Of a DNA stretch of 64,000 nucleotides, positions 1 through 64,000 are shown piece by piece (positions within the stretch are counted from its first letter, which is position 1; each line of letters begins with the position of its first letter). The stretch is from contig NZ_CP036273.1 in NCBI RefSeq assembly GCF_007747215.1, forward strand, positions 4,572,322-4,636,321. The letters run 5' to 3'. The notes under the pieces are model-generated. The model was not told where the DNA came from and did not search any database. It worked only from the letters and a program-made list of their open reading frames with translations. The position numbers and the translations under genes are program-made. Source of the DNA: Urbifossiella limnaea (GTDB lineage: Bacteria > Planctomycetota > Planctomycetia > Gemmatales > Gemmataceae).

Positions 1-1
1 C

Positions 2-2137
2 CGGCTGACGCACCCGAACGTGGTCGGCGTGTACGAGGCCGAGGAGTTCGGCCCGTCGCACCTCCTGGTGATGGAGTACATCGACGGCGTCAACCTCGCC
101 GAACTGGTGGCCGAGCGGGGGCTGCTGCCGGTCGCCGAGGCCTGCGAACTGGTCCGCCAGGCCGCGGTCGGCCTGGACTACGTCCGCGAGCAGGGGCTCG
201 TCCACCGCGACATCAAGCCGCAGAACCTGCTGGTGTCGCGGGCCGGGCAGGTGAAGATCCTGGACCTGGGGATGGCCACGCTGAAGGGTGACGCGGCCGT
301 CCCCGTACCGGACATGACCGGCGAGCGGCAGTTCGTCGGCACGGTGGACTACGCCTCGCCCGAGCAGTGGGAGAGCAGCCGGAACCTCGACATCCGCGCG
401 GACGTCTACAGCCTCGGCTGCACCTTCTACTACCTGCTGGCCGGGGAGGCGCCGTTCCCGCACAAGAAGTACACCACAATGGTGCAGCAGATGTGGGCCC
501 ACAGCCAGGCCCCACTGCCCCCCATCCGCGAGCTGCGGCCGGACGTACCCGAGGCCGTGGCCGCTGTCCTGACCCGGATGCTCGCCAAGAGCCGCGGCGA
601 CCGGTTCGCCACCCCGGCCGAGGTCGCCGCCGCCCTGGCCCCGTTCACCGAGGACTGCAACCTCCCGGAATACGTCCGCACCGCGCGCCGAACCACGACG
701 TCCCGGCTCGACCTGTCCCGCGTGTCGGTCGCCGGCGGCACACCGGCTCCCGCCGTCGAACGCCCCCGGTCCCGCCGGAAATTCCTCGTCGCCGCGGCCG
801 TACTCGGCGTCGGCCTTGTCGCGGGCGTTGTTGGTTTGCTCTCCGGGTCGCGGGGGCAGAGCCCGCCGGAGAAGCCCGGCGACACTGCCCGCGTCGAGCC
901 GACGAATCCCCCGGTTAGCGTGCCGCCGGGAACCCCCACCCCGGTCGCGCCGCCGACGGGTCCGCCGATCCGGGTCGGGATCCTTCACTCCCGCACCGGG
1001 ACAATGGCGATCAGCGAGCGGCCCGTGATCGACGCCGCCCTCCTCGCCGTGGACGAGGTCAACGAGGCCGGCGGGGTACTGGGCCGGCCGGTCGAGGCCG
1101 TGGTCGAGGACGGCGAGTCGGACGCCGCGACGTTCGCCGCCCGGGCCGAGAAGCTGATCGCAAAGGACCGCGTCAGCGTGGTGTTCGGGTGCTGGACGTC
1201 GGCGAGTCGCAAGACGGCGCTACCGGTCTTCGAGCGGCACGACCACCTGCTGTTCTACCCCGTGCAGTACGAGGGCCTGGAGCAGTCGCCGAACGTGGTC
1301 TACACCGGGGCCGCCCCGAACCAGCAGATCATCCCGGCGGTGCGGTGGTGCGTCACGGCGCTGAAGAAGAAGCGGCTGTTCCTCGTCGGCTCGGACTACA
1401 TCTTCCCCCGCACCGCGAACGCGATCATCCGCGACCAGGCGGCCGAGCTCGGGGCCGAGGTCGTCGGGGAGGAGTACGTCCCCCTGGGCGGGGGGGACGT
1501 GGCGGAGGTGGTCCGCAAAATCGCTACCGCCCGGTGCGACGCAATCCTGAACACGATCAACGGGGACAGCAACGTCGCGTTCCTCCGGGCCCTCCGCGCG
1601 GCCGGCCTGACCCCGGACCGGGTGCCGACCATCTCGTTCAGCATCTCGGAGGAGGAACTCGCCAGCCTGGGTGCGAAGACCGTGGTCGGGGACTACGCCG
1701 CGTGGAACTACTTCCAGTCCGTCGACCGGCCGCAGAACCACGCCTTCGTCCGGCGGTTCCAGGCCCGACACGGGCCGCAGCGCACCATCTCGGACCCTAT
1801 GGAGGCCGCCTACTTCGGCGTCCACATGTGGGCGCGGGCAGTGAGGGAAGCGGGGACGGACGCCCCCGGACGGGTCCGGGACGCCGTCCGTCGCCAGTCC
1901 TACGACGCCCCCGGCGGGGTGGTCCGCATCGACCCGGAGACGCAGCACACGTCGAAGGTGTTCCGGGTCGGGCTCATCACGAGCGACGACAGCCGGTTCC
2001 GGGTGATCCACGAGTCGCCCGGCCCGGTCGCCCCGATCCCATACCCGAACACCCGTAGCAAGGCCCAGTGGGACAAGTTCCTCCAGGACCTCCACGACGG
2101 CTGGGGCGGCCGGTGGGAGCCCCCGGGCGTGAGGTGA
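2..2137 (+). CDS. Ser/Thr protein kinase fused to a UrtA-like periplasmic receptor domain (5' partial)
   Basis: The reading frame is open from base 2, so the true start and the glycine-rich N-lobe lie outside the window. The visible part begins inside the kinase domain. It shows the catalytic loop HRDIKPQN, a DLG in place of the usual DFG, and the activation-segment end GTVDYASPEQW. A single membrane segment follows (about residues 253-275 counted from base 20), then a Pro/Thr-rich linker. The C-terminal ~380 residues read like a type-1 ABC substrate-binding protein of the urea/short-amide class (UrtA/FmdD-like; GILHSRTG near its start). The layout implies a cytoplasmic kinase and an external ligand-binding domain, i.e. 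a one-component receptor kinase. Ligand identity is inference. The stop lies 4 nt before the next kinase gene, so the two are probably co-transcribed. Confidence 0.9.
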   Translation, partial: RLTHPNVVGVYEAEEFGPSHLLVMEYIDGVNLAELVAERGLLPVAEACELVRQAAVGLDYVREQGLVHRDIKPQNLLVSRAGQVKILDLGMATLKGDAAVPVPDMTGERQFVGTVDYASPEQWESSRNLDIRADVYSLGCTFYYLLAGEAPFPHKKYTTMVQQMWAHSQAPLPPIRELRPDVPEAVAAVLTRMLAKSRGDRFATPAEVAAALAPFTEDCNLPEYVRTARRTTTSRLDLSRVSVAGGTPAPAVERPRSRRKFLVAAAVLGVGLVAGVVGLLSGSRGQSPPEKPGDTARVEPTNPPVSVPPGTPTPVAPPTGPPIRVGILHSRTGTMAISERPVIDAALLAVDEVNEAGGVLGRPVEAVVEDGESDAATFAARAEKLIAKDRVSVVFGCWTSASRKTALPVFERHDHLLFYPVQYEGLEQSPNVVYTGAAPNQQIIPAVRWCVTALKKKRLFLVGSDYIFPRTANAIIRDQAAELGAEVVGEEYVPLGGGDVAEVVRKIATARCDAILNTINGDSNVAFLRALRAAGLTPDRVPTISFSISEEELASLGAKTVVGDYAAWNYFQSVDRPQNHAFVRRFQARHGPQRTISDPMEAAYFGVHMWARAVREAGTDAPGRVRDAVRRQSYDAPGGVVRIDPETQHTSKVFRVGLITSDDSRFRVIHESPGPVAPIPYPNTRSKAQWDKFLQDLHDGWGGRWEPPGVR

Positions 2138-2141
2138 CCCG

Positions 2142-5100
2142 ATGCCCCCGGCCCCCAGGTTCACCATGACAGAGCGGGAGGTCTTCCTCGCGGTCCTCGA
2201 CCTGCCCGACCCGGCGGCCCGCGCCGGCTACCTGGGGCAGGCGTGCGCCGGCGACGCGGCGCTGCGCGGGCGGGTCGAGGCGCTCCTGCGGTCCCACGAG
2301 GCCATCGGTACCTTCCTGGCCGTGCCGGCCGTCACCCCGCCGGACCCGGCTCACACGAGGTCCGTCGCCGATCGGCTCACGGCCACCGGCGGCGGTTCGA
2401 CCACCCTCGCGGCAGACCCGCCGTCGGCAGGCGACAGGTACGTTCTGGGGGAGGAGATCGCCCGCGGCGGCATGGGCGTCGTCTACCGCGCCGCCGACAC
2501 CGTCCTCGGCCGGGAGGTCGCGGTGAAGGTGCTCGGGAACCGGTACGGGGCCTCGTCGGCGGCCGCCCGGCGGTTCGCAGACGAGGCCCGGATCGCCGCC
2601 CAACTTCAGCACCCGGGCATCCCCCCGGTCCACGACCTCGGCACCCTACCCGACGGCCGCCCGTTCCTGGCCATGAAGCTGATCCGCGGCCGCACCCTCG
2701 ACTACCTCTTGGCCAACCGTCCGGACCCCGCGCACGACCGCGGCCGGTTCGTCGCCGTGTTCGAGCAGGTTTGCCACGCGCTGGCGTACGCCCACTCGCA
2801 CCACGTCATCCACCGCGACCTGAAGCCGTCCAACGTCATGGTCGGCGCGTTCGGCGAGGTCCAGGTAATGGATTGGGGCCTGGCCAAGGTCCTGAGCGGG
2901 GCCGCCCCGGCCGGCGGCGACGCTGCCGCAACCGCGGCGGAGGCGGAGATGGAGGTGCGCAGCCTGCGGGACAGCGACGGCACGTTCACCCAGGCCGGCA
3001 GCGTGCTCGGCACGCCGGCGTTCATGCCACCAGAGCAGGCCTTGGGCGTGGTCGGCAAGATCGACCGGCGGAGCGACGTGTTCGGGCTGGGCGCGGTGCT
3101 CGCAGTGATCCTCACCGGAGAGCCGCCGTTCGCGGGCGGGTCGGCCGAGTCGCTCCGCCTCCGCGCCGCACAGGGGCTGGTGGGTGACTGCTTCGCCCGG
3201 CTGGACGCATGCGGGGCGGACCCGGAACTGGTGGCGTTGTGCCGGCGGTGCCTGGCCCCGAGGCCGGAGAGCCGGCCGGCCGACGCGGACGAGGTGGCCC
3301 GGGCGGTGGCCGCCCTGCGCGTGGCGGCCGAGGAGCGGGCTCGGCAGGCCGAGCTGGACCGGGTGAAGGCGGTGGGGGAGCGCGCCGCAGCCGAGGTAAA
3401 GGCGGCCGAGCAGCGGAAGCGGTGGCGGGTGCAAGTGGCCCTCGGCGTCACGGCTCTTGGGCTCGTCGCGGCCGCCGTTCTCGGGGTGGCCCTCAACTCC
3501 CTCTGGCAGCGGGCCGAGTGGGCGAAAGAAGTCGCCGTGTCCGAGCGCGGCAAGGCAGAGGAGGCGCAGGGGACGGCCGAACGGGCCAGGGACCTCGCGA
3601 TTCAGGCGGAGGGCGTCGCCGAGCGGGCCCGGGAGGCCGAGGCAGCGGCCAAGAAGGACGCCGAGCGGGAGCGTGAGAAGCTGGCGGTGTTCGAGTACGG
3701 CCGCGCGGTGGAAGTCGCCCACCAGGAGTGGCGCGGGAACAGCGTCTCCACCACCCTGGCGATCCTGGCGGGCTCGCGGAAGGACTTGCGCGGCTGGGAG
3801 TGGGGCTACCTCCACCGCCTCTGCCAGTCCGACCTTCTCACCCTCAGGGGTCACGCCGGCGTCGTGTCGTCCGCGTCCTTCAGCCCGGACGGGGCGCGGG
3901 TCGTCACCGCGGGGATGGACCGGATCGCCCGGGTGTGGGACGCGAACTCCGGGGCCGGGCTCGTCGTCTTCAAGGGCCACACGGACGGCGTGCGGTCCGC
4001 GTCCTTCAGCCCGGACGGGTCGCGGGTCGCCACCGCCGGTTCCGACTGGACGGCGCGGCTGTGGGACGCGAAAACCGGGGTCGAACTGCTCGTCCTCAAG
4101 GGGCACGCGGAGGGCGTCACGTCCGCGTCCTTCAGCCCGGACGGGGCGCGGGTCGTCACCGCGAGCCGGGACGGGACGGCGCGGGTGTGGGACGCGAAGA
4201 ACGGGTTCGCGGTGCTCGCCGTCAAGGGCCACGCCGACGCGGTGTCGTCCGCGGCGTTCAGCCCGGACGGCTCGCGGATCGTGACCACAAGCGCGGACCA
4301 AACCGCGCGCGTCTGGGACGCGACGGACGGGTCTGCGCGTCTCGTGCTCAAGGGTCACACCGGGGTGGCGTCCGCGTGCTTCAGCCCGGACGGGTCGCGG
4401 GTCGTCACCGGCGGCTACGACCGGACGGCCCGGGTGTGGGACGTGAGCACCGGGGCCGAGTTGCTGGTGATCCGGTGCCACTCCGGGGTGGCGTCCGCGT
4501 GCTTCAGTCCGGACGGGGGCCGAATCGTGACCGCGAGCGTGGACACCACGGCGCGGGTCTGGGACGCGACCCGCGGGGACGAGGTCCTTGCCTTCCGGGG
4601 GCACACCGACGGGGTGCGGTTCGCCGCCTTCAGCCCGGACGGAACCCGGGTCGTCACCGCGAGTGCGGACTCGTCGGCCCGGGTGTGGGACGCCCGGTAC
4701 GGACCCGAGTTCCTCGCCATCAGAGCCCACGCCGACGGGGTACGGTCCGCCCGGTTCGACGCGGGCGGAACCCGGGTCGTCACCACCGGCAAGGACGGGA
4801 CGGTGCGGGCGTGGGACGCCCGGACCGGAGCTGGGGTGCCCAACCCCGGGGATCACCCCGACGCTGTGCAGCCCGGGGCCGTGGGCCCGGACCGGGCGCG
4901 AGTCATCACGACGAATGAGGACGGGACGGCGCGGGTGAGAGACGCCCTGACCGGGGCCGAATTGCTCACTCTCAGGGGGCACGCCGCGGGCGTGTTGTCC
5001 GCCGCCTTCGACAGCGACGGCTCACGGATTGTGACCGCGAGTAAAGATCGGACCGCCCGCGTGTGGGACGCGAAGACGGGCTCCGGGTTGGCCGTTCTGA

Positions 5101-5387
5101 AGGGCCATGTCGACGAGGTCACGTCCGCGGCGTTCAGCCCGGACGGGACGCGGATCGTCACCGGCAGCGAGGACACCACGGCGCGGGTGTGGGACGCGAA
5201 GACGGGTGCCGAGCTACTCGCCTTCAAGGGCCACGCCGACGCGGTGTCGTCCGCGGCGTTCAGCCCGGACGGGACGCGGATCGTCACGGGGAGTTGGGAC
5301 AAGACAGCACGGGTGTGGGACTCCCGTGCGTTCCGCGACACCCGACCACCCGATGCCGCGACCACGCCGACGCCGCGCAGGAGGTGA
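2142..5387 (+). CDS. Ser/Thr protein kinase with C-terminal WD40 repeats
   Basis: 1081 aa. An N-terminal helical segment is followed by a complete kinase domain (about residues 100-390) with the glycine loop GGMGVVYRA, the catalytic loop HRDLKPSN, DWG in place of DFG, and GTPAFMPPEQA. A transmembrane segment (about 428-452) and an Ala/Glu-rich coiled coil (about 455-515) follow. From about residue 560 to the end there are roughly a dozen WD40 repeats of the pattern GHxxxVxSAxFSPDGxRVVT...ARVWDA. This order is a familiar planctomycete design in which the propeller is thought to act as a protein-interaction scaffold. The start was chosen because GAGGTGA overlaps the upstream stop at a proper distance; an in-frame ATG at 2166 is possible. 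Near-identical repeats suggest recent internal duplication. Confidence 0.93.
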   Translation: MPPAPRFTMTEREVFLAVLDLPDPAARAGYLGQACAGDAALRGRVEALLRSHEAIGTFLAVPAVTPPDPAHTRSVADRLTATGGGSTTLAADPPSAGDRYVLGEEIARGGMGVVYRAADTVLGREVAVKVLGNRYGASSAAARRFADEARIAAQLQHPGIPPVHDLGTLPDGRPFLAMKLIRGRTLDYLLANRPDPAHDRGRFVAVFEQVCHALAYAHSHHVIHRDLKPSNVMVGAFGEVQVMDWGLAKVLSGAAPAGGDAAATAAEAEMEVRSLRDSDGTFTQAGSVLGTPAFMPPEQALGVVGKIDRRSDVFGLGAVLAVILTGEPPFAGGSAESLRLRAAQGLVGDCFARLDACGADPELVALCRRCLAPRPESRPADADEVARAVAALRVAAEERARQAELDRVKAVGERAAAEVKAAEQRKRWRVQVALGVTALGLVAAAVLGVALNSLWQRAEWAKEVAVSERGKAEEAQGTAERARDLAIQAEGVAERAREAEAAAKKDAEREREKLAVFEYGRAVEVAHQEWRGNSVSTTLAILAGSRKDLRGWEWGYLHRLCQSDLLTLRGHAGVVSSASFSPDGARVVTAGMDRIARVWDANSGAGLVVFKGHTDGVRSASFSPDGSRVATAGSDWTARLWDAKTGVELLVLKGHAEGVTSASFSPDGARVVTASRDGTARVWDAKNGFAVLAVKGHADAVSSAAFSPDGSRIVTTSADQTARVWDATDGSARLVLKGHTGVASACFSPDGSRVVTGGYDRTARVWDVSTGAELLVIRCHSGVASACFSPDGGRIVTASVDTTARVWDATRGDEVLAFRGHTDGVRFAAFSPDGTRVVTASADSSARVWDARYGPEFLAIRAHADGVRSARFDAGGTRVVTTGKDGTVRAWDARTGAGVPNPGDHPDAVQPGAVGPDRARVITTNEDGTARVRDALTGAELLTLRGHAAGVLSAAFDSDGSRIVTASKDRTARVWDAKTGSGLAVLKGHVDEVTSAAFSPDGTRIVTGSEDTTARVWDAKTGAELLAFKGHADAVSSAAFSPDGTRIVTGSWDKTARVWDSRAFRDTRPPDAATTPTPRRR

Positions 5388-5715
5388 TGGACGGACCCGG
5401 CGGTCACGCCCTCGGTGACGCAGAACCCAATGAGATAGCTCGACCTCCGGGTGTGGCTGCGTCGCCCGAGGTGGAGACGCCCTCGCCGTTCCGGCCGCGG
5501 TACCACCGTGGCAATGCTGTGCCGGAGCGCGGTGGCCGACGGAGCGGACCAAGGGGTTCGCCAAGGTATCGGCGTGCGGTTGCTGGTGACCAGGGGTGGA
5601 GCGCTGAAAAGTAAGCGACATTCGTCCGACATCCCGCCTGCCGATACTGCCCAGCATCGGCTCCCGTGGAAGGCAGCTGGGTAGCGTGCGTTCACGGTGA
5701 CAGGTTACCCGGAAA
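5388..5715. other. intergenic region, no recognised gene
   Basis: About 330 bases between the kinase operon and the first IS4 copy. I see no convincing coding sequence, hairpin or RNA here. The last 11-13 bases are the target duplication of the IS. Confidence 0.5.
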
Positions 5716-7214
5716 CCAGGCCATTCACGGTGTGAGACTCACGGATTCCGGCTGACTTTCGCCTGACGGGTCTTCTTCCCCTCGTCGAGCAACCGGGCCG
5801 TGGAAACATGTGGGCTCTTGTCCTTGATCCGTCGGGTCGCCGTCCTCGTCGGCTTCCGGGGCGGCGCTTTCTTGATCCTCCCAAGGTCGACCTTGCCCGC
5901 CCACTCGCGGAGGTGGCCGGCCAACTCCGGGCTGGGCATCGGACCGAACGCCTCCCATTCCGACGCGGGCAGGGCGATCATCATCCCCGCGTACACCATC
6001 GCCCACTCCAGCGCCAGGTAATACCCCGACACCTCCTCCTGCACCTTCTTCTCACCATGCACCGCCCGCAGGGCCGCCTTCAGTACGGCCAGCACGTTGT
6101 ACGCGGCCACCGCCACGCAGAACCCGAACAGCGCGGCCCTGGGGTACCCCAGGGTGTTCACCTCACAGTTCAAGGCGACTGTCAACTCGTGGAAGGCCCC
6201 CTCGATCTTCCACCGCTTGAGGTAGATCTCGGCCACCTTCTTGGCCGGCACCTTCGCCGGCAGGTTGGTCAGGATCTCCACCTCCGCGTCCCCGTCCGCG
6301 GTCGGCGCCCGCAGCCGCACCCGCACCTGCCGCAGGCGCACCAACCGCGCCCCACCCCAGCAGACCCAGACCCGCCGCTCGCCCACCCAGCCCCGGTCCG
6401 TCGCGACCTCGGCCCCGTACCCGGCTTCGGCCTCGACGCTCAGGTTCCCGTGGCGTCGGATGACGACGTAGGCCCGCCGGGCGGCCACCTCACACAGGAA
6501 CTCCGCCGTGCAGAAGTTGCGGTCCGCGACCCACACGTCCCGCTCCCGCACCAGCGGCACAATCTGGTCGATCAGCGCCCGCTCCTGGGTGTGGGCGTCC
6601 TCGCACGGGACGATGTCGGTGACCAGCATCAGGGCCGGGTCGAGCACGACCAAACTCTGCCCGGGCAAGGGGCCGGCGGTGTGCCCCCGGGTGACGCCCA
6701 GCCGCCGCTGGGTGGCGGCCAGGTGGTTGCCGTCGAGGACCCGCACCCGGTAGCCCGGCAGCAGGCTCTTGCACCCCCCGCCCAGCGCGGTGATCAGCCC
6801 CTCGCACCGGCCCGACACGTGCGCGACCAGCCCCGCGGACACGCCCGTCTCGATGTTCCGGAGCTTGTCGTAGACGCACTTGAGGGTGACCGGGACGCGG
6901 TCCCGCAGGTGCCGGTAGGCGGCCTGGACGTGGAGGGCCTTGCCGCCGACCACCAGGGTCATCAGATCGACCGTCGTGGAGAACAGCAACTCCCGGGTGT
7001 ACCCGCGCTCGGCGGTCCGGTCGAACAGCGCGTCGAGGGCCGAGGCCGAGAGGGCGTGCTCGATGGTCGCCCGGGACATCACGCTGAGCGGGCTCTCCTC
7101 TAGGAACCGCTCGAAGACCCCACCGAACAGCATGGGCGCGCCCTCTCCCTGGCTTGGCCAAGTCCCTGCCAGCGGACGGCTTACGACCGGGATGCGTCAC
7201 CGTGAATGGCCTGG
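5716..7214 (-). mobile_element. IS4-family insertion sequence, copy 1
   Basis: The element is bounded by 17-bp inverted repeats (CCAGGCCATTCACGGTG at the left, its complement at the right). It is flanked by an 11-bp direct repeat TTACCCGGAAA at 5705-5715 and 7215-7225. The repeat grows to 13-14 bp if GG is counted as target, and 11-13 bp is the usual range for the IS4 family. A second copy that looks identical by eye lies at 11729-13227. Confidence 0.92.
5739..7133 (-). CDS. IS4-family transposase (copy 1)
   Basis: 464 aa DDE transposase filling the IS. The family signature Y-x2-R-W-x-I-E (YLKRWKIEGAF) is present in the C-terminal third, followed by the NTLGYPRAALFGF stretch. The putative catalytic DGNHL and VADRNF motifs are upstream. 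The protein matches copy 2 residue for residue, so both copies look intact and potentially active. Long open frames on the opposite strand are GC-driven shadows. Confidence 0.93.
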   Translation of the reverse strand: MLFGGVFERFLEESPLSVMSRATIEHALSASALDALFDRTAERGYTRELLFSTTVDLMTLVVGGKALHVQAAYRHLRDRVPVTLKCVYDKLRNIETGVSAGLVAHVSGRCEGLITALGGGCKSLLPGYRVRVLDGNHLAATQRRLGVTRGHTAGPLPGQSLVVLDPALMLVTDIVPCEDAHTQERALIDQIVPLVRERDVWVADRNFCTAEFLCEVAARRAYVVIRRHGNLSVEAEAGYGAEVATDRGWVGERRVWVCWGGARLVRLRQVRVRLRAPTADGDAEVEILTNLPAKVPAKKVAEIYLKRWKIEGAFHELTVALNCEVNTLGYPRAALFGFCVAVAAYNVLAVLKAALRAVHGEKKVQEEVSGYYLALEWAMVYAGMMIALPASEWEAFGPMPSPELAGHLREWAGKVDLGRIKKAPPRKPTRTATRRIKDKSPHVSTARLLDEGKKTRQAKVSRNP

Positions 7215-7363
7215 TTACCCGGAAACTACCCGTAAACCCGCCCGGAACCCGCAAACCTTGGAGCACCTGGCAATAAATAGTTGTCCTTGCACAGCGGTGG
7301 AATGCCTGTAAAGTGTGGGAAGTCAGGGGTCTTCGCGGCTCCAGACGACATGCGTCGATCGGC

Positions 7364-7405
7364 CTGAAAATCGCTAGGTCCCCAGTTCAACCCTGGGACT
7401 GCCCA
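7364..7405 (+). other. 3' half of a tRNA-Phe (attachment-site remnant)
   Basis: 42 bases running from the anticodon loop CTGAAAA (GAA, Phe) through a perfect T-arm (CCCAG-TTCAACC-CTGGG) to the acceptor strand ACTGCCC and discriminator A. The 5' half is absent: bases before the loop do not pair with the retained 3' anticodon stem, and no matching GGGCAGT acceptor strand is present. CCA is not encoded. A tRNA 3' half ending exactly at the anticodon loop and lying about 110 bp upstream of a tyrosine recombinase is the classic attP/attR arrangement. Confidence 0.75.
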
Positions 7406-7514
7406 CTCGACGGAAGTCCGTCCGGCCCAAGCGGTTCAAGCTTACCTCCCGGTGGTCGGGAGCGCGGTCCGAAAGCCTGTTGCTGCGGTAAAGTACCGCA
7501 GAAAGGGTTTTCCC

Positions 7515-8762
7515 GTGCCCCGACCAGCTTCGTTTCCCAGCTACCGCCACCACAAACCCAGCGGCCAGGCCGTCGTAACAATCCGCGCCGCGGACGGCGG
7601 CCGCCGCGACGTGTACCTCGGGGCGTATGACTCACCCGAGTCCCGCCGTGAGTACGCCCGCGTCGTCGCCGAACTCGCCGTCGTTGCCGTCCCCGATCAG
7701 GTCGCCACCCCCGTCACCCTCGACCCGTCGGTGGACGAGGTGCTGCACGCCTTCTGGCGGCACGCCGAGGCCCACTACCGCCGGGCCGACGGCACCCCGA
7801 CTAACGAGATCAGCGAGTACCGCCAAACGTTCCGTCACGTCCGGGCCCTGTACGGCCCCACCCCCGCCCGGGGGTTCGGCCCGCTCGCCCTCAAGGCCGT
7901 CCGGCAGCGGATGGTGGACGCCGGGTGGAGCCGGCGGGTAGTCAACGCCCGGGTCGGGCGGGTCCGTCGGGCTTTCAAGTGGGCTGCGTCCGAGGAGCTC
8001 GTCCCGGCGGCCGTGCCGCAAGCCCTCGCGACCGTCGGCGGGCTCCAAGGCGGGCGGACGGCGGCCCCGGAGCGCGACCCCGTCAAGCCGGTCGATCCTG
8101 ACCACGTTCGCGTGACGCTCCCCTTCCTACGGCCGCCGGTCAGGGGGATGGTCGAGGTGCAGCTGCTGACCGGGATGCGGCCGGGGGAGGTGTGCCGGCT
8201 CCGCCCGCGCGACATCGACATCAGCGGGGACGTGTGGGTGTACCGGCCCGGGCAACACAAGACCCGGCACCGCGGAAAGGCTCGGGAGGTCGCGGTCGGC
8301 CCGCGCGCCCGGGTAGTGCTGGAGAGGTTCACCCCGGCCGACCCGGACGACTACTTCTTCAGCCCGCGGCGGTCGGTCGAGGCCTTCCGGGCCGAGCGGG
8401 CGGCGGCCCGCAAAACCCCGCGGTACGCCTCGCACATGGCCCGGAACGCCGCTGTGCGGGTCGCGAGCCCGAAGCGGGCGGCGGCCGAGCGTTATACGGT
8501 CCCGAGTTACGACCGGGCGGTATCCCGTGCGGTCGAGAAGGCAAACATCCGGCGGGGGCAGCTGGCCGGGGTGGGGAACTACGACCCCGTGCCGCACTGG
8601 CACCCGAACCAACTCCGGCACGCCCACGGGACCGAGGTGCGGAGGCGCTACGGCCTGGAGGCCGCGCAGGTCGCCCTTGGGCACGAGCGGGCGGATGTGA
8701 CTCAGGTGTACGCCGAAAAGAACCTCGCCTTGGCGACGCGGGTAGCAGCCGAGATCGGGTGA
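7515..8762 (+). CDS. tyrosine recombinase / phage-type integrase
   Basis: 415 aa from GTG 7515, preceded by GAAAGG at a good Shine-Dalgarno distance; an upstream in-frame GTG at 7452 is less likely. An N-terminal Arm/SAM-like DNA-binding part (to about residue 165) is followed by the catalytic domain. Motifs seen are the first Arg in TGMRPGEVCRLR, a basic beta-hairpin THRHRGK-like segment, the HPNQLRHAHG box, GHERADVTQVYA with the nucleophilic Tyr, and a short tail. All catalytic positions appear present, so the enzyme may be functional. It lacks the extra domain of integron integrases. Beside it lies the tRNA-Phe 3' half, its likely attachment site. Confidence 0.9.
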   Translation: MPRPASFPSYRHHKPSGQAVVTIRAADGGRRDVYLGAYDSPESRREYARVVAELAVVAVPDQVATPVTLDPSVDEVLHAFWRHAEAHYRRADGTPTNEISEYRQTFRHVRALYGPTPARGFGPLALKAVRQRMVDAGWSRRVVNARVGRVRRAFKWAASEELVPAAVPQALATVGGLQGGRTAAPERDPVKPVDPDHVRVTLPFLRPPVRGMVEVQLLTGMRPGEVCRLRPRDIDISGDVWVYRPGQHKTRHRGKAREVAVGPRARVVLERFTPADPDDYFFSPRRSVEAFRAERAAARKTPRYASHMARNAAVRVASPKRAAAERYTVPSYDRAVSRAVEKANIRRGQLAGVGNYDPVPHWHPNQLRHAHGTEVRRRYGLEAAQVALGHERADVTQVYAEKNLALATRVAAEIG

Positions 8763-8882
8763 CCCAGCTTCTTTCTGATTACCCATCAGTACGGAGAGGC
8801 GACGATGGTCTGTACCCACGTTCTGAAATGGGCGGGGACAGGTATCGAACTCGACCAGCTCTGATCCGTGCTGCATATCCCG

Positions 8883-8919
8883 CCTCGCTATGCTGACCGG
8901 GCCGGTTTGCATAGCGAGG
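8883..8919 (+). terminator. hairpin downstream of the integrase
   Basis: A perfect 10-bp inverted repeat (CCTCGCTATG / CATAGCGAGG) with a 17-base loop lies about 120 bp after the integrase stop. No U-run follows, so termination is only a guess. The rest of 8763-9064 shows nothing I recognise. Confidence 0.3.
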
Positions 8920-8970
8920 TCCGGCCGACCGGGGCGGCTCCCGGACAATTGACCCGGGGCGGAGTTACGG

Positions 8971-10863
8971 TTACCGTCTGCGGGAGGCGGGCGGTGATAT
9001 GCAGTCCGGACCACCGCGATCTGCGGATCTGCGGAATTGGTGGTTCGGCCGCGGAGGAGCCTGCATGTCCGCCGCTGACCTGTACGGGCCGTGGATCGAC
9101 GACCCGGAGTGGCAGACCGGTCTGCTCGAACGGCTCAAGCTATGGTGGTCGGTGCCGATTGCCGACCTCCCGGACGCTGGGCTGGCATTGTTCCTGCGGC
9201 AGCGCACCGCGGACGGACCTGTGCTTGCCGAGGCCCGCCGGCGGCTCGCGGCTGGGCAGCCGGACGAATCCGAGCAGTACGACGGCGAGCTGGCGGACGC
9301 GGTCGCAGCCGCCGAGCAAAGGCAGGCCGAACCCGGCGCTGCAGCAGACGGCGGGGCATGATTCGTTTCTGCGACCCATAGCTCACACAGCCCCACCGCT
9401 GCTGAGCTTGTTGTTCGGCGGCCGGAGGCGGAGGGCGCGGTGCAACTGGAGCATGTGACCTTCACCGGCCCGCCGCTCGACGACGGCGACCTGCTCGACC
9501 GCACCCGCGCCCGGACCTGCTCGGCGTACGCCGCCTCGGTCTGCTTCACGTACGCCGCCCCGTACCGGACCAGGTGGTACACGACCCGCGCCAGCTTGTG
9601 GGCCGTCGCCGTCACCGCCTTCGGCGCCCCCAGCCGCGACCGCTGCCGCCGCAGGTAGGCGCCCAGGTAGCTCTTGCTCCGGACCAGCCCCCACGCCGCC
9701 AGCCGCAGCGCCGATGCCGCCCGGTTCTTCCCCCGCCGCGTCTTGCTCGACTGCACCCTCCCGCCGGTCTTCTTCCAGTTCGGGCACAGCCCCAGCCACG
9801 ACGTGAAGTGCTTCACCGTCGGCCACTTCGTGAAGTCGCTCCCGAGCTCGCTCACCAGCGTCAGGGCGTGGACCGCGTCGAGCCCCTCGACCGCCGTCAG
9901 GTCCACGCCCGTCGCCAGGTACAGCGCCACCCGCACGTCGAACTTCGGGTCGTGCGGCTTCCGCCCCCGGACCCGCGTCTGCGGCGGGAGCGGCGGCAGT
10001 GTGGTCTGACGGCGCATGGCCCTCAGGTGGGCGGCGATGATCGGGTCGAGGTCGGCGACGGCCTCCTGGTAGGCGTCCCACATCTTCAGGCACAGCCGCA
10101 GCTCGGTCAGGTGCTCGGGCCGGTAGCGGCCGTCCAGGGCGGTGGCGATCTCGGCCGCCGAGTGCTTGCACCGGCGGTCGCGGAGCCGGGCCAGGGCGTG
10201 CGGGTCGCGCTCGCCGGCGACGATGGCGCGGATGATCTTGAGGCCGGTGACGCCGGTCGTGTCCCCGAGGACGGCCGTCAGCTTCAGGTTCATCAGCCCG
10301 AGGGCCTTCTGCATCCGCTGGACGTGCTGCGCCCCGAGGCGGACGAGGTTGGCCCGCTGGCGGACGTAGTCCCGCAGCGTCTGGGTGGCCTCGTCCGGCT
10401 GGAACACCGACGGGAGCATGCCGTGGTGGTGGAGGCGCCAGATCCACTGGCAGTCGCGCCGGTCGGTCTTCGGCCGGCCCTGGATCTGCTTCGCGAACTG
10501 GGGCGGGGTCATGACCACGTCCAGCCCGGCCTCGAGGAGGGTGAGGAACAGGACGTGGCCGTACACCCCGCCGGCCTCCAGGGCGACGGTGGTGACCCCG
10601 CAGTGCTTGAGCCAGGCGACGAGCTGCCGCAGGCCGGGGGTGTGGGCGGGGAACTCGCGGACGGGGTCGGTGCCGTCGGGCGTCTCCCCGACGCACACCC
10701 AGTGGGTGGCGTCGCCCACGTCGATCCCGGCGGCGTGGCGGTTGGGGGCGGGGGCGGCGGCCAGGCGGGCACACGCCTCGGCCCGGTCGCGGAGGTCGGG
10801 CGGGAGGCGGGGCGGGGCGTCGGGCGGCGGGGGCTTGCGCGGTCGGGTCTTGCGGGCGGGCAT
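8971..10863 (-). CDS. IS110-family transposase
   Basis: The ATG at 10863 opens a protein with the IS110 DEDD RuvC-like domain: GIDVGDATHW (first Asp), ALEAGG (Glu), KTDRRD (Asp pair). The C-terminal Tnp20 domain carries the conserved Ser region GGRVQSSKTRRGK. Family-like sequence ends near 9430, about 470 aa in. The frame has no stop there and stays open to 8971 (630 aa in all), reading antisense through attC site 1 and the cassette gene, so the natural C-terminus appears lost or altered. The element lies between two attC-like sites, which recalls IS110/IS1111 relatives that target attC. A rearranged derivative of a related element lies at 15600-15842. Confidence 0.8.
   Translation of the reverse strand: MPARKTRPRKPPPPDAPPRLPPDLRDRAEACARLAAAPAPNRHAAGIDVGDATHWVCVGETPDGTDPVREFPAHTPGLRQLVAWLKHCGVTTVALEAGGVYGHVLFLTLLEAGLDVVMTPPQFAKQIQGRPKTDRRDCQWIWRLHHHGMLPSVFQPDEATQTLRDYVRQRANLVRLGAQHVQRMQKALGLMNLKLTAVLGDTTGVTGLKIIRAIVAGERDPHALARLRDRRCKHSAAEIATALDGRYRPEHLTELRLCLKMWDAYQEAVADLDPIIAAHLRAMRRQTTLPPLPPQTRVRGRKPHDPKFDVRVALYLATGVDLTAVEGLDAVHALTLVSELGSDFTKWPTVKHFTSWLGLCPNWKKTGGRVQSSKTRRGKNRAASALRLAAWGLVRSKSYLGAYLRRQRSRLGAPKAVTATAHKLARVVYHLVRYGAAYVKQTEAAYAEQVRARVRSSRSPSSSGGPVKVTCSSCTAPSASGRRTTSSAAVGLCELWVAETNHAPPSAAAPGSACLCSAAATASASSPSYCSDSSGCPAASRRRASASTGPSAVRCRRNNASPASGRSAIGTDHHSLSRSSRPVCHSGSSIHGPYRSAADMQAPPRPNHQFRRSADRGGPDCISPPASRRR
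9065..9361 (+). CDS. small cassette protein, possibly CdiI-like immunity protein
   Basis: 98 aa from ATG 9065, preceded by GGAGG with 7-nt spacing. The N-terminal half is Trp-rich (DLYGPWID, LKLWWSVPIADLPDAGLALFLRQ). That pattern resembles small contact-dependent-inhibition immunity proteins, in which a WxVPxxxLxDxxLxxLLxQ stretch recurs. The resemblance is by eye and weak. The stop codon lies inside an attC-like site (9326-9419), as is typical for integron gene cassettes, which supports it being a real cassette gene. An in-frame ATG at 8999 would extend it by 22 aa. Confidence 0.6.
   Translation: MSAADLYGPWIDDPEWQTGLLERLKLWWSVPIADLPDAGLALFLRQRTADGPVLAEARRRLAAGQPDESEQYDGELADAVAAAEQRQAEPGAAADGGA
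9326..9419 (+). other. attC-like recombination site 1
   Basis: The outer 7-bp boxes GCCGAAC (9326-9332) and GTTCGGC (9413-9419) are perfect complements. Inside them lie a 5-base unpaired spacer, GCT paired with AGC, one extra G, CAGCAG paired with CTGCTG, one extra A, then CGGCGGGG paired with CCCCACCG. R box, unpaired central spacer, L box and two extrahelical bases on one strand is the defining architecture of integron attC sites. GTTCGGC deviates from the GTTRRRY consensus at one base. Confidence 0.7.
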
Positions 10864-11150
10864 GACGCACTCCACAATGGCGCGGGGTGAGGGGTGCGTG
10901 CGGCGGGGGAGTCGGCACCGGGTAGCAGCCGTCCCAACGGGATCGACCGCCGGTGCGCGTGGGCGGCGGGCGGTCGTCACCAAGAAGTGGGCCGAAAGCG
11001 CTCCCCGTCCCAGTCGAACCCACGGGCCGAGCGGGACCCGCTCGACGCACCAGAAACGTGACGGGCTTCGGCGCCACACGCGGGGGTCAGGGATAGGCGG
11101 CGCGGCCGCTCGCGCCCAAGTTCCTGGGGGACTGGGCCAGGGCACCTGGC
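10864..11150 (-). ncRNA. IS110 upstream non-coding region, candidate bridge RNA locus
   Basis: About 290 bases upstream of the IS110 transposase start with no convincing gene. In IS110-family elements the non-coding end next to the transposase encodes the structured bridge RNA that guides target choice. I infer such an RNA from position only; no loop assignments were made. Confidence 0.3.
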
Positions 11151-11154
11151 AGCC

Positions 11155-11262
11155 CGCGAACCCGTCGCTGCAGCAGACCGCCAGCTCACTGGCGCTTCCC
11201 AGCGGGTTCTGGTGCTCGGCAGGTGACGAGCGGCTCGGCGGCTGCTGAGCTATTTGTTCGGG
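11155..11262 (+). other. attC-like recombination site 2
   Basis: The same architecture as site 1. The outer boxes are GCCCGCGAAC (left) and GTTCGGGC (right, from 11256), pairing apart from a 2-base CG insertion. A 5-base spacer, GCT/AGC, an extra G, CAGCAG/CTGCTG, an extra A and CCGCC/GGCGG follow. The L-box bases and the two extrahelical bases match site 1 exactly, so both derive from one attC family. Confidence 0.65.
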
Positions 11263-11576
11263 CTGGATAGGTGGTTCGGGGGAAGCCATGTTGCGGAAAC
11301 CGGACCGCCGATAACCCAGTATCGCGGCGGAAGCGGCCTCGGCCGCGCCCCGGCCGGGTGTCGCGATGCTCTATACCCAAACCCCGGCGGTCCCTCCCGG
11401 CGTGGCTCGCCGGGCGGGTGACGCTGAAGCTGAGCGAACCAACGTCCGCTCGGCTTCAACGTTCGGCCACAGCGGGCAATCTCGCTCGACCACTGACGAA
11501 TCCGATCGAAGTCGGGGAGCCATACCCGCGCATCCCTTTCTACCCAGCGCTCCAGATCGCGCATCCCAGGGGCACC
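11263..11576. other. cassette leader region, no recognised gene
   Basis: About 310 bases between attC-like site 2 and the start of the split membrane-protein gene. Short open frames exist but show no family features, and I would not call a gene here. Confidence 0.4.
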
Positions 11577-11728
11577 ATGATCGAGGTCATAGCGCTTGTC
11601 GTATCCCTCATCGCAGCCGCGATCGCACTGGTCGGGCCGTACCTGGAGAACTTGCGCACAGGTCGGCTGCGGATGTTTTACCCGCAGGACATCTATTTCA
11701 TGCCGCACCCGGGGATTGGCTACACAGC

Positions 11729-13227
11729 CCAGGCCATTCACGGTGTGAGACTCACGGATTCCGGCTGACTTTCGCCTGACGGGTCTTCTTCCCCTCGTCG
11801 AGCAACCGGGCCGTGGAAACATGTGGGCTCTTGTCCTTGATCCGTCGGGTCGCCGTCCTCGTCGGCTTCCGGGGCGGCGCTTTCTTGATCCTCCCAAGGT
11901 CGACCTTGCCCGCCCACTCGCGGAGGTGGCCGGCCAACTCCGGGCTGGGCATCGGACCGAACGCCTCCCATTCCGACGCGGGCAGGGCGATCATCATCCC
12001 CGCGTACACCATCGCCCACTCCAGCGCCAGGTAATACCCCGACACCTCCTCCTGCACCTTCTTCTCACCATGCACCGCCCGCAGGGCCGCCTTCAGTACG
12101 GCCAGCACGTTGTACGCGGCCACCGCCACGCAGAACCCGAACAGCGCGGCCCTGGGGTACCCCAGGGTGTTCACCTCACAGTTCAAGGCGACTGTCAACT
12201 CGTGGAAGGCCCCCTCGATCTTCCACCGCTTGAGGTAGATCTCGGCCACCTTCTTGGCCGGCACCTTCGCCGGCAGGTTGGTCAGGATCTCCACCTCCGC
12301 GTCCCCGTCCGCGGTCGGCGCCCGCAGCCGCACCCGCACCTGCCGCAGGCGCACCAACCGCGCCCCACCCCAGCAGACCCAGACCCGCCGCTCGCCCACC
12401 CAGCCCCGGTCCGTCGCGACCTCGGCCCCGTACCCGGCTTCGGCCTCGACGCTCAGGTTCCCGTGGCGTCGGATGACGACGTAGGCCCGCCGGGCGGCCA
12501 CCTCACACAGGAACTCCGCCGTGCAGAAGTTGCGGTCCGCGACCCACACGTCCCGCTCCCGCACCAGCGGCACAATCTGGTCGATCAGCGCCCGCTCCTG
12601 GGTGTGGGCGTCCTCGCACGGGACGATGTCGGTGACCAGCATCAGGGCCGGGTCGAGCACGACCAAACTCTGCCCGGGCAAGGGGCCGGCGGTGTGCCCC
12701 CGGGTGACGCCCAGCCGCCGCTGGGTGGCGGCCAGGTGGTTGCCGTCGAGGACCCGCACCCGGTAGCCCGGCAGCAGGCTCTTGCACCCCCCGCCCAGCG
12801 CGGTGATCAGCCCCTCGCACCGGCCCGACACGTGCGCGACCAGCCCCGCGGACACGCCCGTCTCGATGTTCCGGAGCTTGTCGTAGACGCACTTGAGGGT
12901 GACCGGGACGCGGTCCCGCAGGTGCCGGTAGGCGGCCTGGACGTGGAGGGCCTTGCCGCCGACCACCAGGGTCATCAGATCGACCGTCGTGGAGAACAGC
13001 AACTCCCGGGTGTACCCGCGCTCGGCGGTCCGGTCGAACAGCGCGTCGAGGGCCGAGGCCGAGAGGGCGTGCTCGATGGTCGCCCGGGACATCACGCTGA
13101 GCGGGCTCTCCTCTAGGAACCGCTCGAAGACCCCACCGAACAGCATGGGCGCGCCCTCTCCCTGGCTTGGCCAAGTCCCTGCCAGCGGACGGCTTACGAC
13201 CGGGATGCGTCACCGTGAATGGCCTGG
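11729..13227 (-). mobile_element. IS4-family insertion sequence, copy 2
   Basis: Same length and, by eye, same sequence as copy 1, with the same inverted repeats. The flanking direct repeat is GGCTACACAGC, extending to GGCTACACAGCCC (11718-11730 and 13226-13238) depending on how the shared CC/GG end bases are assigned. The insertion splits a membrane-protein gene. Confidence 0.92.
11752..13146 (-). CDS. IS4-family transposase (copy 2)
   Basis: 464 aa, identical to the transposase of copy 1, including the YLKRWKIEGAF signature. The frame is intact. Identity between the copies, together with clean target duplications, indicates recent transposition in this replicon. Confidence 0.93.
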   Translation of the reverse strand: MLFGGVFERFLEESPLSVMSRATIEHALSASALDALFDRTAERGYTRELLFSTTVDLMTLVVGGKALHVQAAYRHLRDRVPVTLKCVYDKLRNIETGVSAGLVAHVSGRCEGLITALGGGCKSLLPGYRVRVLDGNHLAATQRRLGVTRGHTAGPLPGQSLVVLDPALMLVTDIVPCEDAHTQERALIDQIVPLVRERDVWVADRNFCTAEFLCEVAARRAYVVIRRHGNLSVEAEAGYGAEVATDRGWVGERRVWVCWGGARLVRLRQVRVRLRAPTADGDAEVEILTNLPAKVPAKKVAEIYLKRWKIEGAFHELTVALNCEVNTLGYPRAALFGFCVAVAAYNVLAVLKAALRAVHGEKKVQEEVSGYYLALEWAMVYAGMMIALPASEWEAFGPMPSPELAGHLREWAGKVDLGRIKKAPPRKPTRTATRRIKDKSPHVSTARLLDEGKKTRQAKVSRNP

Positions 13228-13674
13228 CTACACAGCCCTATTGTTCAGTACCGCCAAGCGCGGACATCGAGTTCGTGAAATGGTGGTGCGGGTAACGCGA
13301 GGGAAGGCGATCGCAGAGTTCTCATCATGGAGGCGAACCAAGGTTGGATTGACTAGCGGGATATTCGTCCCCTTTTCGGGCTTGGACGAGACGCATACCT
13401 TCTTCTTCCCCCAAGATGGCTCTGAGTGGGAGTGGCGTGCTGGTACGCACCGCATCGAAGTCCTTGCCAAAATTGACGAATCGGAGGAGGAAGTCGAGCT
13501 CACCAGCGTGCGGGTTGAACTCACTCCTCATTTTGCAGAGGTCATGAACCACCCTCGCTCGGGTGGGGTCTGGTTCCAGTGGTCTCGTCGGCTCGACGAA
13601 TATGTCTGCTTCGCGGAGCCCTACCGCAAGGAAGGCAAGGCTAGGAAGTTGCAGGGCTGATCCCTTAGCCCTGC

Positions 13675-13767
13675 GCCAAACCTGGCGATGTAGCAGAGGG
13701 CGGCCGCCGTCGCATTTTCGTGATTCAAGCTCACGCCGGCGGAGGCCGCTGCTAAGCAATCTGACTA
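13675..13767 (+). other. attC-like site 3 (degenerate)
   Basis: The left half keeps GCCAAAC, a 5-base spacer, and GAT-G-TAGCAG-A with the same two extra bases as sites 1 and 2. The right half has GGCCGCTGCTAAGC, which pairs with the L box. The right R box (expected GTTTGGC) is not present. It directly follows the split cassette gene, as an attC should. Confidence 0.4.
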
Positions 13768-14139
13768 TGAAGCCGCGGTCCTGTCAACTCAAGCGGGCCG
13801 GGTTTTCCAGGGTCTTCTTGCTTCCCCTCGGCGGACCCGCTGTCCGCGAGTCCGTCGAGGCAAAGCACCGCCCCGTCCCCGCCGGCCGCGGGGGGTCTCC
13901 ACGTCAGTCGGTCGGGGGGCGCCATCGGGTCGCACTCGACTATTCGGGCTGCGGTCCGGGTCGCGCCGGGGCGCCGAGGGACCAGCCCACCAACTGGTAT
14001 CCGCCGCGCCGCACCATTCGTTCGGCCACCGCTCCGGCGGAGTCGCCCCCCTCGGGTACAGAACGCTCCGGGCTCCCGCGCCTGGGTCCCGTTGGCTCAC
14101 CCCAACCACCATGGGCGAGGTCTCACACCGACGCGGTCG
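13768..14139. other. non-coding stretch before IS110 debris
   Basis: About 370 bases with no gene I can support. It probably includes the flank of the truncated IS110 element on its right. Confidence 0.35.
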
Positions 14140-14767
14140 TCACGCCGTCGCCGCCGCGGGCTCGGGGTCGGGCCGCCACGGCTGGTTGTCTCGGAGCATG
14201 GCCCAGCACCGGACCAGGACCGTCCGGGCGAGCGCGACGACGGCCCGCTTCCGCCGGGCCTTCCCCCGGCTCAGCCGGTCGAACACGGCCCGCGCCCACC
14301 GGTTGTACCGGAGCATGCACCACGCGCACTGCACCAGCAGCTTCCGGAGGACCGCCGGCCCCCGCTTGGTGATCCCCCCGCGGCGGTCGTCCTCGCCGGA
14401 CTGGAACTGCTTGGGGATGGCCGTACGCCCCGATCTGCCGGCCGTTCCGGAACCGCTTAGTGTCGTCGAGGTGGGCGTCGTCCCGGTCCGTCTTGCGCTT
14501 CGTGTGCTTGTACTTCCACGCCTCGGCCGCGGTGTTCGCCACCTTGACCGGGACGCCGAGCTCGCCGCACAGGTCGGACACCCACCCGGCGAGGGTACAC
14601 GCCTCGACCACGACGACCGCCGGGCCGGTGGTGCGGATGAGCCGCTCGACCTCGGCCCGGGAGGTGGTGATGGTGCGGAACTCGGCGGCGGCCGTCACCT
14701 TGTCGTAGGTGCACGACACGCACTTGTACTTGCCGAGGTCGATGGCGAGAATCGTGGTACCGGTCAT
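14140..14767 (-). pseudogene. IS110-family transposase, internally deleted and frameshifted
   Basis: The N-terminal part starts at ATG 14767 with the RuvC-like core (LAIDLGKYK, VVVVEACTLAGW, KRKTDRDDAHLD). It then shifts frame near 14450. In another frame the C-terminal part reads GITKRGPAVLRKLLVQCAWC and on to RDNQPWRPDPEPAAATA, the typical end of this IS110 branch. The whole middle of the protein is missing. It is a different IS110 type from the one at 8971-10863. Confidence 0.8.
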
Positions 14768-14894
14768 GGTGTACTCCTCGGGGTGACGGGGGCGACTACC
14801 CCCACGCTACACCCGCGGCTTACATCAGTTCTTTCGGCGGCCGAGGGCTTTTGCAACGCATTCCTGGGTGGCTATCCGGCGAGGTGCGTAGGTC

Positions 14895-15353
14895 ATGGGA
14901 TTTGCAAGCTACTTTGAAGACATCGTGTTTCGCGCAGTCGAAAACGGCGTCAATTTGGCGGCAATCCCGACTTACGACCCTTTTCGAGACGCCAATGCTT
15001 GCGGGGATACCGACGCTTCGCAAACGTCAGACGCGCCGCCGAAGGTTCTCCGGCTGCGTGGCGAGGAGGCGCGGCGGTACTACTTGGAGCACTTCGCCGG
15101 TGCCAAGTTCTTCGCCTACCTTCATGTGGTGGAAGCCAAAACGGGCCGTCTGCTGGACGAGTACCCGTACCGGCTCCGAGCGGAAGTGGAGGCCAGACTC
15201 GCGGAGGTCGAGGGCAAGCACCCGGGCCTCCTCCGCCTCGTAGTCGTAAAGCGCCTGGAGATGCCCGAGGGGTATGAGCGGGATTGGTTTACAGCGCATG
15301 TAGTCGATCATCCGTCTACTGGGCTTACGGTCACTGTGCGATCACGCAGATAG
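14895..15353 (+). CDS. hypothetical protein (152 aa)
   Basis: ATG 14895; 152 aa, mixed alpha/beta and charged, with no signal peptide or membrane segment. Recognisable stretches are DAPPKVLRLRGEEARRYYLE, a central strand pair AKFFAYLHVVEAKTGRLLDE, and a basic tail TVTVRSRR. I do not recognise a family. Codon use is less GC-extreme than the neighbours, especially in the first 150 bases, which fits an acquired gene. It lies alone between two IS110 remnants. Confidence 0.6.
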   Translation: MGFASYFEDIVFRAVENGVNLAAIPTYDPFRDANACGDTDASQTSDAPPKVLRLRGEEARRYYLEHFAGAKFFAYLHVVEAKTGRLLDEYPYRLRAEVEARLAEVEGKHPGLLRLVVVKRLEMPEGYERDWFTAHVVDHPSTGLTVTVRSRR

Positions 15354-15599
15354 GCCCGCGGTGTCGGTGGCGGGACGATTAGCCGAGCCGCTCCGCCGGC
15401 CCGGCAGCCTCGGTCCCAGCGCAAGCCACGCCGTCCCAGGAACTTTTCCGCAGCGTGAGTGCAATTCTTTGGAGTCCGGCGGCTGAACCACCTCGCTCGG
15501 CGCGCACCTTCGCCGTCCGCCCCCCTCCGATGTGTTGAATGCGCCCCGCGTCCGAGTTGTCAATCCCGTTTCCCTCCCGGCGTACCCGCGGCTCGCCGT
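15354..15599. other. intergenic region, no recognised gene
   Basis: About 245 bases between the hypothetical gene and IS debris. I see nothing I can name. Confidence 0.4.
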
Positions 15600-15842
15600 T
15601 ACCCCGCACGGGCCTGGGCCGCGCCGGCCAGGTCGTCAGCCGGCGGCGGGCCGACCTTCCTCACCTCGTAGCCCAGTTCCTTCGCCCGGCGGTGGGACCC
15701 CGCACCGCCGTAGCCAGGCGACGAGGTCGCGGAGGCCGGGGGTGTGGGCGGGGAACTCGCGGACGGGGTCGGACCCGTCGGGGGTCTCCCCGACGCAGAC
15801 CCAGTGGGTGGCGTCGCCCACATTGATGCCGGCGACGTGCGG
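15600..15842 (-). pseudogene. IS110-family transposase fragments (N- and C-terminal pieces fused)
   Basis: Reading the minus strand, HVAGINVGDATHWVCVGETP through LVAWLRRCG is an N-terminal RuvC-like piece almost identical to residues of the IS110 transposase at 8971-10863. It is followed directly by RAKELGYEVRKVGPPPADD, which resembles a C-terminal end of such proteins, with everything between deleted. Confidence 0.65.
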
Positions 15843-16135
15843 GTGAACCCGTGCTCGTCCCGCAGTCGCTGCCAGATGCGGTACGCGGTGTGGCGTTGCT
15901 TCTTCGGGGCCGTCGTGTCGTCGGCCAGGATCTGGCGGATGATCGGCAGCACCGGCTCGATCGTCGGCCGCCGCGGCGGCCGCGTCCTCCGATACCCGGG
16001 CGGCTCCTCGTGGGCGAGGACCTTGCGGAGGGTGGCCCAGTGGATGTGATACACCCGGCAAGCTTGCCGCTTGCTGATCTCGCCGGTCAACACCCGGCGG
16101 CGGATCTCGGCCCAGAGTTCCATGTCGGCGTACAC
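15843..16135 (-). pseudogene. istA: IS21-family IstA transposase, N-terminal fragment
   Basis: From GTG 16135 the minus strand reads MELWAEIRRRVLTGEISKRQ and the rest of the IstA helix-turn-helix, then RQILADDTTAPKKQRHTAYR and IWQRLRDEHGF. About 98 residues survive before the frame runs into the IS110 fragment. No istB or downstream catalytic domain is present here. Confidence 0.75.
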
Positions 16136-16263
16136 CTCGGGCCTCCGGGGTGGCAGGGATGGGCTCCGCCCATCATCGCCGATCCCCCGACGGCCCCGTC
16201 GCGCGCCACACTGTTACTCCGCCGATCCCACCTCCTCGCGCTGCACTTTTGCTCCGCCGTTAG

Positions 16264-16512
16264 CACTGGTACGTCGCCGACCTCTTCCCCGAGTACCGGG
16301 CCGCGTTCCCCGACCGCTTCCCCATCACCCCGCACGACCTCAGACGCCGGGGGATCACGCTCATGGTCGCCGCGACGGGGAGCATCGACAAGACCGCCGA
16401 GGCCATCGGCATCCACCCCGACACAGCGCGACGCCACTACCTCGACGCCCAGAAAGCGTTCGCCTCGGACGAACTGTTCAAGAAGATGGCGAGCGTCCTC
16501 GTCCCGAAGTGA
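16264..16512 (+). pseudogene. tyrosine recombinase, C-terminal fragment
   Basis: After an in-frame stop at 16261, the frame encodes the last ~80 residues of a phage-type integrase. It shows ITPHDLRRRGITLMV (H-x-L-R-R box), then AIGIHPDTARRHYLDAQ with the putative Tyr nucleophile, ending LVPK. The N-terminal domain and first catalytic Arg are missing. It lies upstream of a 25-bp perfect hairpin and the tRNA-Arg 3' half, so it probably belonged to a second integrated element. Confidence 0.75.
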
Positions 16513-16522
16513 CCGACAGAAC

Positions 16523-16581
16523 GAACGCACGAAGCCGTCCGGAGCGTCTTTTCAGTACGCTCCGGACGGCTTCGTGCGTTC
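16523..16581 (+). terminator. 25-bp perfect hairpin after the recombinase fragment
   Basis: Bases 16523-16547 and 16557-16581 are exact reverse complements, with a 9-base loop CTTTTCAGT. The hairpin starts 11 nt after the recombinase stop. No U-tract follows, so a terminator role is plausible but not certain. Confidence 0.6.
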
Positions 16582-16654
16582 TGGCCGACCGAATTCTTTG
16601 GCGGTATTCTTTGGCGGTTTCGGGGTCTTCTTTCAAAAACCCCTTGTTTTCTAG

Positions 16655-16696
16655 TACACCCAGCAGGAGTCGAACCTGCAACCTTCGGTTCCGTAG
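16655..16696 (-). other. 3' half of a tRNA-Arg (attachment-site remnant)
   Basis: On the minus strand, 42 bases run from the anticodon loop CTACGGA (ACG, Arg) through ACCGA, a perfect T-arm GCAGG-TTCGACT-CCTGC, to the acceptor strand TGGGTGT and discriminator A. The bases before the loop do not pair with ACCGA, so the 5' half is absent. It has the same 42-nt length and breakpoint as the tRNA-Phe half at 7364-7405. Confidence 0.7.
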
Positions 16697-16908
16697 CGGG
16701 ATGCTCGGGAACACCGAGACCGCACACAATCGCCTTCTGGGCAACCACTTACGCTGGCAGGAAGCACGCCTCCAAGTGTCGGGTAACTGCTGTATTTTAG
16801 CGCCTTTTGTGGCCGTTTGGTGTGAATTCTCTGCCACTTCTCTGCTCGGTGGTCTGCCAGACCCTGGCCTCCGCTTACGCACGTCGAAAAAACCGTTTCC
16901 TACTGACC

Positions 16909-16938
16909 TTCGTTCGGATAGGCGGTCCGGGATAAAAT
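16909..16938 (+). promoter_or_regulatory. possible promoter of the TIR operon
   Basis: A TTCGTT hexamer, an 18-bp gap and TAAAAT lie about 105 bp upstream of the TIR gene in a locally AT-richer stretch. The match to the sigma-70 consensus is weak. The rest of 16697-17043 has no recognised gene. Confidence 0.25.
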
Positions 16939-17043
16939 GACGAGTGGATCACTCCATCAACTGGTAACACCCGTCCACGGCTTCGGCAGCGGTCAGCCGG
17001 CTTTTGACACCAGTGGTGCCACCTTCACGAGGATCGATCGCTC

Positions 17044-17424
17044 ATGGCCAAGAAACGCGTATTCATCAGCTTCGCGGTCGAAGACGTCCGCGCCCGCGAC
17101 CTACTGGTCGGGCAGTCCAAGCACGACGACACGCCCTTCGAGTTCGTCGATATGTCGGTGAAGGAACCGTGGGACAGCGAGTGGAAGACGCGGTGCCGGA
17201 CGAAGATCCGGGGGTGCGACGGGGTGATCGCGCTGCTGAGCAAGAACACCCAGTACGCCTCCGGCGCGCTGTGGGAGATCAAGTGTGCCGTCGAGGAGGG
17301 CATCCCCATCACCGGGGTCCACATCTACAAGGATAGCAAGGGGCCGATCCCGAGCGACCTCATCGGGCACGACGTGATCGAGTGGACCTGGGATGGGATC
17401 GGCGACTTCATCGACTCGCTGTGA
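17044..17424 (+). CDS. TIR-like domain protein (DUF1863/ThsB-like)
   Basis: 126 aa, a single domain. The N-terminal strand KKRVFISFAVEDVRARDLL, FEFVDMSVKEPW, CDGVIALLSKNT and GALWEIKCAVEEGIPITGV follow the order of the TIR-like family of Thoeris ThsB proteins. The ALWE Glu is in the position of the catalytic/ligand-processing acidic residue. Such proteins can make NAD-derived signalling nucleotides on infection, as known for the family. It is first in a three-gene run, 68 nt before the membrane-protein gene. The stand-alone TIR followed by a membrane protein and an RyR protein suggests a signal producer paired with an effector and a ligand-binding partner; that pairing is inference. Confidence 0.85.
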   Translation: MAKKRVFISFAVEDVRARDLLVGQSKHDDTPFEFVDMSVKEPWDSEWKTRCRTKIRGCDGVIALLSKNTQYASGALWEIKCAVEEGIPITGVHIYKDSKGPIPSDLIGHDVIEWTWDGIGDFIDSL

Positions 17425-17492
17425 CCCTTCCGCCGGCGGGGTGGCTTCGGTCGCCCCGCACCTGCCGCCGCGAGACGGGAGCCCGCCCCCGA

Positions 17493-18761
17493 ATGTCGAA
17501 GAAGAGCAAACGCAATGACCGGCAGCGCCGTGCCGCCGCGCCGGCACCTTCCGCCGCACCCGCGGCGGCCCCCACCCCGCTTGGAGCGCCTCCGATGGCG
17601 ACGGTCGAGCCTGCGCTGGACCACAAGTACAACGACGACCTGCTCGCGCACCACGAGGACCAAGCGGCAATCAAGGTACTCTTCCCGGAAGTTTTCCACG
17701 TACTGGACCACCCGGAGTTGCGGGCCGAGTTCGCCACGTACAACGGGCTGTCGAACGGGGCGAAGCGGTTCGTCCACCGCCTCGGCCTTGTCGCGGTCGG
17801 ACTGGCCGCGCTCGCGCTCATGTCGTCGGCCATGACCCCGATACTGAAGGCGGTAGAGGGGGTGCCAGGCCTGTCCGAGTCCGCGGCGAAGACGCTCCGC
17901 GTGATGCAGGAGTGGTCGATCTACCTGGAGGTCGCGGGGCTGGTCGGCGCGGCCATTGCCTTGGGCGGCCTGTGGATCGGCGAGAAGAAAAAGCGGTGGT
18001 TGGAGGGGCGGCTGATGACGGAGAAGCTGCGGGCGTGGCACTTCCAGACGCTCATACACCGCGGCAAGGAGATCGAGGCGAGTTGCGACAGGTCGAACCC
18101 GAATGCCGTCAAGGAGTATCAGGAGAAGCGTGCAAAGTGGTTCACGGCGTTCCTTCAGCAGCACCGGGGCAAGCTCGACTCGCAGTTGCACGAACTGATC
18201 GACTCGCCGGAGACGCAGTACGCCTCGCTGCATGAGCACGCGTCGTCGTACCCGCCCGACAGCAAGGCGCTGCCGGTCGTGCTCGAAGCGTACAAGGCCC
18301 TGCGGCTCCGCCACCAGGCCGATTACGCGGCGCACAAGCTGCAGAAGGACACGAACCAGCCGTTCTGGGCCCCGCACCGGTGGCCGACGAGCGTCTTGAA
18401 GGAGCGGCTCGGTAGCCTGTCCAGCTTCTGTATCATCGGCGCCCTGCTGGCCTCCGCCTACGTCGTCCTTGCGCACTTCGGGCAGTGGCCGCTCGCGGAC
18501 AGCCCCGCCATGCCGGCGGTGAGCCTGTGCTTCCTGGTGCTTAACGTCACCGCCCGCGGCATCATGGACGGCTTGGCGGTGCGTGAGGAGTCCCAACGGT
18601 ACGTGGATTACTCCGGCGAGGTGCGGTACCTACTGACCCGGTATGAGGCGACGGGGAACAGGGCCGAGCGGCTGCAGATCATGCAGGACATGGAACGCGC
18701 GGCGGTGGAGGAGCTGAAGGGCTTCCTGCGCGCCCATTACGAGGCCAAGTTTATTGTCTGA
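17493..18761 (+). CDS. four-helix membrane protein, candidate effector (SLATT/DUF4231-like)
   Basis: 422 aa from ATG 17493; a GTG at 17382 would overlap the TIR gene and is less likely. It has an Ala/Pro-rich disordered N-terminus, then a TM pair (about 97-116 and 143-163), a long helical cytoplasmic stretch with charged residues (RWLEGRLMTEKLRAWHFQTL onward), a second TM pair (about 309-330 and 340-358), and a helical tail (SGEVRYLLTRYEATGNRAER). The repeated 2TM-plus-helix pattern resembles SLATT-type effector domains, which are thought to form membrane pores in nucleotide-dependent immunity. Family assignment is by topology and is tentative. It lies 12 nt upstream of the RyR gene. Confidence 0.75.
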   Translation: MSKKSKRNDRQRRAAAPAPSAAPAAAPTPLGAPPMATVEPALDHKYNDDLLAHHEDQAAIKVLFPEVFHVLDHPELRAEFATYNGLSNGAKRFVHRLGLVAVGLAALALMSSAMTPILKAVEGVPGLSESAAKTLRVMQEWSIYLEVAGLVGAAIALGGLWIGEKKKRWLEGRLMTEKLRAWHFQTLIHRGKEIEASCDRSNPNAVKEYQEKRAKWFTAFLQQHRGKLDSQLHELIDSPETQYASLHEHASSYPPDSKALPVVLEAYKALRLRHQADYAAHKLQKDTNQPFWAPHRWPTSVLKERLGSLSSFCIIGALLASAYVVLAHFGQWPLADSPAMPAVSLCFLVLNVTARGIMDGLAVREESQRYVDYSGEVRYLLTRYEATGNRAERLQIMQDMERAAVEELKGFLRAHYEAKFIV

Positions 18762-18773
18762 TAGGGGGCCGGA

Positions 18774-19130
18774 ATGGCGTACTCGAAAGAGGCGGTCGCC
18801 CGCGTGTGCCACGAAACGCTTCGGGCGTTTTGTCAGACGATCGGCGACAAGAGCCTGGCTCCGTGGGAGGAAGCACCGGAGTGGCAGCGGGCCAGTTCGC
18901 TGCAAGCCGTCGAATTCGGGCTGCGACATCCTGACGCGACTGCCCGCGACAACCACGACGCCTGGGTCGAAGCAAAGCGGGCGGACGGCTGGAGGTTCGG
19001 CGAGGTGAAGGATGCAGATCTAAAAACACACCCGTGCCTGGTCTCGTTCGATCAATTGCCGCCTGAGCAACAGGCCAAGGACGCACTGATTGCGGCTGTT
19101 GTGGCGTCCCTGCGCGGCCTGCTCGGGTAG
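18774..19130 (+). CDS. RyR-domain protein
   Basis: 118 aa, one domain. Residues NHDAWVEAKRADGWRFGEVK and KTHPCLVSFDQLPPEQQAKD are the two hallmark blocks of the ryanodine-receptor RyR repeat as found in bacteria (N-H-x-x-W...G-W-x-x-G...H-P-x-L-x-x-x-x-x-L). RyR domains have been proposed as ligand sensors in nucleotide-centred conflict systems. Its position directly after a TIR gene and a membrane gene, with GGGGG before the ATG, supports one transcription unit. The role here (sensor or regulator of the membrane protein) is inference. Confidence 0.85.
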   Translation: MAYSKEAVARVCHETLRAFCQTIGDKSLAPWEEAPEWQRASSLQAVEFGLRHPDATARDNHDAWVEAKRADGWRFGEVKDADLKTHPCLVSFDQLPPEQQAKDALIAAVVASLRGLLG

Positions 19131-19159
19131 GGAGCGCAGGCAGCGCATGCGGTTGAGCT

Positions 19160-19540
19160 GATCTTCCCCACGAAAAGTGGACACGAAGTTAACGGTGGGA
19201 CTGGCTGTGCGCCCGTTCAAACTCGGCCGGGGACACGAACCCCAGGGAGGAGTGACGGCGGACGCGGTTGTAGAACACCTCCAGGTACTCGAACAGCACC
19301 GCCCGCGCCTGGCCGCGGGTGGCGAACACCTCGACCCCCAGTTCGCACTTCAGCCGGCCGAAGAGGCTCTCGACCGGGGCGTTGTCCCAGCACTGGCCGA
19401 CCCCGCTCATGCTGCAGGTGATCCCCTTGCTCGCCAACACCCGCTGGTAGTGGTCGCTGGCGTACTGGCTGCCCCGGTCCGAGTGCGCCAGCAGCCCCGC
19501 GCCCGGGCGGCGACGCGCCAACGCCATCTCCATCCGCCTG
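19160..19540 (-). pseudogene. IS3-family OrfB, C-terminal fragment
   Basis: The minus strand shows LLAHSDRGSQYASDHYQRVL, CWDNAPVESLFGRLK (catalytic D and E region) and YNRVRRHSSLGFVSPAEF, the IS3 integrase core end, stopping at 19189. The first two-thirds of OrfB and all of OrfA are missing; the break is near 19540. The CTTCCCCACGAAAAGTGGAC end near 19163 matches the type of terminal repeat seen in the IS3 copies at 55.9-63.8 kb. Confidence 0.8.
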
Positions 19541-19760
19541 GGCCGCCGGCCGTTGGCCGGCGTGGGGTCAACCCGGGAAGAATGACGGTTTCTGGCCTGT
19601 TTGTCAAAGTGGTTGCCGCCGGGTGTGTGTTGTCCCTCCTGCCGGGCGAAGCACGAGCTCGTGCGGGAGCGACGAGCGGACATGATAGCAAAGTGACCTG
19701 CAAATGAAACGAACGCGGCCCGGGGGCTCCGGGCCGCGGCGAACCGGTTAATCGTTGCGG

Positions 19761-20237
19761 TTAGCTGCGTTTCAGGTGGAAATCGCCGCCGCCGTTGCCG
19801 TCGTCGAACGTCAGGGTCAGACGGAGGTCGCTCGGCCGGCCGGGCATCCGCGTGATGGCCGCTGACCCGACCTTGATTTTGTTCTTCCGGGACCAGACCT
19901 CGGCCGAGATCAGCGTCCCTTCGTCAGCGGTGCCGGGCTTCAGATCGAAGTCCCCGCCCCGGTAGCACAGCCGGTGCTGCCCGCCGCCCCCGGACGTAAT
20001 GTCCACCACGACCCGCCCCTCGTCGCCCACCCACCGGTCGTTGAGGGCCGGCTCCTGTTCCATACGGCCCATCGCCTCGAACGCGGTCGTGAGCCCCTTG
20101 CTGGTGCAGCACATGATGGTCGCCGCAACGACGAGCCAAAAGAGCCGTGAGCGGAGCGACTCGTTGGCCACCATGTGGGGGATCTCCTCCACATGATCGT
20201 TCCCGTGGTTTTGCCCAAACCATTTGAACAAGAACAT
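19761..20237 (-). CDS. hypothetical membrane-anchored protein (158 aa)
   Basis: ATG at 20237, preceded on the minus strand by AAAGGGGAAA as ribosome-binding site. A charged N-terminus leads to one hydrophobic segment (LFWLVVAATIMCC, about residues 33-47), followed by a soluble beta-rich domain rich in Gly and Asp (VVVDITSGGGGQHRLCYRGG; LRLTLTFDDGNGGGDFHLKR). This could be an exported or lipoprotein-like domain, but I recognise no family. It is flanked by IS3 debris and a divergent gene. Confidence 0.6.
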   Translation of the reverse strand: MFLFKWFGQNHGNDHVEEIPHMVANESLRSRLFWLVVAATIMCCTSKGLTTAFEAMGRMEQEPALNDRWVGDEGRVVVDITSGGGGQHRLCYRGGDFDLKPGTADEGTLISAEVWSRKNKIKVGSAAITRMPGRPSDLRLTLTFDDGNGGGDFHLKRS

Positions 20238-20511
20238 AGCTTTTCCCCTTTCGTGTGCGGCGCCGGTCGCGCCGAATTAGGTGGCCGGGCGTCTACTGTT
20301 TGCGGTGTCGCCCGGGTGTCGGTACACTTGTCGGGACTTTCCCGCCGACCGCTGGCGGGGCCCGACCGCCGACATCGAAACTTTACCCGCCGCACTCTCC
20401 GTCTGGGATGCTAAGTTCTTCGCCCACATGGGTTTCCATCGAGTTCCATCGAGGAGTTTTTGGACGAGAGCTGTGGAACGACTTGTTGGAACGCACCTCA
20501 GGGAGACTTCG

Positions 20512-21726
20512 GTGAACGAAACGACCCGCGTGCTGGCCAGAGCGCTTAAACACCTCGCGACGGATGAGATCGCCGGAAGACTGGTCAAGCACGACTGTTA
20601 CAACCCGCATCGGAGACTGTTCGCGGTCGCGTCGATCGACCTGTGTTTTGAACACACCCATCACCCTGACCTCTTGTTTGTCACCAAGGACGCCGTCGCC
20701 GAGTGGGGGGGGCGGGTCGACCGGGTCCTGGTTCGCGCGGCCGAAAATCACGACGACTACCACGTCGCGCTGCGGTTGCACGAGTTGCTGTTGCAAGATG
20801 AGCCCAGCGTGCAAACCTTCCCCGGCTGGGTACGGGGGTACGAGGGGTTCCCCGAACTGGTGTCGCGGTATGTCAACACGTTCCTAAAAGCGGCCGCGGA
20901 GACGGAACAGATCGAGCGGCCACTCGTCCTCACCCGACGGATCCCCGGTGTGGCCAAGACCCCGGGTGGCAGCCGCGAGGGTAAGCCCCCTCTGAGTTAC
21001 GCCTTACGTCCAGCCCCCGCGTGCTGTCGGGGGTCGACGGACCGTTCTCGCGGGCGGAGCAGCAGCCCGCCCGCCCAGCCGGTCGCCCGCGGGCGCGAGG
21101 CGGACGGCGGACCGCTGCGGTTCGTCACCAACCGGTTCGACAATGACGAGTTCCTGATGACGTTCAGCCCGTGGCCGTTCGCGACGGACCCGATGGGTGA
21201 GGACATCTCCGGCAAGCTCACCCCGTACCACGCGCGGCGGGGTCTCACCCCGCGGCGGCCGTTCGCCTCCCGCCACCCGGTGATCGCCGCGAACGGCCTG
21301 ACCATCGACTTCCACGTGTACAACGGGTCCGACCGCGAGTGCTTCATCGACTCCTTGTACCTGTTCGTCGAGGAGCGGTTTGACGTCGGCGAGGAGATGG
21401 CGTGGAATGAGTGGCTGCCGCTGCTCGAGCCGCCGACGTTCGAGGTGGCCCTGACCGGAGACACCGACTACTACGAGCTGACTTGTGACCGCCGTCCCGT
21501 CTACGCGGTCGGGCCTGGTGCCGCGGAGCACTTCCGGCTCGAGGTCAGGGGCGGGCCGGGAAGCGAGAACTGCATCGTCCGGTTCCGGCTCGGGGCGGCC
21601 GCGCACGACGCCCCAGGGGGCCGGTACGACGTCACGTCCGACAGGGCGTTCCACGTCGCGTTCTGCCCCCGGCTGAACGCCGCCGTCAATGCTGGGAGCG
21701 AGACCGATGGGACCGACGCCCGGTGA
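20512..21726 (+). CDS. hypothetical protein, first gene of a pair (about 404 aa)
   Basis: GTG 20512 is chosen because GGGAG stands 6-7 nt before it; the frame is open further upstream to 20281 but that part looks non-genic. The N-terminal half is helical (LARALKHLATDEIAGRLVKH onward). A low-complexity Pro/Arg/Ser linker covers about residues 155-200. The C-terminal half is beta-rich (GLTIDFHVYNGSDRECFIDS; FRLEVRGGPGSENCIVRFRL). I recognise no family. The linker region could be a small insertion, since TACGCCTTACG in it resembles the end of the IS701-like element at 54.5 kb. It overlaps the next gene by 20 nt. Confidence 0.6.
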   Translation: MNETTRVLARALKHLATDEIAGRLVKHDCYNPHRRLFAVASIDLCFEHTHHPDLLFVTKDAVAEWGGRVDRVLVRAAENHDDYHVALRLHELLLQDEPSVQTFPGWVRGYEGFPELVSRYVNTFLKAAAETEQIERPLVLTRRIPGVAKTPGGSREGKPPLSYALRPAPACCRGSTDRSRGRSSSPPAQPVARGREADGGPLRFVTNRFDNDEFLMTFSPWPFATDPMGEDISGKLTPYHARRGLTPRRPFASRHPVIAANGLTIDFHVYNGSDRECFIDSLYLFVEERFDVGEEMAWNEWLPLLEPPTFEVALTGDTDYYELTCDRRPVYAVGPGAAEHFRLEVRGGPGSENCIVRFRLGAAAHDAPGGRYDVTSDRAFHVAFCPRLNAAVNAGSETDGTDAR

Positions 21727-23134
21727 CTCGGAAACGGCCAAACTGAGGGAGCTTTGGGACCGGGTCGTCCGGCTCGTCTGGGCCGACGAGTTGGTGGAAC
21801 TCGGGCGGGTCTGTCACGCCTCGGCGCTGACCGAAGACTTGTTCGACAGCGTGCTCGCGGAAATCCTTCCCGGACGGGAGCACAACGACGCCCTGTACCT
21901 GGTCGCCAGCCGACTGATGGAGGCCCACTCGCCGCTCGCGGGCCAGCGTGTCCGGCTGGAACTGCGGAGCCTGTACGTGGGCGACTGCGCCGCGCACCGG
22001 TCGGTCCTGACGCCTTTGACCCGCGGCGAGGTTAGCCGGGACGAGTTTGCCGAGCGGGTAGAGCTGGTCGCAGGGGCCATGCGTTTTCTTGGCCTCTCCG
22101 ACCTCGTTCGGGATCACCCGGTCAACACTTGGCTGTACGTGCGGGGGGCGGTCATGCAGTTGGGCGAAGAGCTGGTGCCCGGCTCGAAACTCGCGTACCT
22201 GCTGAGCGAACTGGCCGTGGCCTACCAGAACCTGCACGGGAAGCGGGACCTCGTCCGCGTGGCCGAGGCCGCCCTCGGCCGGCTCTACCTGCTGACCGAC
22301 TTGCGCGACGGCGGGTGGATTGTGGGTGGGGGGGATGCCCCTGCGTCCGAGCTGTTGCTGGAAAATAAGGCGTTTCGGGCGCGCCGACTCGTTGCCGAGG
22401 GCGACCTAGACGCCGCCCTTGCCGCCTACGTCGCGATCCTGCGGGACCTGCGTCTCCTCTTCGGGCGGATGAGGTCGAACGGCGAGTACCCCGTGGCCCT
22501 GCTGTTGACCGGGGTACTCTGCTCGCTCGCCGGGGATTACACAAGCGCGAAGGCGGTGTTCGACTGGTCGGCCGACAGCACCATCAAGCCGGCCGTCGGC
22601 CACGGCGCGTTGTTCGTGATCAAGCCCAGCGCCCTGGCCACCCGGGCCGACGCCGTCCGAGCCGCCCTCGTCCAGGCCGCCGGCGCTGAGGACCGCTACC
22701 GCGTGGCCCTGCACTTCCTCGAGCTGGCGACGGGCCACGATTACGACCTGGAACTGGACCTGTTGGCGGACCTTCGCAAGGCGGCCGGGAGTCGTGACTG
22801 GGAGGCGGGGTTTGACGCCTCGTCGACGATTCTGACCGGACTCGCGTCTAAGCGCCACCCCGTCGTGCCCTTCACCGCTTGCGAGTTCGAGTCTCGCCTG
22901 TTTCGCGCGTGCTATCACGCACGGAACGACGACCTGGCCGCTGCCCGGGCTGAACTCGAGGCAGGCGGATCCGTGCTGGGCCGGCGTGCCCCCGACCTGT
23001 TACGCGTCTTGGGAGAGGACCCGGAGCGCTTGCTCGCCGCGACCTTCGACTGTAAGACCCCGGGGGGGTGGCCCGAACCGGACGACTCCGAGCTGTTTGA
23101 TCTGCTCCATGACCTGGTGGGCAACACCGTGTAG
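21707..23134 (+). CDS. hypothetical helical-repeat protein (475 aa)
   Basis: ATG 21707, preceded by GGGAG, overlapping the end of the previous gene, so translation is probably coupled. The protein is all-helical with Ala/Leu-rich TPR-like segments (ARRLVAEGDLDAALAAYVAI; LLTGVLCSLAGDYTSAKAVF) and ends ELFDLLHDLVGNTV. It could be a scaffold or sensor partner of the upstream protein. I recognise no specific family. It ends just before the iteron origin. Confidence 0.65.
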   Translation: MGPTPGDSETAKLRELWDRVVRLVWADELVELGRVCHASALTEDLFDSVLAEILPGREHNDALYLVASRLMEAHSPLAGQRVRLELRSLYVGDCAAHRSVLTPLTRGEVSRDEFAERVELVAGAMRFLGLSDLVRDHPVNTWLYVRGAVMQLGEELVPGSKLAYLLSELAVAYQNLHGKRDLVRVAEAALGRLYLLTDLRDGGWIVGGGDAPASELLLENKAFRARRLVAEGDLDAALAAYVAILRDLRLLFGRMRSNGEYPVALLLTGVLCSLAGDYTSAKAVFDWSADSTIKPAVGHGALFVIKPSALATRADAVRAALVQAAGAEDRYRVALHFLELATGHDYDLELDLLADLRKAAGSRDWEAGFDASSTILTGLASKRHPVVPFTACEFESRLFRACYHARNDDLAAARAELEAGGSVLGRRAPDLLRVLGEDPERLLAATFDCKTPGGWPEPDDSELFDLLHDLVGNTV

Positions 23135-23161
23135 CAGTCAGTCGGTCCACTGACACACGAC

Positions 23162-23374
23162 TTATCCACGTGAACTTGGTCGCGCCCCGGAAGTTGTCCA
23201 CGTGAACTTGGTCGCGCGGGGCACGTGAAGTTGGTCGCGCTCGGGTGTCGGATTTCCTCGGTCGGCCAACGTGAAGTTGGTCGCGCAAACCTATATGTAT
23301 ACCTATAACTCTTACCTATAGGTAGCGGCCCGAATCCTGTGGATCACGGGGACAACCCCGCCGCCTGGGGATAA
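23162..23374. other. plasmid-type replication origin with iterons
   Basis: Four direct repeats of the 19-mer CACGTGAACTTGGTCGCGC or a one/two-base variant start at 23167, 23199, 23222 and 23268. A DnaA-box-like TTATCCACG overlaps the first (23162-23170). An AT-rich stretch follows (23287-23323), then TGTGGATCA (23339) and TGGGGATAA (23366), each one mismatch from an inverted DnaA box. Iterons plus DnaA boxes plus an AT-rich unwinding stretch next to a repA gene is standard theta-type oriV layout. Nothing is recognised at 23375-23541. Confidence 0.75.
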
Positions 23375-23832
23375 CCGCCCGTCCGCATCGCATGCAGGGG
23401 GTGAGGAGGTTACCTCCGTCCCCTCGCCTTTCCGGTTTCGCACGGGGATGGGGCTGGGAAGAGAATTCACCCCTTCCGGCACCACGCCCAGCACCTGACC
23501 CTACTTCGCCTCTGTAAGTGCCGTTTCCGTGCGATTGCGCCCTATGCGAGGAGCAAGGGCTCGCTCTTGCCGCTCACCGGCGGCGGGCTGTGCTCCAGGG
23601 TCACCCCCTGCTCGTCGGCGGTCAGCCGCGCGTCCGGGTAGACGGCCGTCACCTGCCGGAGCGTCTCCAGGAACTTCGCCCGGAAGTCGCGGACCCGGGC
23701 GTAGCCCTGGCCGAACTGGTCGTGCAGGTTCGCCCAGGGGACGAGCTGCGGCCGGCCCGGCTGCACCCGGTGCAGCCGCTGGGCGAGCCACACGTACACG
23801 TCGAGCGCCAGCGACGAGGTGGCGAGCGCCCC

Positions 23833-25139
23833 ACGGTCAGCGCGTATCAGACTGCTGGTAATGTCAGGACTTCGTCGAGGAACTGTGTATTCATCAGGCA
23901 GCGAATCATCTTCCCCCGGATGCTGTCCTTGATGGGATGCCGCTTCAGTAGCGTGACGGCGAACCGCCGGAGCCAACTCAAGTTGTTCGCCAGCACCCGC
24001 TCGCGCGTCCGGCTCTCGTCCTCGCGGAACGTCACGTCCAAGACCCAGTGCATCGACTCGATGCCCCAGTGCGCCCGAACCGCCGCCCCGAAGCGTTTGC
24101 CGCTCAGGAACCGGCTCAGCATGTAGTACCGCACCTCGTCGCTCTGGGTCCCGTCGGCGTGCGTGGTGACCCGCACCGCCGTGCCAACGGCCTTGACCCA
24201 CGGCCACTCCGCTCGGGCCGCAAAATCCGGCGGCACCTGGGCCACGAAGTAGAACCGCTCGTCACGCCGGCCGTGCCCACGCTCGTCGGTCTCGTGGCGC
24301 CGGCGCTTGCGTGCCTCCAGTTCGCCGTCCAGGTGCTTCTCGACGACCGACCCGATGGCCTCGGCGAGCTTCGGCTGGTTGTCCTTCACGGCGATCACGA
24401 AGTCCCCGCCGCCGGCCACGACGTCCCGCGCGACGTCCTTCTGGCACCCCATCGCGTCGATCGTGACCACGGCCCTGGCGAGCTCGATCTGCTTCAGCAG
24501 GACGGGGATGGCAGTGATCTCGTTCGACTTCTCCTCGGTCGCGACCTGGCCCAACGCGACCCCGTGCTCGCTCGCCCAGGCGCTGACGACGTGCAGCGGA
24601 CCCAGCCCGTTGGCCGCATCGTGGGACCGCCGGAGCGTCTTGCCGTCGATGGCGACCAGGCGGCCGGGGCCGCCCCCGTCGGGTGCCAGGGCGTCGGCGA
24701 TCCACTCCTGGAAGCAGCGCTGGAAAGCCTCGGGCTGGAGGGCGATCAGCACCCGGCGGATGCAATCCCGTGAGGGGACGCCGTTGGGCAGCGTGAGGAA
24801 CTCGTCGAGCCAATCCCGGCGGTTGGCGGCCCACCGGTGGATGGCGGTCGGGCCGTCGCACCCGCACACCAGGCCGCACACGGCGATCACCACGACGTCA
24901 ACCAGGAGGTGCTTCCGGTTGCGGACGTGCCGGGGGTCGGACAACGACTCGAAGTAGGAGCCGATGGCTTCGACGTTGACCCTCGTGGTCGCCATGCCGG
25001 TGGCCCCTCGGTGAGCGGGGCGGTGCCGGGATGCCCCCGACGGTCGTGTGGCCCGACGGCCCCGGCCCCAGGCCCTGGTGTACGCCGATGCGGCCCCTCG
25101 CGCAATGCCCCCCAGATTGCCCAGTTATGCGCGCTGGCC
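23833..25139 (-). mobile_element. ISAs1-family insertion sequence in repA
   Basis: The left end GGTCAGCGCGTATCAGACTG and the complement of the right end GGCCAGCGCGCATAACTGGG form imperfect terminal repeats. A perfect 14-bp direct repeat GTGGCGAGCGCCCC flanks the element (23819-23832 and 25140-25153), longer than the 8-10 bp usual for this family. Confidence 0.8.
23847..24995 (-). CDS. ISAs1-family transposase
   Basis: 382 aa. An N-terminal DDE_Tnp_1-associated domain (SYFESLSDPRHVRNRKHLLV) is followed by the catalytic part: AIDGKTLRRSHD (first Asp), VVTIDAMGCQKDVARDVV (second Asp), and HWGIESMHWVLDVTFREDES (Glu). All three acidic residues are present and the frame is intact. It fills the element that interrupts repA. 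Confidence 0.93.
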   Translation of the reverse strand: MATTRVNVEAIGSYFESLSDPRHVRNRKHLLVDVVVIAVCGLVCGCDGPTAIHRWAANRRDWLDEFLTLPNGVPSRDCIRRVLIALQPEAFQRCFQEWIADALAPDGGGPGRLVAIDGKTLRRSHDAANGLGPLHVVSAWASEHGVALGQVATEEKSNEITAIPVLLKQIELARAVVTIDAMGCQKDVARDVVAGGGDFVIAVKDNQPKLAEAIGSVVEKHLDGELEARKRRRHETDERGHGRRDERFYFVAQVPPDFAARAEWPWVKAVGTAVRVTTHADGTQSDEVRYYMLSRFLSGKRFGAAVRAHWGIESMHWVLDVTFREDESRTRERVLANNLSWLRRFAVTLLKRHPIKDSIRGKMIRCLMNTQFLDEVLTLPAV

Positions 25140-25786
25140 GTGGCGAGCGCCCCGACCGCCCGGCGGTCTAAGGGCACGGCGTGGCGGGAGAGGCTCTGGA
25201 AGTATTCCTCCGAGAGGCGCACCGTGCTGGGCCAGAGCACCCGCTGGTCCGGCTCGGCCGGGTACCACAGGTCGAACGCGCTCACGATCTGGGTGTTCAC
25301 CTGCACCGCCCGCCCCTCCTCCACCAGCCCCATGCGGACCGTCGCGGCGGCCAGCCGGGCGAGCTGGTCCTTCAAGTGCCGCAGGCTCGGGCCGTTGGTG
25401 TCCAGCCCGAGGGAGCGGGCGAACGCGGTCATCGACCCCTCCACGTCCACCACCGGGTTCTTCGTGCGGACGGCCTCGCTGGCCAGGTGGATCAGCACCA
25501 GCCGCGGCTTCTCCCCGTAGGGCAGGCCGACCTCGACGAACTTGCCGGAGCGGGGGTCGATGGCGGCCCCGGCCTCGATGCGCAGCGTCGCGTGCCCCTG
25601 CTTCCGCTCCCACGCCCGGACGTCCTCGCCGGGGTTGGTGTACGGGATGCCGCACTGGCACCGGATGGTGTGGAGGAAGTCGATGTCGGCCGGGCGGGCA
25701 GTGCGGATGGCACTCGCGGCCTCGATCAGCTTACGCTGGCGGGGGGTGACCTTCGGGGCGGGGCGGGAATCCGGCACTGGGCGGCT

Positions 25787-26065
25787 TTACGGCAGGTAGC
25801 CGTTGGCCTTCAGCCACGGCCCGAGGGCCTCCTCGAGCATCTCCTGCACGGTCGCCGGCTCGACGCCGGCGAGCTGCCGCTCCAGGCTGGCCCGCTTGAG
25901 GGCCGCGGCGTAGTCGGCGCGGATGCGGGTGGTCAGCGGCGCGCGGGCCGGGGCGGCCGGCCGGGTCGCCGGGGGCTTGCCGCTGAACACGAACGCTGCC
26001 TCGGCGGCCCGCTCGTGGTGGGGTTTGGTGACGATCGCGTCTACCAGGCTGCGTCGGTCGGTCAT
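25787..26065 (-). CDS. small plasmid partition-like protein
   Basis: 92 aa between parA (31 nt upstream) and repA (9 nt downstream). It has a basic, Pro/Ala-rich linker and a C-terminal helical segment beginning TTRIRADYAAALKRASLERQ and ending VQEMLEEALGPWLKANGYLP. The C-terminal part looks like a ribbon-helix-helix or ParB-partner helix pair seen in plasmid ParA/small-adaptor systems. A role in partition or copy control is inferred from the operon position. Confidence 0.7.
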   Translation of the reverse strand: MTDRRSLVDAIVTKPHHERAAEAAFVFSGKPPATRPAAPARAPLTTRIRADYAAALKRASLERQLAGVEPATVQEMLEEALGPWLKANGYLP

Positions 26066-26096
26066 GGCGTCCCTCCTCGGTACGGTTTCGGTTCGG

Positions 26097-26762
26097 TCAG
26101 GCGTCGGCCAGCGCCCGGGACTTCCGGGCCGGCACGGCGTCCGGCAGCAGCTCGCGGAACAGCGCGTCCATCTCGACGGCGGCCTCCCGCCCGCGGGTGC
26201 CGAGCGTCCAGACCACCGCCCCCTGCCCGGGGGCGTCGGCGTAGACCTGGCGGAGCACCAGCGGGGTGTCGGCGAGCGGCAGGCCGAGCACGGCCGCGGC
26301 GTCCTTCATGTCCTGGGTCAGGCGGTAGTTCCGCCCGACCATGCTCAGCACCACGACCGCCTTCGGGGCCCCGGCGCGGATGTCCTGGGCCTGGCGGAGC
26401 ACCCCGGTCGCCTGGGAGAGCGCCCGGACTTCCAGCATCGACGCCTTGACGGGCACGATCGCGAGGTCGGCGCGGAGCAGCAGCGCGCGGCTGGTCTCGG
26501 TGTTACTCCCCGGCCCGTCGGCCACGACGAAGTCGGCCTCCTGGGCGAGCTGTGGCAGGTTGTCGAGGATCTGGTCGGGCGAGGTCATGCGCACCCCCCG
26601 CACGGTGGGGGCGGCCTCGCCGAGCCAGTCGGAGCTCGACGCCTGGGTGTCGCAGTCGGCGAGGACGACTTTTGCGCCCCGGGCGGCGAGCCAGCAGGCG
26701 AGGTGGACGGAGATGGTGGACTTGCCCACACCCCCCTTCGAGTTGGCGACGACGATGATCAT
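26097..26762 (-). CDS. parA: ParA-type partition ATPase
   Basis: 221 aa from ATG 26762; a longer frame upstream lacks family features. It begins MIIVVANSKGGVGKST, the deviant Walker A of ParA/MinD ATPases, with VVLADCDTQASSSDW (A' box) and DFVVADGPGS (Walker B). The size and lack of an N-terminal helix-turn-helix match type Ib plasmid ParA. It heads the parA-small gene-repA operon on the minus strand and would move the plasmid with its small partner protein. Confidence 0.93.
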   Translation of the reverse strand: MIIVVANSKGGVGKSTISVHLACWLAARGAKVVLADCDTQASSSDWLGEAAPTVRGVRMTSPDQILDNLPQLAQEADFVVADGPGSNTETSRALLLRADLAIVPVKASMLEVRALSQATGVLRQAQDIRAGAPKAVVVLSMVGRNYRLTQDMKDAAAVLGLPLADTPLVLRQVYADAPGQGAVVWTLGTRGREAAVEMDALFRELLPDAVPARKSRALADA

Positions 26763-26861
26763 GACCCGACGACTAGCGCACTCCCGGGCGGCTGGCAAGC
26801 AGGATGTGCGCCCGCCGGCGTGCCCCGCCGTCCGGCAGGACGGCCCTACGGATGACCGGCC

Positions 26862-27170
26862 AACCGGATTGATGCCGACTTCGACATCTCCGTGAAGGAC
26901 CGCTTCGCCCTGATCTCCCACCACTTCTTCTACTTTGGCCGCAACGCCATCGACATCTCGGACATCCCCCGCAAGCACCTGGACCACCCGTTCGAGAAGG
27001 CCGGGCCGGGACACCGGGCCGACTTCAGCGAGGAGTTCGTCGGGGCGTTCGCCAAGTGGCTGAAGTCCAACTTCAAGGTCGGCGTCCACGGCCCGCCGTG
27101 CAAGCCGCACTCGGAGTTGAAGCTGCCGAAATGCCCGACGACGGTGCGGAGAAAGGGCTGCACGGTATGA
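26862..27170 (+). pseudogene. Nmad2-like nucleotide-modification domain protein, C-terminal fragment
   Basis: An open frame without a start codon near its edge reads FALISHHFFYFGRNAIDISD, KHLDHPFEKAGPGHRADFSE and FAKWLKSNFKVGVHGPP. This resembles the C-terminal half of nucleotide-modification-associated domain 2 proteins, with a strand-FYFG signature and a final V-x-G-x-P turn. The 5' part has been lost at a junction near 26862. The stop overlaps the start of the next fragment (ATGA), so the two genes were translationally coupled. Confidence 0.55.
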
Positions 27171-27300
27171 GCAGGCAAGTCGTTCTCCTGCGGGTAGGCG
27201 TCGATGCCGGGTGCGGCGGCATCCAGGGGCCGCTGTTCGGGGACGGGTCGTTTGAGTTCGTCTCCATCCCGGACAACCACGGGGTCAGCGACCACACCCA
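27167..27300 (+). pseudogene. Nmad3-like nucleotide-modification domain protein, N-terminal fragment
   Basis: ATG 27167, overlapping the stop of the Nmad2-like frame. It begins VVLLRVGVDAGCGGIQGPLF and GDGSFEFVSIPDN, which closely follows the start of nucleotide-modification-associated domain 3 proteins. Family-like sequence ends near 27300, where a deletion or rearrangement must have removed the rest; the remaining open frame is basic, low-complexity and not credible. No recognised gene lies in 27301-27540. Confidence 0.55.
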
Positions 27301-27540
27301 AACCGCCACACGGCGGCGACGGTCGCTGCGGCCAGCCGCCCACCCGCGGCCTCGACCGTTCCCTCCGCCATGGCCCCTCCCCCACGAAATCGACGCCCTG
27401 CTAACGCATGGGGCGTTAACCTTCGCTACCACCGTGCGACGCCCGCCTGCTGCCCGGTGTTGCCCTGATCGAAATCGACGTCCGGCTCGCGGGCCGAATG
27501 TCAGGTTCTGCAAGTCTCGATCCTCGACCCCTCCTTGCGA

Positions 27541-27915
27541 TCACCGGCCGGCGCGGCTGGCGGCCTCGCGCTCAAGTTCGTCCACCTGCCGGTGCAGGTC
27601 GGCCACCACGCCCAACTCCGTCCCGAGCTCGAGCACCTTCGCCGCCGCCCGCAGGCGGACCCCCGGGTCGGGGTGGGCGACCAGCCCGAGGAGGGTGTCG
27701 GCGGCCCCGCCCAGCCCCGCCGCGAGCCGCCCGGCGGCGGCCGCGAACATCTCCCCCCGGGCCGCGACCACCCGCGCCTTGAAGGCCGGGTCGGCGAGCC
27801 GGCGGTGGGCGGTCCGCTCCCCCACGCCGGTGGCCCCGGCGGCGTCCCGGACGGTCGCCCCGGCGGCCAGCTCCAGCGCCAGCCGGTCGTCGGCGTCTCG
27901 GCCACGGTGTGCCAT
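27541..27915 (-). CDS. helix-turn-helix protein, terminase-small-subunit-like
   Basis: 124 aa from ATG 27915. LALELAAGATVRDAAGATGV followed by GERTAHRRLADPAFKARVVA is a helix-turn-helix of the type found at the start of phage terminase small subunits and related plasmid/phage proteins. The rest is helical, with a HEAT-like phrase HPDPGVRLRAAAKVLELG. The start with MAHRGRD is preferred to an upstream in-frame ATG at 27978. A DNA-binding role is likely; the exact job is not known. Confidence 0.6.
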   Translation of the reverse strand: MAHRGRDADDRLALELAAGATVRDAAGATGVGERTAHRRLADPAFKARVVAARGEMFAAAAGRLAAGLGGAADTLLGLVAHPDPGVRLRAAAKVLELGTELGVVADLHRQVDELEREAASRAGR

Positions 27916-27994
27916 GGTCTGCCCTCGGGGTTCGGGTCGGTCAGCCGCCGGTGCGGCCGCCTTCCAGAACTCTAGCACCCGAGCCCGGTGATAC

Positions 27995-28602
27995 TCACGT
28001 CTGTCTGAAGGCGGCGAGCGACGCGCGGTCGAGCCGGTACACCGCCGCCCGGCGGGATTCGGCCCCCCGCGTCCCCGGGACTACCAGGGCGAGGAACCCG
28101 GCCTCGTTGAGGCCGGCCAGCAGTCTCGCCGCCGTCGTCTTCGACACCCCGGCGACCTGCCCCGCCATCCTGCAGGACAGGTGAAACTGACCGTCCGGGG
28201 TCGCCCGGGCCATGGCCTCACACGCCGCCCGGAGCCGGTCCGCCGGCGAGCCGCCGGCCGCCGCCGCGGCTTCCGCCATCAGCGCCAGCGGGCGGGACGC
28301 GGACACCGACACGTCGCACCGCCCCCACGCCCGGACGAACGCGCGCCACGTCGCTCCCCACTCGGGCGTGCAGATGACCGGGGCGGCCCGCGTCCACCTG
28401 AACCGCACCGCCGCGGCCCAGTACGCGGCCGGGGCGTCGGGGGCGAGGTCGAGCAGCGAGCGGGCCAGGTACAGCAGGCGGTGTTCCCGCTCCCCGGCCC
28501 GCCGCGGCAGGGTCCGGAGCACCGCCTCGACCGTCCCGGTCGGCAGGTCGTCCAGCCCGCGCACCGCGTCCGGCGTGGCCGGGTCCGGCGGACACATGCC
28601 AT
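27995..28602 (-). pseudogene. plasmid/phage protein with C-terminal winged helix, truncated by IS1380
   Basis: The frame starts inside or at the edge of the IS1380 element, so the original N-terminus is gone. The remaining ~200 residues read HRLLYLARSLLDLAPDAPAA, then a Cys/Trp-containing middle (RAAPVICTPEWGATWRAFVR). A C-terminal winged-helix follows (FHLSCRMAGQVAGVSKTTAA; RLLAGLNEAGFLALV), ending in a basic tail. It resembles replication or primase-associated proteins of mobile elements, but I cannot name a family. Confidence 0.5.
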
Positions 28603-30468
28603 TAGGCCTTAACGAAGCGTGATCTCTGCCGTGCCGATTGGCCTGCTTCTGAAAAAGCTTGAAATCCTCGGCCGTTTCCGGGGTTTGTGGGAGTAGCTGC
28701 TTCCCCTTCGCCCGGAATCCATCGAGGAGTTCAAGTGAAGCCCATCTTCCGCTCGTGGTTCCGCTCCCGCCAGTCCCGGATCGAACGCCGACTCGACACG
28801 ACGCGCGACACCGCCACCCACCGCCCCGTGCTCTCGTCTCGCCCCATCGATTACGACGTGTCGCGCCGCGACCGGGCCATTGCCCACGGCGGCATCGGGC
28901 TCCTTCACACACTCGTCCAGAAGGTCGGCCTACCCCAGGCCATTGACGCGCGCCTGCACCTGCTCAAGGTGCATCTCCCCTACCACGAGTCCGACCACGT
29001 CCTCAACATCGCCTATAACGCGCTGTGCCACGGGACGTGTCTCCAGGACATCGACCTGCGCCGCAACGACGACGCCTTCCTCGATGCCCTCGGGGCGCGA
29101 CGCATCCCCGACCCGACCACCGCCGGCGACTTCTGCCGACGCTTCACGCCCACCGACCTCGACACGCTTCAGGACGCCATCGACGTGGCCCGGCGGGCCG
29201 TCTGGGCCGAGCAGCCCGCGTCCTTCCTCGACCGCGCCACGCTCGACATGGACGGCACGCTCGTCGCGACCACCGGGGCCTGCAAGGCCGGCATGGACAT
29301 CGCCTACGACGGCACGTGGGGCTACCACCCCCTCGTCGTGAGCCTGGCCGAGACCGGTGAGGTGCTGCGACTGGTCAACCGGCCCGGCAACCGGCCCTCG
29401 CACGAGGGAGCCGCCGCCCAGGTCGATCGAGCCATCCTGCTCTGCCTGCAGGCCGGCTTCCGCCGCGTCGTCCTCCGCGGCGACACCGACTTCTCGCAGA
29501 CCGAGCACCTCGACCGCTGGCACGCCCTCCCGTGGGTCCGCTTCATCTTCGGGTACGACGCCCGGGCCAACCTCCAGGTGAAAGCCGAGGACGTGCCGGC
29601 TTCGGCGTGGCAGTCGCTGCGTCGCCCGCCGCGTTACGAGGTGAAGACGCGGCCACGCACGCGGCCCGAGGCCGTGAAGGACCGCATCGTCCGCGAACGG
29701 AACTTCGAGGTGTTGAGGTTGCAGTCGGAAGAAGTCACCGCGTTCGATTACCAGCCGACCGCGTGTACCAACACCTTCCGCATGGTCGTGGTCCGCAAGC
29801 ACATCTCGCGTGAGAAGGGCGAGCAGGTGCTTTTCCCCGAGGTCCGGTACTTCTTCTACCTCACCAACGATCGGGACCTCACCGCCGCGGAGGTGGTGTT
29901 CGAGGCCAACGACCGCTGCCATCAGGAGAACCTGCTGGCCCAGTTGCACGGCGGCACCCACGCCCTCACCGCCCCGGTGGACGCCCTGACCAGCAACGGG
30001 GCCTGGATGGTGATGACGGCCCTGGCGTGGACGTTGAAGGCGTGGTGGGCGTTGCTGCTGCCGGAGTCGCCGGGCCGCTGGCAGGAGTACCACCGCGCGG
30101 AGAAGGCACGGGTGCTGCGGATGGAGTTCAAGACGTTCGTGAACGCCTTCGTGACGATCCCGTGTCAGGTGCTCCGGACCGGCCGCCGGGTGGTGTTGCG
30201 ACTGCTGGGCTGGAACCCGCACCTGATGACACTCTTCCGCCTGGTGTCGCGGCTCCGCGAGTGAGGGGCCTCATCTCGAAGTCGGGATCCGGATGTCCCG
30301 ATCCGCGAGCACGCCGAGAGCGACACGCAGGAAGGAGAAGCGGGTGGACGACGAGAGAATCGCCACGCGAGGCGGAGCCGAGCGGGCTCCGGACAGGGAG
30401 GATATCGCTTCATCGGATTGCGAGCGACTCCTCAACAGACGGCCCAGGTCTCGCTTGTTTAAGGCCTA
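28603..30468 (+). mobile_element. IS1380-family insertion sequence
   Basis: The ends TAGGCCTTAACGAAGCG (left, from 28603) and the complement of CGCTTGTTTAAGGCCTA (right, to 30468) form imperfect terminal repeats around one intact transposase gene. No target duplication is visible (flanks CCAT and GTGG), so one flank may have rearranged after insertion. Confidence 0.82.
28735..30264 (+). CDS. IS1380-family transposase
   Basis: 509 aa from GTG 28735, preceded by GAGGAG. The order of blocks fits the family: YHESDHVLNIAYNALCHGTC, DLRRNDDAFLDALGARRIPD, TLDMDGTLVATTG (first Asp), VVLRGDTDFSQTEHLDRW (second Asp), YFFYLTNDRD, RCHQENLLAQL (Glu) and a helical tail. All expected acidic residues are seen and there are no lesions, so it is probably functional. 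Confidence 0.93.
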   Translation: MKPIFRSWFRSRQSRIERRLDTTRDTATHRPVLSSRPIDYDVSRRDRAIAHGGIGLLHTLVQKVGLPQAIDARLHLLKVHLPYHESDHVLNIAYNALCHGTCLQDIDLRRNDDAFLDALGARRIPDPTTAGDFCRRFTPTDLDTLQDAIDVARRAVWAEQPASFLDRATLDMDGTLVATTGACKAGMDIAYDGTWGYHPLVVSLAETGEVLRLVNRPGNRPSHEGAAAQVDRAILLCLQAGFRRVVLRGDTDFSQTEHLDRWHALPWVRFIFGYDARANLQVKAEDVPASAWQSLRRPPRYEVKTRPRTRPEAVKDRIVRERNFEVLRLQSEEVTAFDYQPTACTNTFRMVVVRKHISREKGEQVLFPEVRYFFYLTNDRDLTAAEVVFEANDRCHQENLLAQLHGGTHALTAPVDALTSNGAWMVMTALAWTLKAWWALLLPESPGRWQEYHRAEKARVLRMEFKTFVNAFVTIPCQVLRTGRRVVLRLLGWNPHLMTLFRLVSRLRE

Positions 30469-30492
30469 GTGGGGACTGGGGAAATTCCCCGG

Positions 30493-30852
30493 ATGGCCGC
30501 GACGCGGGGGAAGGACGGACGCACCCGGGCAACGACCCGCTCCCCCGCGGTGCCGCAACCTCCAGACCCAGATGCGACTGCCCATCGTCGCCGAGAGGCC
30601 GAACGGGCCGGCGTGGCGAGCGACCGGGGTGCGACTGGGGACGCTGCCAACGTGCCGGCCAAGTGGTCGGAGATCAAGTATTTCGCGCTGAGCCTCCAGT
30701 CGCGGGTCGCCGACCTGGCACGCGCGGGGCGGGCAAAGTCGTCCGACCGCAGTACCGCGGAAGTCCGTGAGGTCGCGGCGCGGGTGCAGTGGGTAGTGGA
30801 CGAAATCTGCCGGTGGGCCGATCGGTTCGAGGCCGGAACGTTGGTTCGGTAG
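30493..30852 (+). CDS. hypothetical small protein
   Basis: 119 aa. The first 60 residues are basic and disordered; the last 50 form a helical segment (SEIKYFALSLQSRVADLARA; EVREVAARVQWVVDEICRWA). No family is recognised. It starts 25 bp after the IS1380 end, so the gene may be a truncated remnant. Reported because the C-terminal helix looks protein-like rather than GC-shadow. Confidence 0.35.
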   Translation: MAATRGKDGRTRATTRSPAVPQPPDPDATAHRRREAERAGVASDRGATGDAANVPAKWSEIKYFALSLQSRVADLARAGRAKSSDRSTAEVREVAARVQWVVDEICRWADRFEAGTLVR

Positions 30853-30923
30853 CACCCCCCAGCCAGGTGATCGGGTGGCGACACGGATCTGATTACGGGC
30901 TGCGCTCCGCCCGCTGTGACCCG

Positions 30924-33900
30924 TCAACCGGCGGCACCCCAGCGGCCGTCGTCCCGGCGCTCTAGCTTCCGCTCCCGGGCCAGGGCGTCCAGCGACTCCT
31001 TGATCCGGTCCTCGATCCGGCCCCCGAGCCGCTTGAACCCCAGCCGGCGGGCCACCGCCCGGCACAGGTCGCCTGCCTCCGTCGCCCCGTACTCCTCGAC
31101 CACGGCCAGGACCGTCGTGCGGACCACCAACTCCGGCACGTCGTCGATCTTCGCGTAGGTCGGGCTCGGCGGCGCGGGTGGAAGGTCGGGGGGAGTGACC
31201 GGCGTGGGCGGGTCGGGCGGCGGGGGCGGGGTGACCGGGGGCGGGGCCGGAACGGCCGCGGAGGCGAGGGCGTCGAGCACCCGCTGCACCTGCTTCTCCC
31301 GGTTCCGCAGCCAGTCGGTGGACCACACCCGGCACAGCCGCCACCCCAGCCCCTCCAGCACCGCCTGCCGCAGCCGGTCCCGGTCCCGGGCCGTCGCCGA
31401 CGAGTGGTACGTCGCCCCGTCGCACTCCACCCCGAGCACGTACCGGCCCCCGCCCGCCCGGTCCACCACCCCCAAGTCGATCTTGAACCCGCCGCACCCG
31501 ACCTGCGGGTGGACGGTCAGCCCCCGGCGCCGCAGCTCCTCGCACACCTCCCGCTCGAACGGCGAGTCGAACCCGGCCGCCGCGGCCGAGGTGACCGCCT
31601 CCGCCAGGGCGGTCGGCCCGCGCTCGGCGTAGTCGAGGAACGCCCGCAGCAGCCGCGCCCCCTCCGCCCCAGTGCGGGACAGGTCGATGTCCGTCGCGGC
31701 CAGCGACGACACGACCGTCATCCCGGCCCGGGCGCGGGTGACGGCCACGTTCAGCCGCCGCTCCCCGCCGTCGCGGTTCAGCGGCCCGAACCGCATCGCC
31801 ACCTTCCCGGCCGCGTCCGGCCCGTACCCGACCGACAGGAGGATCACGTCCCGCTCGTCCCCCTGGACGTTCTCCAGGTTCTTCACGAAGAACCGGTCCG
31901 GCCGGTCCTCCTTGAAGAACCCCTCCAGCTCGGGGTGGGCGCGGCGGCGGGCCTCCAGCTCGTCGAGGATGCGGTTCTGCTGCCGCTGCGAGAACGCGAT
32001 CACCCCCAGACTTTCGTCCGGCCGCCGGCGGGCGTGTTCGACCACCAGGTCGGCCGCCCGCCGGGCCTCGGGCACGTTTACCCCGTCCTCGAACCGGCCG
32101 TCGGCCACCCGCTCGAACCGCACGGCCGGCCCGGCGGCGTCGTCGGCGCCCGGGAACGTGACCAGCCCGCCGTCGTAGAAGTACCGGTTCGAGAACGCGA
32201 TCAGCCCCTCCCGCCGGCTCCGGTAGTGCCACCGCAGCCGCTTGCGCACGAGCCCGAGCGACAGGCACACGTTCAGCAGGCTCTCGAACCCGGCCGTGCC
32301 GTCGGCGCCGTCGTCCGCGTCCGGGTCGTCGGCCGTCGCGCGGGCGAAGAAGTCGCTCGGCGGGAGCTGCCGCGGGTCGCCGGCGACCACCAACTGCCGG
32401 CCGCGGTAGACCGCCCCGACCGCGTCGGGCGGCCGCACCTGCGAGGCTTCGTCGAAGATGACCACGTCGAACGTCAGGTCCGCCGCCCCGAGGTACGTGC
32501 TGACGGCCAGCGGGCTCATCATGACGCACGGCTTGAGCCGCGGGAGGAGCGTCGGGAGGGCCGCGAACAGCCGCCGGACCGGGAGGTGCCGCCGCTTCTT
32601 GTTCCCCTCCCGCAGCAGCACCCCGAGCTCGGACGTGTCCGGGGCCGACCCGTCCGCGCGCGGCCGGCGCGGGTGGGCCAGGAGCGCGGCCCGGAGCCGG
32701 GCCGGGGCGGCCTCGACCGCCAGTCGGTCGAGCCGGCCGAACCGCCCAACCCGGAGGTCGTGGTCGTCGGCCGCGAAGTCGGCGAGCGCGGGCACCCGGG
32801 CGTACACCGCGTCCAGCCACAGCCCGAGGAACCGCCGGCGGAAGGCGTCGGCCGCACGGTCGAGTGCCAACTCGCCCCGGCAAACCTCGTCCACCACCGC
32901 CTCGACGCCCAGGGCGGCCGCGTCCCGCCGGACCTGCCGGTAGCGCACCCACTCGTCCAGCCGGGTCAGGTCGGACAGCCGGGCGGCGGCCCAGCAGGCG
33001 ACGTCTGGGACCGCGGCACAGGCCAGGACGACTCCCTCCGACACCGGCTCGTCGGCCGGGAACAGGGTGCCGGCGACGTACACCCAGGCGTCCTCGAACC
33101 CGCCCCGGGCGGCCTCGTCGGACGCCTCGACCGCAGCCCGGAGGCGGTCGCGGGCCGGGCCAGCGGGGAGGGCCGCGGCCGCCGCCGGGGACGGCCTCCC
33201 GGCCGCGGCCAGGAACCGTTCCAGCGCCTCGCCCGTGGCCGCGAACCCGCCCCAATCGGTCGCCTCGACCGTCTCGGCCGTCCCGTCGAGGGCCAGCGCC
33301 GCCGCGAGCGCAGCGAGCCTGCGACGGAGGTCGGCCAGCTCGGCCAGTTCGGCCGATCGGGGAATGCACTCCCCGGGCGGCAGGTCGCGGCCGTCCCGGA
33401 GAAGCCCGACCAGCTCCGCCAGCCCGTCTGCCTCCGCCGCGACCGCCGCCGCCTCCGCCCGGAGTCGGTCCCGCAGGTCGGCGGCCGTGGCGGCCAGCGC
33501 GGCCGCGGGGTCGGCCGGGGCGTAGGCGGCCGTGACGGCCGTCCACGCCGCCTGGAACTCCGCGTCGGCCCGCCGTAGGTCGTCGGCCGCCGCCGCGAGC
33601 CCCGCCCGGTCGAGCCCGCCGCCCGGCGCCAGGACTGCCCGCGCCTCGGCCGGCAGTTTCCACCGCTCGTACCGCTCTGCCGCCGCCAGCCCTTCGGCCG
33701 TGGCCGCCCAGTCCGCCCGCCCGCCGGCGCCGGTGGCGAGCTCGGCGGCGTACCCGGCCTCGACCTGCCGGACGTACCCCGCCCGGCGGTGGTATTCGGT
33801 CAGCACCCCGAGGTCGGCCAGTATCGCGGCCCGGTCCGGGGCCGTGCCGGCGTACCACCCGGCGACCTTTGCCCGCACGGCCCCCCACGCGGGGAACAGC

Positions 33901-36269
33901 CGCCGCCAGAACGACCCGCCCCGGTGGAGCGCGTCGCAGGCGACCGCCGCGGCCTCGGGGGCGAACGCCTCCGGGGCGAACGTCGCCGCCAGCCGGGACC
34001 GGATTGCCGCGGCCGCGGCCTCCTCCTCGGCCGCCCGCGCGGCCGCGGCGCGGACCTCCGCCCGGCGGGCCGCGTCCCACCAGCCGGGCGGGATCGGCAG
34101 CCCGGTGGCGACCTCCGCCCCGACCTGGGCGAACTTCCGCGCCTGCCCGACGGCGCCGACGCGGGCGGGGAGCCGCAGCGCGGCCAGGAGCCGGGCGTAT
34201 GCGTCCGCGATCCGGTCGAGTACGGGGCGGGCGGCGGCCAGGCGGTCCGCCGCGACGCGCGCGGCCGCCGCCCGCTCGCGCGCCGGCAGCGTCGCGCCGC
34301 CGACGAGGCGGTCTCGCGGCCCGGCGACCCCACCGGCGAGCGCGGCCGCACGGGCCGGCTCCAGCCGCCGCACCGCTGCCGGGTCGAACGCGCCGAGTGA
34401 GTCGCCCAGAGCCCGACACCGGGCAGTGGCCGCGTGGAGCGCGCGGGCGGCGGCCGCCGAGGCGCGCGGGTCGCTCGCCAGCCACGTCGGCGGCACCGGG
34501 GGCACGGCCAGCATTGCCCGCGCGGCGCGGACGGCGGCCTGCCACCCGGCGACGGTGTCGGCCGGGCCGCCGGCCGCGAGGTCGGCGAGGGTGGTGCCCG
34601 CGGCCAGCCGGGCGGCCCCGGCCGCCAGCCGGCCGAGGTGGTAGCGGGCGTCGTCGAGCCCGGCCTGGGTCACGGCCGCCAGCCGGCACCCCCGCCACGG
34701 GTGCGCCCCCGGGTTCTCGACGACCGCCCGGCAGCGGGTCAGCCCGTCGAGCGCCTCGGTCGCGCGGCGGTAGAAGTCGGCGTCCCGGGCGGAGACGTCC
34801 GGGTCCGTCCACCGGGTCCGGTCGGGCAGGTCGGCGAGCCGGGCCAGCTCCCCGTGGGCCTGGAAGGCGGACAGGCCGAGCGGCGGCCGGGGGCGGTGGA
34901 GCTCGGCCGCGTAGGAGTTCAGCCGGCGGCGGTCGTCGGCCAACTGCCGCAGCTCGCCGGACACGTCCCGGTACGGCTCCGGGGGGAGGTCGAGGCACCG
35001 CCCGAGCTCCGCCGCGACCTCCCGCTTGTTGGTCTTGTGGCTGTGGAGTTCGAGGCAGAAGTCGCCGAGCCCGCGGGCGTCCAGCCGCCGCTTCACCACC
35101 TCCAGCGCGGCCGTCTTCTCGCTGACGAACAGGACCGTCTTGCCGGCCGCCAAGAGCTCGGCGACGCAGTTGGCGATGGTCTGGCTCTTACCCGTCCCCG
35201 GCGGGCCGTCGATGACCACGTCGGCCCCGCGCTTGACGGCCTCGATCGCCTCATGCTGGCTGCTGTCGGCGTCGAGGATGTGGGTCGCGGCATCCGGCGG
35301 GACGGCCTCATCCAGGTCGGCGGGCGCGGGCAGGCCGGGCGGCGGGCGGAGCTCGACTGCCCCGTCCCCGGCGATCGCCCGGCACAGGGAGTGGGCCTTC
35401 ACCCGATCGGCGTTCTGCTTGAGGTCCTCCCACATTGCCAGCTTCTGGAAGTTGAACACCCCCAGGGCCGCCGCCTCGACCACCCCCCATCGGGGGTCAG
35501 CGCGGACCGCGGCGGCGACCGCGGCCAAATACGCCGCCAGCCCGTCCGCCCCGTCGATGTCGAGGTCGCCGGCCGGGAGGCGGATCCGGAAGTCGGCGGC
35601 CAGGAGCTCGGCGAGGCAGTGGTTGGGGGCCGGGTCGTCGTCGCTCGCCTGGAGCGTCCAGACCGCCTCGACCGACTCGCGGGAAAGGCGGACCGGGACC
35701 AGGACGAGCGGGGAGCGGAGTTCCTCCCGGCTGTCCGGGCTGTCGTACCAGCGGAGAAAGCCGAACGCGGCGTACAGGGTGGCGATGCCGTGGTCGGTCT
35801 CGGCCTCGGACGCGGCGCGGTGGAGGCGGAGGAGGGTGCCGGCGAGCTTCTTGTCGGACAGGTCGGTGAGGAGATGGTCGGGGCCGAGGCTGGCCGACTC
35901 CCGGCACTCCTCGGTCAGTTCGCGGAGTGTCCGCGGCGGCTCGGCGTCGGGAGCAGCGGCAAGTGCGTCAGGGACGGGTTCCTCGGGCGGGCCGGCGGTG
36001 GCAGGGTTCGCGTCAGCGCCGGGCTCGTCTCGGCGGTCGGGCTCGGCGTCGATCGCGTCCGCCGGCAGACCGAGGAGATCCCGCTTCCACGGGAACGTGA
36101 GCGGCCGCCCCTCGACCACGAGCCGCTGCCAGAGGGCGTCGGCGGCGGGGTGTAGGAGTTCGACCCCGCCTCCGCGTCCGGTCGCGAACTTGACGAGCCG
36201 GTTTCGTTTGGTGGTGTCGAGGAGGCTCTTCTGCCACTCGGCGATTCGGGCATCGATGTCGAACGGCAT
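30924..36269 (-). CDS. DUF4011-SF1 helicase-Vsr-like endonuclease protein (Hhe-like defence protein)
   Basis: 1781 aa. The N-terminal DUF4011 domain begins WQKSLLDTTKRNRLVKF. A split superfamily-1 helicase follows, with Walker A DGPPGTGKSQTI (about residue 350) and Walker B VVIFDEASQ (about 1270), separated by a long Ala-rich helical insert. The C-terminal helicase motifs include FSQRQQNRILDELE and NVQGDERDVILLSVGYG. A Vsr/DUF559-like nuclease (about 1565-1665) reads FDSPFEREVCEELRRRGL and VLGVECDGATYHSS. A DUF3320-type winged helix closes the protein. This order matches the single-gene Hhe antiphage candidates (DUF4011-helicase-Vsr). The start at 36269 is chosen for MPFDIDARIAEWQ; the frame upstream is non-genic. 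Confidence 0.92.
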   Translation of the reverse strand: MPFDIDARIAEWQKSLLDTTKRNRLVKFATGRGGGVELLHPAADALWQRLVVEGRPLTFPWKRDLLGLPADAIDAEPDRRDEPGADANPATAGPPEEPVPDALAAAPDAEPPRTLRELTEECRESASLGPDHLLTDLSDKKLAGTLLRLHRAASEAETDHGIATLYAAFGFLRWYDSPDSREELRSPLVLVPVRLSRESVEAVWTLQASDDDPAPNHCLAELLAADFRIRLPAGDLDIDGADGLAAYLAAVAAAVRADPRWGVVEAAALGVFNFQKLAMWEDLKQNADRVKAHSLCRAIAGDGAVELRPPPGLPAPADLDEAVPPDAATHILDADSSQHEAIEAVKRGADVVIDGPPGTGKSQTIANCVAELLAAGKTVLFVSEKTAALEVVKRRLDARGLGDFCLELHSHKTNKREVAAELGRCLDLPPEPYRDVSGELRQLADDRRRLNSYAAELHRPRPPLGLSAFQAHGELARLADLPDRTRWTDPDVSARDADFYRRATEALDGLTRCRAVVENPGAHPWRGCRLAAVTQAGLDDARYHLGRLAAGAARLAAGTTLADLAAGGPADTVAGWQAAVRAARAMLAVPPVPPTWLASDPRASAAAARALHAATARCRALGDSLGAFDPAAVRRLEPARAAALAGGVAGPRDRLVGGATLPARERAAAARVAADRLAAARPVLDRIADAYARLLAALRLPARVGAVGQARKFAQVGAEVATGLPIPPGWWDAARRAEVRAAAARAAEEEAAAAAIRSRLAATFAPEAFAPEAAAVACDALHRGGSFWRRLFPAWGAVRAKVAGWYAGTAPDRAAILADLGVLTEYHRRAGYVRQVEAGYAAELATGAGGRADWAATAEGLAAAERYERWKLPAEARAVLAPGGGLDRAGLAAAADDLRRADAEFQAAWTAVTAAYAPADPAAALAATAADLRDRLRAEAAAVAAEADGLAELVGLLRDGRDLPPGECIPRSAELAELADLRRRLAALAAALALDGTAETVEATDWGGFAATGEALERFLAAAGRPSPAAAAALPAGPARDRLRAAVEASDEAARGGFEDAWVYVAGTLFPADEPVSEGVVLACAAVPDVACWAAARLSDLTRLDEWVRYRQVRRDAAALGVEAVVDEVCRGELALDRAADAFRRRFLGLWLDAVYARVPALADFAADDHDLRVGRFGRLDRLAVEAAPARLRAALLAHPRRPRADGSAPDTSELGVLLREGNKKRRHLPVRRLFAALPTLLPRLKPCVMMSPLAVSTYLGAADLTFDVVIFDEASQVRPPDAVGAVYRGRQLVVAGDPRQLPPSDFFARATADDPDADDGADGTAGFESLLNVCLSLGLVRKRLRWHYRSRREGLIAFSNRYFYDGGLVTFPGADDAAGPAVRFERVADGRFEDGVNVPEARRAADLVVEHARRRPDESLGVIAFSQRQQNRILDELEARRRAHPELEGFFKEDRPDRFFVKNLENVQGDERDVILLSVGYGPDAAGKVAMRFGPLNRDGGERRLNVAVTRARAGMTVVSSLAATDIDLSRTGAEGARLLRAFLDYAERGPTALAEAVTSAAAAGFDSPFEREVCEELRRRGLTVHPQVGCGGFKIDLGVVDRAGGGRYVLGVECDGATYHSSATARDRDRLRQAVLEGLGWRLCRVWSTDWLRNREKQVQRVLDALASAAVPAPPPVTPPPPPDPPTPVTPPDLPPAPPSPTYAKIDDVPELVVRTTVLAVVEEYGATEAGDLCRAVARRLGFKRLGGRIEDRIKESLDALARERKLERRDDGRWGAAG

Positions 36270-36399
36270 GGAGTCAAGTCTTCCGTGTAGCGTGCCTGCG
36301 TCAGTACGGTCTGGCGTTATCCAAACCGATCGTACCAAACCCGCCGCGGGCCTGCGAGTATTCGAGGACGCGAATGGCGTCGAGCGGGCTGTGGCGGAC

Positions 36400-36728
36400 A
36401 TGCTCTTGGGCGGCGGCGTGGCGGCGCGGGTGACGCCGTGGACGATCACGGCCGGGCACCGCACCGGATGGGGGACGGGAGGGTGCCGAAGAAGGACCTG
36501 GTCGGGGCGGTGCAAGCGGTGCTCGGGACGCTGCGGCTGAAGATCGCCCCGGGGCTGCCGCTGGCGGAGGTGCTGGCCAAGGAGTTGGAGTCGTTCCGGG
36601 TGAAGGTGACGGCGGACCGCAACGAGTCGTTCGAATCCTGGAGGGAGCGGGACCACGTCGACCTGGTGCTGGCCCTCGCCCTGGCCGTCTGGACCGGGGA
36701 GCGGCTCGGCCCACGACCGGCTCGACGC
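36400..36728 (+). pseudogene. phage terminase large subunit-like fragment
   Basis: From about 36480 the frame reads RVPKKDLVGAVQAVLGTLRL, LAEVLAKELESFRVKVTADR and ERDHVDLVLALALAVWTGER. That is the end of a terminase nuclease domain with the D-x-x-x-A-x-A tail. A preceding piece in another frame (LLGGGVAARVTPWTITAGH) belongs to the same protein, so there is a frameshift and the N-terminus is missing. Confidence 0.55.
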
Positions 36729-37090
36729 CTTCCTCTCGGCCTGGGTCGCCAGCCTTGACGAGGAGGACCGCAGGGGCTTCGGCACGCCACCCCACGATGT
36801 GATCTGGGTTCCGAGGGTGCAGACCACGCCGGAACGCAGGGGCGGTGTATGAAGGTGGTGATCCAGTGTGCCGGGCGGAAGCGGGGCGAGGCCGGGGTCG
36901 AAGTCGCCTTCGTCGCCTGCCCCGACCTATCTACGCCGGGAACTGCCGTACCCCGAGTCTGCCGACCCGATGATTCGGCGGGAGGCACTGGGACGTGGCG
37001 TGACGTGCTCATTTGGTACATCCAGCGGTACCGCCGGGAGGGAGCGAACCAGGACCATCTGCCCCAGCGGGTGACCTCTACACCCCCCGG

Positions 37091-37327
37091 GTGTACCGGC
37101 GGCTGGTGGACTACCTCCAACTCCTCCAGGCCGAGAACCCGAGGGACAACCGCGTCCAGCAGGTGGGCACTGCCGCCCGCCGGTTGAAGCACGTCGCCCG
37201 GCAGACGGGGGTGCCGATCATCTGTCTCCGCCAGCTCAACCGCCAGGTCGAGGAGCGGGCGAGTGGGAAGCCGCGGCTGTCCGACCTCCGGGAATCGGGT
37301 GAGATCGAGCAGCACGCCGACGCTGTC
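37091..37327 (+). pseudogene. DnaB-type replicative helicase, C-terminal fragment
   Basis: VYRRLVDYLQLLQAENPRDN, LKHVARQTGVPIICLRQLNR and ERASGKPRLSDLRESGEIEQ are the Walker B/H3 and H4 regions of the DnaB RecA-like domain. About 80 residues survive without the ATP-binding P-loop. A phage or plasmid origin is likely. The 36841-37090 stretch has an unassigned open frame starting MKVVIQCAGRKRG that appears truncated. Confidence 0.65.
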
Positions 37328-37354
37328 TCCCAGGCGAACGGCACGTGGGACAGA

Positions 37355-37700
37355 CCCGGGGGGCGACGAGCGACTGAAAGCCCTCGCCGGTCTCGAAGAT
37401 CGGGTTGTGGCGGGCGACCGGGCCGCCGACGAAGGAGCGGAGGTATGGGAAGTGCCTGGCGACCCAGCCGTTGATCAAGTCCCCGCCGTACTGGCTGCGG
37501 AGCTTGCAGACCGCCCGCCAGTGGTCGCGGTCCACCTCGCCGCGGCTGGCGGCGACGAACTGGCCGCAGATCGGTCGCAGGTGCGGCAGCCACCAGTCGA
37601 GATCGAACGGCCGAAGCGCTTCAACCTTCTCGGCGAGCCGTTCCCAGTCGGCGGTCGTGCCCTCGAGTGTGGGGCGAGTCGTGGTCGGGTTGTGGACGCC
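37355..37700 (-). pseudogene. DUF4419-like protein fragment
   Basis: The minus strand reads WERLAEKVEALRPFDLDWWL, PHLRPICGQFVAASRGEVDR, DHWRAVCKLRSQYGGDLING and WVARHFPYLRSF. This resembles the central part of DUF4419 proteins (W-W-L-P-x-L-x-P...I-x-G-W). Both ends are missing. Confidence 0.5.
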
Positions 37701-37721
37701 GGGTGTGGGTCGCCAGGGGCC

Positions 37722-39023
37722 TCAACCACCCGGTCGTTCCGCGTACCCCTTGCCCACCTTCTCCGCGATCAATCCGTCGGCTGCGGCCGCGGCCTTCTCG
37801 GGCGTTGGGAACGTCTTCGACTTCTGCTGCCCGGCGCTGCCGATTTTCCCCCACCGCGTCGTCACGTCCGCCCCGTCGGTCCACACCTCCCAGAACTTCG
37901 CCGCGCCGGCTTCGGTGAACTCGAACAACCGCCTCGCCGCTCCAGGGGAAGACGCCACGACCGGCGGGGCCGGTAACGGGTCGGGGTCCGCGGGCGGCGG
38001 TGAGGCGGCGGGAACCCCGCCGTCAGCCCGGAGCCCGACGTAGCTCGGGAACCGCGGGACGCCCCCGTCCGACAGCTCCTGGTAGCGGAACGTGATCGTG
38101 GACCCGACCGGCGGGGGGCTCTGCCGCTCCCGGTCCGTGAACCCGGTCCCGACGCTGAAGACCTTGCCGCTGGCCAGCCGCACCGTCAGCGCCCCGAGCC
38201 GGCCGGCGTGCCGCCCCTTCCCGGGCTCGTGCCCGACCACGACCGCCTCGTCGTCCCGGAAGCTCTTCACCTTCACCAGCGTGCCCGACCGCCCGGCCTC
38301 GTACCGCGACCCCGGCTCGCGGAGCATCAGCCCCTCGCCGCCGAGCCCCTCGACCCGTGCCAGCTCGGCCCGCAGGTGGTCGACGCCGCGGCACAGCTCG
38401 TGGGGGTGGAGGGCCGCGAACCCCGCCTTCCATTTGGCGAGGCCGTCCCGGAGGTACGCGACCCGCTCCTCGAACGCCCCGCCCGCGGCCGGGGCGTCGA
38501 ACACCAGGAACTGCACCTCCTTCCAGGTGTCCGGCTTGTCCTGCCGGCGGACGATGCCGACCGTCCGCTGGAACGCCTTCCGGGCGACCCACAGTTCGCC
38601 GTCGAGCGGCACGTCCGGGAGCCCCTCGACGAACCAGTTCGGGGCGTGGTAGAGGTTCCCCTGGCGGGAGACGAACTGCGTGCCGTCCCAGTACGCGCGG
38701 ACCCCGTCGAGCTTCTCGCTCATCCACCACCCGGCGGGGTCGCGGGCGTTGTCCCACGTCTCGGCGAGTAGGACCGGCGGGCCGGCGGCGTCGCCGTCGG
38801 CCGCGGCCGGCTTCTGCGGCCGCGCCGCGCCGACGCGGGCCTCCTCGGCGACGTCCCCGCGGAGCTTGCGGAGGTGCTTGCACGTCCGCCGCTCGATCGG
38901 CGTGGACTGGTTCCGCCACGCCGGGCAGGTGCAGGAGTAGACCCCGCCGACGTTCCGGAGCTGATACGGCTTCGCCCCGGACCCCTTCACCTCGAACGTC
39001 TCGCCGTCGGCCAGGTCGGGCAT
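37722..39023 (-). CDS. SWIM zinc finger-ATP-dependent DNA ligase-WGR fusion protein
   Basis: 433 aa from ATG 39023. A SWIM zinc finger at residues 31-50 (C31-x-C33...C48-x-H50) precedes an ATP-dependent ligase core. The core has motif I SEKLDGVRAYWDG (K104 as the adenylated Lys), VPLDGELWVARK, GLGGEGLMLREP and LVKVKSFRDDEAVVV, then an OB-fold (GALTVRLASGKVFSVGTG). A WGR domain ends the protein (FWEVWTDGADVTTRWGKIGS). The ligase would seal nicks; SWIM and WGR are nucleic-acid-binding add-ons. It is transcribed away from the retron-like operon, with about 210 bp between its start and the ncRNA. A SWIM protein also occurs in that operon, which suggests a functional link (inference). Confidence 0.9.
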   Translation of the reverse strand: MPDLADGETFEVKGSGAKPYQLRNVGGVYSCTCPAWRNQSTPIERRTCKHLRKLRGDVAEEARVGAARPQKPAAADGDAAGPPVLLAETWDNARDPAGWWMSEKLDGVRAYWDGTQFVSRQGNLYHAPNWFVEGLPDVPLDGELWVARKAFQRTVGIVRRQDKPDTWKEVQFLVFDAPAAGGAFEERVAYLRDGLAKWKAGFAALHPHELCRGVDHLRAELARVEGLGGEGLMLREPGSRYEAGRSGTLVKVKSFRDDEAVVVGHEPGKGRHAGRLGALTVRLASGKVFSVGTGFTDRERQSPPPVGSTITFRYQELSDGGVPRFPSYVGLRADGGVPAASPPPADPDPLPAPPVVASSPGAARRLFEFTEAGAAKFWEVWTDGADVTTRWGKIGSAGQQKSKTFPTPEKAAAAADGLIAEKVGKGYAERPGG

Positions 39024-39234
39024 GGTTGGGCCTCCGAGGAGGGATGGACGGGTGGGATGGAGTGGTGTGGAGAGTATCCCGCGAGCTGCCGCCACGCAAT
39101 CGGCGTAGCGGGGGGGCCGTGGCAGTGGCACTGGGCTCCGTTCGCCTGCTCCCGCTCGTGCGAATCCCGGCCCGAGTCGTTTTTCTCACTCCGTTGCTTG
39201 CACCCCGCGGTCGCCACGGGTAAAACTCGTCTCA

Positions 39235-39488
39235 CGTCGGTCGGAGGTCATCGGTTTAGCTCGGCTGCTCTGCAGCGGGGTGATGTTGCGTCACCCGAGC
39301 ACTTGGTCCGCCATGCGTCCCGAGGAAGGCTGTTCCAGACCCGCTATCGGACCGGACGGTGCCGGTGCCGGGCAGGCCTGGTTCAACCCCGCCGTTCGTG
39401 GTTCCTGCCCGGCACCGGCACCGTCCGGTCCGGCGGGTCCGTGAGCCTTCCACGTTCCAGGTCAGGTAGTAGACCGCCCCGACCGACG
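39235..39488 (+). ncRNA. candidate retron msr-msd non-coding RNA
   Basis: The outer inverted repeat (a1/a2-like) is CGTCGGTCGG at 39235-39244 with CCGACCGACG at 39479-39488, continued by GGTC (39246-39249) with GACC (39472-39475). Just inside a1 stands TTTAGC (candidate branch G at 39259), followed by small hairpins (GCTGC-TCT-GCAGC and GGGTGA-TGTTGCG-TCACCC). A very long stem comes next: GGAAGGCT/AGCCTTCC, GACCCGC/GCGGGTC and a perfect 28-bp arm (39349-39376 with 39404-39431) around a 27-base loop. This order (a1, branch G, short msr hairpins, long msd hairpin, a2) is the retron ncRNA plan. It lies at the head of an operon whose fourth gene is a retron-type RT. Confidence 0.6.
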
Positions 39489-39543
39489 GCCCGTGCGCGG
39501 CAACCCACCGCGCACGGGCGTTCTTCTCGACACCGGGGGTCTC

Positions 39544-42500
39544 GTGGCCGTCGCCCTCACCCTCGCCGACGTCCGCCGCGCGTGGGACGCCCGCGACCCC
39601 GAACTGCCGCGGCTCGTCGCCCGCCTCGCGGCCCAGCCCGACCCCCTGCCCGCCCAGCCACTCCGCGACGGGGCGGTCACCTTCGACACGTTCCGCACCC
39701 TCGGCCGCGACTACCAGTTCCGCCGCCGGCCGAGGGAGGAGCAGGCGCACCAGCGCGTCGAGTTGCTGAAGGCGCTCGAAGCCCCCGGCGCCGAGGTGCC
39801 GCTGCCCGACCGCCTCCGGCTGTACACCGTCGTCCTCGACCTGTGGGCCGCCGACGACCCGTTCGCCCGGTCGTGCCTGTTCGAGGTGATCGAGACGGTG
39901 CCGCTCGCCTACGGCCCGTGGCGCGCCCTGAAGCGCGTCTTCAAGGAGGCCGAGGCGAAGCCCGACACCGCGGTGTACGGCGCCCTCGCCGCCCGGTTCG
40001 ACGCCGAGGCGGCGCAGCACCGGCCCGGCCGCGAGGTGAGCGGCGCGACGCTCGCGTACCTGGCCCGGCGGGCGTGGCGGTTCCTCCGCCGCACCGGCGT
40101 GCAACTCCCCGCCACCTACCCCGACACCGCGGTGGACCTGCTCACCCGCTACCCGGCCGACACCAACTGGCGGAACACCTGGGTCGCCAACCACATTTTC
40201 TTCCACGACTCGAAGAAGTACGGCCGGTCGCGCTTCACCTTCGGCTACCGCGAGTACCCGTCGCCGGACCGGATCAAGGACCGGGCGTTCGGCGACCTGT
40301 GGAAGCGCAGCCCGCGGCCGCTGTTCACGCTGCTGGAGCGGGCGAAGGCCGACGCCGTCCGCGCGTTCGCCGCCGCCGGCCTGAAGGCCGACTTCCGCGC
40401 CGCGCTGCGCGACGTGGAGCCCGTGTGGGTGGTGCGCCTCGTCGGCGTGCGGAGCGCGGCGATCGACGAGTTCGTGGTGTGGCTCCTCCAGAACGTGCCG
40501 ACGTTCGAGCAGGCCGGGTTCCGCGCCAACGGCCTCCACGCCGCGGTGCTGCGGCTCCTCGACTCGCCGAGCAACGCCGCCCGCGTCTACGCCGCCGACT
40601 ACGCCCGCACCCACGCCCGCGACCTGACCGTGCCCGACCTCGTGCGGCTGGCCAACAACAGCCACGACCCAGTGCGGAAGCTGGCCCGCGACCTCCTCGG
40701 CGAGCGCGACCCGCGCAAGGACGTCGGCCTCGCGGCGTGGGGCGAGCTGCTCGACACCGAACACGGCCACGCCTACGCCGCGGAGGTGATCCCGAAGGCG
40801 TTCGGCGCCGCCGAGCTGACGCCCGCGTGGTTCGCCGATCGCCTCCTGACGCCGAGCGAGAAGGCGTTCCAGTTCGTGTGGAAGCTGCTGCCGAAGTTCC
40901 ACGCGCCGCCCGCGCTCGGGCCCGCGTTCTACTTCGGCGTGCTCAAGCGATTCGTCCGGGACGACACCGACTCCCGCCGCCGTCTCCACCTGATCGCGCA
41001 GGAACTGACCCGCTTTGACCTCGACACGCTCGACCGCGACTCCCTCCGCTGGCTGCTGCTCGCGCCTGCCGGGTGGTTGGTCGTGGGGGCCTGGATCGAC
41101 GGGGGGAAACTCAAGCCGGCGACACTTGGCATCGACTTTTGGAAGGCGCTCGCGTTCCACCCCGACTACGAGGCCGATCCGTGGCTCGCGGCGCTGCGGG
41201 CGTCCGGCCCGGAGTGGGCGGCGGAGCTGACCTTCCAGGAGGTAACATCCGGCGTTGTGCTGAACTGGATGCGCGACGTGCGCAAGTTCCCGCCGCTCGA
41301 CCTCGGGTTCGACTGGCTCATGAAGCTGGTGGCCCGCAGCGAGCCGATCTACCACGACTTCGCCGTCGATACGCTGATCCGCGCATTCGCGCCGGCCGAT
41401 TTCGCGCCACAGCAGGCCGCCCCGACCGCTGCGGCCCCCACGACCGTCGACCTGCAGAAGGCCTCCTTCCTGTTCACCGGCAAGCTGGCGTCGATGACGC
41501 GCGACGAGGCCGAGGCGAAGGTGAAGGGGGCGAACGGGACGGTCGCCGGGTCGGTGACGAAGAACCTGCACTACCTGGTCATCGGCGACGAGGGCTCGCC
41601 GCTGTACGGCCAGGGGAAGAAGGGGTCGAAGCAGGTCAAGGCGGAGCAGCTGAACGCGGCCGGCACGAACATCGGCATAATCTCGGAGACGCGGTTCCTG
41701 CAGATGCTCGTCGGGCAGCAGGTGGCGGCCACGGCCGACGCCACGCTCGCCGGCTGCGAGCGGTTGTGGGAACTGGCCGTCGCCCCCGGCCCCGCCGACG
41801 CGCCGGTCGGCAAGTTCGCCCGGCTGTACGTCCGCCGCCACCACCCGGTGATCGGCCAGCAGCTGACGGACCGCCCGGTCGATCCCGGCACGGAGGTACC
41901 GCTGGCGTTCCTGACGTGGGAGCGCGTGTCGCCTCTGTTCGCCGAGACGCGCCGCTCGCTCAGGGAGTTCGCACTCGACCTGGCCCGCTGGGAGTTCGCC
42001 CGCTGGAACCCCGACGTGGACGCGCTGGTGTGGATGAGCGAGTTGCCCTTCGCCGACGTGCGCCGGTTCGTGGCCCAGGCGCTGCTCGCCGCCGAAGCCA
42101 CGGAGACGCGCGCGTTCCGCCTCGACCCGGCGAAGCTGGAGCCGGCCGCGGCGTACCGCTTCTGCGAGGCCGCCGACCCGGAGACGCGGGCGCTCGGCAT
42201 GGAACTCATCAACCGCGTGCCGCGGTTCCGCGTGCCCGAGGAATTGTTCCGCCTGACCGAGAGCCCCGACCGCAAGGTGCGGGCGTTCGTCATCCGGGCG
42301 CTGTGGGCGGCGTACCGCGACCGCGGCGTGACGGCCGAGTGGAAGCCGCCGACCGCCCCAACGCCCGAGGTCGGCGCGAAGGCGAAGAAGGCCGCCGCGG
42401 AGCTGGCCGCGACCCGCGGCGACGGCGTGCCGGCCCGGCCGCCGCAGTGGCCCGCCGAACGGCCGACGCTCGCGCAATTCCTGCGCCGCGTGCTGTTCGA

Positions 42501-42810
42501 GGTGCCGCCGGGGCCGCCCGAGAAGACGGCGCAGGACGCGAGCGACGACGGCGACACCGCGGTGTCAGCGAAGAAGAAGCCGGAGGCGAGCGTGGTCGCA
42601 AACCGGCCGCTGCCGGCGCGGCGGGCGAAGCTCGACCTGATCGAGGTGATGCGCGACCTGGCGACCGAGGACCGCGCGTTCGCCGCCGGGGTGCTGCCGC
42701 TGCTGGACGAGTTCCTGCACTCGCGCGGGGCGAGCGAGCGGGCGGCGTGCCTCGTCGCCGTCACCCGCGTCCGCCACCGCCACCCCGAGCTGAAGGCGGT
42801 CGCGCCATGA
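39544..42810 (+). CDS. BRCT-domain protein, first gene of the retron-like operon
   Basis: 1088 aa from GTG 39544 (GGGGG lies about 6 nt upstream; a GTG at 39493 is also possible). The protein is largely helical-repeat-like (VALTLADVRRAWDARDPELP at the start). Near residues 639-720 there is a BRCT domain of the NAD-ligase/RFC type: KASFLFTGKLASMTRDEAEA, VAGSVTKNLHYLVIGDEGSP, ISETRFLQML. BRCT domains bind DNA ends or phospho-peptides. The stop overlaps the next start as ATGA, implying translational coupling. It begins 56 nt after the candidate msr-msd RNA. I know no named family for the whole protein. Confidence 0.85.
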   Translation: MAVALTLADVRRAWDARDPELPRLVARLAAQPDPLPAQPLRDGAVTFDTFRTLGRDYQFRRRPREEQAHQRVELLKALEAPGAEVPLPDRLRLYTVVLDLWAADDPFARSCLFEVIETVPLAYGPWRALKRVFKEAEAKPDTAVYGALAARFDAEAAQHRPGREVSGATLAYLARRAWRFLRRTGVQLPATYPDTAVDLLTRYPADTNWRNTWVANHIFFHDSKKYGRSRFTFGYREYPSPDRIKDRAFGDLWKRSPRPLFTLLERAKADAVRAFAAAGLKADFRAALRDVEPVWVVRLVGVRSAAIDEFVVWLLQNVPTFEQAGFRANGLHAAVLRLLDSPSNAARVYAADYARTHARDLTVPDLVRLANNSHDPVRKLARDLLGERDPRKDVGLAAWGELLDTEHGHAYAAEVIPKAFGAAELTPAWFADRLLTPSEKAFQFVWKLLPKFHAPPALGPAFYFGVLKRFVRDDTDSRRRLHLIAQELTRFDLDTLDRDSLRWLLLAPAGWLVVGAWIDGGKLKPATLGIDFWKALAFHPDYEADPWLAALRASGPEWAAELTFQEVTSGVVLNWMRDVRKFPPLDLGFDWLMKLVARSEPIYHDFAVDTLIRAFAPADFAPQQAAPTAAAPTTVDLQKASFLFTGKLASMTRDEAEAKVKGANGTVAGSVTKNLHYLVIGDEGSPLYGQGKKGSKQVKAEQLNAAGTNIGIISETRFLQMLVGQQVAATADATLAGCERLWELAVAPGPADAPVGKFARLYVRRHHPVIGQQLTDRPVDPGTEVPLAFLTWERVSPLFAETRRSLREFALDLARWEFARWNPDVDALVWMSELPFADVRRFVAQALLAAEATETRAFRLDPAKLEPAAAYRFCEAADPETRALGMELINRVPRFRVPEELFRLTESPDRKVRAFVIRALWAAYRDRGVTAEWKPPTAPTPEVGAKAKKAAAELAATRGDGVPARPPQWPAERPTLAQFLRRVLFEVPPGPPEKTAQDASDDGDTAVSAKKKPEASVVANRPLPARRAKLDLIEVMRDLATEDRAFAAGVLPLLDEFLHSRGASERAACLVAVTRVRHRHPELKAVAP

Positions 42811-45800
42811 CGCCGGAGATGCAGGACCTGATCCGCCGGCGCATCGAGCAGATGCGCGCCATGCTCGCCAACCTGCCGGCGGAGCAGCGGGCGGTGGTGG
42901 AGGCGCAGATCGAGTCGCTGGGGGCGAAGTTCGGCAGCGCCGCGTCGGAGACGGCGGCAGTGCTGTTCGGGAAGCCGAGTGGCGGCACCGGCGAGAAGCA
43001 CCTGACGTACCGCGGGCACTTCCGCGCCGCGGCCGGCGCCGGCGGGGCGCTTGTGTTCGTCACCGAGCACCCCGAGGGGCAGCCGACCGCGCTGTTCCGC
43101 CTCGACGCCGACGCGCTGAACCTGACCGAGCAGCCGCTGCCGTGCGGCGGCGTCGCGCTCGCGGTCGACGGCGATCACGTCTACGTCGCCGGCACCGACC
43201 GCCGCGTCTACGTCGCCGCCGGCGCGACGCCGAAGCCGCTCGCTGGGCCGTTCGACGCGCCGCTCGCCGCGCTCGTCGTCGCGGCCGGCGACCGCCTCGC
43301 GGTGCTGAGCGGCGCGAACCTCCACCTCGTGTCGCGGGCCGACGGTAAGGTTCTCCAGACGCTCGACCTCCCGGACCGCGGGACGTGCCTCGCCGCCGAC
43401 CGCTCCGGGCAGTGGCTCGCCGCCGGCACCGAGAAGGGCACCGTGGTCGTGTTCGACGGCCAGGACCGCGCCGACTTCGAGCGCTCGGACGCCGAGCGGC
43501 TCCACGACGGCGCCGTCACGGCGTTGTTGTTCGAGCCGGACGATCTCCGCTTCTTCTCGGCCGGCGCCGACCACAAGCTCCTCAGCACGCACGCCCGCGG
43601 CCGCCTCGAACCCGAGGACAAGGGACGCGACAACAACCACGAAGACATCGTCACCGCGATGCTCCTCACGCCGACCGGCGACCGCCTGATCACAGGCGCG
43701 CGCGATGCGGCGCTGAAGACGTGGCCGCGCGCCGGCGCCGTCAAGCCGGCCGCGCTCAAGGACGGCGTCGGGAAGGTCGTCGCGCTCGCGGTCGTGACGG
43801 TCTACAACCAGCCGCGCCTGGCCGTGGCCTGCGACGACGACACCATGCGCTTCGTCGAGCTCGACGCCGACGGCCGGTTCGGCGCCGCCGTCGGCCGGGT
43901 GTACGGGGCGGTCGATCGGGCGAAGCACGAGGCCGGGCAGCACGACCCGAAGCGGCGCGAGAAGGCGCTGCGCGACGCCGCGGCGTGGGCCGACGTCGCC
44001 GGCCTCGACCTCATCGCCGCCCGCCTCGACGCCGACGTCGACCACCAGCTGCGGCTGCTGGCCGCGCAACTCCTCGCCGCGTCGCCGAACCCGCGGGCCG
44101 TGGCGCTGCTCGAAGCCGCGGTGCGCCACAAGGACGAGAAGGTCCGCGTCGAGGCGTTCCGCGGGTTGCAGACGCACCTCGGGGCCGACACCCTCAAGCC
44201 GATCGACCTGGCGCTGACGGCCGGCAAGCCGGACGTGGGCGTGCTGGCGGTGGCGGCACTCGGGCCGCTGGCGGCGCGCGACGACCAGGCGCTCGCCCGC
44301 CTCACCGACGCGCTCGACCACGCCGCCTGGGACGTGCGGAAGGCGGCGCTCGCAGCCCTCGAAGCCGTCTTCCCCGCGCCGTCGCCGGAAGCCGGGCTGG
44401 CGGCGCTCGGGTCGAAGCACGGCGACGTACGCGCCGCGGCGCTGGTGCGGTTCTTCGAGCGCGGCCAGCTCGCCGACCCGCGTGCGACCGCCGCCGTCCG
44501 CCGCCGCCTGGAGGACGACGATTCCGGCGTCCGCCGCGTCGCCTTCCTCGTCACCGTGCTCGCGCGGCCGACCCTGGCGCGGGCGCTGCGCGCGGCCGAC
44601 GACGAGCTCCACCGCCAGCTGGCCGAGCTCGACAAGGCCGAGAAGCCGGCTGCGGCCGCCGCCGCGCTCGACGCGGCCGACTACGACGTGCCGCTCCAGG
44701 CGACGGCGGCGCGGGCGGTGGACACCTGCCTCCGCGGGGCGCGGGCGCTGGCGACGCTCGGCGACGCGCGGGCGTTCGGCCTCCTGATCCAGCTCAGCCG
44801 CGAGGAGAGCGCCGCGGCGCGGGTGGACGTGTGCCGGGCGCTCGCCACGCTCAACGACCCGCGGGCCGCGGCGCGGCTCCGGTCGCTTCTCTTCGACCCG
44901 GACACGTCGGTCCGCGACGCCGCGTACACGGCGCTGGCACGGATCGAGGCGGCGGCGCCGCTGGCCGTCGCCGAGTCGGGGCTGACGGCCGCGGCCGAGG
45001 ACGTGCGCCGCCGCGGGCTGCAAACGCTGGTCGAGGTGGTGCGCCGCGACCCGCCGGGCGGCCCGCCCGACGCGGCAACGTCACCCGCGTGGGCGCTGCT
45101 GGCGCGGGCGCTCGACGACGACGCGCCGGCGGTGCGGACGGAGGCGTGGAAGGCGGTGCTGAAGTTCGGCGCCGGCGAGGCCGGGCTCCGCTTCGCCCGC
45201 GGCTCGGCGAACGCCGACGTGCGCCGCGAGGTGCTGACCGAGGCCGCGGCCGCGCCGGACGAGCCGTGGGCGCCGGCGTTCGTCCTCGACTTCTTCAACG
45301 ACCCGGACCCGGCGCTGCGGGCCGAGGCGTTCGCGCATGCGACGCGGAAGACGAAGGAGTTGACGCCACTGTCGGCGGCGCTGGCGTCGCGGTTCGCCGA
45401 CACGCGCCGCGCCGGGATCGACGCGCTGGAGAAGAAGCACTCGAAGCCGGCGCAAGCGTTGCTCGTGTGGGCGCTGGCGGACACCGACCGTGACAACCGG
45501 GTACGAGCCCTCAACATCCTGATCGACGAGGACGCGCGAGACTCGATCGCCGAGGCGCTGTCGGCCGTACATGACGACATTCGGGCCAATGCTGCGGCCG
45601 CACTCGCCCGACAGGGTCACCCGGCCGCCCTCGCCCCGCTGCTGGCGCTGGCCGGCGAGCCAGAGCCCGCAGTGTCGGAGCGCGTGGGGAGGTGGAAGGA
45701 AGTGGTCGAAGCCGCACTCGGCGGGTTGGAGGAACTGGCCGACCCGGCCGCGCTCCCGGTCATCCGCCCACTCCTGGAGAGCAATCACCCGACGATCCGC

Positions 45801-48800
45801 GCAGCGGCGGCCGTGGCCCTCGCGGCAGCGACCCGGCCCGGTACCGCCGACGTACTCCGCGCCGCGATGTCTCACCCCGACACGGTCGTGCGCCACGCGG
45901 CTACGCTCGGGCTGGCGCGGCTCGGAGACGCGTCAGTCGTCGGTCGCCTGCTCGCGTCCGATCTGCCCCCCGGGCCGGTGCTGCGCGCCGCGGTCGCGCT
46001 CGGGACGTCCGGCGAACGTGTCGTGGCGGTGATGCTCGACCACGCGAACGCGACGACACGCACGTCGGCGCTTCTCGTCGAGATGCTGTCAGAGCTCCGC
46101 GGCCAGTCGGGCGACGCGCGCCGCTGCCTGGAGTGTCTCTCGGCGAAGGCGCCGCGGACGCGGCTCGCCGGGGCGCGAGGCTTGGAACTGTACCCCGACC
46201 CGGCGGCTTTCCGCTCATTCGTCGTGGAACTGGTAAACGACCGCGGCGACGAGGAGGCGTGGAAGATCCCGGCCGAGACGGTGGAAACTCTGGCCGCCGT
46301 CCTGGTCGGTGGGTCACCAGCACTCCGCGCCCGCGCGGTCGGTCAGTTCCAGTGGCTCGACCACAAAGAACAGGTGGGATGGAATTACCAGTGGGAGGTG
46401 TTCGCCAAACGCTTCGCTGCCGACATCGCCGCCGCGGAAGTCACCGCGCCGCCGCGGACCGCGTCGCGGCTGAGTGCGGCCGAGGCGAAGGAGCTGGCGT
46501 TCGGCGCGTACATCGGGCTCGTCCGCGAGCAGGGGAGCGCGACGGCGACGCCGGCGGTGGCGCGGGTGCGGCAGACGGCGCTGGCGCGGGTGCTCGCGGT
46601 CGCCGCCGCCGACGCCGCGTACCGCCCGGCCGCGTTCCCGGTGCTGATGCAGGCGCTCGCCGATCCGAACCAGCCGGTCCGCTTCCAGGCGTTCGACCAG
46701 CTACTGGCGCTCGGCTTCGCCCGCACCCGCCTCGGCGCCGAGGCGCTGGAGGCCGGCCACACCGACCTCGGCGTGAAGGGGCTCGAACTCCTCTCCGGAG
46801 GCACCTCGACCGCCGACGGCGACGCGGTACTGGAGCGCGTGCTGCTTACCCGCACCGACGACCTGGCGGCCGAGGCGGCGAAGCTGCTCGCGGCCCGGCG
46901 CGGGCTGGTGCCGGTGGCCGCGGCCGCGCTCGCCGCCGCGCACGACCCGCTGCGCCGGCAGGCGGTGCAGTGGCTCGCCGGCGAGTACGACCAGGCGGCG
47001 GACGCGCGGCAGGCGCTTCGGGCGGCACTCAGGTCGCGCTACCGGTCGGTGCGCGAGGCGGCGGCGTTCGAGCTGGCGGCGAAGCGCGACGCGGCGGCGT
47101 TCGACGCGCTCGTCGCCCTCCTCCGCGACGCCGGCCTCCCCGGCCAGCAGACGCGGCTGATCGAGGCGATCCAGCAGTTGAACGACCCGCGCGCCGCGGC
47201 CGCGTTCCTATACCGGATCGAGACCGACCCCGCCGGCACGGCGCCGGTCTTCGTGCTGTTCACGGCCGCCGGCGCGGCGCGGCGGCCCGAAGTCGCCGAC
47301 CGCCTGTTCGACCTCGCGGCCCGCCGGAAGGAGTGGCGAACCGCGGCGTTCGACGCGCTGCTCGTCACCAGCGGGTTCGACCAGCTGATCGACGACCCGA
47401 GCGACGAGCGGCCGGACCGCACGTGGGAGGAAAAGCAGCACCCGCGCCACCCGGCGCTGCTGGCGCGGCTGCTCGACCGGGCCGTCGCCGCGGGGGCGGA
47501 CGTGTTCGTGGCGAAGCTCCTCCATGCGGCGCGCTGGTGCCGCGGGCCGGAAGTCGATGAGCCGCTCGCACTGCTGACCGCGAACCCCGACCCGGAGCTG
47601 CGGCGCACGGCCGTCGAGGCGCTGGGCTGGCGGTTCAAGCACCGCGGCGCCCCGGCCGAGGCATTACTTCGGGCGTTGAAGCACAAGGACGCGACGACGC
47701 AGTTCCTCGCCGCCGAAGGGCTCGCCCGCGGCGGCCGCGCCGACGGCATCAGCATCCTCCTCTCGGCGATCGAGTACCTCGACGACGTGGGGGAGCGGGC
47801 TCGCGCCGTACTCGCGCTCGGCGAGCTCGGCGACGCACGCGCTCTCGACGTGCTCCTCCGCCTCGCCGGCGAGGACGGCCACGCGCTCCAGGAGCCGGCG
47901 GCGGAGGCGATAGGCCACCTGCGCCGCTCGCCCGACGCGGAGAAGATCGGCCGCCTCCTCGAACGGCTGGCGAAGGGGAGCGGCGGCGTGGCGTTGCGGG
48001 CGCTCGTCGGCCTGCGTTGGTTCGACTCGGCGAGCGGCTGGCAGCTGATCCGCCGGCGCGCGACCGACCGGCAGAACCTCATGGTCCGGCTCGGCGCCGT
48101 CCCGCAGCTCGGCTTCAAGGACGAGCCGGCGAACCGCGACCTCCTCCTGAAGCTGCTGCGAACCGGTCACGAACTCGACGTGTTGCAAGCGGCCTTCCGC
48201 GCCGCCCGCCGCCTGTTCGGCGCCGGCTCGCTGGAGCCGCACTACGCCCTCGTCCAGCACGAGGCGGCGGCGGACGCGCTCGCCGACGCCGACGCGTTCG
48301 GCGAGGACGTGATGGGGGCCGTGACCGAGCGCGGCGACGTGCTCCGCCTCCTCGACATCTTCCCGCGGTGCGGCCCGGAGGTTCAGGCGTCGCTGGAGGC
48401 CAGCCTCCTCTCGCGCGCCGCAATCCCGACGGCGGACGCGCGGGCGGCGCTGGCGAGTACGAACGAAGGCACCGTCCGCCTCGCCGCGCGGCTGCTCGGA
48501 AACGCCGGGGCGCCCGACGCCGCGACGACCGCGGCGCTCGCCGCCGCGCTGACGAAGTGGACGGCGACGTGGGACGAGCGGCGGACGAAGCCGCCCGCCG
48601 GCCCGGTGACGATGTACCCGCCCTACACCACCGTCCGCCCCGACGCGACCGACGAGTCCGTCGCCGCGGCGATGGCACCGACCGCCGACGCGCTCCGCGC
48701 GCTGGTGTGGGCCGCGTGCCGGCTCGGTGCGACGGATCGCGTCGCCGAACTCGCCGTGTCGCGGCCCGACGATCCGCTGTTCCGCCCGGTCCGGCACGAC

Positions 48801-49310
48801 GCCGTGCGGGCGCTCGCGGCGGCCGCGGCGAACGAGGCGGTGCTCGCCGCGATGGACGCGCTCGCCCGCGGCAACGACCCGGTCGTGCGCGAGAGCGCCG
48901 CCGCGGTGCTGACGCGCCACGACCCCGCCCGCGCCGCGGCGCTACTGCAACCGCTTGCGTCCGACCGGCCGAGCTTCACGCGGCTGGTCGCGGGGCGCGG
49001 GCTGCCCGCCGCGGCGGCCTTCGTGCGCGGAGCCGTCGCGCAGGTCCACACGCTTGCGGTGGCGCTGCCGGCGGTGGTCGCGGCGAAGGACGTGGCGGCG
49101 CTCGCGGCGGTGGCGAAGGACCGCAAGAAGCCGGAGGCGGCGCGGCTCGGGGCGATCGAGGGGCTGGGCGTCATGGCGGCGCCGCCCGCCGAGGCGGTGC
49201 TGGCCGAGATGGGGGCGGCCGACGGCGACGACGAGGACGTGCGGAAGGCGGCGTGGCGGGCGCTGCGGCGGTCGAAGCGGGCGCGGCACGCCGCGGAGGC
49301 GACGGCATGA
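42807..49310 (+). CDS. 2167-aa WD40 propeller-HEAT repeat protein
   Basis: ATG 42807 overlaps the upstream stop (ATGA). A short helical start (MTPEMQDLIRRRIEQMRAML) leads to a beta-propeller of WD40-like blades (about 60-400; GQWLAAGTEKGTVVVFDGQD, DAALKTWPRAG). About 1700 residues of HEAT repeats follow (A-x-x-A-L-x-x-L-x-D-P-x-x-x-V-R pattern, e.g. AARLRSLLFDPDTSVRDAAY). Such giant alpha-solenoids usually act as scaffolds or sensors. No enzymatic motif was seen. The frame is open upstream to 41073, but that part is a shadow of the BRCT gene. The stop again overlaps the next start. Confidence 0.9.
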   Translation: MTPEMQDLIRRRIEQMRAMLANLPAEQRAVVEAQIESLGAKFGSAASETAAVLFGKPSGGTGEKHLTYRGHFRAAAGAGGALVFVTEHPEGQPTALFRLDADALNLTEQPLPCGGVALAVDGDHVYVAGTDRRVYVAAGATPKPLAGPFDAPLAALVVAAGDRLAVLSGANLHLVSRADGKVLQTLDLPDRGTCLAADRSGQWLAAGTEKGTVVVFDGQDRADFERSDAERLHDGAVTALLFEPDDLRFFSAGADHKLLSTHARGRLEPEDKGRDNNHEDIVTAMLLTPTGDRLITGARDAALKTWPRAGAVKPAALKDGVGKVVALAVVTVYNQPRLAVACDDDTMRFVELDADGRFGAAVGRVYGAVDRAKHEAGQHDPKRREKALRDAAAWADVAGLDLIAARLDADVDHQLRLLAAQLLAASPNPRAVALLEAAVRHKDEKVRVEAFRGLQTHLGADTLKPIDLALTAGKPDVGVLAVAALGPLAARDDQALARLTDALDHAAWDVRKAALAALEAVFPAPSPEAGLAALGSKHGDVRAAALVRFFERGQLADPRATAAVRRRLEDDDSGVRRVAFLVTVLARPTLARALRAADDELHRQLAELDKAEKPAAAAAALDAADYDVPLQATAARAVDTCLRGARALATLGDARAFGLLIQLSREESAAARVDVCRALATLNDPRAAARLRSLLFDPDTSVRDAAYTALARIEAAAPLAVAESGLTAAAEDVRRRGLQTLVEVVRRDPPGGPPDAATSPAWALLARALDDDAPAVRTEAWKAVLKFGAGEAGLRFARGSANADVRREVLTEAAAAPDEPWAPAFVLDFFNDPDPALRAEAFAHATRKTKELTPLSAALASRFADTRRAGIDALEKKHSKPAQALLVWALADTDRDNRVRALNILIDEDARDSIAEALSAVHDDIRANAAAALARQGHPAALAPLLALAGEPEPAVSERVGRWKEVVEAALGGLEELADPAALPVIRPLLESNHPTIRAAAAVALAAATRPGTADVLRAAMSHPDTVVRHAATLGLARLGDASVVGRLLASDLPPGPVLRAAVALGTSGERVVAVMLDHANATTRTSALLVEMLSELRGQSGDARRCLECLSAKAPRTRLAGARGLELYPDPAAFRSFVVELVNDRGDEEAWKIPAETVETLAAVLVGGSPALRARAVGQFQWLDHKEQVGWNYQWEVFAKRFAADIAAAEVTAPPRTASRLSAAEAKELAFGAYIGLVREQGSATATPAVARVRQTALARVLAVAAADAAYRPAAFPVLMQALADPNQPVRFQAFDQLLALGFARTRLGAEALEAGHTDLGVKGLELLSGGTSTADGDAVLERVLLTRTDDLAAEAAKLLAARRGLVPVAAAALAAAHDPLRRQAVQWLAGEYDQAADARQALRAALRSRYRSVREAAAFELAAKRDAAAFDALVALLRDAGLPGQQTRLIEAIQQLNDPRAAAAFLYRIETDPAGTAPVFVLFTAAGAARRPEVADRLFDLAARRKEWRTAAFDALLVTSGFDQLIDDPSDERPDRTWEEKQHPRHPALLARLLDRAVAAGADVFVAKLLHAARWCRGPEVDEPLALLTANPDPELRRTAVEALGWRFKHRGAPAEALLRALKHKDATTQFLAAEGLARGGRADGISILLSAIEYLDDVGERARAVLALGELGDARALDVLLRLAGEDGHALQEPAAEAIGHLRRSPDAEKIGRLLERLAKGSGGVALRALVGLRWFDSASGWQLIRRRATDRQNLMVRLGAVPQLGFKDEPANRDLLLKLLRTGHELDVLQAAFRAARRLFGAGSLEPHYALVQHEAAADALADADAFGEDVMGAVTERGDVLRLLDIFPRCGPEVQASLEASLLSRAAIPTADARAALASTNEGTVRLAARLLGNAGAPDAATTAALAAALTKWTATWDERRTKPPAGPVTMYPPYTTVRPDATDESVAAAMAPTADALRALVWAACRLGATDRVAELAVSRPDDPLFRPVRHDAVRALAAAAANEAVLAAMDALARGNDPVVRESAAAVLTRHDPARAAALLQPLASDRPSFTRLVAGRGLPAAAAFVRGAVAQVHTLAVALPAVVAAKDVAALAAVAKDRKKPEAARLGAIEGLGVMAAPPAEAVLAEMGAADGDDEDVRKAAWRALRRSKRARHAAEATA

Positions 49311-51154
49311 ACACCACCACCGAAGCGCCGGCCGACGCCGCCGCCACGCCGGCCCACCTCGCCTACGCCGGCGCCAGCCGCGTCGCCACCGCCGGCAACG
49401 CCGCCGACGTGGAGCTGTACGGCAACCTCGGCCGCCCGCCGGTCCGCTTCGCCGCGCACGTCAAGGACCCGCTCCGCTTCCGCGAGGCGCTGTCGGCGCT
49501 GTACGCCGTCGTCGGGTCCGACTACCGCTACGTCCCGAAGGACCGCACCGCGTACCTCGCCTACCTGCGGCTGAAGCGCGACACCGCCGGGCAGAGCGTG
49601 TGGAAGGCGCAGCAGGCGTACTTCGCGTGGCTCCTCCGCAACGACCCGCTCGCCTACTGCATCCTCGACCCCGTCGTCACCGTCCACCCCGACCAGGTGA
49701 TGTTCGAGGTGTTCGGCAAGGACGAGAGCACCTACGCCTGCCTCGCGTTCGACCGGACGGCGTTCGACAACGAGGCCGCCGAGCCGGCGTGCGGGACGAC
49801 AAACATCGACTTCAGCGCGGCGCTGTACGACGGCGTGCAGCGCGTCCGCGGGTACAAGACAACGCGCCTGACGATCGGCGCCGAGGGCGTGGCCGTCGCC
49901 GCGGGCGAGCGCGAGGTGATCGAGAAGCAGATCCGCGTGCCGGACTCGTGGCTCCGCGGCTTCCTCCAGGTGCAGTCGGCGGCGACCCTGCCGTACGACC
50001 ACTGCCGCCTCGCCCCGGTGGACGTGTACAACCTTCTCCGCTCGCTCCGCATGAACGCCGACCAAAAGGGGAAGCGGCGCGGGCTGCGGTTCGAGCTCGT
50101 CCCGGCCGAGCCGCCGCGGCTGATCGTCGAGCCGCGCGAGACGGTGTTGCCGGCGACCGGCGACGTGTTCCGCGGCAAGGCGGCGCGGGTGGTCCGCGTG
50201 TGGGGCCGCCGCCGGCTCATGACCATCCGCCGGCTTATGCCGTTCGTCGAGGGCGTGGACGTGTATCTGCTCGGCAGCGGCCTGCCGAGCTTCTGGGTGT
50301 TCCGCGCCGGTGCGATCACGCTGACCCTCGGCCTCACCGGGTTCACCGGGTCGAACTGGTCGCAGGCGCTCGGCTTCGACCTGCTCCTGCCGCGCAAGAC
50401 GCAGACGCCGGAGGCGCTGACGAAGGTGGTCGGCGCCCTCGCCGACGGGGTGTGGGCGGCGGACGCGAAGGCGATCGCGGCGCGGACCGGGGTGAAGGGC
50501 TCGGCGCTACTCGAAACGCTCCAACTCGGCTGCCAGCAGGGGCAACTGATGTTCGACATCGCGACCGGCAAGTACCGCCTCCGCCCGCTCGCCGCCGGCC
50601 CGCTCGACCTCGCCCGCCTCCAGTTCCGCAACGCGCGCGAGAAGGTGGCGTTCGACCTGATGACCCGGCGCGGCGCGGTGCGGGTCGTCTCCGAGAACCG
50701 CGTCGCCGGCCAGGGGCTGGAACTGACCGGCGAGGTGTCGGTGGCCGAGGACAAGCGAGACTACCGCCCGCAGATGCTCCTCGCCGACGAGGGGCAGGTG
50801 AAGCGGGCGGTGTGCACGTGCGCCGCGTTCCGCAAGCAGGGGCTGAAGGGCGGGCCGTGCGTCCACTTGATCGCTCTGCGGTTGGCCCACGCCGACCGCG
50901 AGGCGAAGCGGGCCGCGACCGACGACGCGGTGACGTTCGAGACGCGGGCGTTCACCCGCCGCGCCGGCGGGGCGGAGACGGTGGTGCAGGTGTCGCTGGA
51001 GCGTCGCCGGCTCCGCCTTCGCTGGGGCGAGGCGGGGAAGCCGATGCGGGTGCAGGCGCTGCGGTTCAACGACGAGGCCGCGGCCCGCGGGGCGTACCTC
51101 GCACGGGTGTCGGAGTTGCAGGCGAAGGGCTACCTGGACGCCGTGGCGGAGTGA
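49307..51154 (+). CDS. SWIM zinc finger protein
   Basis: 615 aa from ATG 49307, overlapping the previous stop (ATGA). Most of the protein is a mixed alpha/beta region I do not recognise (LRFREALSALYAVVGSDYRY; RVWGRRRLMTIRRLMPFVEG). A C-terminal SWIM finger reads C503-x-C505...C518-x-H520 (CTCAAFRKQGLKGGPCVH), then a basic strand-rich tail. SWIM fingers bind nucleic acid or protein. The same type of finger opens the divergent ligase, which ties the two transcription units together by domain content. It ends 36 nt before the reverse transcriptase gene. Confidence 0.9.
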   Translation: MNTTTEAPADAAATPAHLAYAGASRVATAGNAADVELYGNLGRPPVRFAAHVKDPLRFREALSALYAVVGSDYRYVPKDRTAYLAYLRLKRDTAGQSVWKAQQAYFAWLLRNDPLAYCILDPVVTVHPDQVMFEVFGKDESTYACLAFDRTAFDNEAAEPACGTTNIDFSAALYDGVQRVRGYKTTRLTIGAEGVAVAAGEREVIEKQIRVPDSWLRGFLQVQSAATLPYDHCRLAPVDVYNLLRSLRMNADQKGKRRGLRFELVPAEPPRLIVEPRETVLPATGDVFRGKAARVVRVWGRRRLMTIRRLMPFVEGVDVYLLGSGLPSFWVFRAGAITLTLGLTGFTGSNWSQALGFDLLLPRKTQTPEALTKVVGALADGVWAADAKAIAARTGVKGSALLETLQLGCQQGQLMFDIATGKYRLRPLAAGPLDLARLQFRNAREKVAFDLMTRRGAVRVVSENRVAGQGLELTGEVSVAEDKRDYRPQMLLADEGQVKRAVCTCAAFRKQGLKGGPCVHLIALRLAHADREAKRAATDDAVTFETRAFTRRAGGAETVVQVSLERRRLRLRWGEAGKPMRVQALRFNDEAAARGAYLARVSELQAKGYLDAVAE

Positions 51155-51190
51155 GGTCGGGTTCCACCGAGGCGCTTTTCGGACTTGTAC

Positions 51191-52477
51191 ATGACCACGC
51201 CGCGCACCGACCCGCTCACCCTCTGGCGGCAGATCGACCAGGCCGGCGGCGTCCGCGCCTTCGTCGACGCGCAGCTGCGCGAGCGCGGGTTCCTCGTCGA
51301 GCGGCGCGACGCGGACAAGATGTCCGACCGCGAGAAGGACCAGTACAAGACGGCGCTCAAGCAGGAGGCCGCCGAGCGCAAGACGCTGGCCCGCGAGGCG
51401 TGGAAGGCGTACCAGGCGGCCCACATCGTCCACCTCGGCGACGGCATCTACTGGTCGGACGACGCCACGCCCGACAAGTGGGACACGCCGAACAGCGAGG
51501 AGCGCGCCGCCGAGAACGAACTGCCGCCGCTCGACTCGCCGGCGCAGCTGGCCGAAGCGCTCGGGGTCACCGTCGCGCAGCTCCGCGGCCTAACGTACCA
51601 CCGCGACGCGGCCACGTCGCTCCACTACTGCCGGTTCGCCATCCCGAAGCGCGACGGCTCCGAGCGGCCCATCTGGGCGCCGCTACCGCGGCTCAAGGCG
51701 GCTCAGGCGTGGGTGCTGCACAACGTCGTCGAGCGGCTGCCGGTCCACGGCGCGGCGCACGGGTTCCTCGCCGGCCGCTCGACGCTCACGAACGCGGCCG
51801 TCCACACGAACGCGAACCTCGTCCTGAAGATGGACGTGAAGGAGTTCTTCCCGACGGTGACGTGGCGGCGGGTGAAGGGCGTGTTCCGCCGCGCCGGCTA
51901 CCGCGAGCGCGTCGCCACGCTGCTGGCGCTGCTCTGCACCGAGTCGCCGCGCGAGGTCGTTCAACTCGACGGCACGACGTACTACGTGAGCCTCGGACCG
52001 CGCTGCCTGCCGCAGGGCGCGCCGACCAGCCCGGCGCTGACGAACGCCCTGTGCCTGCGGCTCGACCGCCGGCTCACGGGGCTGGCGGCGAAGCTCGGCT
52101 GGCGATACACCCGCTACGCCGACGACCTGACGTTCAGCCTGCCCGCGGCGCACGTCGGCCCGCCGCGACTCGGGGCGATGATCGGCTGCGTGACGCGAGT
52201 CGTCGAGACGGAAGGCTTTCGGATCCACCCGGAGAAGACGCGCGTGGCGCGGCCCGGTGGGCGGCAGGCGGTGACCGGGCTGGTGGTGAACGGCGACGCC
52301 GCCCCGCGCGCCCCGCGGGCGCTGCGGCGACAACTGCGGGCGGCACTGCACAACCGCAAGGTCGGGAAGCCACGGCCGGACGGCGATACGGAGGCGCAGC
52401 TGCACGGGCTGGCCGCCTACATCTATATGACCGACCCAGTACTCGGCCGGAAGTTGTTGGCCGAAATCGACGGTTGA
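51191..52477 (+). CDS. retron-type reverse transcriptase (Mx162-like)
   Basis: 428 aa from ATG 51191. An N-terminal extension of about 130 residues precedes the polymerase: VRAFVDAQLRERGFLVERRD, then EAWKAYQAAHIVHLGDGIYW. RT blocks follow in order: HYCRFAIPKRDGSERPIWAP, AAHGFLAGRSTLTNAAVHTN, LKMDVKEFFPTVTWRRVKGV, RCLPQGAPTSPALTN, the catalytic RYADDLTFS (Y309-A-D-D312), FRIHPEKTRVARPGGRQAVT-GLVVN. I recognise close resemblance to myxobacterial retron RTs such as Mx162, including the N-terminal extension and the VTGLVVN tail. Only 36 nt separate it from the SWIM gene, so the msr-msd RNA usually found just upstream is absent; the candidate is at 39235-39488. Confidence 0.92.
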   Translation: MTTPRTDPLTLWRQIDQAGGVRAFVDAQLRERGFLVERRDADKMSDREKDQYKTALKQEAAERKTLAREAWKAYQAAHIVHLGDGIYWSDDATPDKWDTPNSEERAAENELPPLDSPAQLAEALGVTVAQLRGLTYHRDAATSLHYCRFAIPKRDGSERPIWAPLPRLKAAQAWVLHNVVERLPVHGAAHGFLAGRSTLTNAAVHTNANLVLKMDVKEFFPTVTWRRVKGVFRRAGYRERVATLLALLCTESPREVVQLDGTTYYVSLGPRCLPQGAPTSPALTNALCLRLDRRLTGLAAKLGWRYTRYADDLTFSLPAAHVGPPRLGAMIGCVTRVVETEGFRIHPEKTRVARPGGRQAVTGLVVNGDAAPRAPRALRRQLRAALHNRKVGKPRPDGDTEAQLHGLAAYIYMTDPVLGRKLLAEIDG

Positions 52478-52479
52478 TC

Positions 52480-52677
52480 ATGTCACGCGACACCAGAGAT
52501 AAAAGCGATCGCCACGCCCTCACCGCGGAAGGCATGGTCCTATGCAACCCGCGGGACCGGGAAGCGGCCCACCGGGCCGAGATGGAGGACATCGCCACCG
52601 ACGACCCGGCGGCGGTGACGTGCCTGAAGTGCCGAGACCTCCTCCACAAGCTCTCGCGTGAGTCGCGTGGACGGTGA
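52480..52677 (+). CDS. small Cys-containing protein, last gene of the retron-like operon
   Basis: 65 aa. ATG 52480 starts 3 nt after the RT stop, so coupled translation is likely. The protein is charged and has three cysteines (VLCNPRDREAAHRAEMEDIA, then AVTCLKCRDLL), possibly a partial zinc site. I recognise no family. Its tight spacing supports membership in the operon. The 52678-52833 stretch after it has no recognised gene. Confidence 0.65.
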   Translation: MSRDTRDKSDRHALTAEGMVLCNPRDREAAHRAEMEDIATDDPAAVTCLKCRDLLHKLSRESRGR

Positions 52678-52833
52678 TCGATGCCCTTCGACAGGCCGAG
52701 CGGCGAACCTCGGTGCGGGGTAAACCCCCGGCCAAAAACGGCCGGTGAGCGACTGGGGTGGTACGACATCATCCCGGCATTGGCAATCCATATCACTCTC
52801 GCCTCCGGCGTTCGGCGGACGACACGATCCCCT

Positions 52834-53040
52834 TCATCGGCACCACTTCGGGTCCTTGCAGTTGCTCCCAGCCGAGAACTCACGCGGAGCCGGTTCCTTA
52901 CCCCAGATCTTCTTCCCGGCCCTCTTCGGGTGTAGTCGGAAGTACTCGTTCCTCTCCCGGAAGTGCGGATCGATCGCCCGCTCGGCCGCGTCGATCGACT
53001 CGTAGTCGCTGAGGTGGATGACTGCCTTGGCCAGCCGGGG
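52834..53040 (-). pseudogene. IS630-family transposase, C-terminal fragment
   Basis: The minus strand reads LAKAVIHLSDYESIDAAERA, HFRERNEYFRLHPKRAGKKI and WGKEPAPREFSAGSNCKDPK, a typical IS630-type C-terminus. It is fused in frame to the IS66 fragment on its right at the junction LSERT-PRLAK. Confidence 0.65.
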
Positions 53041-53835
53041 CGTTCTCTCGCTCAGATTATTGTCCAGCGACAGTCGCCCGTCCTCGGTGTACCGGACGAA
53101 CGCCTCCCAATGATTGGTCAGGCATCGGATCGCGACCGCGACGGCCGACTTGGGCAGTGCCGTTCCGAGCATCGCGTCGAGCCGCGCCTTCAGGTCGTTC
53201 AGGATCGGGACCGCTTGCGCTCGCCGCGCCGCGTGACGGGTCGAGATGTGCTCCGGGGTGTCGGGCGGCGGGAGTTGGTGCTCGACGTGGCACAGCCGGT
53301 GGATGAACTCCACCACGGGTGTTCCCGGTTCCCCGGCGTCGAGCCACTTCCGGCGGGCGTGAGCCCAACAGGCGATGGGCTTTGCCCCGACGGCGAACAG
53401 GCCGTTGTACTACGACAGGCAATCCGCGTGCACGTAGCCCCGGAAGCCGCGGAGGAACTGCTCCGGGCCGGCCGCGGCGTCGTACCCGGTGGTGAAGTGA
53501 ACCGCCGTGTACGGGGCCGTCGCGTCCCCGATCGCCACCCAGAAGTGGCCATGCGGCATCACCCGGTCGCCGGACTTCGCGAACCGCGAGCGGGTGTCGT
53601 CGGACCAGATCACCGGGCACGCACACACCCGGTCGAGCATCAACTGGTACAGCGGCCTCAGCAGGGTCGCGGACCGCGTCACCCAGTCGCCCAGGGTGCT
53701 GGCCGCCACCCGGACGCCGGCCCGACCGATCCGGTCGGCTTGGCGGTGCAGCGGCAGGTCGTCGAGGAATTTCCCGACGAGCACCTCGGCCAACAGCCCC
53801 GGCCCGCACAGCCGCCGGTCGAGGGGAAGAACGCT
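53041..53835 (-). pseudogene. IS66-family transposase, truncated with an internal stop
   Basis: VLVGKFLDDLPLHRQADRIG, VIWSDDTRSRF (catalytic Asp region), GYDAAAGPEQFLRGFRGYVH, ACWAHARRKWLD and EDGRLSLDNNLSERT are IS66 Tnp blocks. An amber stop at 53410-53412 interrupts the conserved S-G-Y-N-G-L-F stretch. The N-terminus and the true C-terminus are missing. Confidence 0.85.
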
Positions 53836-53850
53836 GCCCGGGTGCCTGAC

Positions 53851-54234
53851 GGCCGCGACCTACCGCCGGAAGATGTCGAGTGGCCGCAACGGAACCGCAT
53901 CGAGTTGAACGCGATGACGACGCCGGTTTTCCTCGACTGGCTCGAAGGCAAGTTCGCCGGCACGCGGAAGGTCCCGCCGGGTGCCCAAGTAGTCACCGCC
54001 GAGCTCGAGCAGAAGGTGCGGGACGAACTCATCCGGTGGCTGACGGAGGAGGCCGTGAGGGCTGCCAGGGTGCAGGATCACGTTGCGGCGACGATTGCCG
54101 CCCGCCAAGCCGAACTCGTCGTCGCCGCGGAGTCGATCGCGGCCACCCTGCCAGATCTCCTCGATACCCTTGAAAACCGTACCCGGTCGTGGAAAGCTGC
54201 TGTCTGGGACAGCACTTCCGGTCTACTCGTGTGA
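53851..54234 (+). pseudogene. C-terminal fragment of an unidentified protein
   Basis: The open frame lacks a start and reads NRIELNAMTTPVFLDWLEGK, VTAELEQKVRDELIRWLTEE, VAATIAARQAELVVAAESIA and ends WDSTSGLLV. The R-I-E-L-N-A-x-T-x-P phrase followed by a helical tail looks like the end of a larger nucleic-acid enzyme, but I cannot name it. It begins at the edge of the IS66 remnant, which probably truncated it. Confidence 0.4.
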
Positions 54235-54498
54235 CCGGCCGCCGTTGCCGACCAGAACCGCTTCGGATCTGCGATCACGCCAGCCGGCCGGGGAGCTCAC
54301 CTAATCAGGGCATTTTCGCCCGGCAGTTGCTCCGCCGATGGTACCGACCGCTACAGGGAATGCGAAGAGAACCGGAGACTTTCGGAGGCACTGGGGAAAA
54401 ACGAGAATGCCCAAGGACGGGAGCGAATTGGAGCCTTCTGGAGTCGCTGGAGAAGGACCCGTCCGGTGCTCGCAAGCAATAACTCGTTGAGAAATGGA
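54235..54498. other. intergenic region, no recognised gene
   Basis: About 260 bases between the truncated gene and the IS701-like element. The last five bases ATGGA are its target duplication. Nothing else is recognised. Confidence 0.4.
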
Positions 54499-55572
54499 TA
54501 CGCCTTACGCAGTTATCGGGTCTGGCAGACGGTAGAGCGGGTGTTCGAGGTACGCGCGGACGGCGTCCCGGATGACGGCCCACTTGGCGGCGAACCAACT
54601 CACCCCGGTGGTGAACCGATGGTACTCCAGCCGGACGAACGCGCGGATCGCACAACCGATGTGGTTCCGCTGCCCGCGCGCCGCCCGGACCTGGCACCGC
54701 TCGACCCCGGTGTACTGCTTCAGCCCCCGGTGGTACTCCTCGATCCCCCACGACAACTCGCCGAACACGAGCCGCATCGGCTCGTCCATCCCGAGGTCGT
54801 TGGTGGCCCAGTGCGTCGTGTCGCCGTCTGGGGCGACCACCCGAAACACCCGCACCTCCCCGTACCCCGGCACCCACACCACCGTCCCCGACCCGGCGAT
54901 CGGCTGGCGGTCCAACGCCATCGTCTCCCCGTGGTCGATTCGCACCTTCCGGTTCCCCTTGAACCGGGTCACGAACACCCACCCGAAGTCCCGGACCCGC
55001 TTGAGGTTCTCGACGCTCGCATACCACCCGTCGAACAGCACCGCCCGGGGGCGGAGGCCCCGGTCCCGGGCCGCCACCAGCAGGTCCGCGAAGTGGTCGT
55101 TCTTGGTCTTCCCGTCCCCGTCCTTGTGGTACACCCGGTAGTCGCACGGGTACACCCGATCCCCGTCCGACCACAGGGCGGTGATCAGGTTGATCCCCCG
55201 GACCACGGCGTGGTGGTTCCCGGACCAGTGGTGGGCGACCAGCCCGATGTGCTTGGCCCGCGGCTTGTCCAGGGTCGAGTCGTCGATGACCAGCACCCCG
55301 GTCCCCCGCCCGATCAGCGGCCGGACCTCGGCCCACAGGGCCTCGGGGTCGGGCTCGAGGCGGTGGAGGAGTCGGGTGAACGAGTCGTGGGCCGGTGCCG
55401 CCGGGCGATCCGGCTGGACCCGGGCGGCCTCGGTGGCCGAGACCACGACCGGCGAGGCGATGAGAAACTGGATGTAGTCCTCGGCGGTCGAGCGGGCGGC
55501 GTTCATCCCGCCGAACCTAACCGCCGGAACGGGGTTGCGCAAGATCAACCTCGGTCAACTGCGTAAGGCGTA
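54499..55572 (-). mobile_element. IS701-like insertion sequence
   Basis: Perfect 16-bp inverted repeats (TACGCCTTACGCAGTT at 54499-54514, complement at 55557-55572). A 5-bp direct repeat ATGGA flanks it (54494-54498 and 55573-55577). It contains one intact transposase gene. Confidence 0.88.
54505..55506 (-). CDS. IS701-like (DDE_5) transposase
   Basis: 333 aa from ATG 55506; the in-frame ATG at 55548 lies close to the element end. Blocks seen are GVLVIDDSTLDKPRAKHIGL (first Asp), WYASVENLKRVRDFGWVFVT with the preceding LFDG (second Asp), and SWGIEEYHRGLKQYTGVERC (Glu). These are the acidic positions of the IS701/DDE_5 group. The frame is intact and the gene nearly fills the element. Confidence 0.9.
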   Translation of the reverse strand: MNAARSTAEDYIQFLIASPVVVSATEAARVQPDRPAAPAHDSFTRLLHRLEPDPEALWAEVRPLIGRGTGVLVIDDSTLDKPRAKHIGLVAHHWSGNHHAVVRGINLITALWSDGDRVYPCDYRVYHKDGDGKTKNDHFADLLVAARDRGLRPRAVLFDGWYASVENLKRVRDFGWVFVTRFKGNRKVRIDHGETMALDRQPIAGSGTVVWVPGYGEVRVFRVVAPDGDTTHWATNDLGMDEPMRLVFGELSWGIEEYHRGLKQYTGVERCQVRAARGQRNHIGCAIRAFVRLEYHRFTTGVSWFAAKWAVIRDAVRAYLEHPLYRLPDPITA

Positions 55573-55749
55573 ATGGACTCGCGTAGGGTCCAGCGACCGG
55601 CCAGTGCCGAACGGGTGCTTTCACGTAGAGGCACTCGCCGGCACTCCCGCTTTAAACTGGGAATGAACGGAATAATGTCCGGTTTCGGCTGCCGGTCACG
55701 TTACTCTCCGGTGTACACCCGCGCGCAGACCCCGCTCCGAGATCGCCGC

Positions 55750-55904
55750 ATGACGATCGTCAACTGCCCAAAGTGCTCCGCTAACCTCCGCATTCCCCCG
55801 GGCACCCGAGCCGCCTGCCCCCGCTGTCGAGCCGTGATACCGGCACAACCGACCTCAGCCGAACCGTTGCCGCTCGAGGACAACGGCCCACCGGTCCGCC
55901 GATC
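55750..55904 (+). pseudogene. 5' fragment of the zinc-ribbon/trypsin/HEAT gene
   Basis: ATG 55750 opens MTIVNCPKCSANLRIPPGTR, an MJ0042-type zinc ribbon with two C-x2-C pairs, followed by a short acidic linker. IS3 copy A interrupts it at 55905. Joining across the 3-bp target copy does not keep frame with the downstream membrane segment, so there is an additional +/-1 lesion or this start belongs to a differently spaced original. Confidence 0.65.
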
Positions 55905-55933
55905 TGGAGTTCCCCACGGAAAGTGGACAGCGT

Positions 55934-56812
55934 TTAGCGGTGGGTCGGGTTGTGCGCCCGCTCGTACTCGGCGGGGGCGACGTACCCCAGTGACGAGTGC
56001 CGCCGGACGCGGTTGTAGAACGCCTCGATGTACTCGAAGATGCTCGCCCGCGCCTCCTCGCGCGTGGCGTAGTCCTCGTGATGGACCAGCTCCTTCTTGA
56101 GGCTGGCGAAGAACGACTCCATCGGCGCGTTGTCCCAGCAGTTCCCACGCCGGCTCATGCTGCACGTGATCCCCTCCTCCGCGAGACGACGCCGGTAGTG
56201 CTCGCTGGCGTACTGACTCCCGCGGTCCGAGTGGGCCACCAGGGCCGGGACCGAAGACCCCCCGAGACGGTCGGCCACCGCCATCTCCAGGGCATCCACG
56301 ACCAACCGACTGGTCATCGTCGCGGCCATCGCCCAGCCCACCACCATCCGGCTGAACAGGTCCTCCACGACGGCCAGGTACAGCCACCCCTCGCGGGTCG
56401 GGATGTACGTCACGTCCGCGACCCACGACGTGTTCGGCTCCTCCGGATCGAACTGCCGATCCAGGACGTTCTCGGCCACCGGGTGCGGGTGGTTCGAGTC
56501 CGTCGTCTGCCGGAACTTCCGCGTCGTCTTCGCGGCAATCCCGGCCTCCCGCATGACCTCGGCCACGACGTTCACGCAGCACTCGTGGCCCCGGCTCACC
56601 AGCTCGGCGTGGACGCGCGGGCTGCCGTACCGCCCCTTCACCTCGGCGTGAATCGTCGCGACCTGTTCGGTCAGCTCCTCCCGCCGGACCTCGGCGTGGC
56701 TGGGCTCGCGGGACCGCCAGGCGTAGAACCCCGAGCGGGACACCTCCAGGACACGGCACAACTGCGTCACCGGCCACTCGCCCTTGCGCTCCTCGATCCA
56801 GCCGAAGGTCAC
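55934..56812 (-). CDS. IS3-family OrfB transposase (copy A)
   Basis: 292 aa integrase-type transposase. It has an HTH_21 segment (REELTEQVATIHAEVKGRYG), then the rve core with SWVADVTYIPTREGWLYLAV (first Asp), HSDRGSQYASEHYRRRL (second Asp) and CWDNAPMESFFASLKKE (Glu), ending YNRVRRHSSLGYVAPAEYER. It overlaps OrfA by 4 nt and is probably made mainly as an OrfAB fusion by frameshifting at 56841-56848. Intact. Confidence 0.93.
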   Translation of the reverse strand: MTFGWIEERKGEWPVTQLCRVLEVSRSGFYAWRSREPSHAEVRREELTEQVATIHAEVKGRYGSPRVHAELVSRGHECCVNVVAEVMREAGIAAKTTRKFRQTTDSNHPHPVAENVLDRQFDPEEPNTSWVADVTYIPTREGWLYLAVVEDLFSRMVVGWAMAATMTSRLVVDALEMAVADRLGGSSVPALVAHSDRGSQYASEHYRRRLAEEGITCSMSRRGNCWDNAPMESFFASLKKELVHHEDYATREEARASIFEYIEAFYNRVRRHSSLGYVAPAEYERAHNPTHR

Positions 56813-57105
56813 TTCGACTGGGTGGCGAAGAACGCCGTGGCTTTTTTTAGGATGTCGCGCTCCATCTCCAGCCGCTTCACGTCGGCCCGGAGGCGGCGCA
56901 GTTCTTCCTCGACGGGGGTGAGGTGCCCCGATCCCGGGAAGGCGTCGGCCCCCTTCTTGAGGACCGCCTTCTTCCAGTCGTGGAGCCGGTTCTCGGTGAC
57001 CCCGAGGCGGCGGGCGACCTCGGCCACGGACAGCTTCTGCTCGGTGATCATCCTCACGGCCTGGAGCTTGAACTCCGGCGTGTAGACCTTGCGGGAACCG
57101 GCCAT
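56809..57105 (-). CDS. IS3-family OrfA (copy A)
   Basis: 98 aa. The helix-turn-helix KVYTPEFKLQAVRMITEQKL, SVAEVARRLGVTENRLHDWK is followed by a leucine-zipper-like coiled coil (EEELRRLRADVKRLEMERDI). It binds the IS ends and supports OrfAB dimerisation, as known for the family. It ends just past the slippery run shared with OrfB. Confidence 0.92.
   Translation of the reverse strand: MAGSRKVYTPEFKLQAVRMITEQKLSVAEVARRLGVTENRLHDWKKAVLKKGADAFPGSGHLTPVEEELRRLRADVKRLEMERDILKKATAFFATQSK
56841..56848 (-). promoter_or_regulatory. programmed -1 frameshift site of IS3 copy A
   Basis: On the minus strand AAAAAAAG lies near the end of orfA, phased as A-AAA-AAG, the standard slippery signal for making OrfAB. 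The same run occurs at 60353-60360 and 63430-63437 in the other two IS3 copies. Confidence 0.7.
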
Positions 57106-57172
57106 CGGTGTGTCTCCTCGTGATTAGAGCTTACACCGCTTTCCCGCTGTCCACGATCCGTGGGGAACTTCA

Positions 57173-59426
57173 ATCAAGCGTTCGCCGCTGGTGCTGGTCG
57201 GGGCGATCGGGCTGCTCGTGCTCTTGGTCGGTGGCGGAACGGCCACGTGGTTGGCACTTCGAGCCCCTGCCGCGATCGGCCCTGACGCCCCACCGACCGC
57301 GGCCGCCCCTGCACCCGCCCCGAACGGGCCGAAGACTGCGTTCACCCCGGAGGAGGTAAACCGGCGGCTCCTCCGCAGCGCGGTGTTCATCGTGCGGCCA
57401 ACCACCAGGGGTGTCAACACTGGCAGTGGTGTGTTAATTCACGGGCCGAGAAAACTGGTCCTCACCAACTACCACGTCGTCGAGACGGCCGGCGAGGCGA
57501 CCGTATTCTTTCCCGTCAACGACGGGAAAGGGGACCTGATCACGGACCTCGCCCACTACACCGCAAACGCGGCCAAGCTCCGAGTGACCGCGAAGGTCAT
57601 CGCCCGAGACGCCGGGCGAGACCTGGCCGTCCTGGAACTGGACCGCGTTCCGGCCGAGGCGTTCGGCCTGCCGCTGGCCGGGCAGCCGGCCGCGACGGGT
57701 GCGGCGGTGTACTCGATTGGCGGCTCCGGGGCCGGGGCCCGCGAGGGCGGCGCGCTGTGGCGGTTCTCCGTCGGCGCCGTCCGCGGGCGGAGCCGAAAGA
57801 CGTTCCGGTTCCCCGACGGGCAGGTCATTGCCGCGATGATTCTGGAGACTCAGAAGCCGGTGAACCCCGGCGACAGCGGCGGGCCGACGGCCAACGACCG
57901 CGGCGAACTCGTTGGTGTGGTGTCGATGTTTGACCGGAGCCAGAATCTGGTCGTCAACGACATCGACTTGACCGAGGTGCGGGCGTATCTGACGAAGGTA
58001 GCGAAGGACGGCGGGTGGGCGTGGAAAGACTCCGACGCGGCTCCGCCGAGCGGCCTGGCCCCGCGCCCCGTCGACCCCGCTTCACCACCCCCGCCCGACA
58101 CGAAAGCCGTCCTCCTGGCCGATACCAAGTCGAGCGACGCGGCGAAGCGCGTCGAGGCGTTCGGCCGGCTCGGGGAGCAGAAGGCGGCGGCCCGGTGGGC
58201 GGTCCCGCTCCTCGTCGCCGGGCTCGACGATGTCGACGACCGTGCCCGGCGGATGGCCGCCGTGGCGCTGGAGCAAATCGGCCCTCCGGCACCGGAGGAC
58301 GCCGGCTGCCTGGCCGCCGCGCTGGCGGGGGATAAGCGGTACGCCCGGCTTCACGCCCTGCGCCACTTCGGCACGGTCGAGAAGGCCGGCCGCGACCTCC
58401 TCTCCGCCGTCGTCGCCGCGCTCGACGCCCCCGACGCGGAGACGCGCGAGGCGGCGGCCCAGGCGGTCGGCTTCTACGGGCCGGACGCGCGGACGCCCGC
58501 ACTGCCGAAGCTCTTCAACCGAGCTGCCGACCCCGACCCGGCCGTAGCACGGGCCGTCGGCCGAGTCCTCATCTCGTTAGCGCCGTACGCCGGCGCCGAC
58601 CGGGCGCCTCTGATGGCTGCGCTCAACGGCACCGACCCGGTCCGCCGGTACACGGCCCTGCGACTTCTGACGGCCGGCGCGAACGACGCCGAGTCGGTGG
58701 TGGAACTCGTCCGGCCGAGGCTGGCCGACCCGTCGGCGCCGGTCCGAGAGCTGGCCGCCCGCGCCGCGGGCGGGTTCGGCCCCGCGGCGCGGGCGGCGGC
58801 GCCGGAGTTGGTGTACCTCGTGGCCGACCAGGAGGGGGGCGTGCGCGCCGCGGCCGTGTGGGCGCTCGGGGAGATGGGAGGCGCTCCCGGGGCTGTCGCG
58901 GCGATCGGTCGGCTGCTCGCCGCGGACGACCCGTTGGTTCGTTCCGCCGCCGCCCTGTCGCTCGTCCGCATCGGCGTCACCGACCCGGCCGACGGCCCGA
59001 TCCTTCGTGCGCTGATCGCGAACGACGACGCCGCGATCCGTGCGGCGGCACTCGAAAACGCAGCACGAGTCCGGCCGCTTGCGCCGGACCTGATCACGGC
59101 CGCCGCTGACGTACTGCCGGCCGCGGATCCGGCCGTGCGGCTGGCCGCGCTCCGCGTGCTCACGGCCGCCGGCCCCGAGGCGGCGCGACATTCCGCCAAG
59201 GCGTTCGAAGCCCTCGCCGCCGGCCCTCCTCCGGCGCCGCCGGCACCGCCCCCGCCCCCGACGACTGGCGATCAGTTGGTGGAGCGCGTCACCCGCTCGG
59301 CCACGTGGGTTCTCGCCGATCGGTACGGGGACGGTGTCGGCTCGGGGAGCGGCACGCTGATCGATGGCCCGAACCGGCTGGTGCTGACCAACTACCACGT
59401 CGTAGAGGGCGGGGGAACCTTCCGCG
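57173..59426 (+). pseudogene. membrane-anchored trypsin-HEAT gene, middle fragment
   Basis: The frame continues the split gene. A transmembrane segment (PLVLVGAIGLLVLLVGGGTA) precedes a trypsin-like domain with the triad regions LVLTNYHVVETAG (His), GRDLAVLEL (Asp) and NPGDSGGPTA (Ser). HEAT repeats follow (about residues 310-660; VRELAARAAGGFGPAARAAA). A second trypsin domain then begins (GSGSGTLIDGPNRLVLTNYH) and is cut by IS3 copy C at 59427. Together with the fragment after the IS it restores GGTFRVYFPARVNG in frame. The product would be a membrane-tethered double protease with a HEAT linker. Confidence 0.88.
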
Positions 59427-59463
59427 TGGAGTTCCCCACGAAAAACGGACACGGGGTTAAGGG

Positions 59464-60330
59464 TTATTGGGGGTGTGATGCCTCGTAGTCGGCCGGCGAC
59501 TGGTAGCCCAGTGCCGAGTGTCGCCGGACCCGGTTGTAGAACGTCTCGATGTACTCGAAGATGCTGGCCTTCGCCGCCTCGCGGGTGGCGTAGTCCTCGT
59601 CGTGAATCAACTCCTTCTTCAGCGTCGCGAAGAAGCTTTCCATCGGGGCGTTGTCCCAGCAGTTCCCACGCCGGCTCATGCTGCACGTGATCCCTTCCTC
59701 GCCCAACACCCGCTGGTAGTGCTCGCTCGCGTACTGGCTCCCCCGATCCGAGTGGGCCACCAGTTCGGACCCCGGGAGACGACGGAGGACCGCCGACTCC
59801 AACGCATCCACCACCAGCCGGCTCGTCATCGTCGCGTCCATCGACCACCCGACCACCATCCGGCTGAACAGGTCCTCGACGGCCGCCAGGTACAACCACC
59901 CTTCGCGGGTCGGGATGTACGTGATGTCCGCGACCCAGGAGCCGTTGGGTCGGTCCGGGTCGAACTGCCGATCCAACAGGTTCTCGGCCACCGGCAAGGT
60001 GTGGCTCGAGTCGGTCGTCTGCCGGAACTTCCGCTTCGTCTTGGCGGCAATCCCGGCGTCCCGCATGAGGCGTGCGACGGTGTTGACGCAGCAGCCGTGT
60101 CCGCGAGCCGCCAACTCCGCGTGGATGCGTGGGCTGCCGTAGCGACCCTTGACCTCGGCGTGGACGGCCTCGATCTCGACGGTCAACTTCTCCCGCCGCT
60201 TCTCCCCCGGGCTGGCGTCGCGAAGACCCCAGGAGTAGTAACCCGCCGTGGAGACGCCGAGGGCGTCGCACATCCACGCGACGGGCCACCGGGCCCGGTG
60301 CTCGTCGATGAAGGCGTAGCTCACGGCGAC
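59464..60330 (-). CDS. IS3-family OrfB transposase (copy C)
   Basis: About 288 aa from GTG 60330, overlapping OrfA. rve-core motifs are SWVADITYIPTREGWLYLAA, HSDRGSQYASEHYQRVLGEE and CWDNAPMESFFATLKKE, ending RRHSALGYQSPADYEASHPQ. Intact. The N-terminal region and the middle differ from copy A at many positions. Confidence 0.92.
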   Translation of the reverse strand, partial: VAVSYAFIDEHRARWPVAWMCDALGVSTAGYYSWGLRDASPGEKRREKLTVEIEAVHAEVKGRYGSPRIHAELAARGHGCCVNTVARLMRDAGIAAKTKRKFRQTTDSSHTLPVAENLLDRQFDPDRPNGSWVADITYIPTREGWLYLAAVEDLFSRMVVGWSMDATMTSRLVVDALESAVLRRLPGSELVAHSDRGSQYASEHYQRVLGEEGITCSMSRRGNCWDNAPMESFFATLKKELIHDEDYATREAAKASIFEYIETFYNRVRRHSALGYQSPADYEASHPQ

Positions 60331-60617
60331 TCCCGGGCGAAGAGTGCCGTAACTTTTTTTAGGATGTCCCGCTCGGCCTTGAGGCGTGCGACCTCGGCCC
60401 GGAGTCGGCGGAGTTCCTCGTCGGCGGGCGGGAGGTTGCCGTGCCCCGGGAAGACCTGGTCGGGTTCCGCTCGGAGGGCATGCTTCCACCGCCGGAGTAA
60501 CTCCGCGGCGATCCCGAGGCTTCTCGCGACCTCGGACACGGACTTCCCCTTCTCGGTCACCAGCTTCACCGCCGCGATCTTGAACTCGCGGGTGAAAACG
60601 CGTCGTGCTTCTGCCAT
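60321..60617 (-). CDS. IS3-family OrfA (copy C)
   Basis: 98 aa. Helix-turn-helix RRVFTREFKIAAVKLVTEKG, SVSEVARSLGIAAELLRRWK, then a coiled coil (DEELRRLRAEVARLKAERDI). It ends DILKKVTALFARESP past the A-AAA-AAG slippery run at 60353-60360, so an OrfAB fusion by -1 frameshift is expected. Confidence 0.92.
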   Translation of the reverse strand: MAEARRVFTREFKIAAVKLVTEKGKSVSEVARSLGIAAELLRRWKHALRAEPDQVFPGHGNLPPADEELRRLRAEVARLKAERDILKKVTALFARESP

Positions 60618-60680
60618 CAGGGTCTCCTGTGAGGGAAGAGTACCCCTTAACTTGGTGTCCGCAACTCGTGGGGAACTTCA

Positions 60681-61657
60681 CTTCCGCGTGTACTTCCCCG
60701 CGCGGGTGAACGGGGCCGTGTCGGCGCGGCCGGCCGACTACCTCGGCCGCGCGGCCGCGCTCGCTCGGACCCGGCACCTGACTACCGCACGGGTGGTCGC
60801 GGCCGACCGGCGGAGCGACCTGGCGGTGCTGCGCCTCGACGCCGCCCCGCCGGACGATGCCGTGGCACTGCCCGTCTCCGCCGCACCCGCGAAAGCCGGT
60901 CAGTCGCTGCATGCCGTGGGGGCGTCAGGCGTCGGGCTGGCCAAGGGGGACGGAGTGCTGTGGCGATACACGGCCGGGAAGGCGCGAGCGGTGTACGAGC
61001 ACCGCATGGTCCTCGACGGCGTGCAGGAGGTGGAGTGCACCGTGGTCGAGACGGACATGCCGATCAACCGCGGGGACAGCGGCAGCGCGGCGGTGAATGA
61101 CGCCGGCGAACTGGTGGCAGTGAACTTCGCCGCCGACACCCGCAACCGGGGGCTCAGCTACGCCGTGGACGTGGGGGCTGTCCGCCGGATCGTTGCCCGC
61201 GCCGGGGGCCACACGGTGACTGGCAAGCTCGACGCGGGGCCGACCGCCGACCCGAAAGCGCCCACCGATCCCGCCCGCGAGGAAGCGGCCGCGGCACTTG
61301 CCGCGATGGGGCCCGGTGTGGCCAGCTTACTCGTCCGCGGGCTGTCGCTGGACCCGCCCCCGGCCGCCGCCGCGCGCCTCGTCACCGCGATCGGGGCGAC
61401 AGGGAAGCAGATGCCGCCGGACGCTGCCGCCGCCATCGTCGCGGCCGCCGAGAAATCGCCGGGGGTGCGCCCGGCGGCGACCCTCGTACTGAGCAAACTC
61501 GGCGGCGATGATGTGTCGCTCCTTCTCCGACAGCGCACCGAGTGGTCTGCCGTCGGGCCGGCGGGGGCGAAGACGAAGAAGGGGCGGTACCCGGCCGAAG
61601 TGTCGCTCTGGGCGGTGAACACCCTCGCCGAGTTCGACCCGGCGAAGCTGACGCCTA
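60681..61657 (+). pseudogene. trypsin-HEAT gene, 3' fragment
   Basis: This continues the second trypsin domain: FRVYFPARVNGAVSARPADY, RSDLAVLRLDAAPPD (Asp) and MPINRGDSGSAAVNDAGELV (Ser). Short HEAT-like repeats follow (VASLLVRGLSLDPPPAAAAR). The frame reaches AEFDPAKLTP, where the IS630 element begins at the TA target 61656-61657. After the element the frame resumes at 63991 and leaves the window. Confidence 0.88.
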
Positions 61658-62522
61658 AGCAGCCGGCCGTAGTTGTTTCCCAGGTTCTGGGCGGAGCTTT
61701 TGGGCATAGGAGTTGAAGCCCTGCTCGACGGCCGCCCGCAGATCGGACCGGGTGGCGTAACTGCGGGTCGGGATCTCGTGGTGCTTGACCTGCTTGAACA
61801 CGGCCTCGATCCGGTTCAACTCGGGGCTGTACGCCGGCAGGTAGTACAGGTAGACCCCCGACTTCGCCAGCTCGGGCCGGGCGGCCTTGACCACCTTGCT
61901 GGTGTGGATCGGGGCGTTGTCCAGAACCACCACCCGGGGTCGCCCGACCGCGGGCCTCCCCCGCAGGTAGGCCACGAGGTCGTCCGACGTGAGCGTCCGC
62001 TCGAACGGCACGGCATCCAAGCGGGGGGCCGGGCCGAGCGGCTCGTAGGTGGCCAGGACGTTGACCCGCCGACCCTGGGGGTACTCGTACCGGACCCGCT
62101 TCCGCTGGCCCGGCAGGCACCACGAGTACCCACCGGGCAGCGACGGGGCGAACCCGCACTGGTCGAGATAGTCCAGGACCAGCCGGCCCTCCCGGGCCTT
62201 CCGCTGCAGGCCGCCCAGGACGGCCGCCGCCCGGGCGACCCTGGGCCGGTTCTGCTTGTGCTCCAGGGTCGAGGCCGTCCGCCGGTACCCGGCCCGCAGT
62301 CGGGCGAGGTACCGACGGACCTGACGGGCACGGAGCCGGATCCCGTTGGGGCGGAGGGCGTCGGCCAGTTGGGCCGCCGTCCACGTCCGGTCCTGGCCGA
62401 GCAGGTCGGTCAGCCGGGCGGCCACCTGATCCCGGCGGGCGTAGTTGGGGGCCGGCCCGGGCTTGCCGGGGTAGAGGGCCGGCACCCCCCGGGTGGAGTT
62501 CCCCACGGAAAGTGGACAGCGT

Positions 62523-63401
62523 TTAGCGGTGGGTCGGGTTGTGCGCCCGCTCGTACTCGGCGGGGGCGACGTACCCCAGTGACGAGTGCCGCCGGACGCG
62601 GTTGTAGAACGCCTCGATGTACTCGAAGATGCTCGCCCGCGCCTCCTCGCGCGTGGCGTAGTCCTCGTGATGGACCAGCTCCTTCTTGAGGCTGGCGAAG
62701 AACGACTCCATCGGCGCGTTGTCCCAGCAGTTCCCACGCCGGCTCATGCTGCACGTGATCCCCTCCTCCGCGAGACGACGCCGGTAGTGCTCGCTGGCGT
62801 ACTGACTCCCGCGGTCCGAGTGGGCCACCAGGGCCGGGACCGAAGACCCCCCGAGACGGTCGGCCACCGCCATCTCCAGGGCATCCACGACCAACCGACT
62901 GGTCATCGTCGCGGCCATCGCCCAGCCCACCACCATCCGGCTGAACAGGTCCTCCACGACGGCCAGGTACAGCCACCCCTCGCGGGTCGGGATGTACGTC
63001 ACGTCCGCGACCCACGACGTGTTCGGCTCCTCCGGATCGAACTGCCGATCCAGGACGTTCTCGGCCACCGGGTGCGGGTGGTTCGAGTCCGTCGTCTGCC
63101 GGAACTTCCGCGTCGTCTTCGCGGCAATCCCGGCCTCCCGCATGACCTCGGCCACGACGTTCACGCAGCACTCGTGGCCCCGGCTCACCAGCTCGGCGTG
63201 GACGCGCGGGCTGCCGTACCGCCCCTTCACCTCGGCGTGAATCGTCGCGACCTGTTCGGTCAGCTCCTCCCGCCGGACCTCGGCGTGGCTGGGCTCGCGG
63301 GACCGCCAGGCGTAGAACCCCGAGCGGGACACCTCCAGGACACGGCACAACTGCGTCACCGGCCACTCGCCCTTGCGCTCCTCGATCCAGCCGAAGGTCA
63401 C
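62523..63401 (-). CDS. IS3-family OrfB transposase (copy B)
   Basis: 292 aa, identical to OrfB of copy A (SWVADVTYIPTREGWLYLAV, HSDRGSQYASEHYRRRL, CWDNAPMESFFASLKKE). Intact; expected as an OrfAB fusion through the slippery run at 63430-63437. Confidence 0.93.
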   Translation of the reverse strand: MTFGWIEERKGEWPVTQLCRVLEVSRSGFYAWRSREPSHAEVRREELTEQVATIHAEVKGRYGSPRVHAELVSRGHECCVNVVAEVMREAGIAAKTTRKFRQTTDSNHPHPVAENVLDRQFDPEEPNTSWVADVTYIPTREGWLYLAVVEDLFSRMVVGWAMAATMTSRLVVDALEMAVADRLGGSSVPALVAHSDRGSQYASEHYRRRLAEEGITCSMSRRGNCWDNAPMESFFASLKKELVHHEDYATREEARASIFEYIEAFYNRVRRHSSLGYVAPAEYERAHNPTHR

Positions 63402-63694
63402 TTCGACTGGGTGGCGAAGAACGCCGTGGCTTTTTTTAGGATGTCGCGCTCCATCTCCAGCCGCTTCACGTCGGCCCGGAGGCGGCGCAGTTCTTCCTCG
63501 ACGGGGGTGAGGTGCCCCGATCCCGGGAAGGCGTCGGCCCCCTTCTTGAGGACCGCCTTCTTCCAGTCGTGGAGCCGGTTCTCGGTGACCCCGAGGCGGC
63601 GGGCGACCTCGGCCACGGACAGCTTCTGCTCGGTGATCATCCTCACGGCCTGGAGCTTGAACTCCGGCGTGTAGACCTTGCGGGAACCGGCCAT
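63398..63694 (-). CDS. IS3-family OrfA (copy B)
   Basis: 98 aa, identical to OrfA of copy A (KVYTPEFKLQAVRMITEQKL onward). Intact, overlapping OrfB by 4 nt. Confidence 0.92.
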   Translation of the reverse strand: MAGSRKVYTPEFKLQAVRMITEQKLSVAEVARRLGVTENRLHDWKKAVLKKGADAFPGSGHLTPVEEELRRLRADVKRLEMERDILKKATAFFATQSK

Positions 63695-64000
63695 CGGTGT
63701 GTCTCCTCGTGATTAGAGCTTACACCGCTTTCCCGCTGTCCACGATCCGTGGGGAACTTCAGGGCGTTGAACCCGTGGATCACGGCCCGGGCGGTCTGCG
63801 GGTCACACCCGAGGTGCCGGGCGATCCGGGGCGGGGACCACCCGGCGTCGGACAGCAGGACCATCTCCAGCCGATCCCGTACCCGGGGCGGGAGGGGGTC
63901 CCGCCGGAGAGCCTGCAACTCGGACTGCGTCGCAACGGTGAGGTGAACGCGGATCATGAAACATGGTACGCAATCGGGGCCAACTGCTTAGGGGCCGCGA

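What the first reader, a model, noticed from the sequence alone, without database searches (positions are those of the whole stretch)
39235..52677. Candidate multi-gene retron system: ncRNA, BRCT protein, giant WD40-HEAT protein, SWIM protein, RT, small Cys protein
Seen: five genes on one strand with ATGA overlaps or gaps of 2-36 nt, an RT with intact YADD, and a structured non-coding region at the operon head. Known: retrons pair an RT with an msr-msd RNA and often accessory effectors. Inference: this operon is a retron whose accessory set (BRCT, WD40-HEAT, SWIM, small protein) sits between the RNA and the RT. I know of no described retron type with this gene set.
Basis: partly seen in the sequence, partly recalled or inferred. 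Interest (0 to 1): 0.92.

Follow-up and report, generated by a model that had tools for sequence, protein, structure and literature searches.

The report
Retron with exchangeable hypervariable RNA hairpins
This is a known class of bacterial anti-virus element (a type XIII retron), but its template RNA carries a perfectly paired 29-base-pair hairpin that is swapped like a cassette between genomes and, in related bacteria, exists as a library of 10 to 30 scattered copies, which nobody appears to have described.

Summary
Five same-strand genes follow a strongly structured RNA with retron architecture (a1/a2 repeats, TTTAGC motif, 29-bp hairpin). The order BRCT-HEAT / WD40-HEAT / SWIM / RT recurs in 42 loci from five phyla. 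The small Cys protein is absent even from a 92% relative and is not part of it.

The surprise is the RNA. In 24 relatives its flanks are nearly invariant and covary, while the 29-bp stem is perfectly paired but unrelated in sequence. Gemmata-like genomes hold 10-30 dispersed copies with one RT each, and RNA and RT co-occur in 29 of 95 genomes (p = 1e-19). At orthologous sites the stem is either retained (>=93%) or wholly replaced (30%, chance), with 96-99% identity in the 20 nt beside it. Identical hairpins also sit at unrelated loci. Stems carry internal operator-like dyads (z 12-15). The SWIM protein is predicted to have a PCNA sliding-clamp fold (Z 15.5).

I infer a retron whose msDNA baits are exchangeable cassettes. 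Defence, msDNA production and the bait role are untested.

The parts
39235..39244 (+). a1 repeat of the ncRNA (CGTCGGTCGG)
   Evidence: 10/10 inverted repeat with 39479-39488; conserved in L085
39253..39473 (+). core msr-msd ncRNA (221 nt), candidate branching G at 39259 in TTTAGC
   Evidence: alignment A1 of 24 relatives, lengths 221-223 nt; model R1 scores 228.7 bits; covariation
39260..39301 (+). two msr hairpins
   Evidence: helices 1 and 2, with compensatory changes
39321..39331 (+). 5' side of outer msd stem (pairs with 39444-39454)
   Evidence: helix 3, 99.6% paired
39348..39376 (+). 5' arm of hypervariable 29-bp stem
   Evidence: 100% complementary to 39404-39432; unrelated sequence in every relative; found nowhere else in the genome at <=3 mismatches
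39377..39403 (+). 27-nt conserved loop
39404..39432 (+). 3' arm of hypervariable stem
39444..39454 (+). 3' side of outer msd stem
39479..39488 (+). a2 repeat of the ncRNA
39544..42810 (+). BRCT-HEAT protein (alpha-solenoid with one BRCT domain), 1088 aa
   Evidence: HEAT-ARM_XIII PDLC02921 E=0; BRCT 641-693; AlphaFold model all-helical apart from the BRCT
42807..49310 (+). WD40-HEAT giant protein, 2167 aa
   Evidence: HEAT-ARM_XIII PDLC02919 E=0; HEAT_2 and WD40
49307..51154 (+). SWIM protein, 615 aa: predicted PCNA-like clamp fold (47-354), winged helix, SWIM zinc motif, WGR-like C-terminus
   Evidence: SWIM_XIII E=1e-183; model and fold match; the winged-helix and WGR-like assignments are weaker (and strand order)
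51191..52477 (+). retron reverse transcriptase type XIII, 428 aa (NAAVH, YADD, VTG)
   Evidence: RT_XIII E=3e-160; motifs
52480..52677 (+). small Cys-containing ORF, 65 aa; not part of the conserved system
   Evidence: no family and no tblastn match in any related locus

Best explanation
A type XIII retron. Shown: four conserved genes, a conserved msr-msd RNA at the operon head, and a 29-bp perfectly paired msd stem that is replaced as a unit between genomes and exists as 10-30 dispersed copies in Gemmata-like relatives. Inferred: the single RT reverse-transcribes operon-borne and dispersed RNAs alike into msDNAs that differ only in their duplex stem. Each stem is an operator-like bait for a particular dimeric DNA-binding protein, such as a phage repressor, recombinase, nuclease or methylase. 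The msDNA-RT complexes are held with the clamp-like/winged-helix/SWIM/WGR protein on the two HEAT scaffolds. Capture or loss of a stem by an invader protein breaks the complex and triggers an abortive response. Hairpin cassettes move between ncRNA loci by recombination through the conserved flanks, possibly with the msDNA itself as donor, which renews the bait repertoire.
For: Type XIII assignment. Retron RT motifs. ncRNA structure and covariation. Unrelated but perfect stems of constant length in 24 relatives. Two tandem ncRNAs in Limnoglobus roseus with identical flanks and loop but unrelated stems. Dispersed copies. Co-occurrence with the RT in 29/95 genomes, Fisher p 9e-20. Dispersed copies keep copy-specific a1/a2 pairing, z 12. 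Bimodal stem identity at orthologous loci with sharp boundaries: 0.99 / 0.30 / 0.96. Same hairpin at non-orthologous loci with different msr and shared between species. Internal dyads, z 12-15. PCNA-like fold. Defence-island neighbour. A second type XIII retron lineage shows the same design.
Against: No msDNA, expression or phage protection is shown. No catalytic effector domain was recognised. Stems have no convincing match in phages, plasmids or the host, so no target is identified. This genome itself carries only one copy of this ncRNA. Myxococcota relatives with the same four genes gave no match to the RNA model upstream, so the RNA is not universal in the type. Dyads could come from the mechanism that makes stems rather than from protein binding.
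Confidence: 0.38

Rival explanations
1. An ordinary type XIII retron whose msd stem is only a structural ruler. Its sequence drifts freely as long as it stays paired.
For: Exact length (29 bp, 27-nt loop in 51 of 70 perfect copies) with free sequence; matched two-arm substitutions occur in retained stems.
Against: Orthologous stems are bimodal, retained at >=93% or at chance, with no intermediates among 18 pairs. Tandem Limnoglobus copies have identical flanks and unrelated stems. Identical stems occur at unrelated loci. Dyads are far above shuffled.
Confidence: 0.08
2. The hairpins are mobile or selfish palindromic elements (MITE- or REPIN-like, or retrotransposing retron RNAs) that spread through intergenic space; the retron RT merely copies them.
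For: Dispersed intergenic copies, often beside convergent genes; up to 30 per genome; stems shared between loci.
Against: Complete msr, outer stem and copy-specific a1/a2 are retained. Single copies persist at operon heads across phyla. Only the inner hairpin is exchanged, at fixed boundaries inside a conserved RNA.
Confidence: 0.17
3. Spacer-like memory: stems are pieces of invader DNA captured by the retron, making an adaptive system.
For: Constant length, conserved end bases (C..G), wholesale replacement.
Against: No significant match of 53 stems to phages or 31 to plasmids. Two stems had no second site in the genomes searched. Stems have dyad symmetry beyond chance, which random captured DNA would lack. 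Stems are shared across species.
Confidence: 0.1
4. Regulatory decoys: msDNA stems titrate host transcription factors, so the repertoire is a regulatory network rather than defence.
For: Operator-like dyads; retention of identical stems across species at several loci.
Against: Two stems tested had no second copy in their genomes at <=3 mismatches, although true operators may be more degenerate. The operon sits beside a predicted anti-phage helicase and is a defence-database type.
Confidence: 0.17

Closest known systems
Retron type XIII (PADLOC-DB models RT_XIII, SWIM_XIII, HEAT-ARM_XIII, WGR_XIII; 13 retron types of Mestre et al. 2020, cited in PMC9252829 and PMC12548924)
   Same: RT, SWIM protein and two HEAT/ARM proteins all match the type's own models; conserved gene order
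   Different: A 221-nt ncRNA at the operon head with a hypervariable exchanged stem and, in relatives, 10-30 dispersed copies. I could not read the original description, so whether an ncRNA was predicted there is unknown to me.
Other retrons with solved mechanism (retron-Eco1, retron-Eco2, type IX; e.g. PMC12405507, PMC13405049)
   Same: RT plus msr-msd RNA plus accessory proteins; a1/a2; TTAGC-like motif (from general knowledge)
   Different: One ncRNA per RT in those systems (my knowledge); no cassette exchange reported in the papers found; no clamp-like partner
Diversity-generating retroelements
   Same: An RT linked to rapid, localised sequence diversification
   Different: DGRs mutate adenines in a protein gene; here a whole non-coding hairpin is replaced while staying perfectly paired
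CRISPR arrays or cassette systems such as mating-type and antigenic-variation cassettes
   Same: Variable modules of fixed length between constant flanks; shared pool of modules
   Different: No array, no adaptation genes, no protospacer found; modules are palindromic hairpins in an RT-copied RNA
PCNA sliding clamps
   Same: Predicted fold of SWIM protein residues 47-354 (Z 15.5, 215 aligned, rmsd 2.8)
   Different: Only 9-13% identity; fused to winged-helix, SWIM and WGR-like domains; ring formation not tested

Membership tests
Retron | RT of the retron lineage (RVT_1, NAxxH and VTG motifs, YxDD) | tested here: met
Retron | msr-msd ncRNA with a1/a2 inverted repeats and a reverse-transcribable hairpin | tested here: met
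   sequence and covariation only:
Retron | conserved branching guanosine | tested here: inconclusive
   TTTAGC at 39255-39260, AGC near-invariant in A1; chemistry not testable here
Retron | production of branched msDNA | not testable with these tools
   needs total nucleic acid from cells
Retron type XIII | RT, SWIM and HEAT/ARM proteins of type XIII in one operon | tested here: met
   RT_XIII 3e-160, SWIM_XIII 1e-183, HEAT-ARM_XIII E=0 twice; gene order in 42 loci
Retron type XIII | WGR_XIII protein | tested here: inconclusive
   partial match 98-391 of the BRCT-HEAT protein, 4e-37; no separate gene
Retron type XIII | anti-phage activity | not testable with these tools
   only a defence-island neighbour
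Sliding clamp (PCNA) fold | two-domain clamp fold | tested here: met
   predicted model, Z 15.5 to 2ix2_B
Sliding clamp (PCNA) fold | ring assembly around DNA | not testable with these tools
   no complex modelled
CRISPR-like spacer memory | variable units match mobile elements | tested here: not met
   53 stems vs phages, 31 vs plasmids: no significant match; Gemmata phages are hardly sampled

The most novel reading that the evidence does not exclude
A retron-based variable receptor repertoire: one RT copies a genome-wide library of ncRNAs into msDNAs whose only difference is an exchangeable operator-like duplex. Cassettes are moved between loci, perhaps by natural msDNA-templated recombination, giving bacteria an evolvable panel of DNA baits read out through a clamp-like protein.
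Probability: 0.35. Interest if true: 0.97.

Novelty: new variant of a known kind. Interest (0 to 1): 0.88.

Why it matters
Retrons are understood as one RT with one ncRNA. A retron that serves dozens of dispersed ncRNAs, and swaps a perfectly paired module between them at fixed boundaries, would be a new way to diversify an immune sensor and possibly a natural case of msDNA-templated genome editing. It also turns 'what does the msDNA sense?' into a testable question: pull down proteins on the stem DNA. The clamp-like fold gives type XIII a structural lead where no catalytic effector was recognised.

Tried and rejected
Rfam: no match at gathering scores. Small Cys protein as a component: rejected, no relative. 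Stems as copies of nearby or other host DNA: no excess in own flanks; two stems have no second site. Stems as phage or plasmid spacers: only E=8 hits in phages, none in plasmids; a 17-nt stem core hit one IMG/VR contig, about what chance gives in a collection that size. Viral carriage of the ncRNA: the only IMG/VR hit is 100% identical to a copy already fetched from genome G051, so no evidence. Clean empty site: L183's orthologous place in G051 still holds msr-like sequence; L178's place in G054 lacks ncRNA plus a neighbouring gene together, so no insertion boundary was obtained. Assembly artefact: collapsed hairpins do occur in short-read MAGs (L085, L086, one L087 copy), but stems are intact in single-contig genomes and identical between independent genomes. 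Plasmid or phage relatives of the RT: none close. Literature searches found no paper describing type XIII ncRNA, multi-copy or hypervariable retron RNA; the library lacks subscription papers and Mestre 2020, so absence is weak. BRCT-HEAT model: all helical apart from the BRCT, no enzyme-like domain seen; no fold search was run on it.

Full report
WHAT IS THERE. The RT has NAAVH, YADD and VTG. The genome is a single 7.8-Mb contig and the window lies at 4572322-4636321; relatives place it in or near Gemmataceae.

WHAT SYSTEM IT IS. PADLOC-DB assigns the RT to RT_XIII (3e-160), the SWIM protein to SWIM_XIII (1e-183), and both the BRCT and WD40 proteins to HEAT-ARM_XIII (E = 0). The four-gene order is conserved in 42 loci of Planctomycetota, Myxococcota, Gammaproteobacteria, Verrucomicrobiota and Acidobacteriota. 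The 65-aa protein has no counterpart, not even beside a 92%-identical RT.

THE RNA. The head region folds far better than shuffles (z -8.15). It holds an outer 10/10 repeat (a1/a2), a TTTAGC motif, an outer msd stem, and a perfect 29-bp hairpin with a 27-nt loop. The same RNA lies upstream of the BRCT gene in planctomycetes, Thiothrix relatives, a verrucomicrobial MAG and others, and downstream of the RT in Uabimicrobium. In alignment A1 (24 sequences, 221-223 nt) the msr, outer stem, loop and 3' flank are strongly conserved and covary: 97% of cells paired; 115 two-sided changes against 39 shuffled; score 0.45 against 0.19 shuffled and at most 0.09 when slid. The 29-bp stem shows no sequence conservation but stays complementary. 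Myxococcota with the same four genes gave no match to this RNA upstream of the BRCT gene.

DISPERSED COPIES. A covariance model (R1) found many copies in Gemmata-like genomes. A pattern census with a reversed-pattern control of zero gave 24, 30, 10, 18, 12 and 10 copies in G051, G052 (one contig), G053, G054, G065 and G069; 2 in G048 and G094; and 1 in the window's own genome and in G136. Those genomes have one close type XIII RT each. Across 95 family genomes the RNA and the RT co-occur in 29, with 2 RNA-only (weak hits), 2 RT-only and 62 with neither (Fisher p 9e-20). Of 94 copies taken from G051, G052, G054, G065 and G069, 82 have a stem of at least 26 bp with at most one mismatch, and 70 are perfect. 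They retain copy-specific a1/a2 complementarity (7.95 against 6.22 nt when re-dealt, z 12). They are intergenic.

EXCHANGE OF THE HAIRPIN. I compared copies at orthologous sites in G051, G052 and G054, with both flanks at least 300 nt and over 80% identical. Of 18 pairs (not all independent, since three species share loci), 10 have stems 93-100% identical and 8 have 23-55%, where unrelated stems average 35%. In replaced pairs identity is 0.99 in the 20 nt before the stem, 0.30 in the stem, 0.81 in the loop and 0.96 in the 20 nt after. In retained pairs these are 0.98, 0.98, 0.94 and 0.98 (that set leaves out L169/L209, whose 3' side is out of register, and adds L200/L221 and L179/L197). The operon-head copy is among the replaced ones. 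Identical or near-identical stem and loop also occur at non-orthologous loci with different msr (L170/L218, L184/L186, L159 and L199 with L211, L161/L205), and operon-head stems of one species match dispersed stems of another (L096/L243 28 of 29; L095/L219; L090/L231). In Limnoglobus roseus two tandem RNAs share flanks and loop exactly and have unrelated stems. So the hairpin moves as a unit. Drift with compensation cannot explain this; a recombination or templated-replacement process is inferred.

WHAT THE STEM MAY BE. Eighty non-redundant stems contain internal dyads (mean arm 5.3 against 3.9 for shuffles and 3.7 for a Markov control, z 12-15), for example CCTCATCAGTGAGG, TCGAACAAGTTCGA and GGGGAATTCCCC. 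End bases are conserved and the interior is free. No stem matched phages, plasmids or nearby host DNA convincingly, and two stems were absent from the rest of their genomes. An operator-like duplex for dimeric DNA-binding proteins fits best. This is inference.

PROTEINS. The SWIM protein model (pLDDT 80, pTM 0.79) matches PCNA over residues 47-354 (Z 15.5, 215 of 245 residues, rmsd 2.8). It is followed by a probable winged helix, the SWIM motif, and a four-strand plus helix end that resembles WGR. The BRCT protein is a helical solenoid with one BRCT domain. No enzyme domain was recognised. Upstream lies a predicted Hhe/ProA-like anti-phage helicase, so the operon sits in a defence island.

SECOND LINEAGE. 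The same genome has a second type XIII retron (L002: RT_XIII 2e-154, SWIM_XIII 4e-66) with its RNA between the SWIM and RT genes (19-nt a1/a2, 27-bp perfect hairpin). Its relatives show the same pattern of conserved flanks and unrelated perfect stems. Hypervariable stems thus look like a property of the type.

MECHANISM. Most likely (0.38): a retron with interchangeable duplex baits, read out by the clamp/HEAT complex, and renewed by exchange between copies. Shown: architecture, conservation, dispersal, exchange, dyads, fold prediction. Inferred: reverse transcription of all copies in trans, bait function, abortive output, msDNA as donor.

Noticed in passing
window 30924-36827 (-): 1967-aa helicase-like protein matching anti-phage ProA (1264 bits) and Hhe (851 bits), below both curated cut-offs: probably a divergent defence protein in the same island.
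   Followed up: partly
window 37722-39131 (-): ATP-dependent DNA ligase domain with OB fold and C-terminal WGR, and a CxC..CxH SWIM-like motif at the N-terminus, divergent from the retron; its nearest match among relatives lies elsewhere relative to the RT (L033), so adjacency is not conserved.
   Followed up: partly
window 5739-7196 and 11752-13209 (-): Two ORFs of equal length and composition, IS4-like transposase; with IS110 (8971-11370), IS1380 (28663-30264) and IS701 (54505-55554) the window is rich in insertion sequences.
   Followed up: partly
window 56809-57123 and 63398-63712 (-): Two 104-aa ORFs with equal base composition, apparently a repeat.
   Followed up: no
L002 (same genome, contig position 4998415-4999539): Second, distinct type XIII retron with its own hypervariable perfect hairpin between the SWIM and RT genes.
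   Followed up: partly
L157-L228 flanks: 13 of the 94 ncRNA copies lie next to genes of one family (11 downstream and convergent); a ~240-bp stretch near L178 and L183 that is probably its C-terminal domain recurs at dozens of places per genome.
   Followed up: partly
L085, L086, L087: Perfect hairpins are collapsed or broken by N in short-read assemblies, so such RNAs will be under-counted in MAGs.
   Followed up: yes
L071: Aureispira contig with a related RT has three long perfect hairpins within 1.1 kb upstream of the RT, possibly a tandem array.
   Followed up: no
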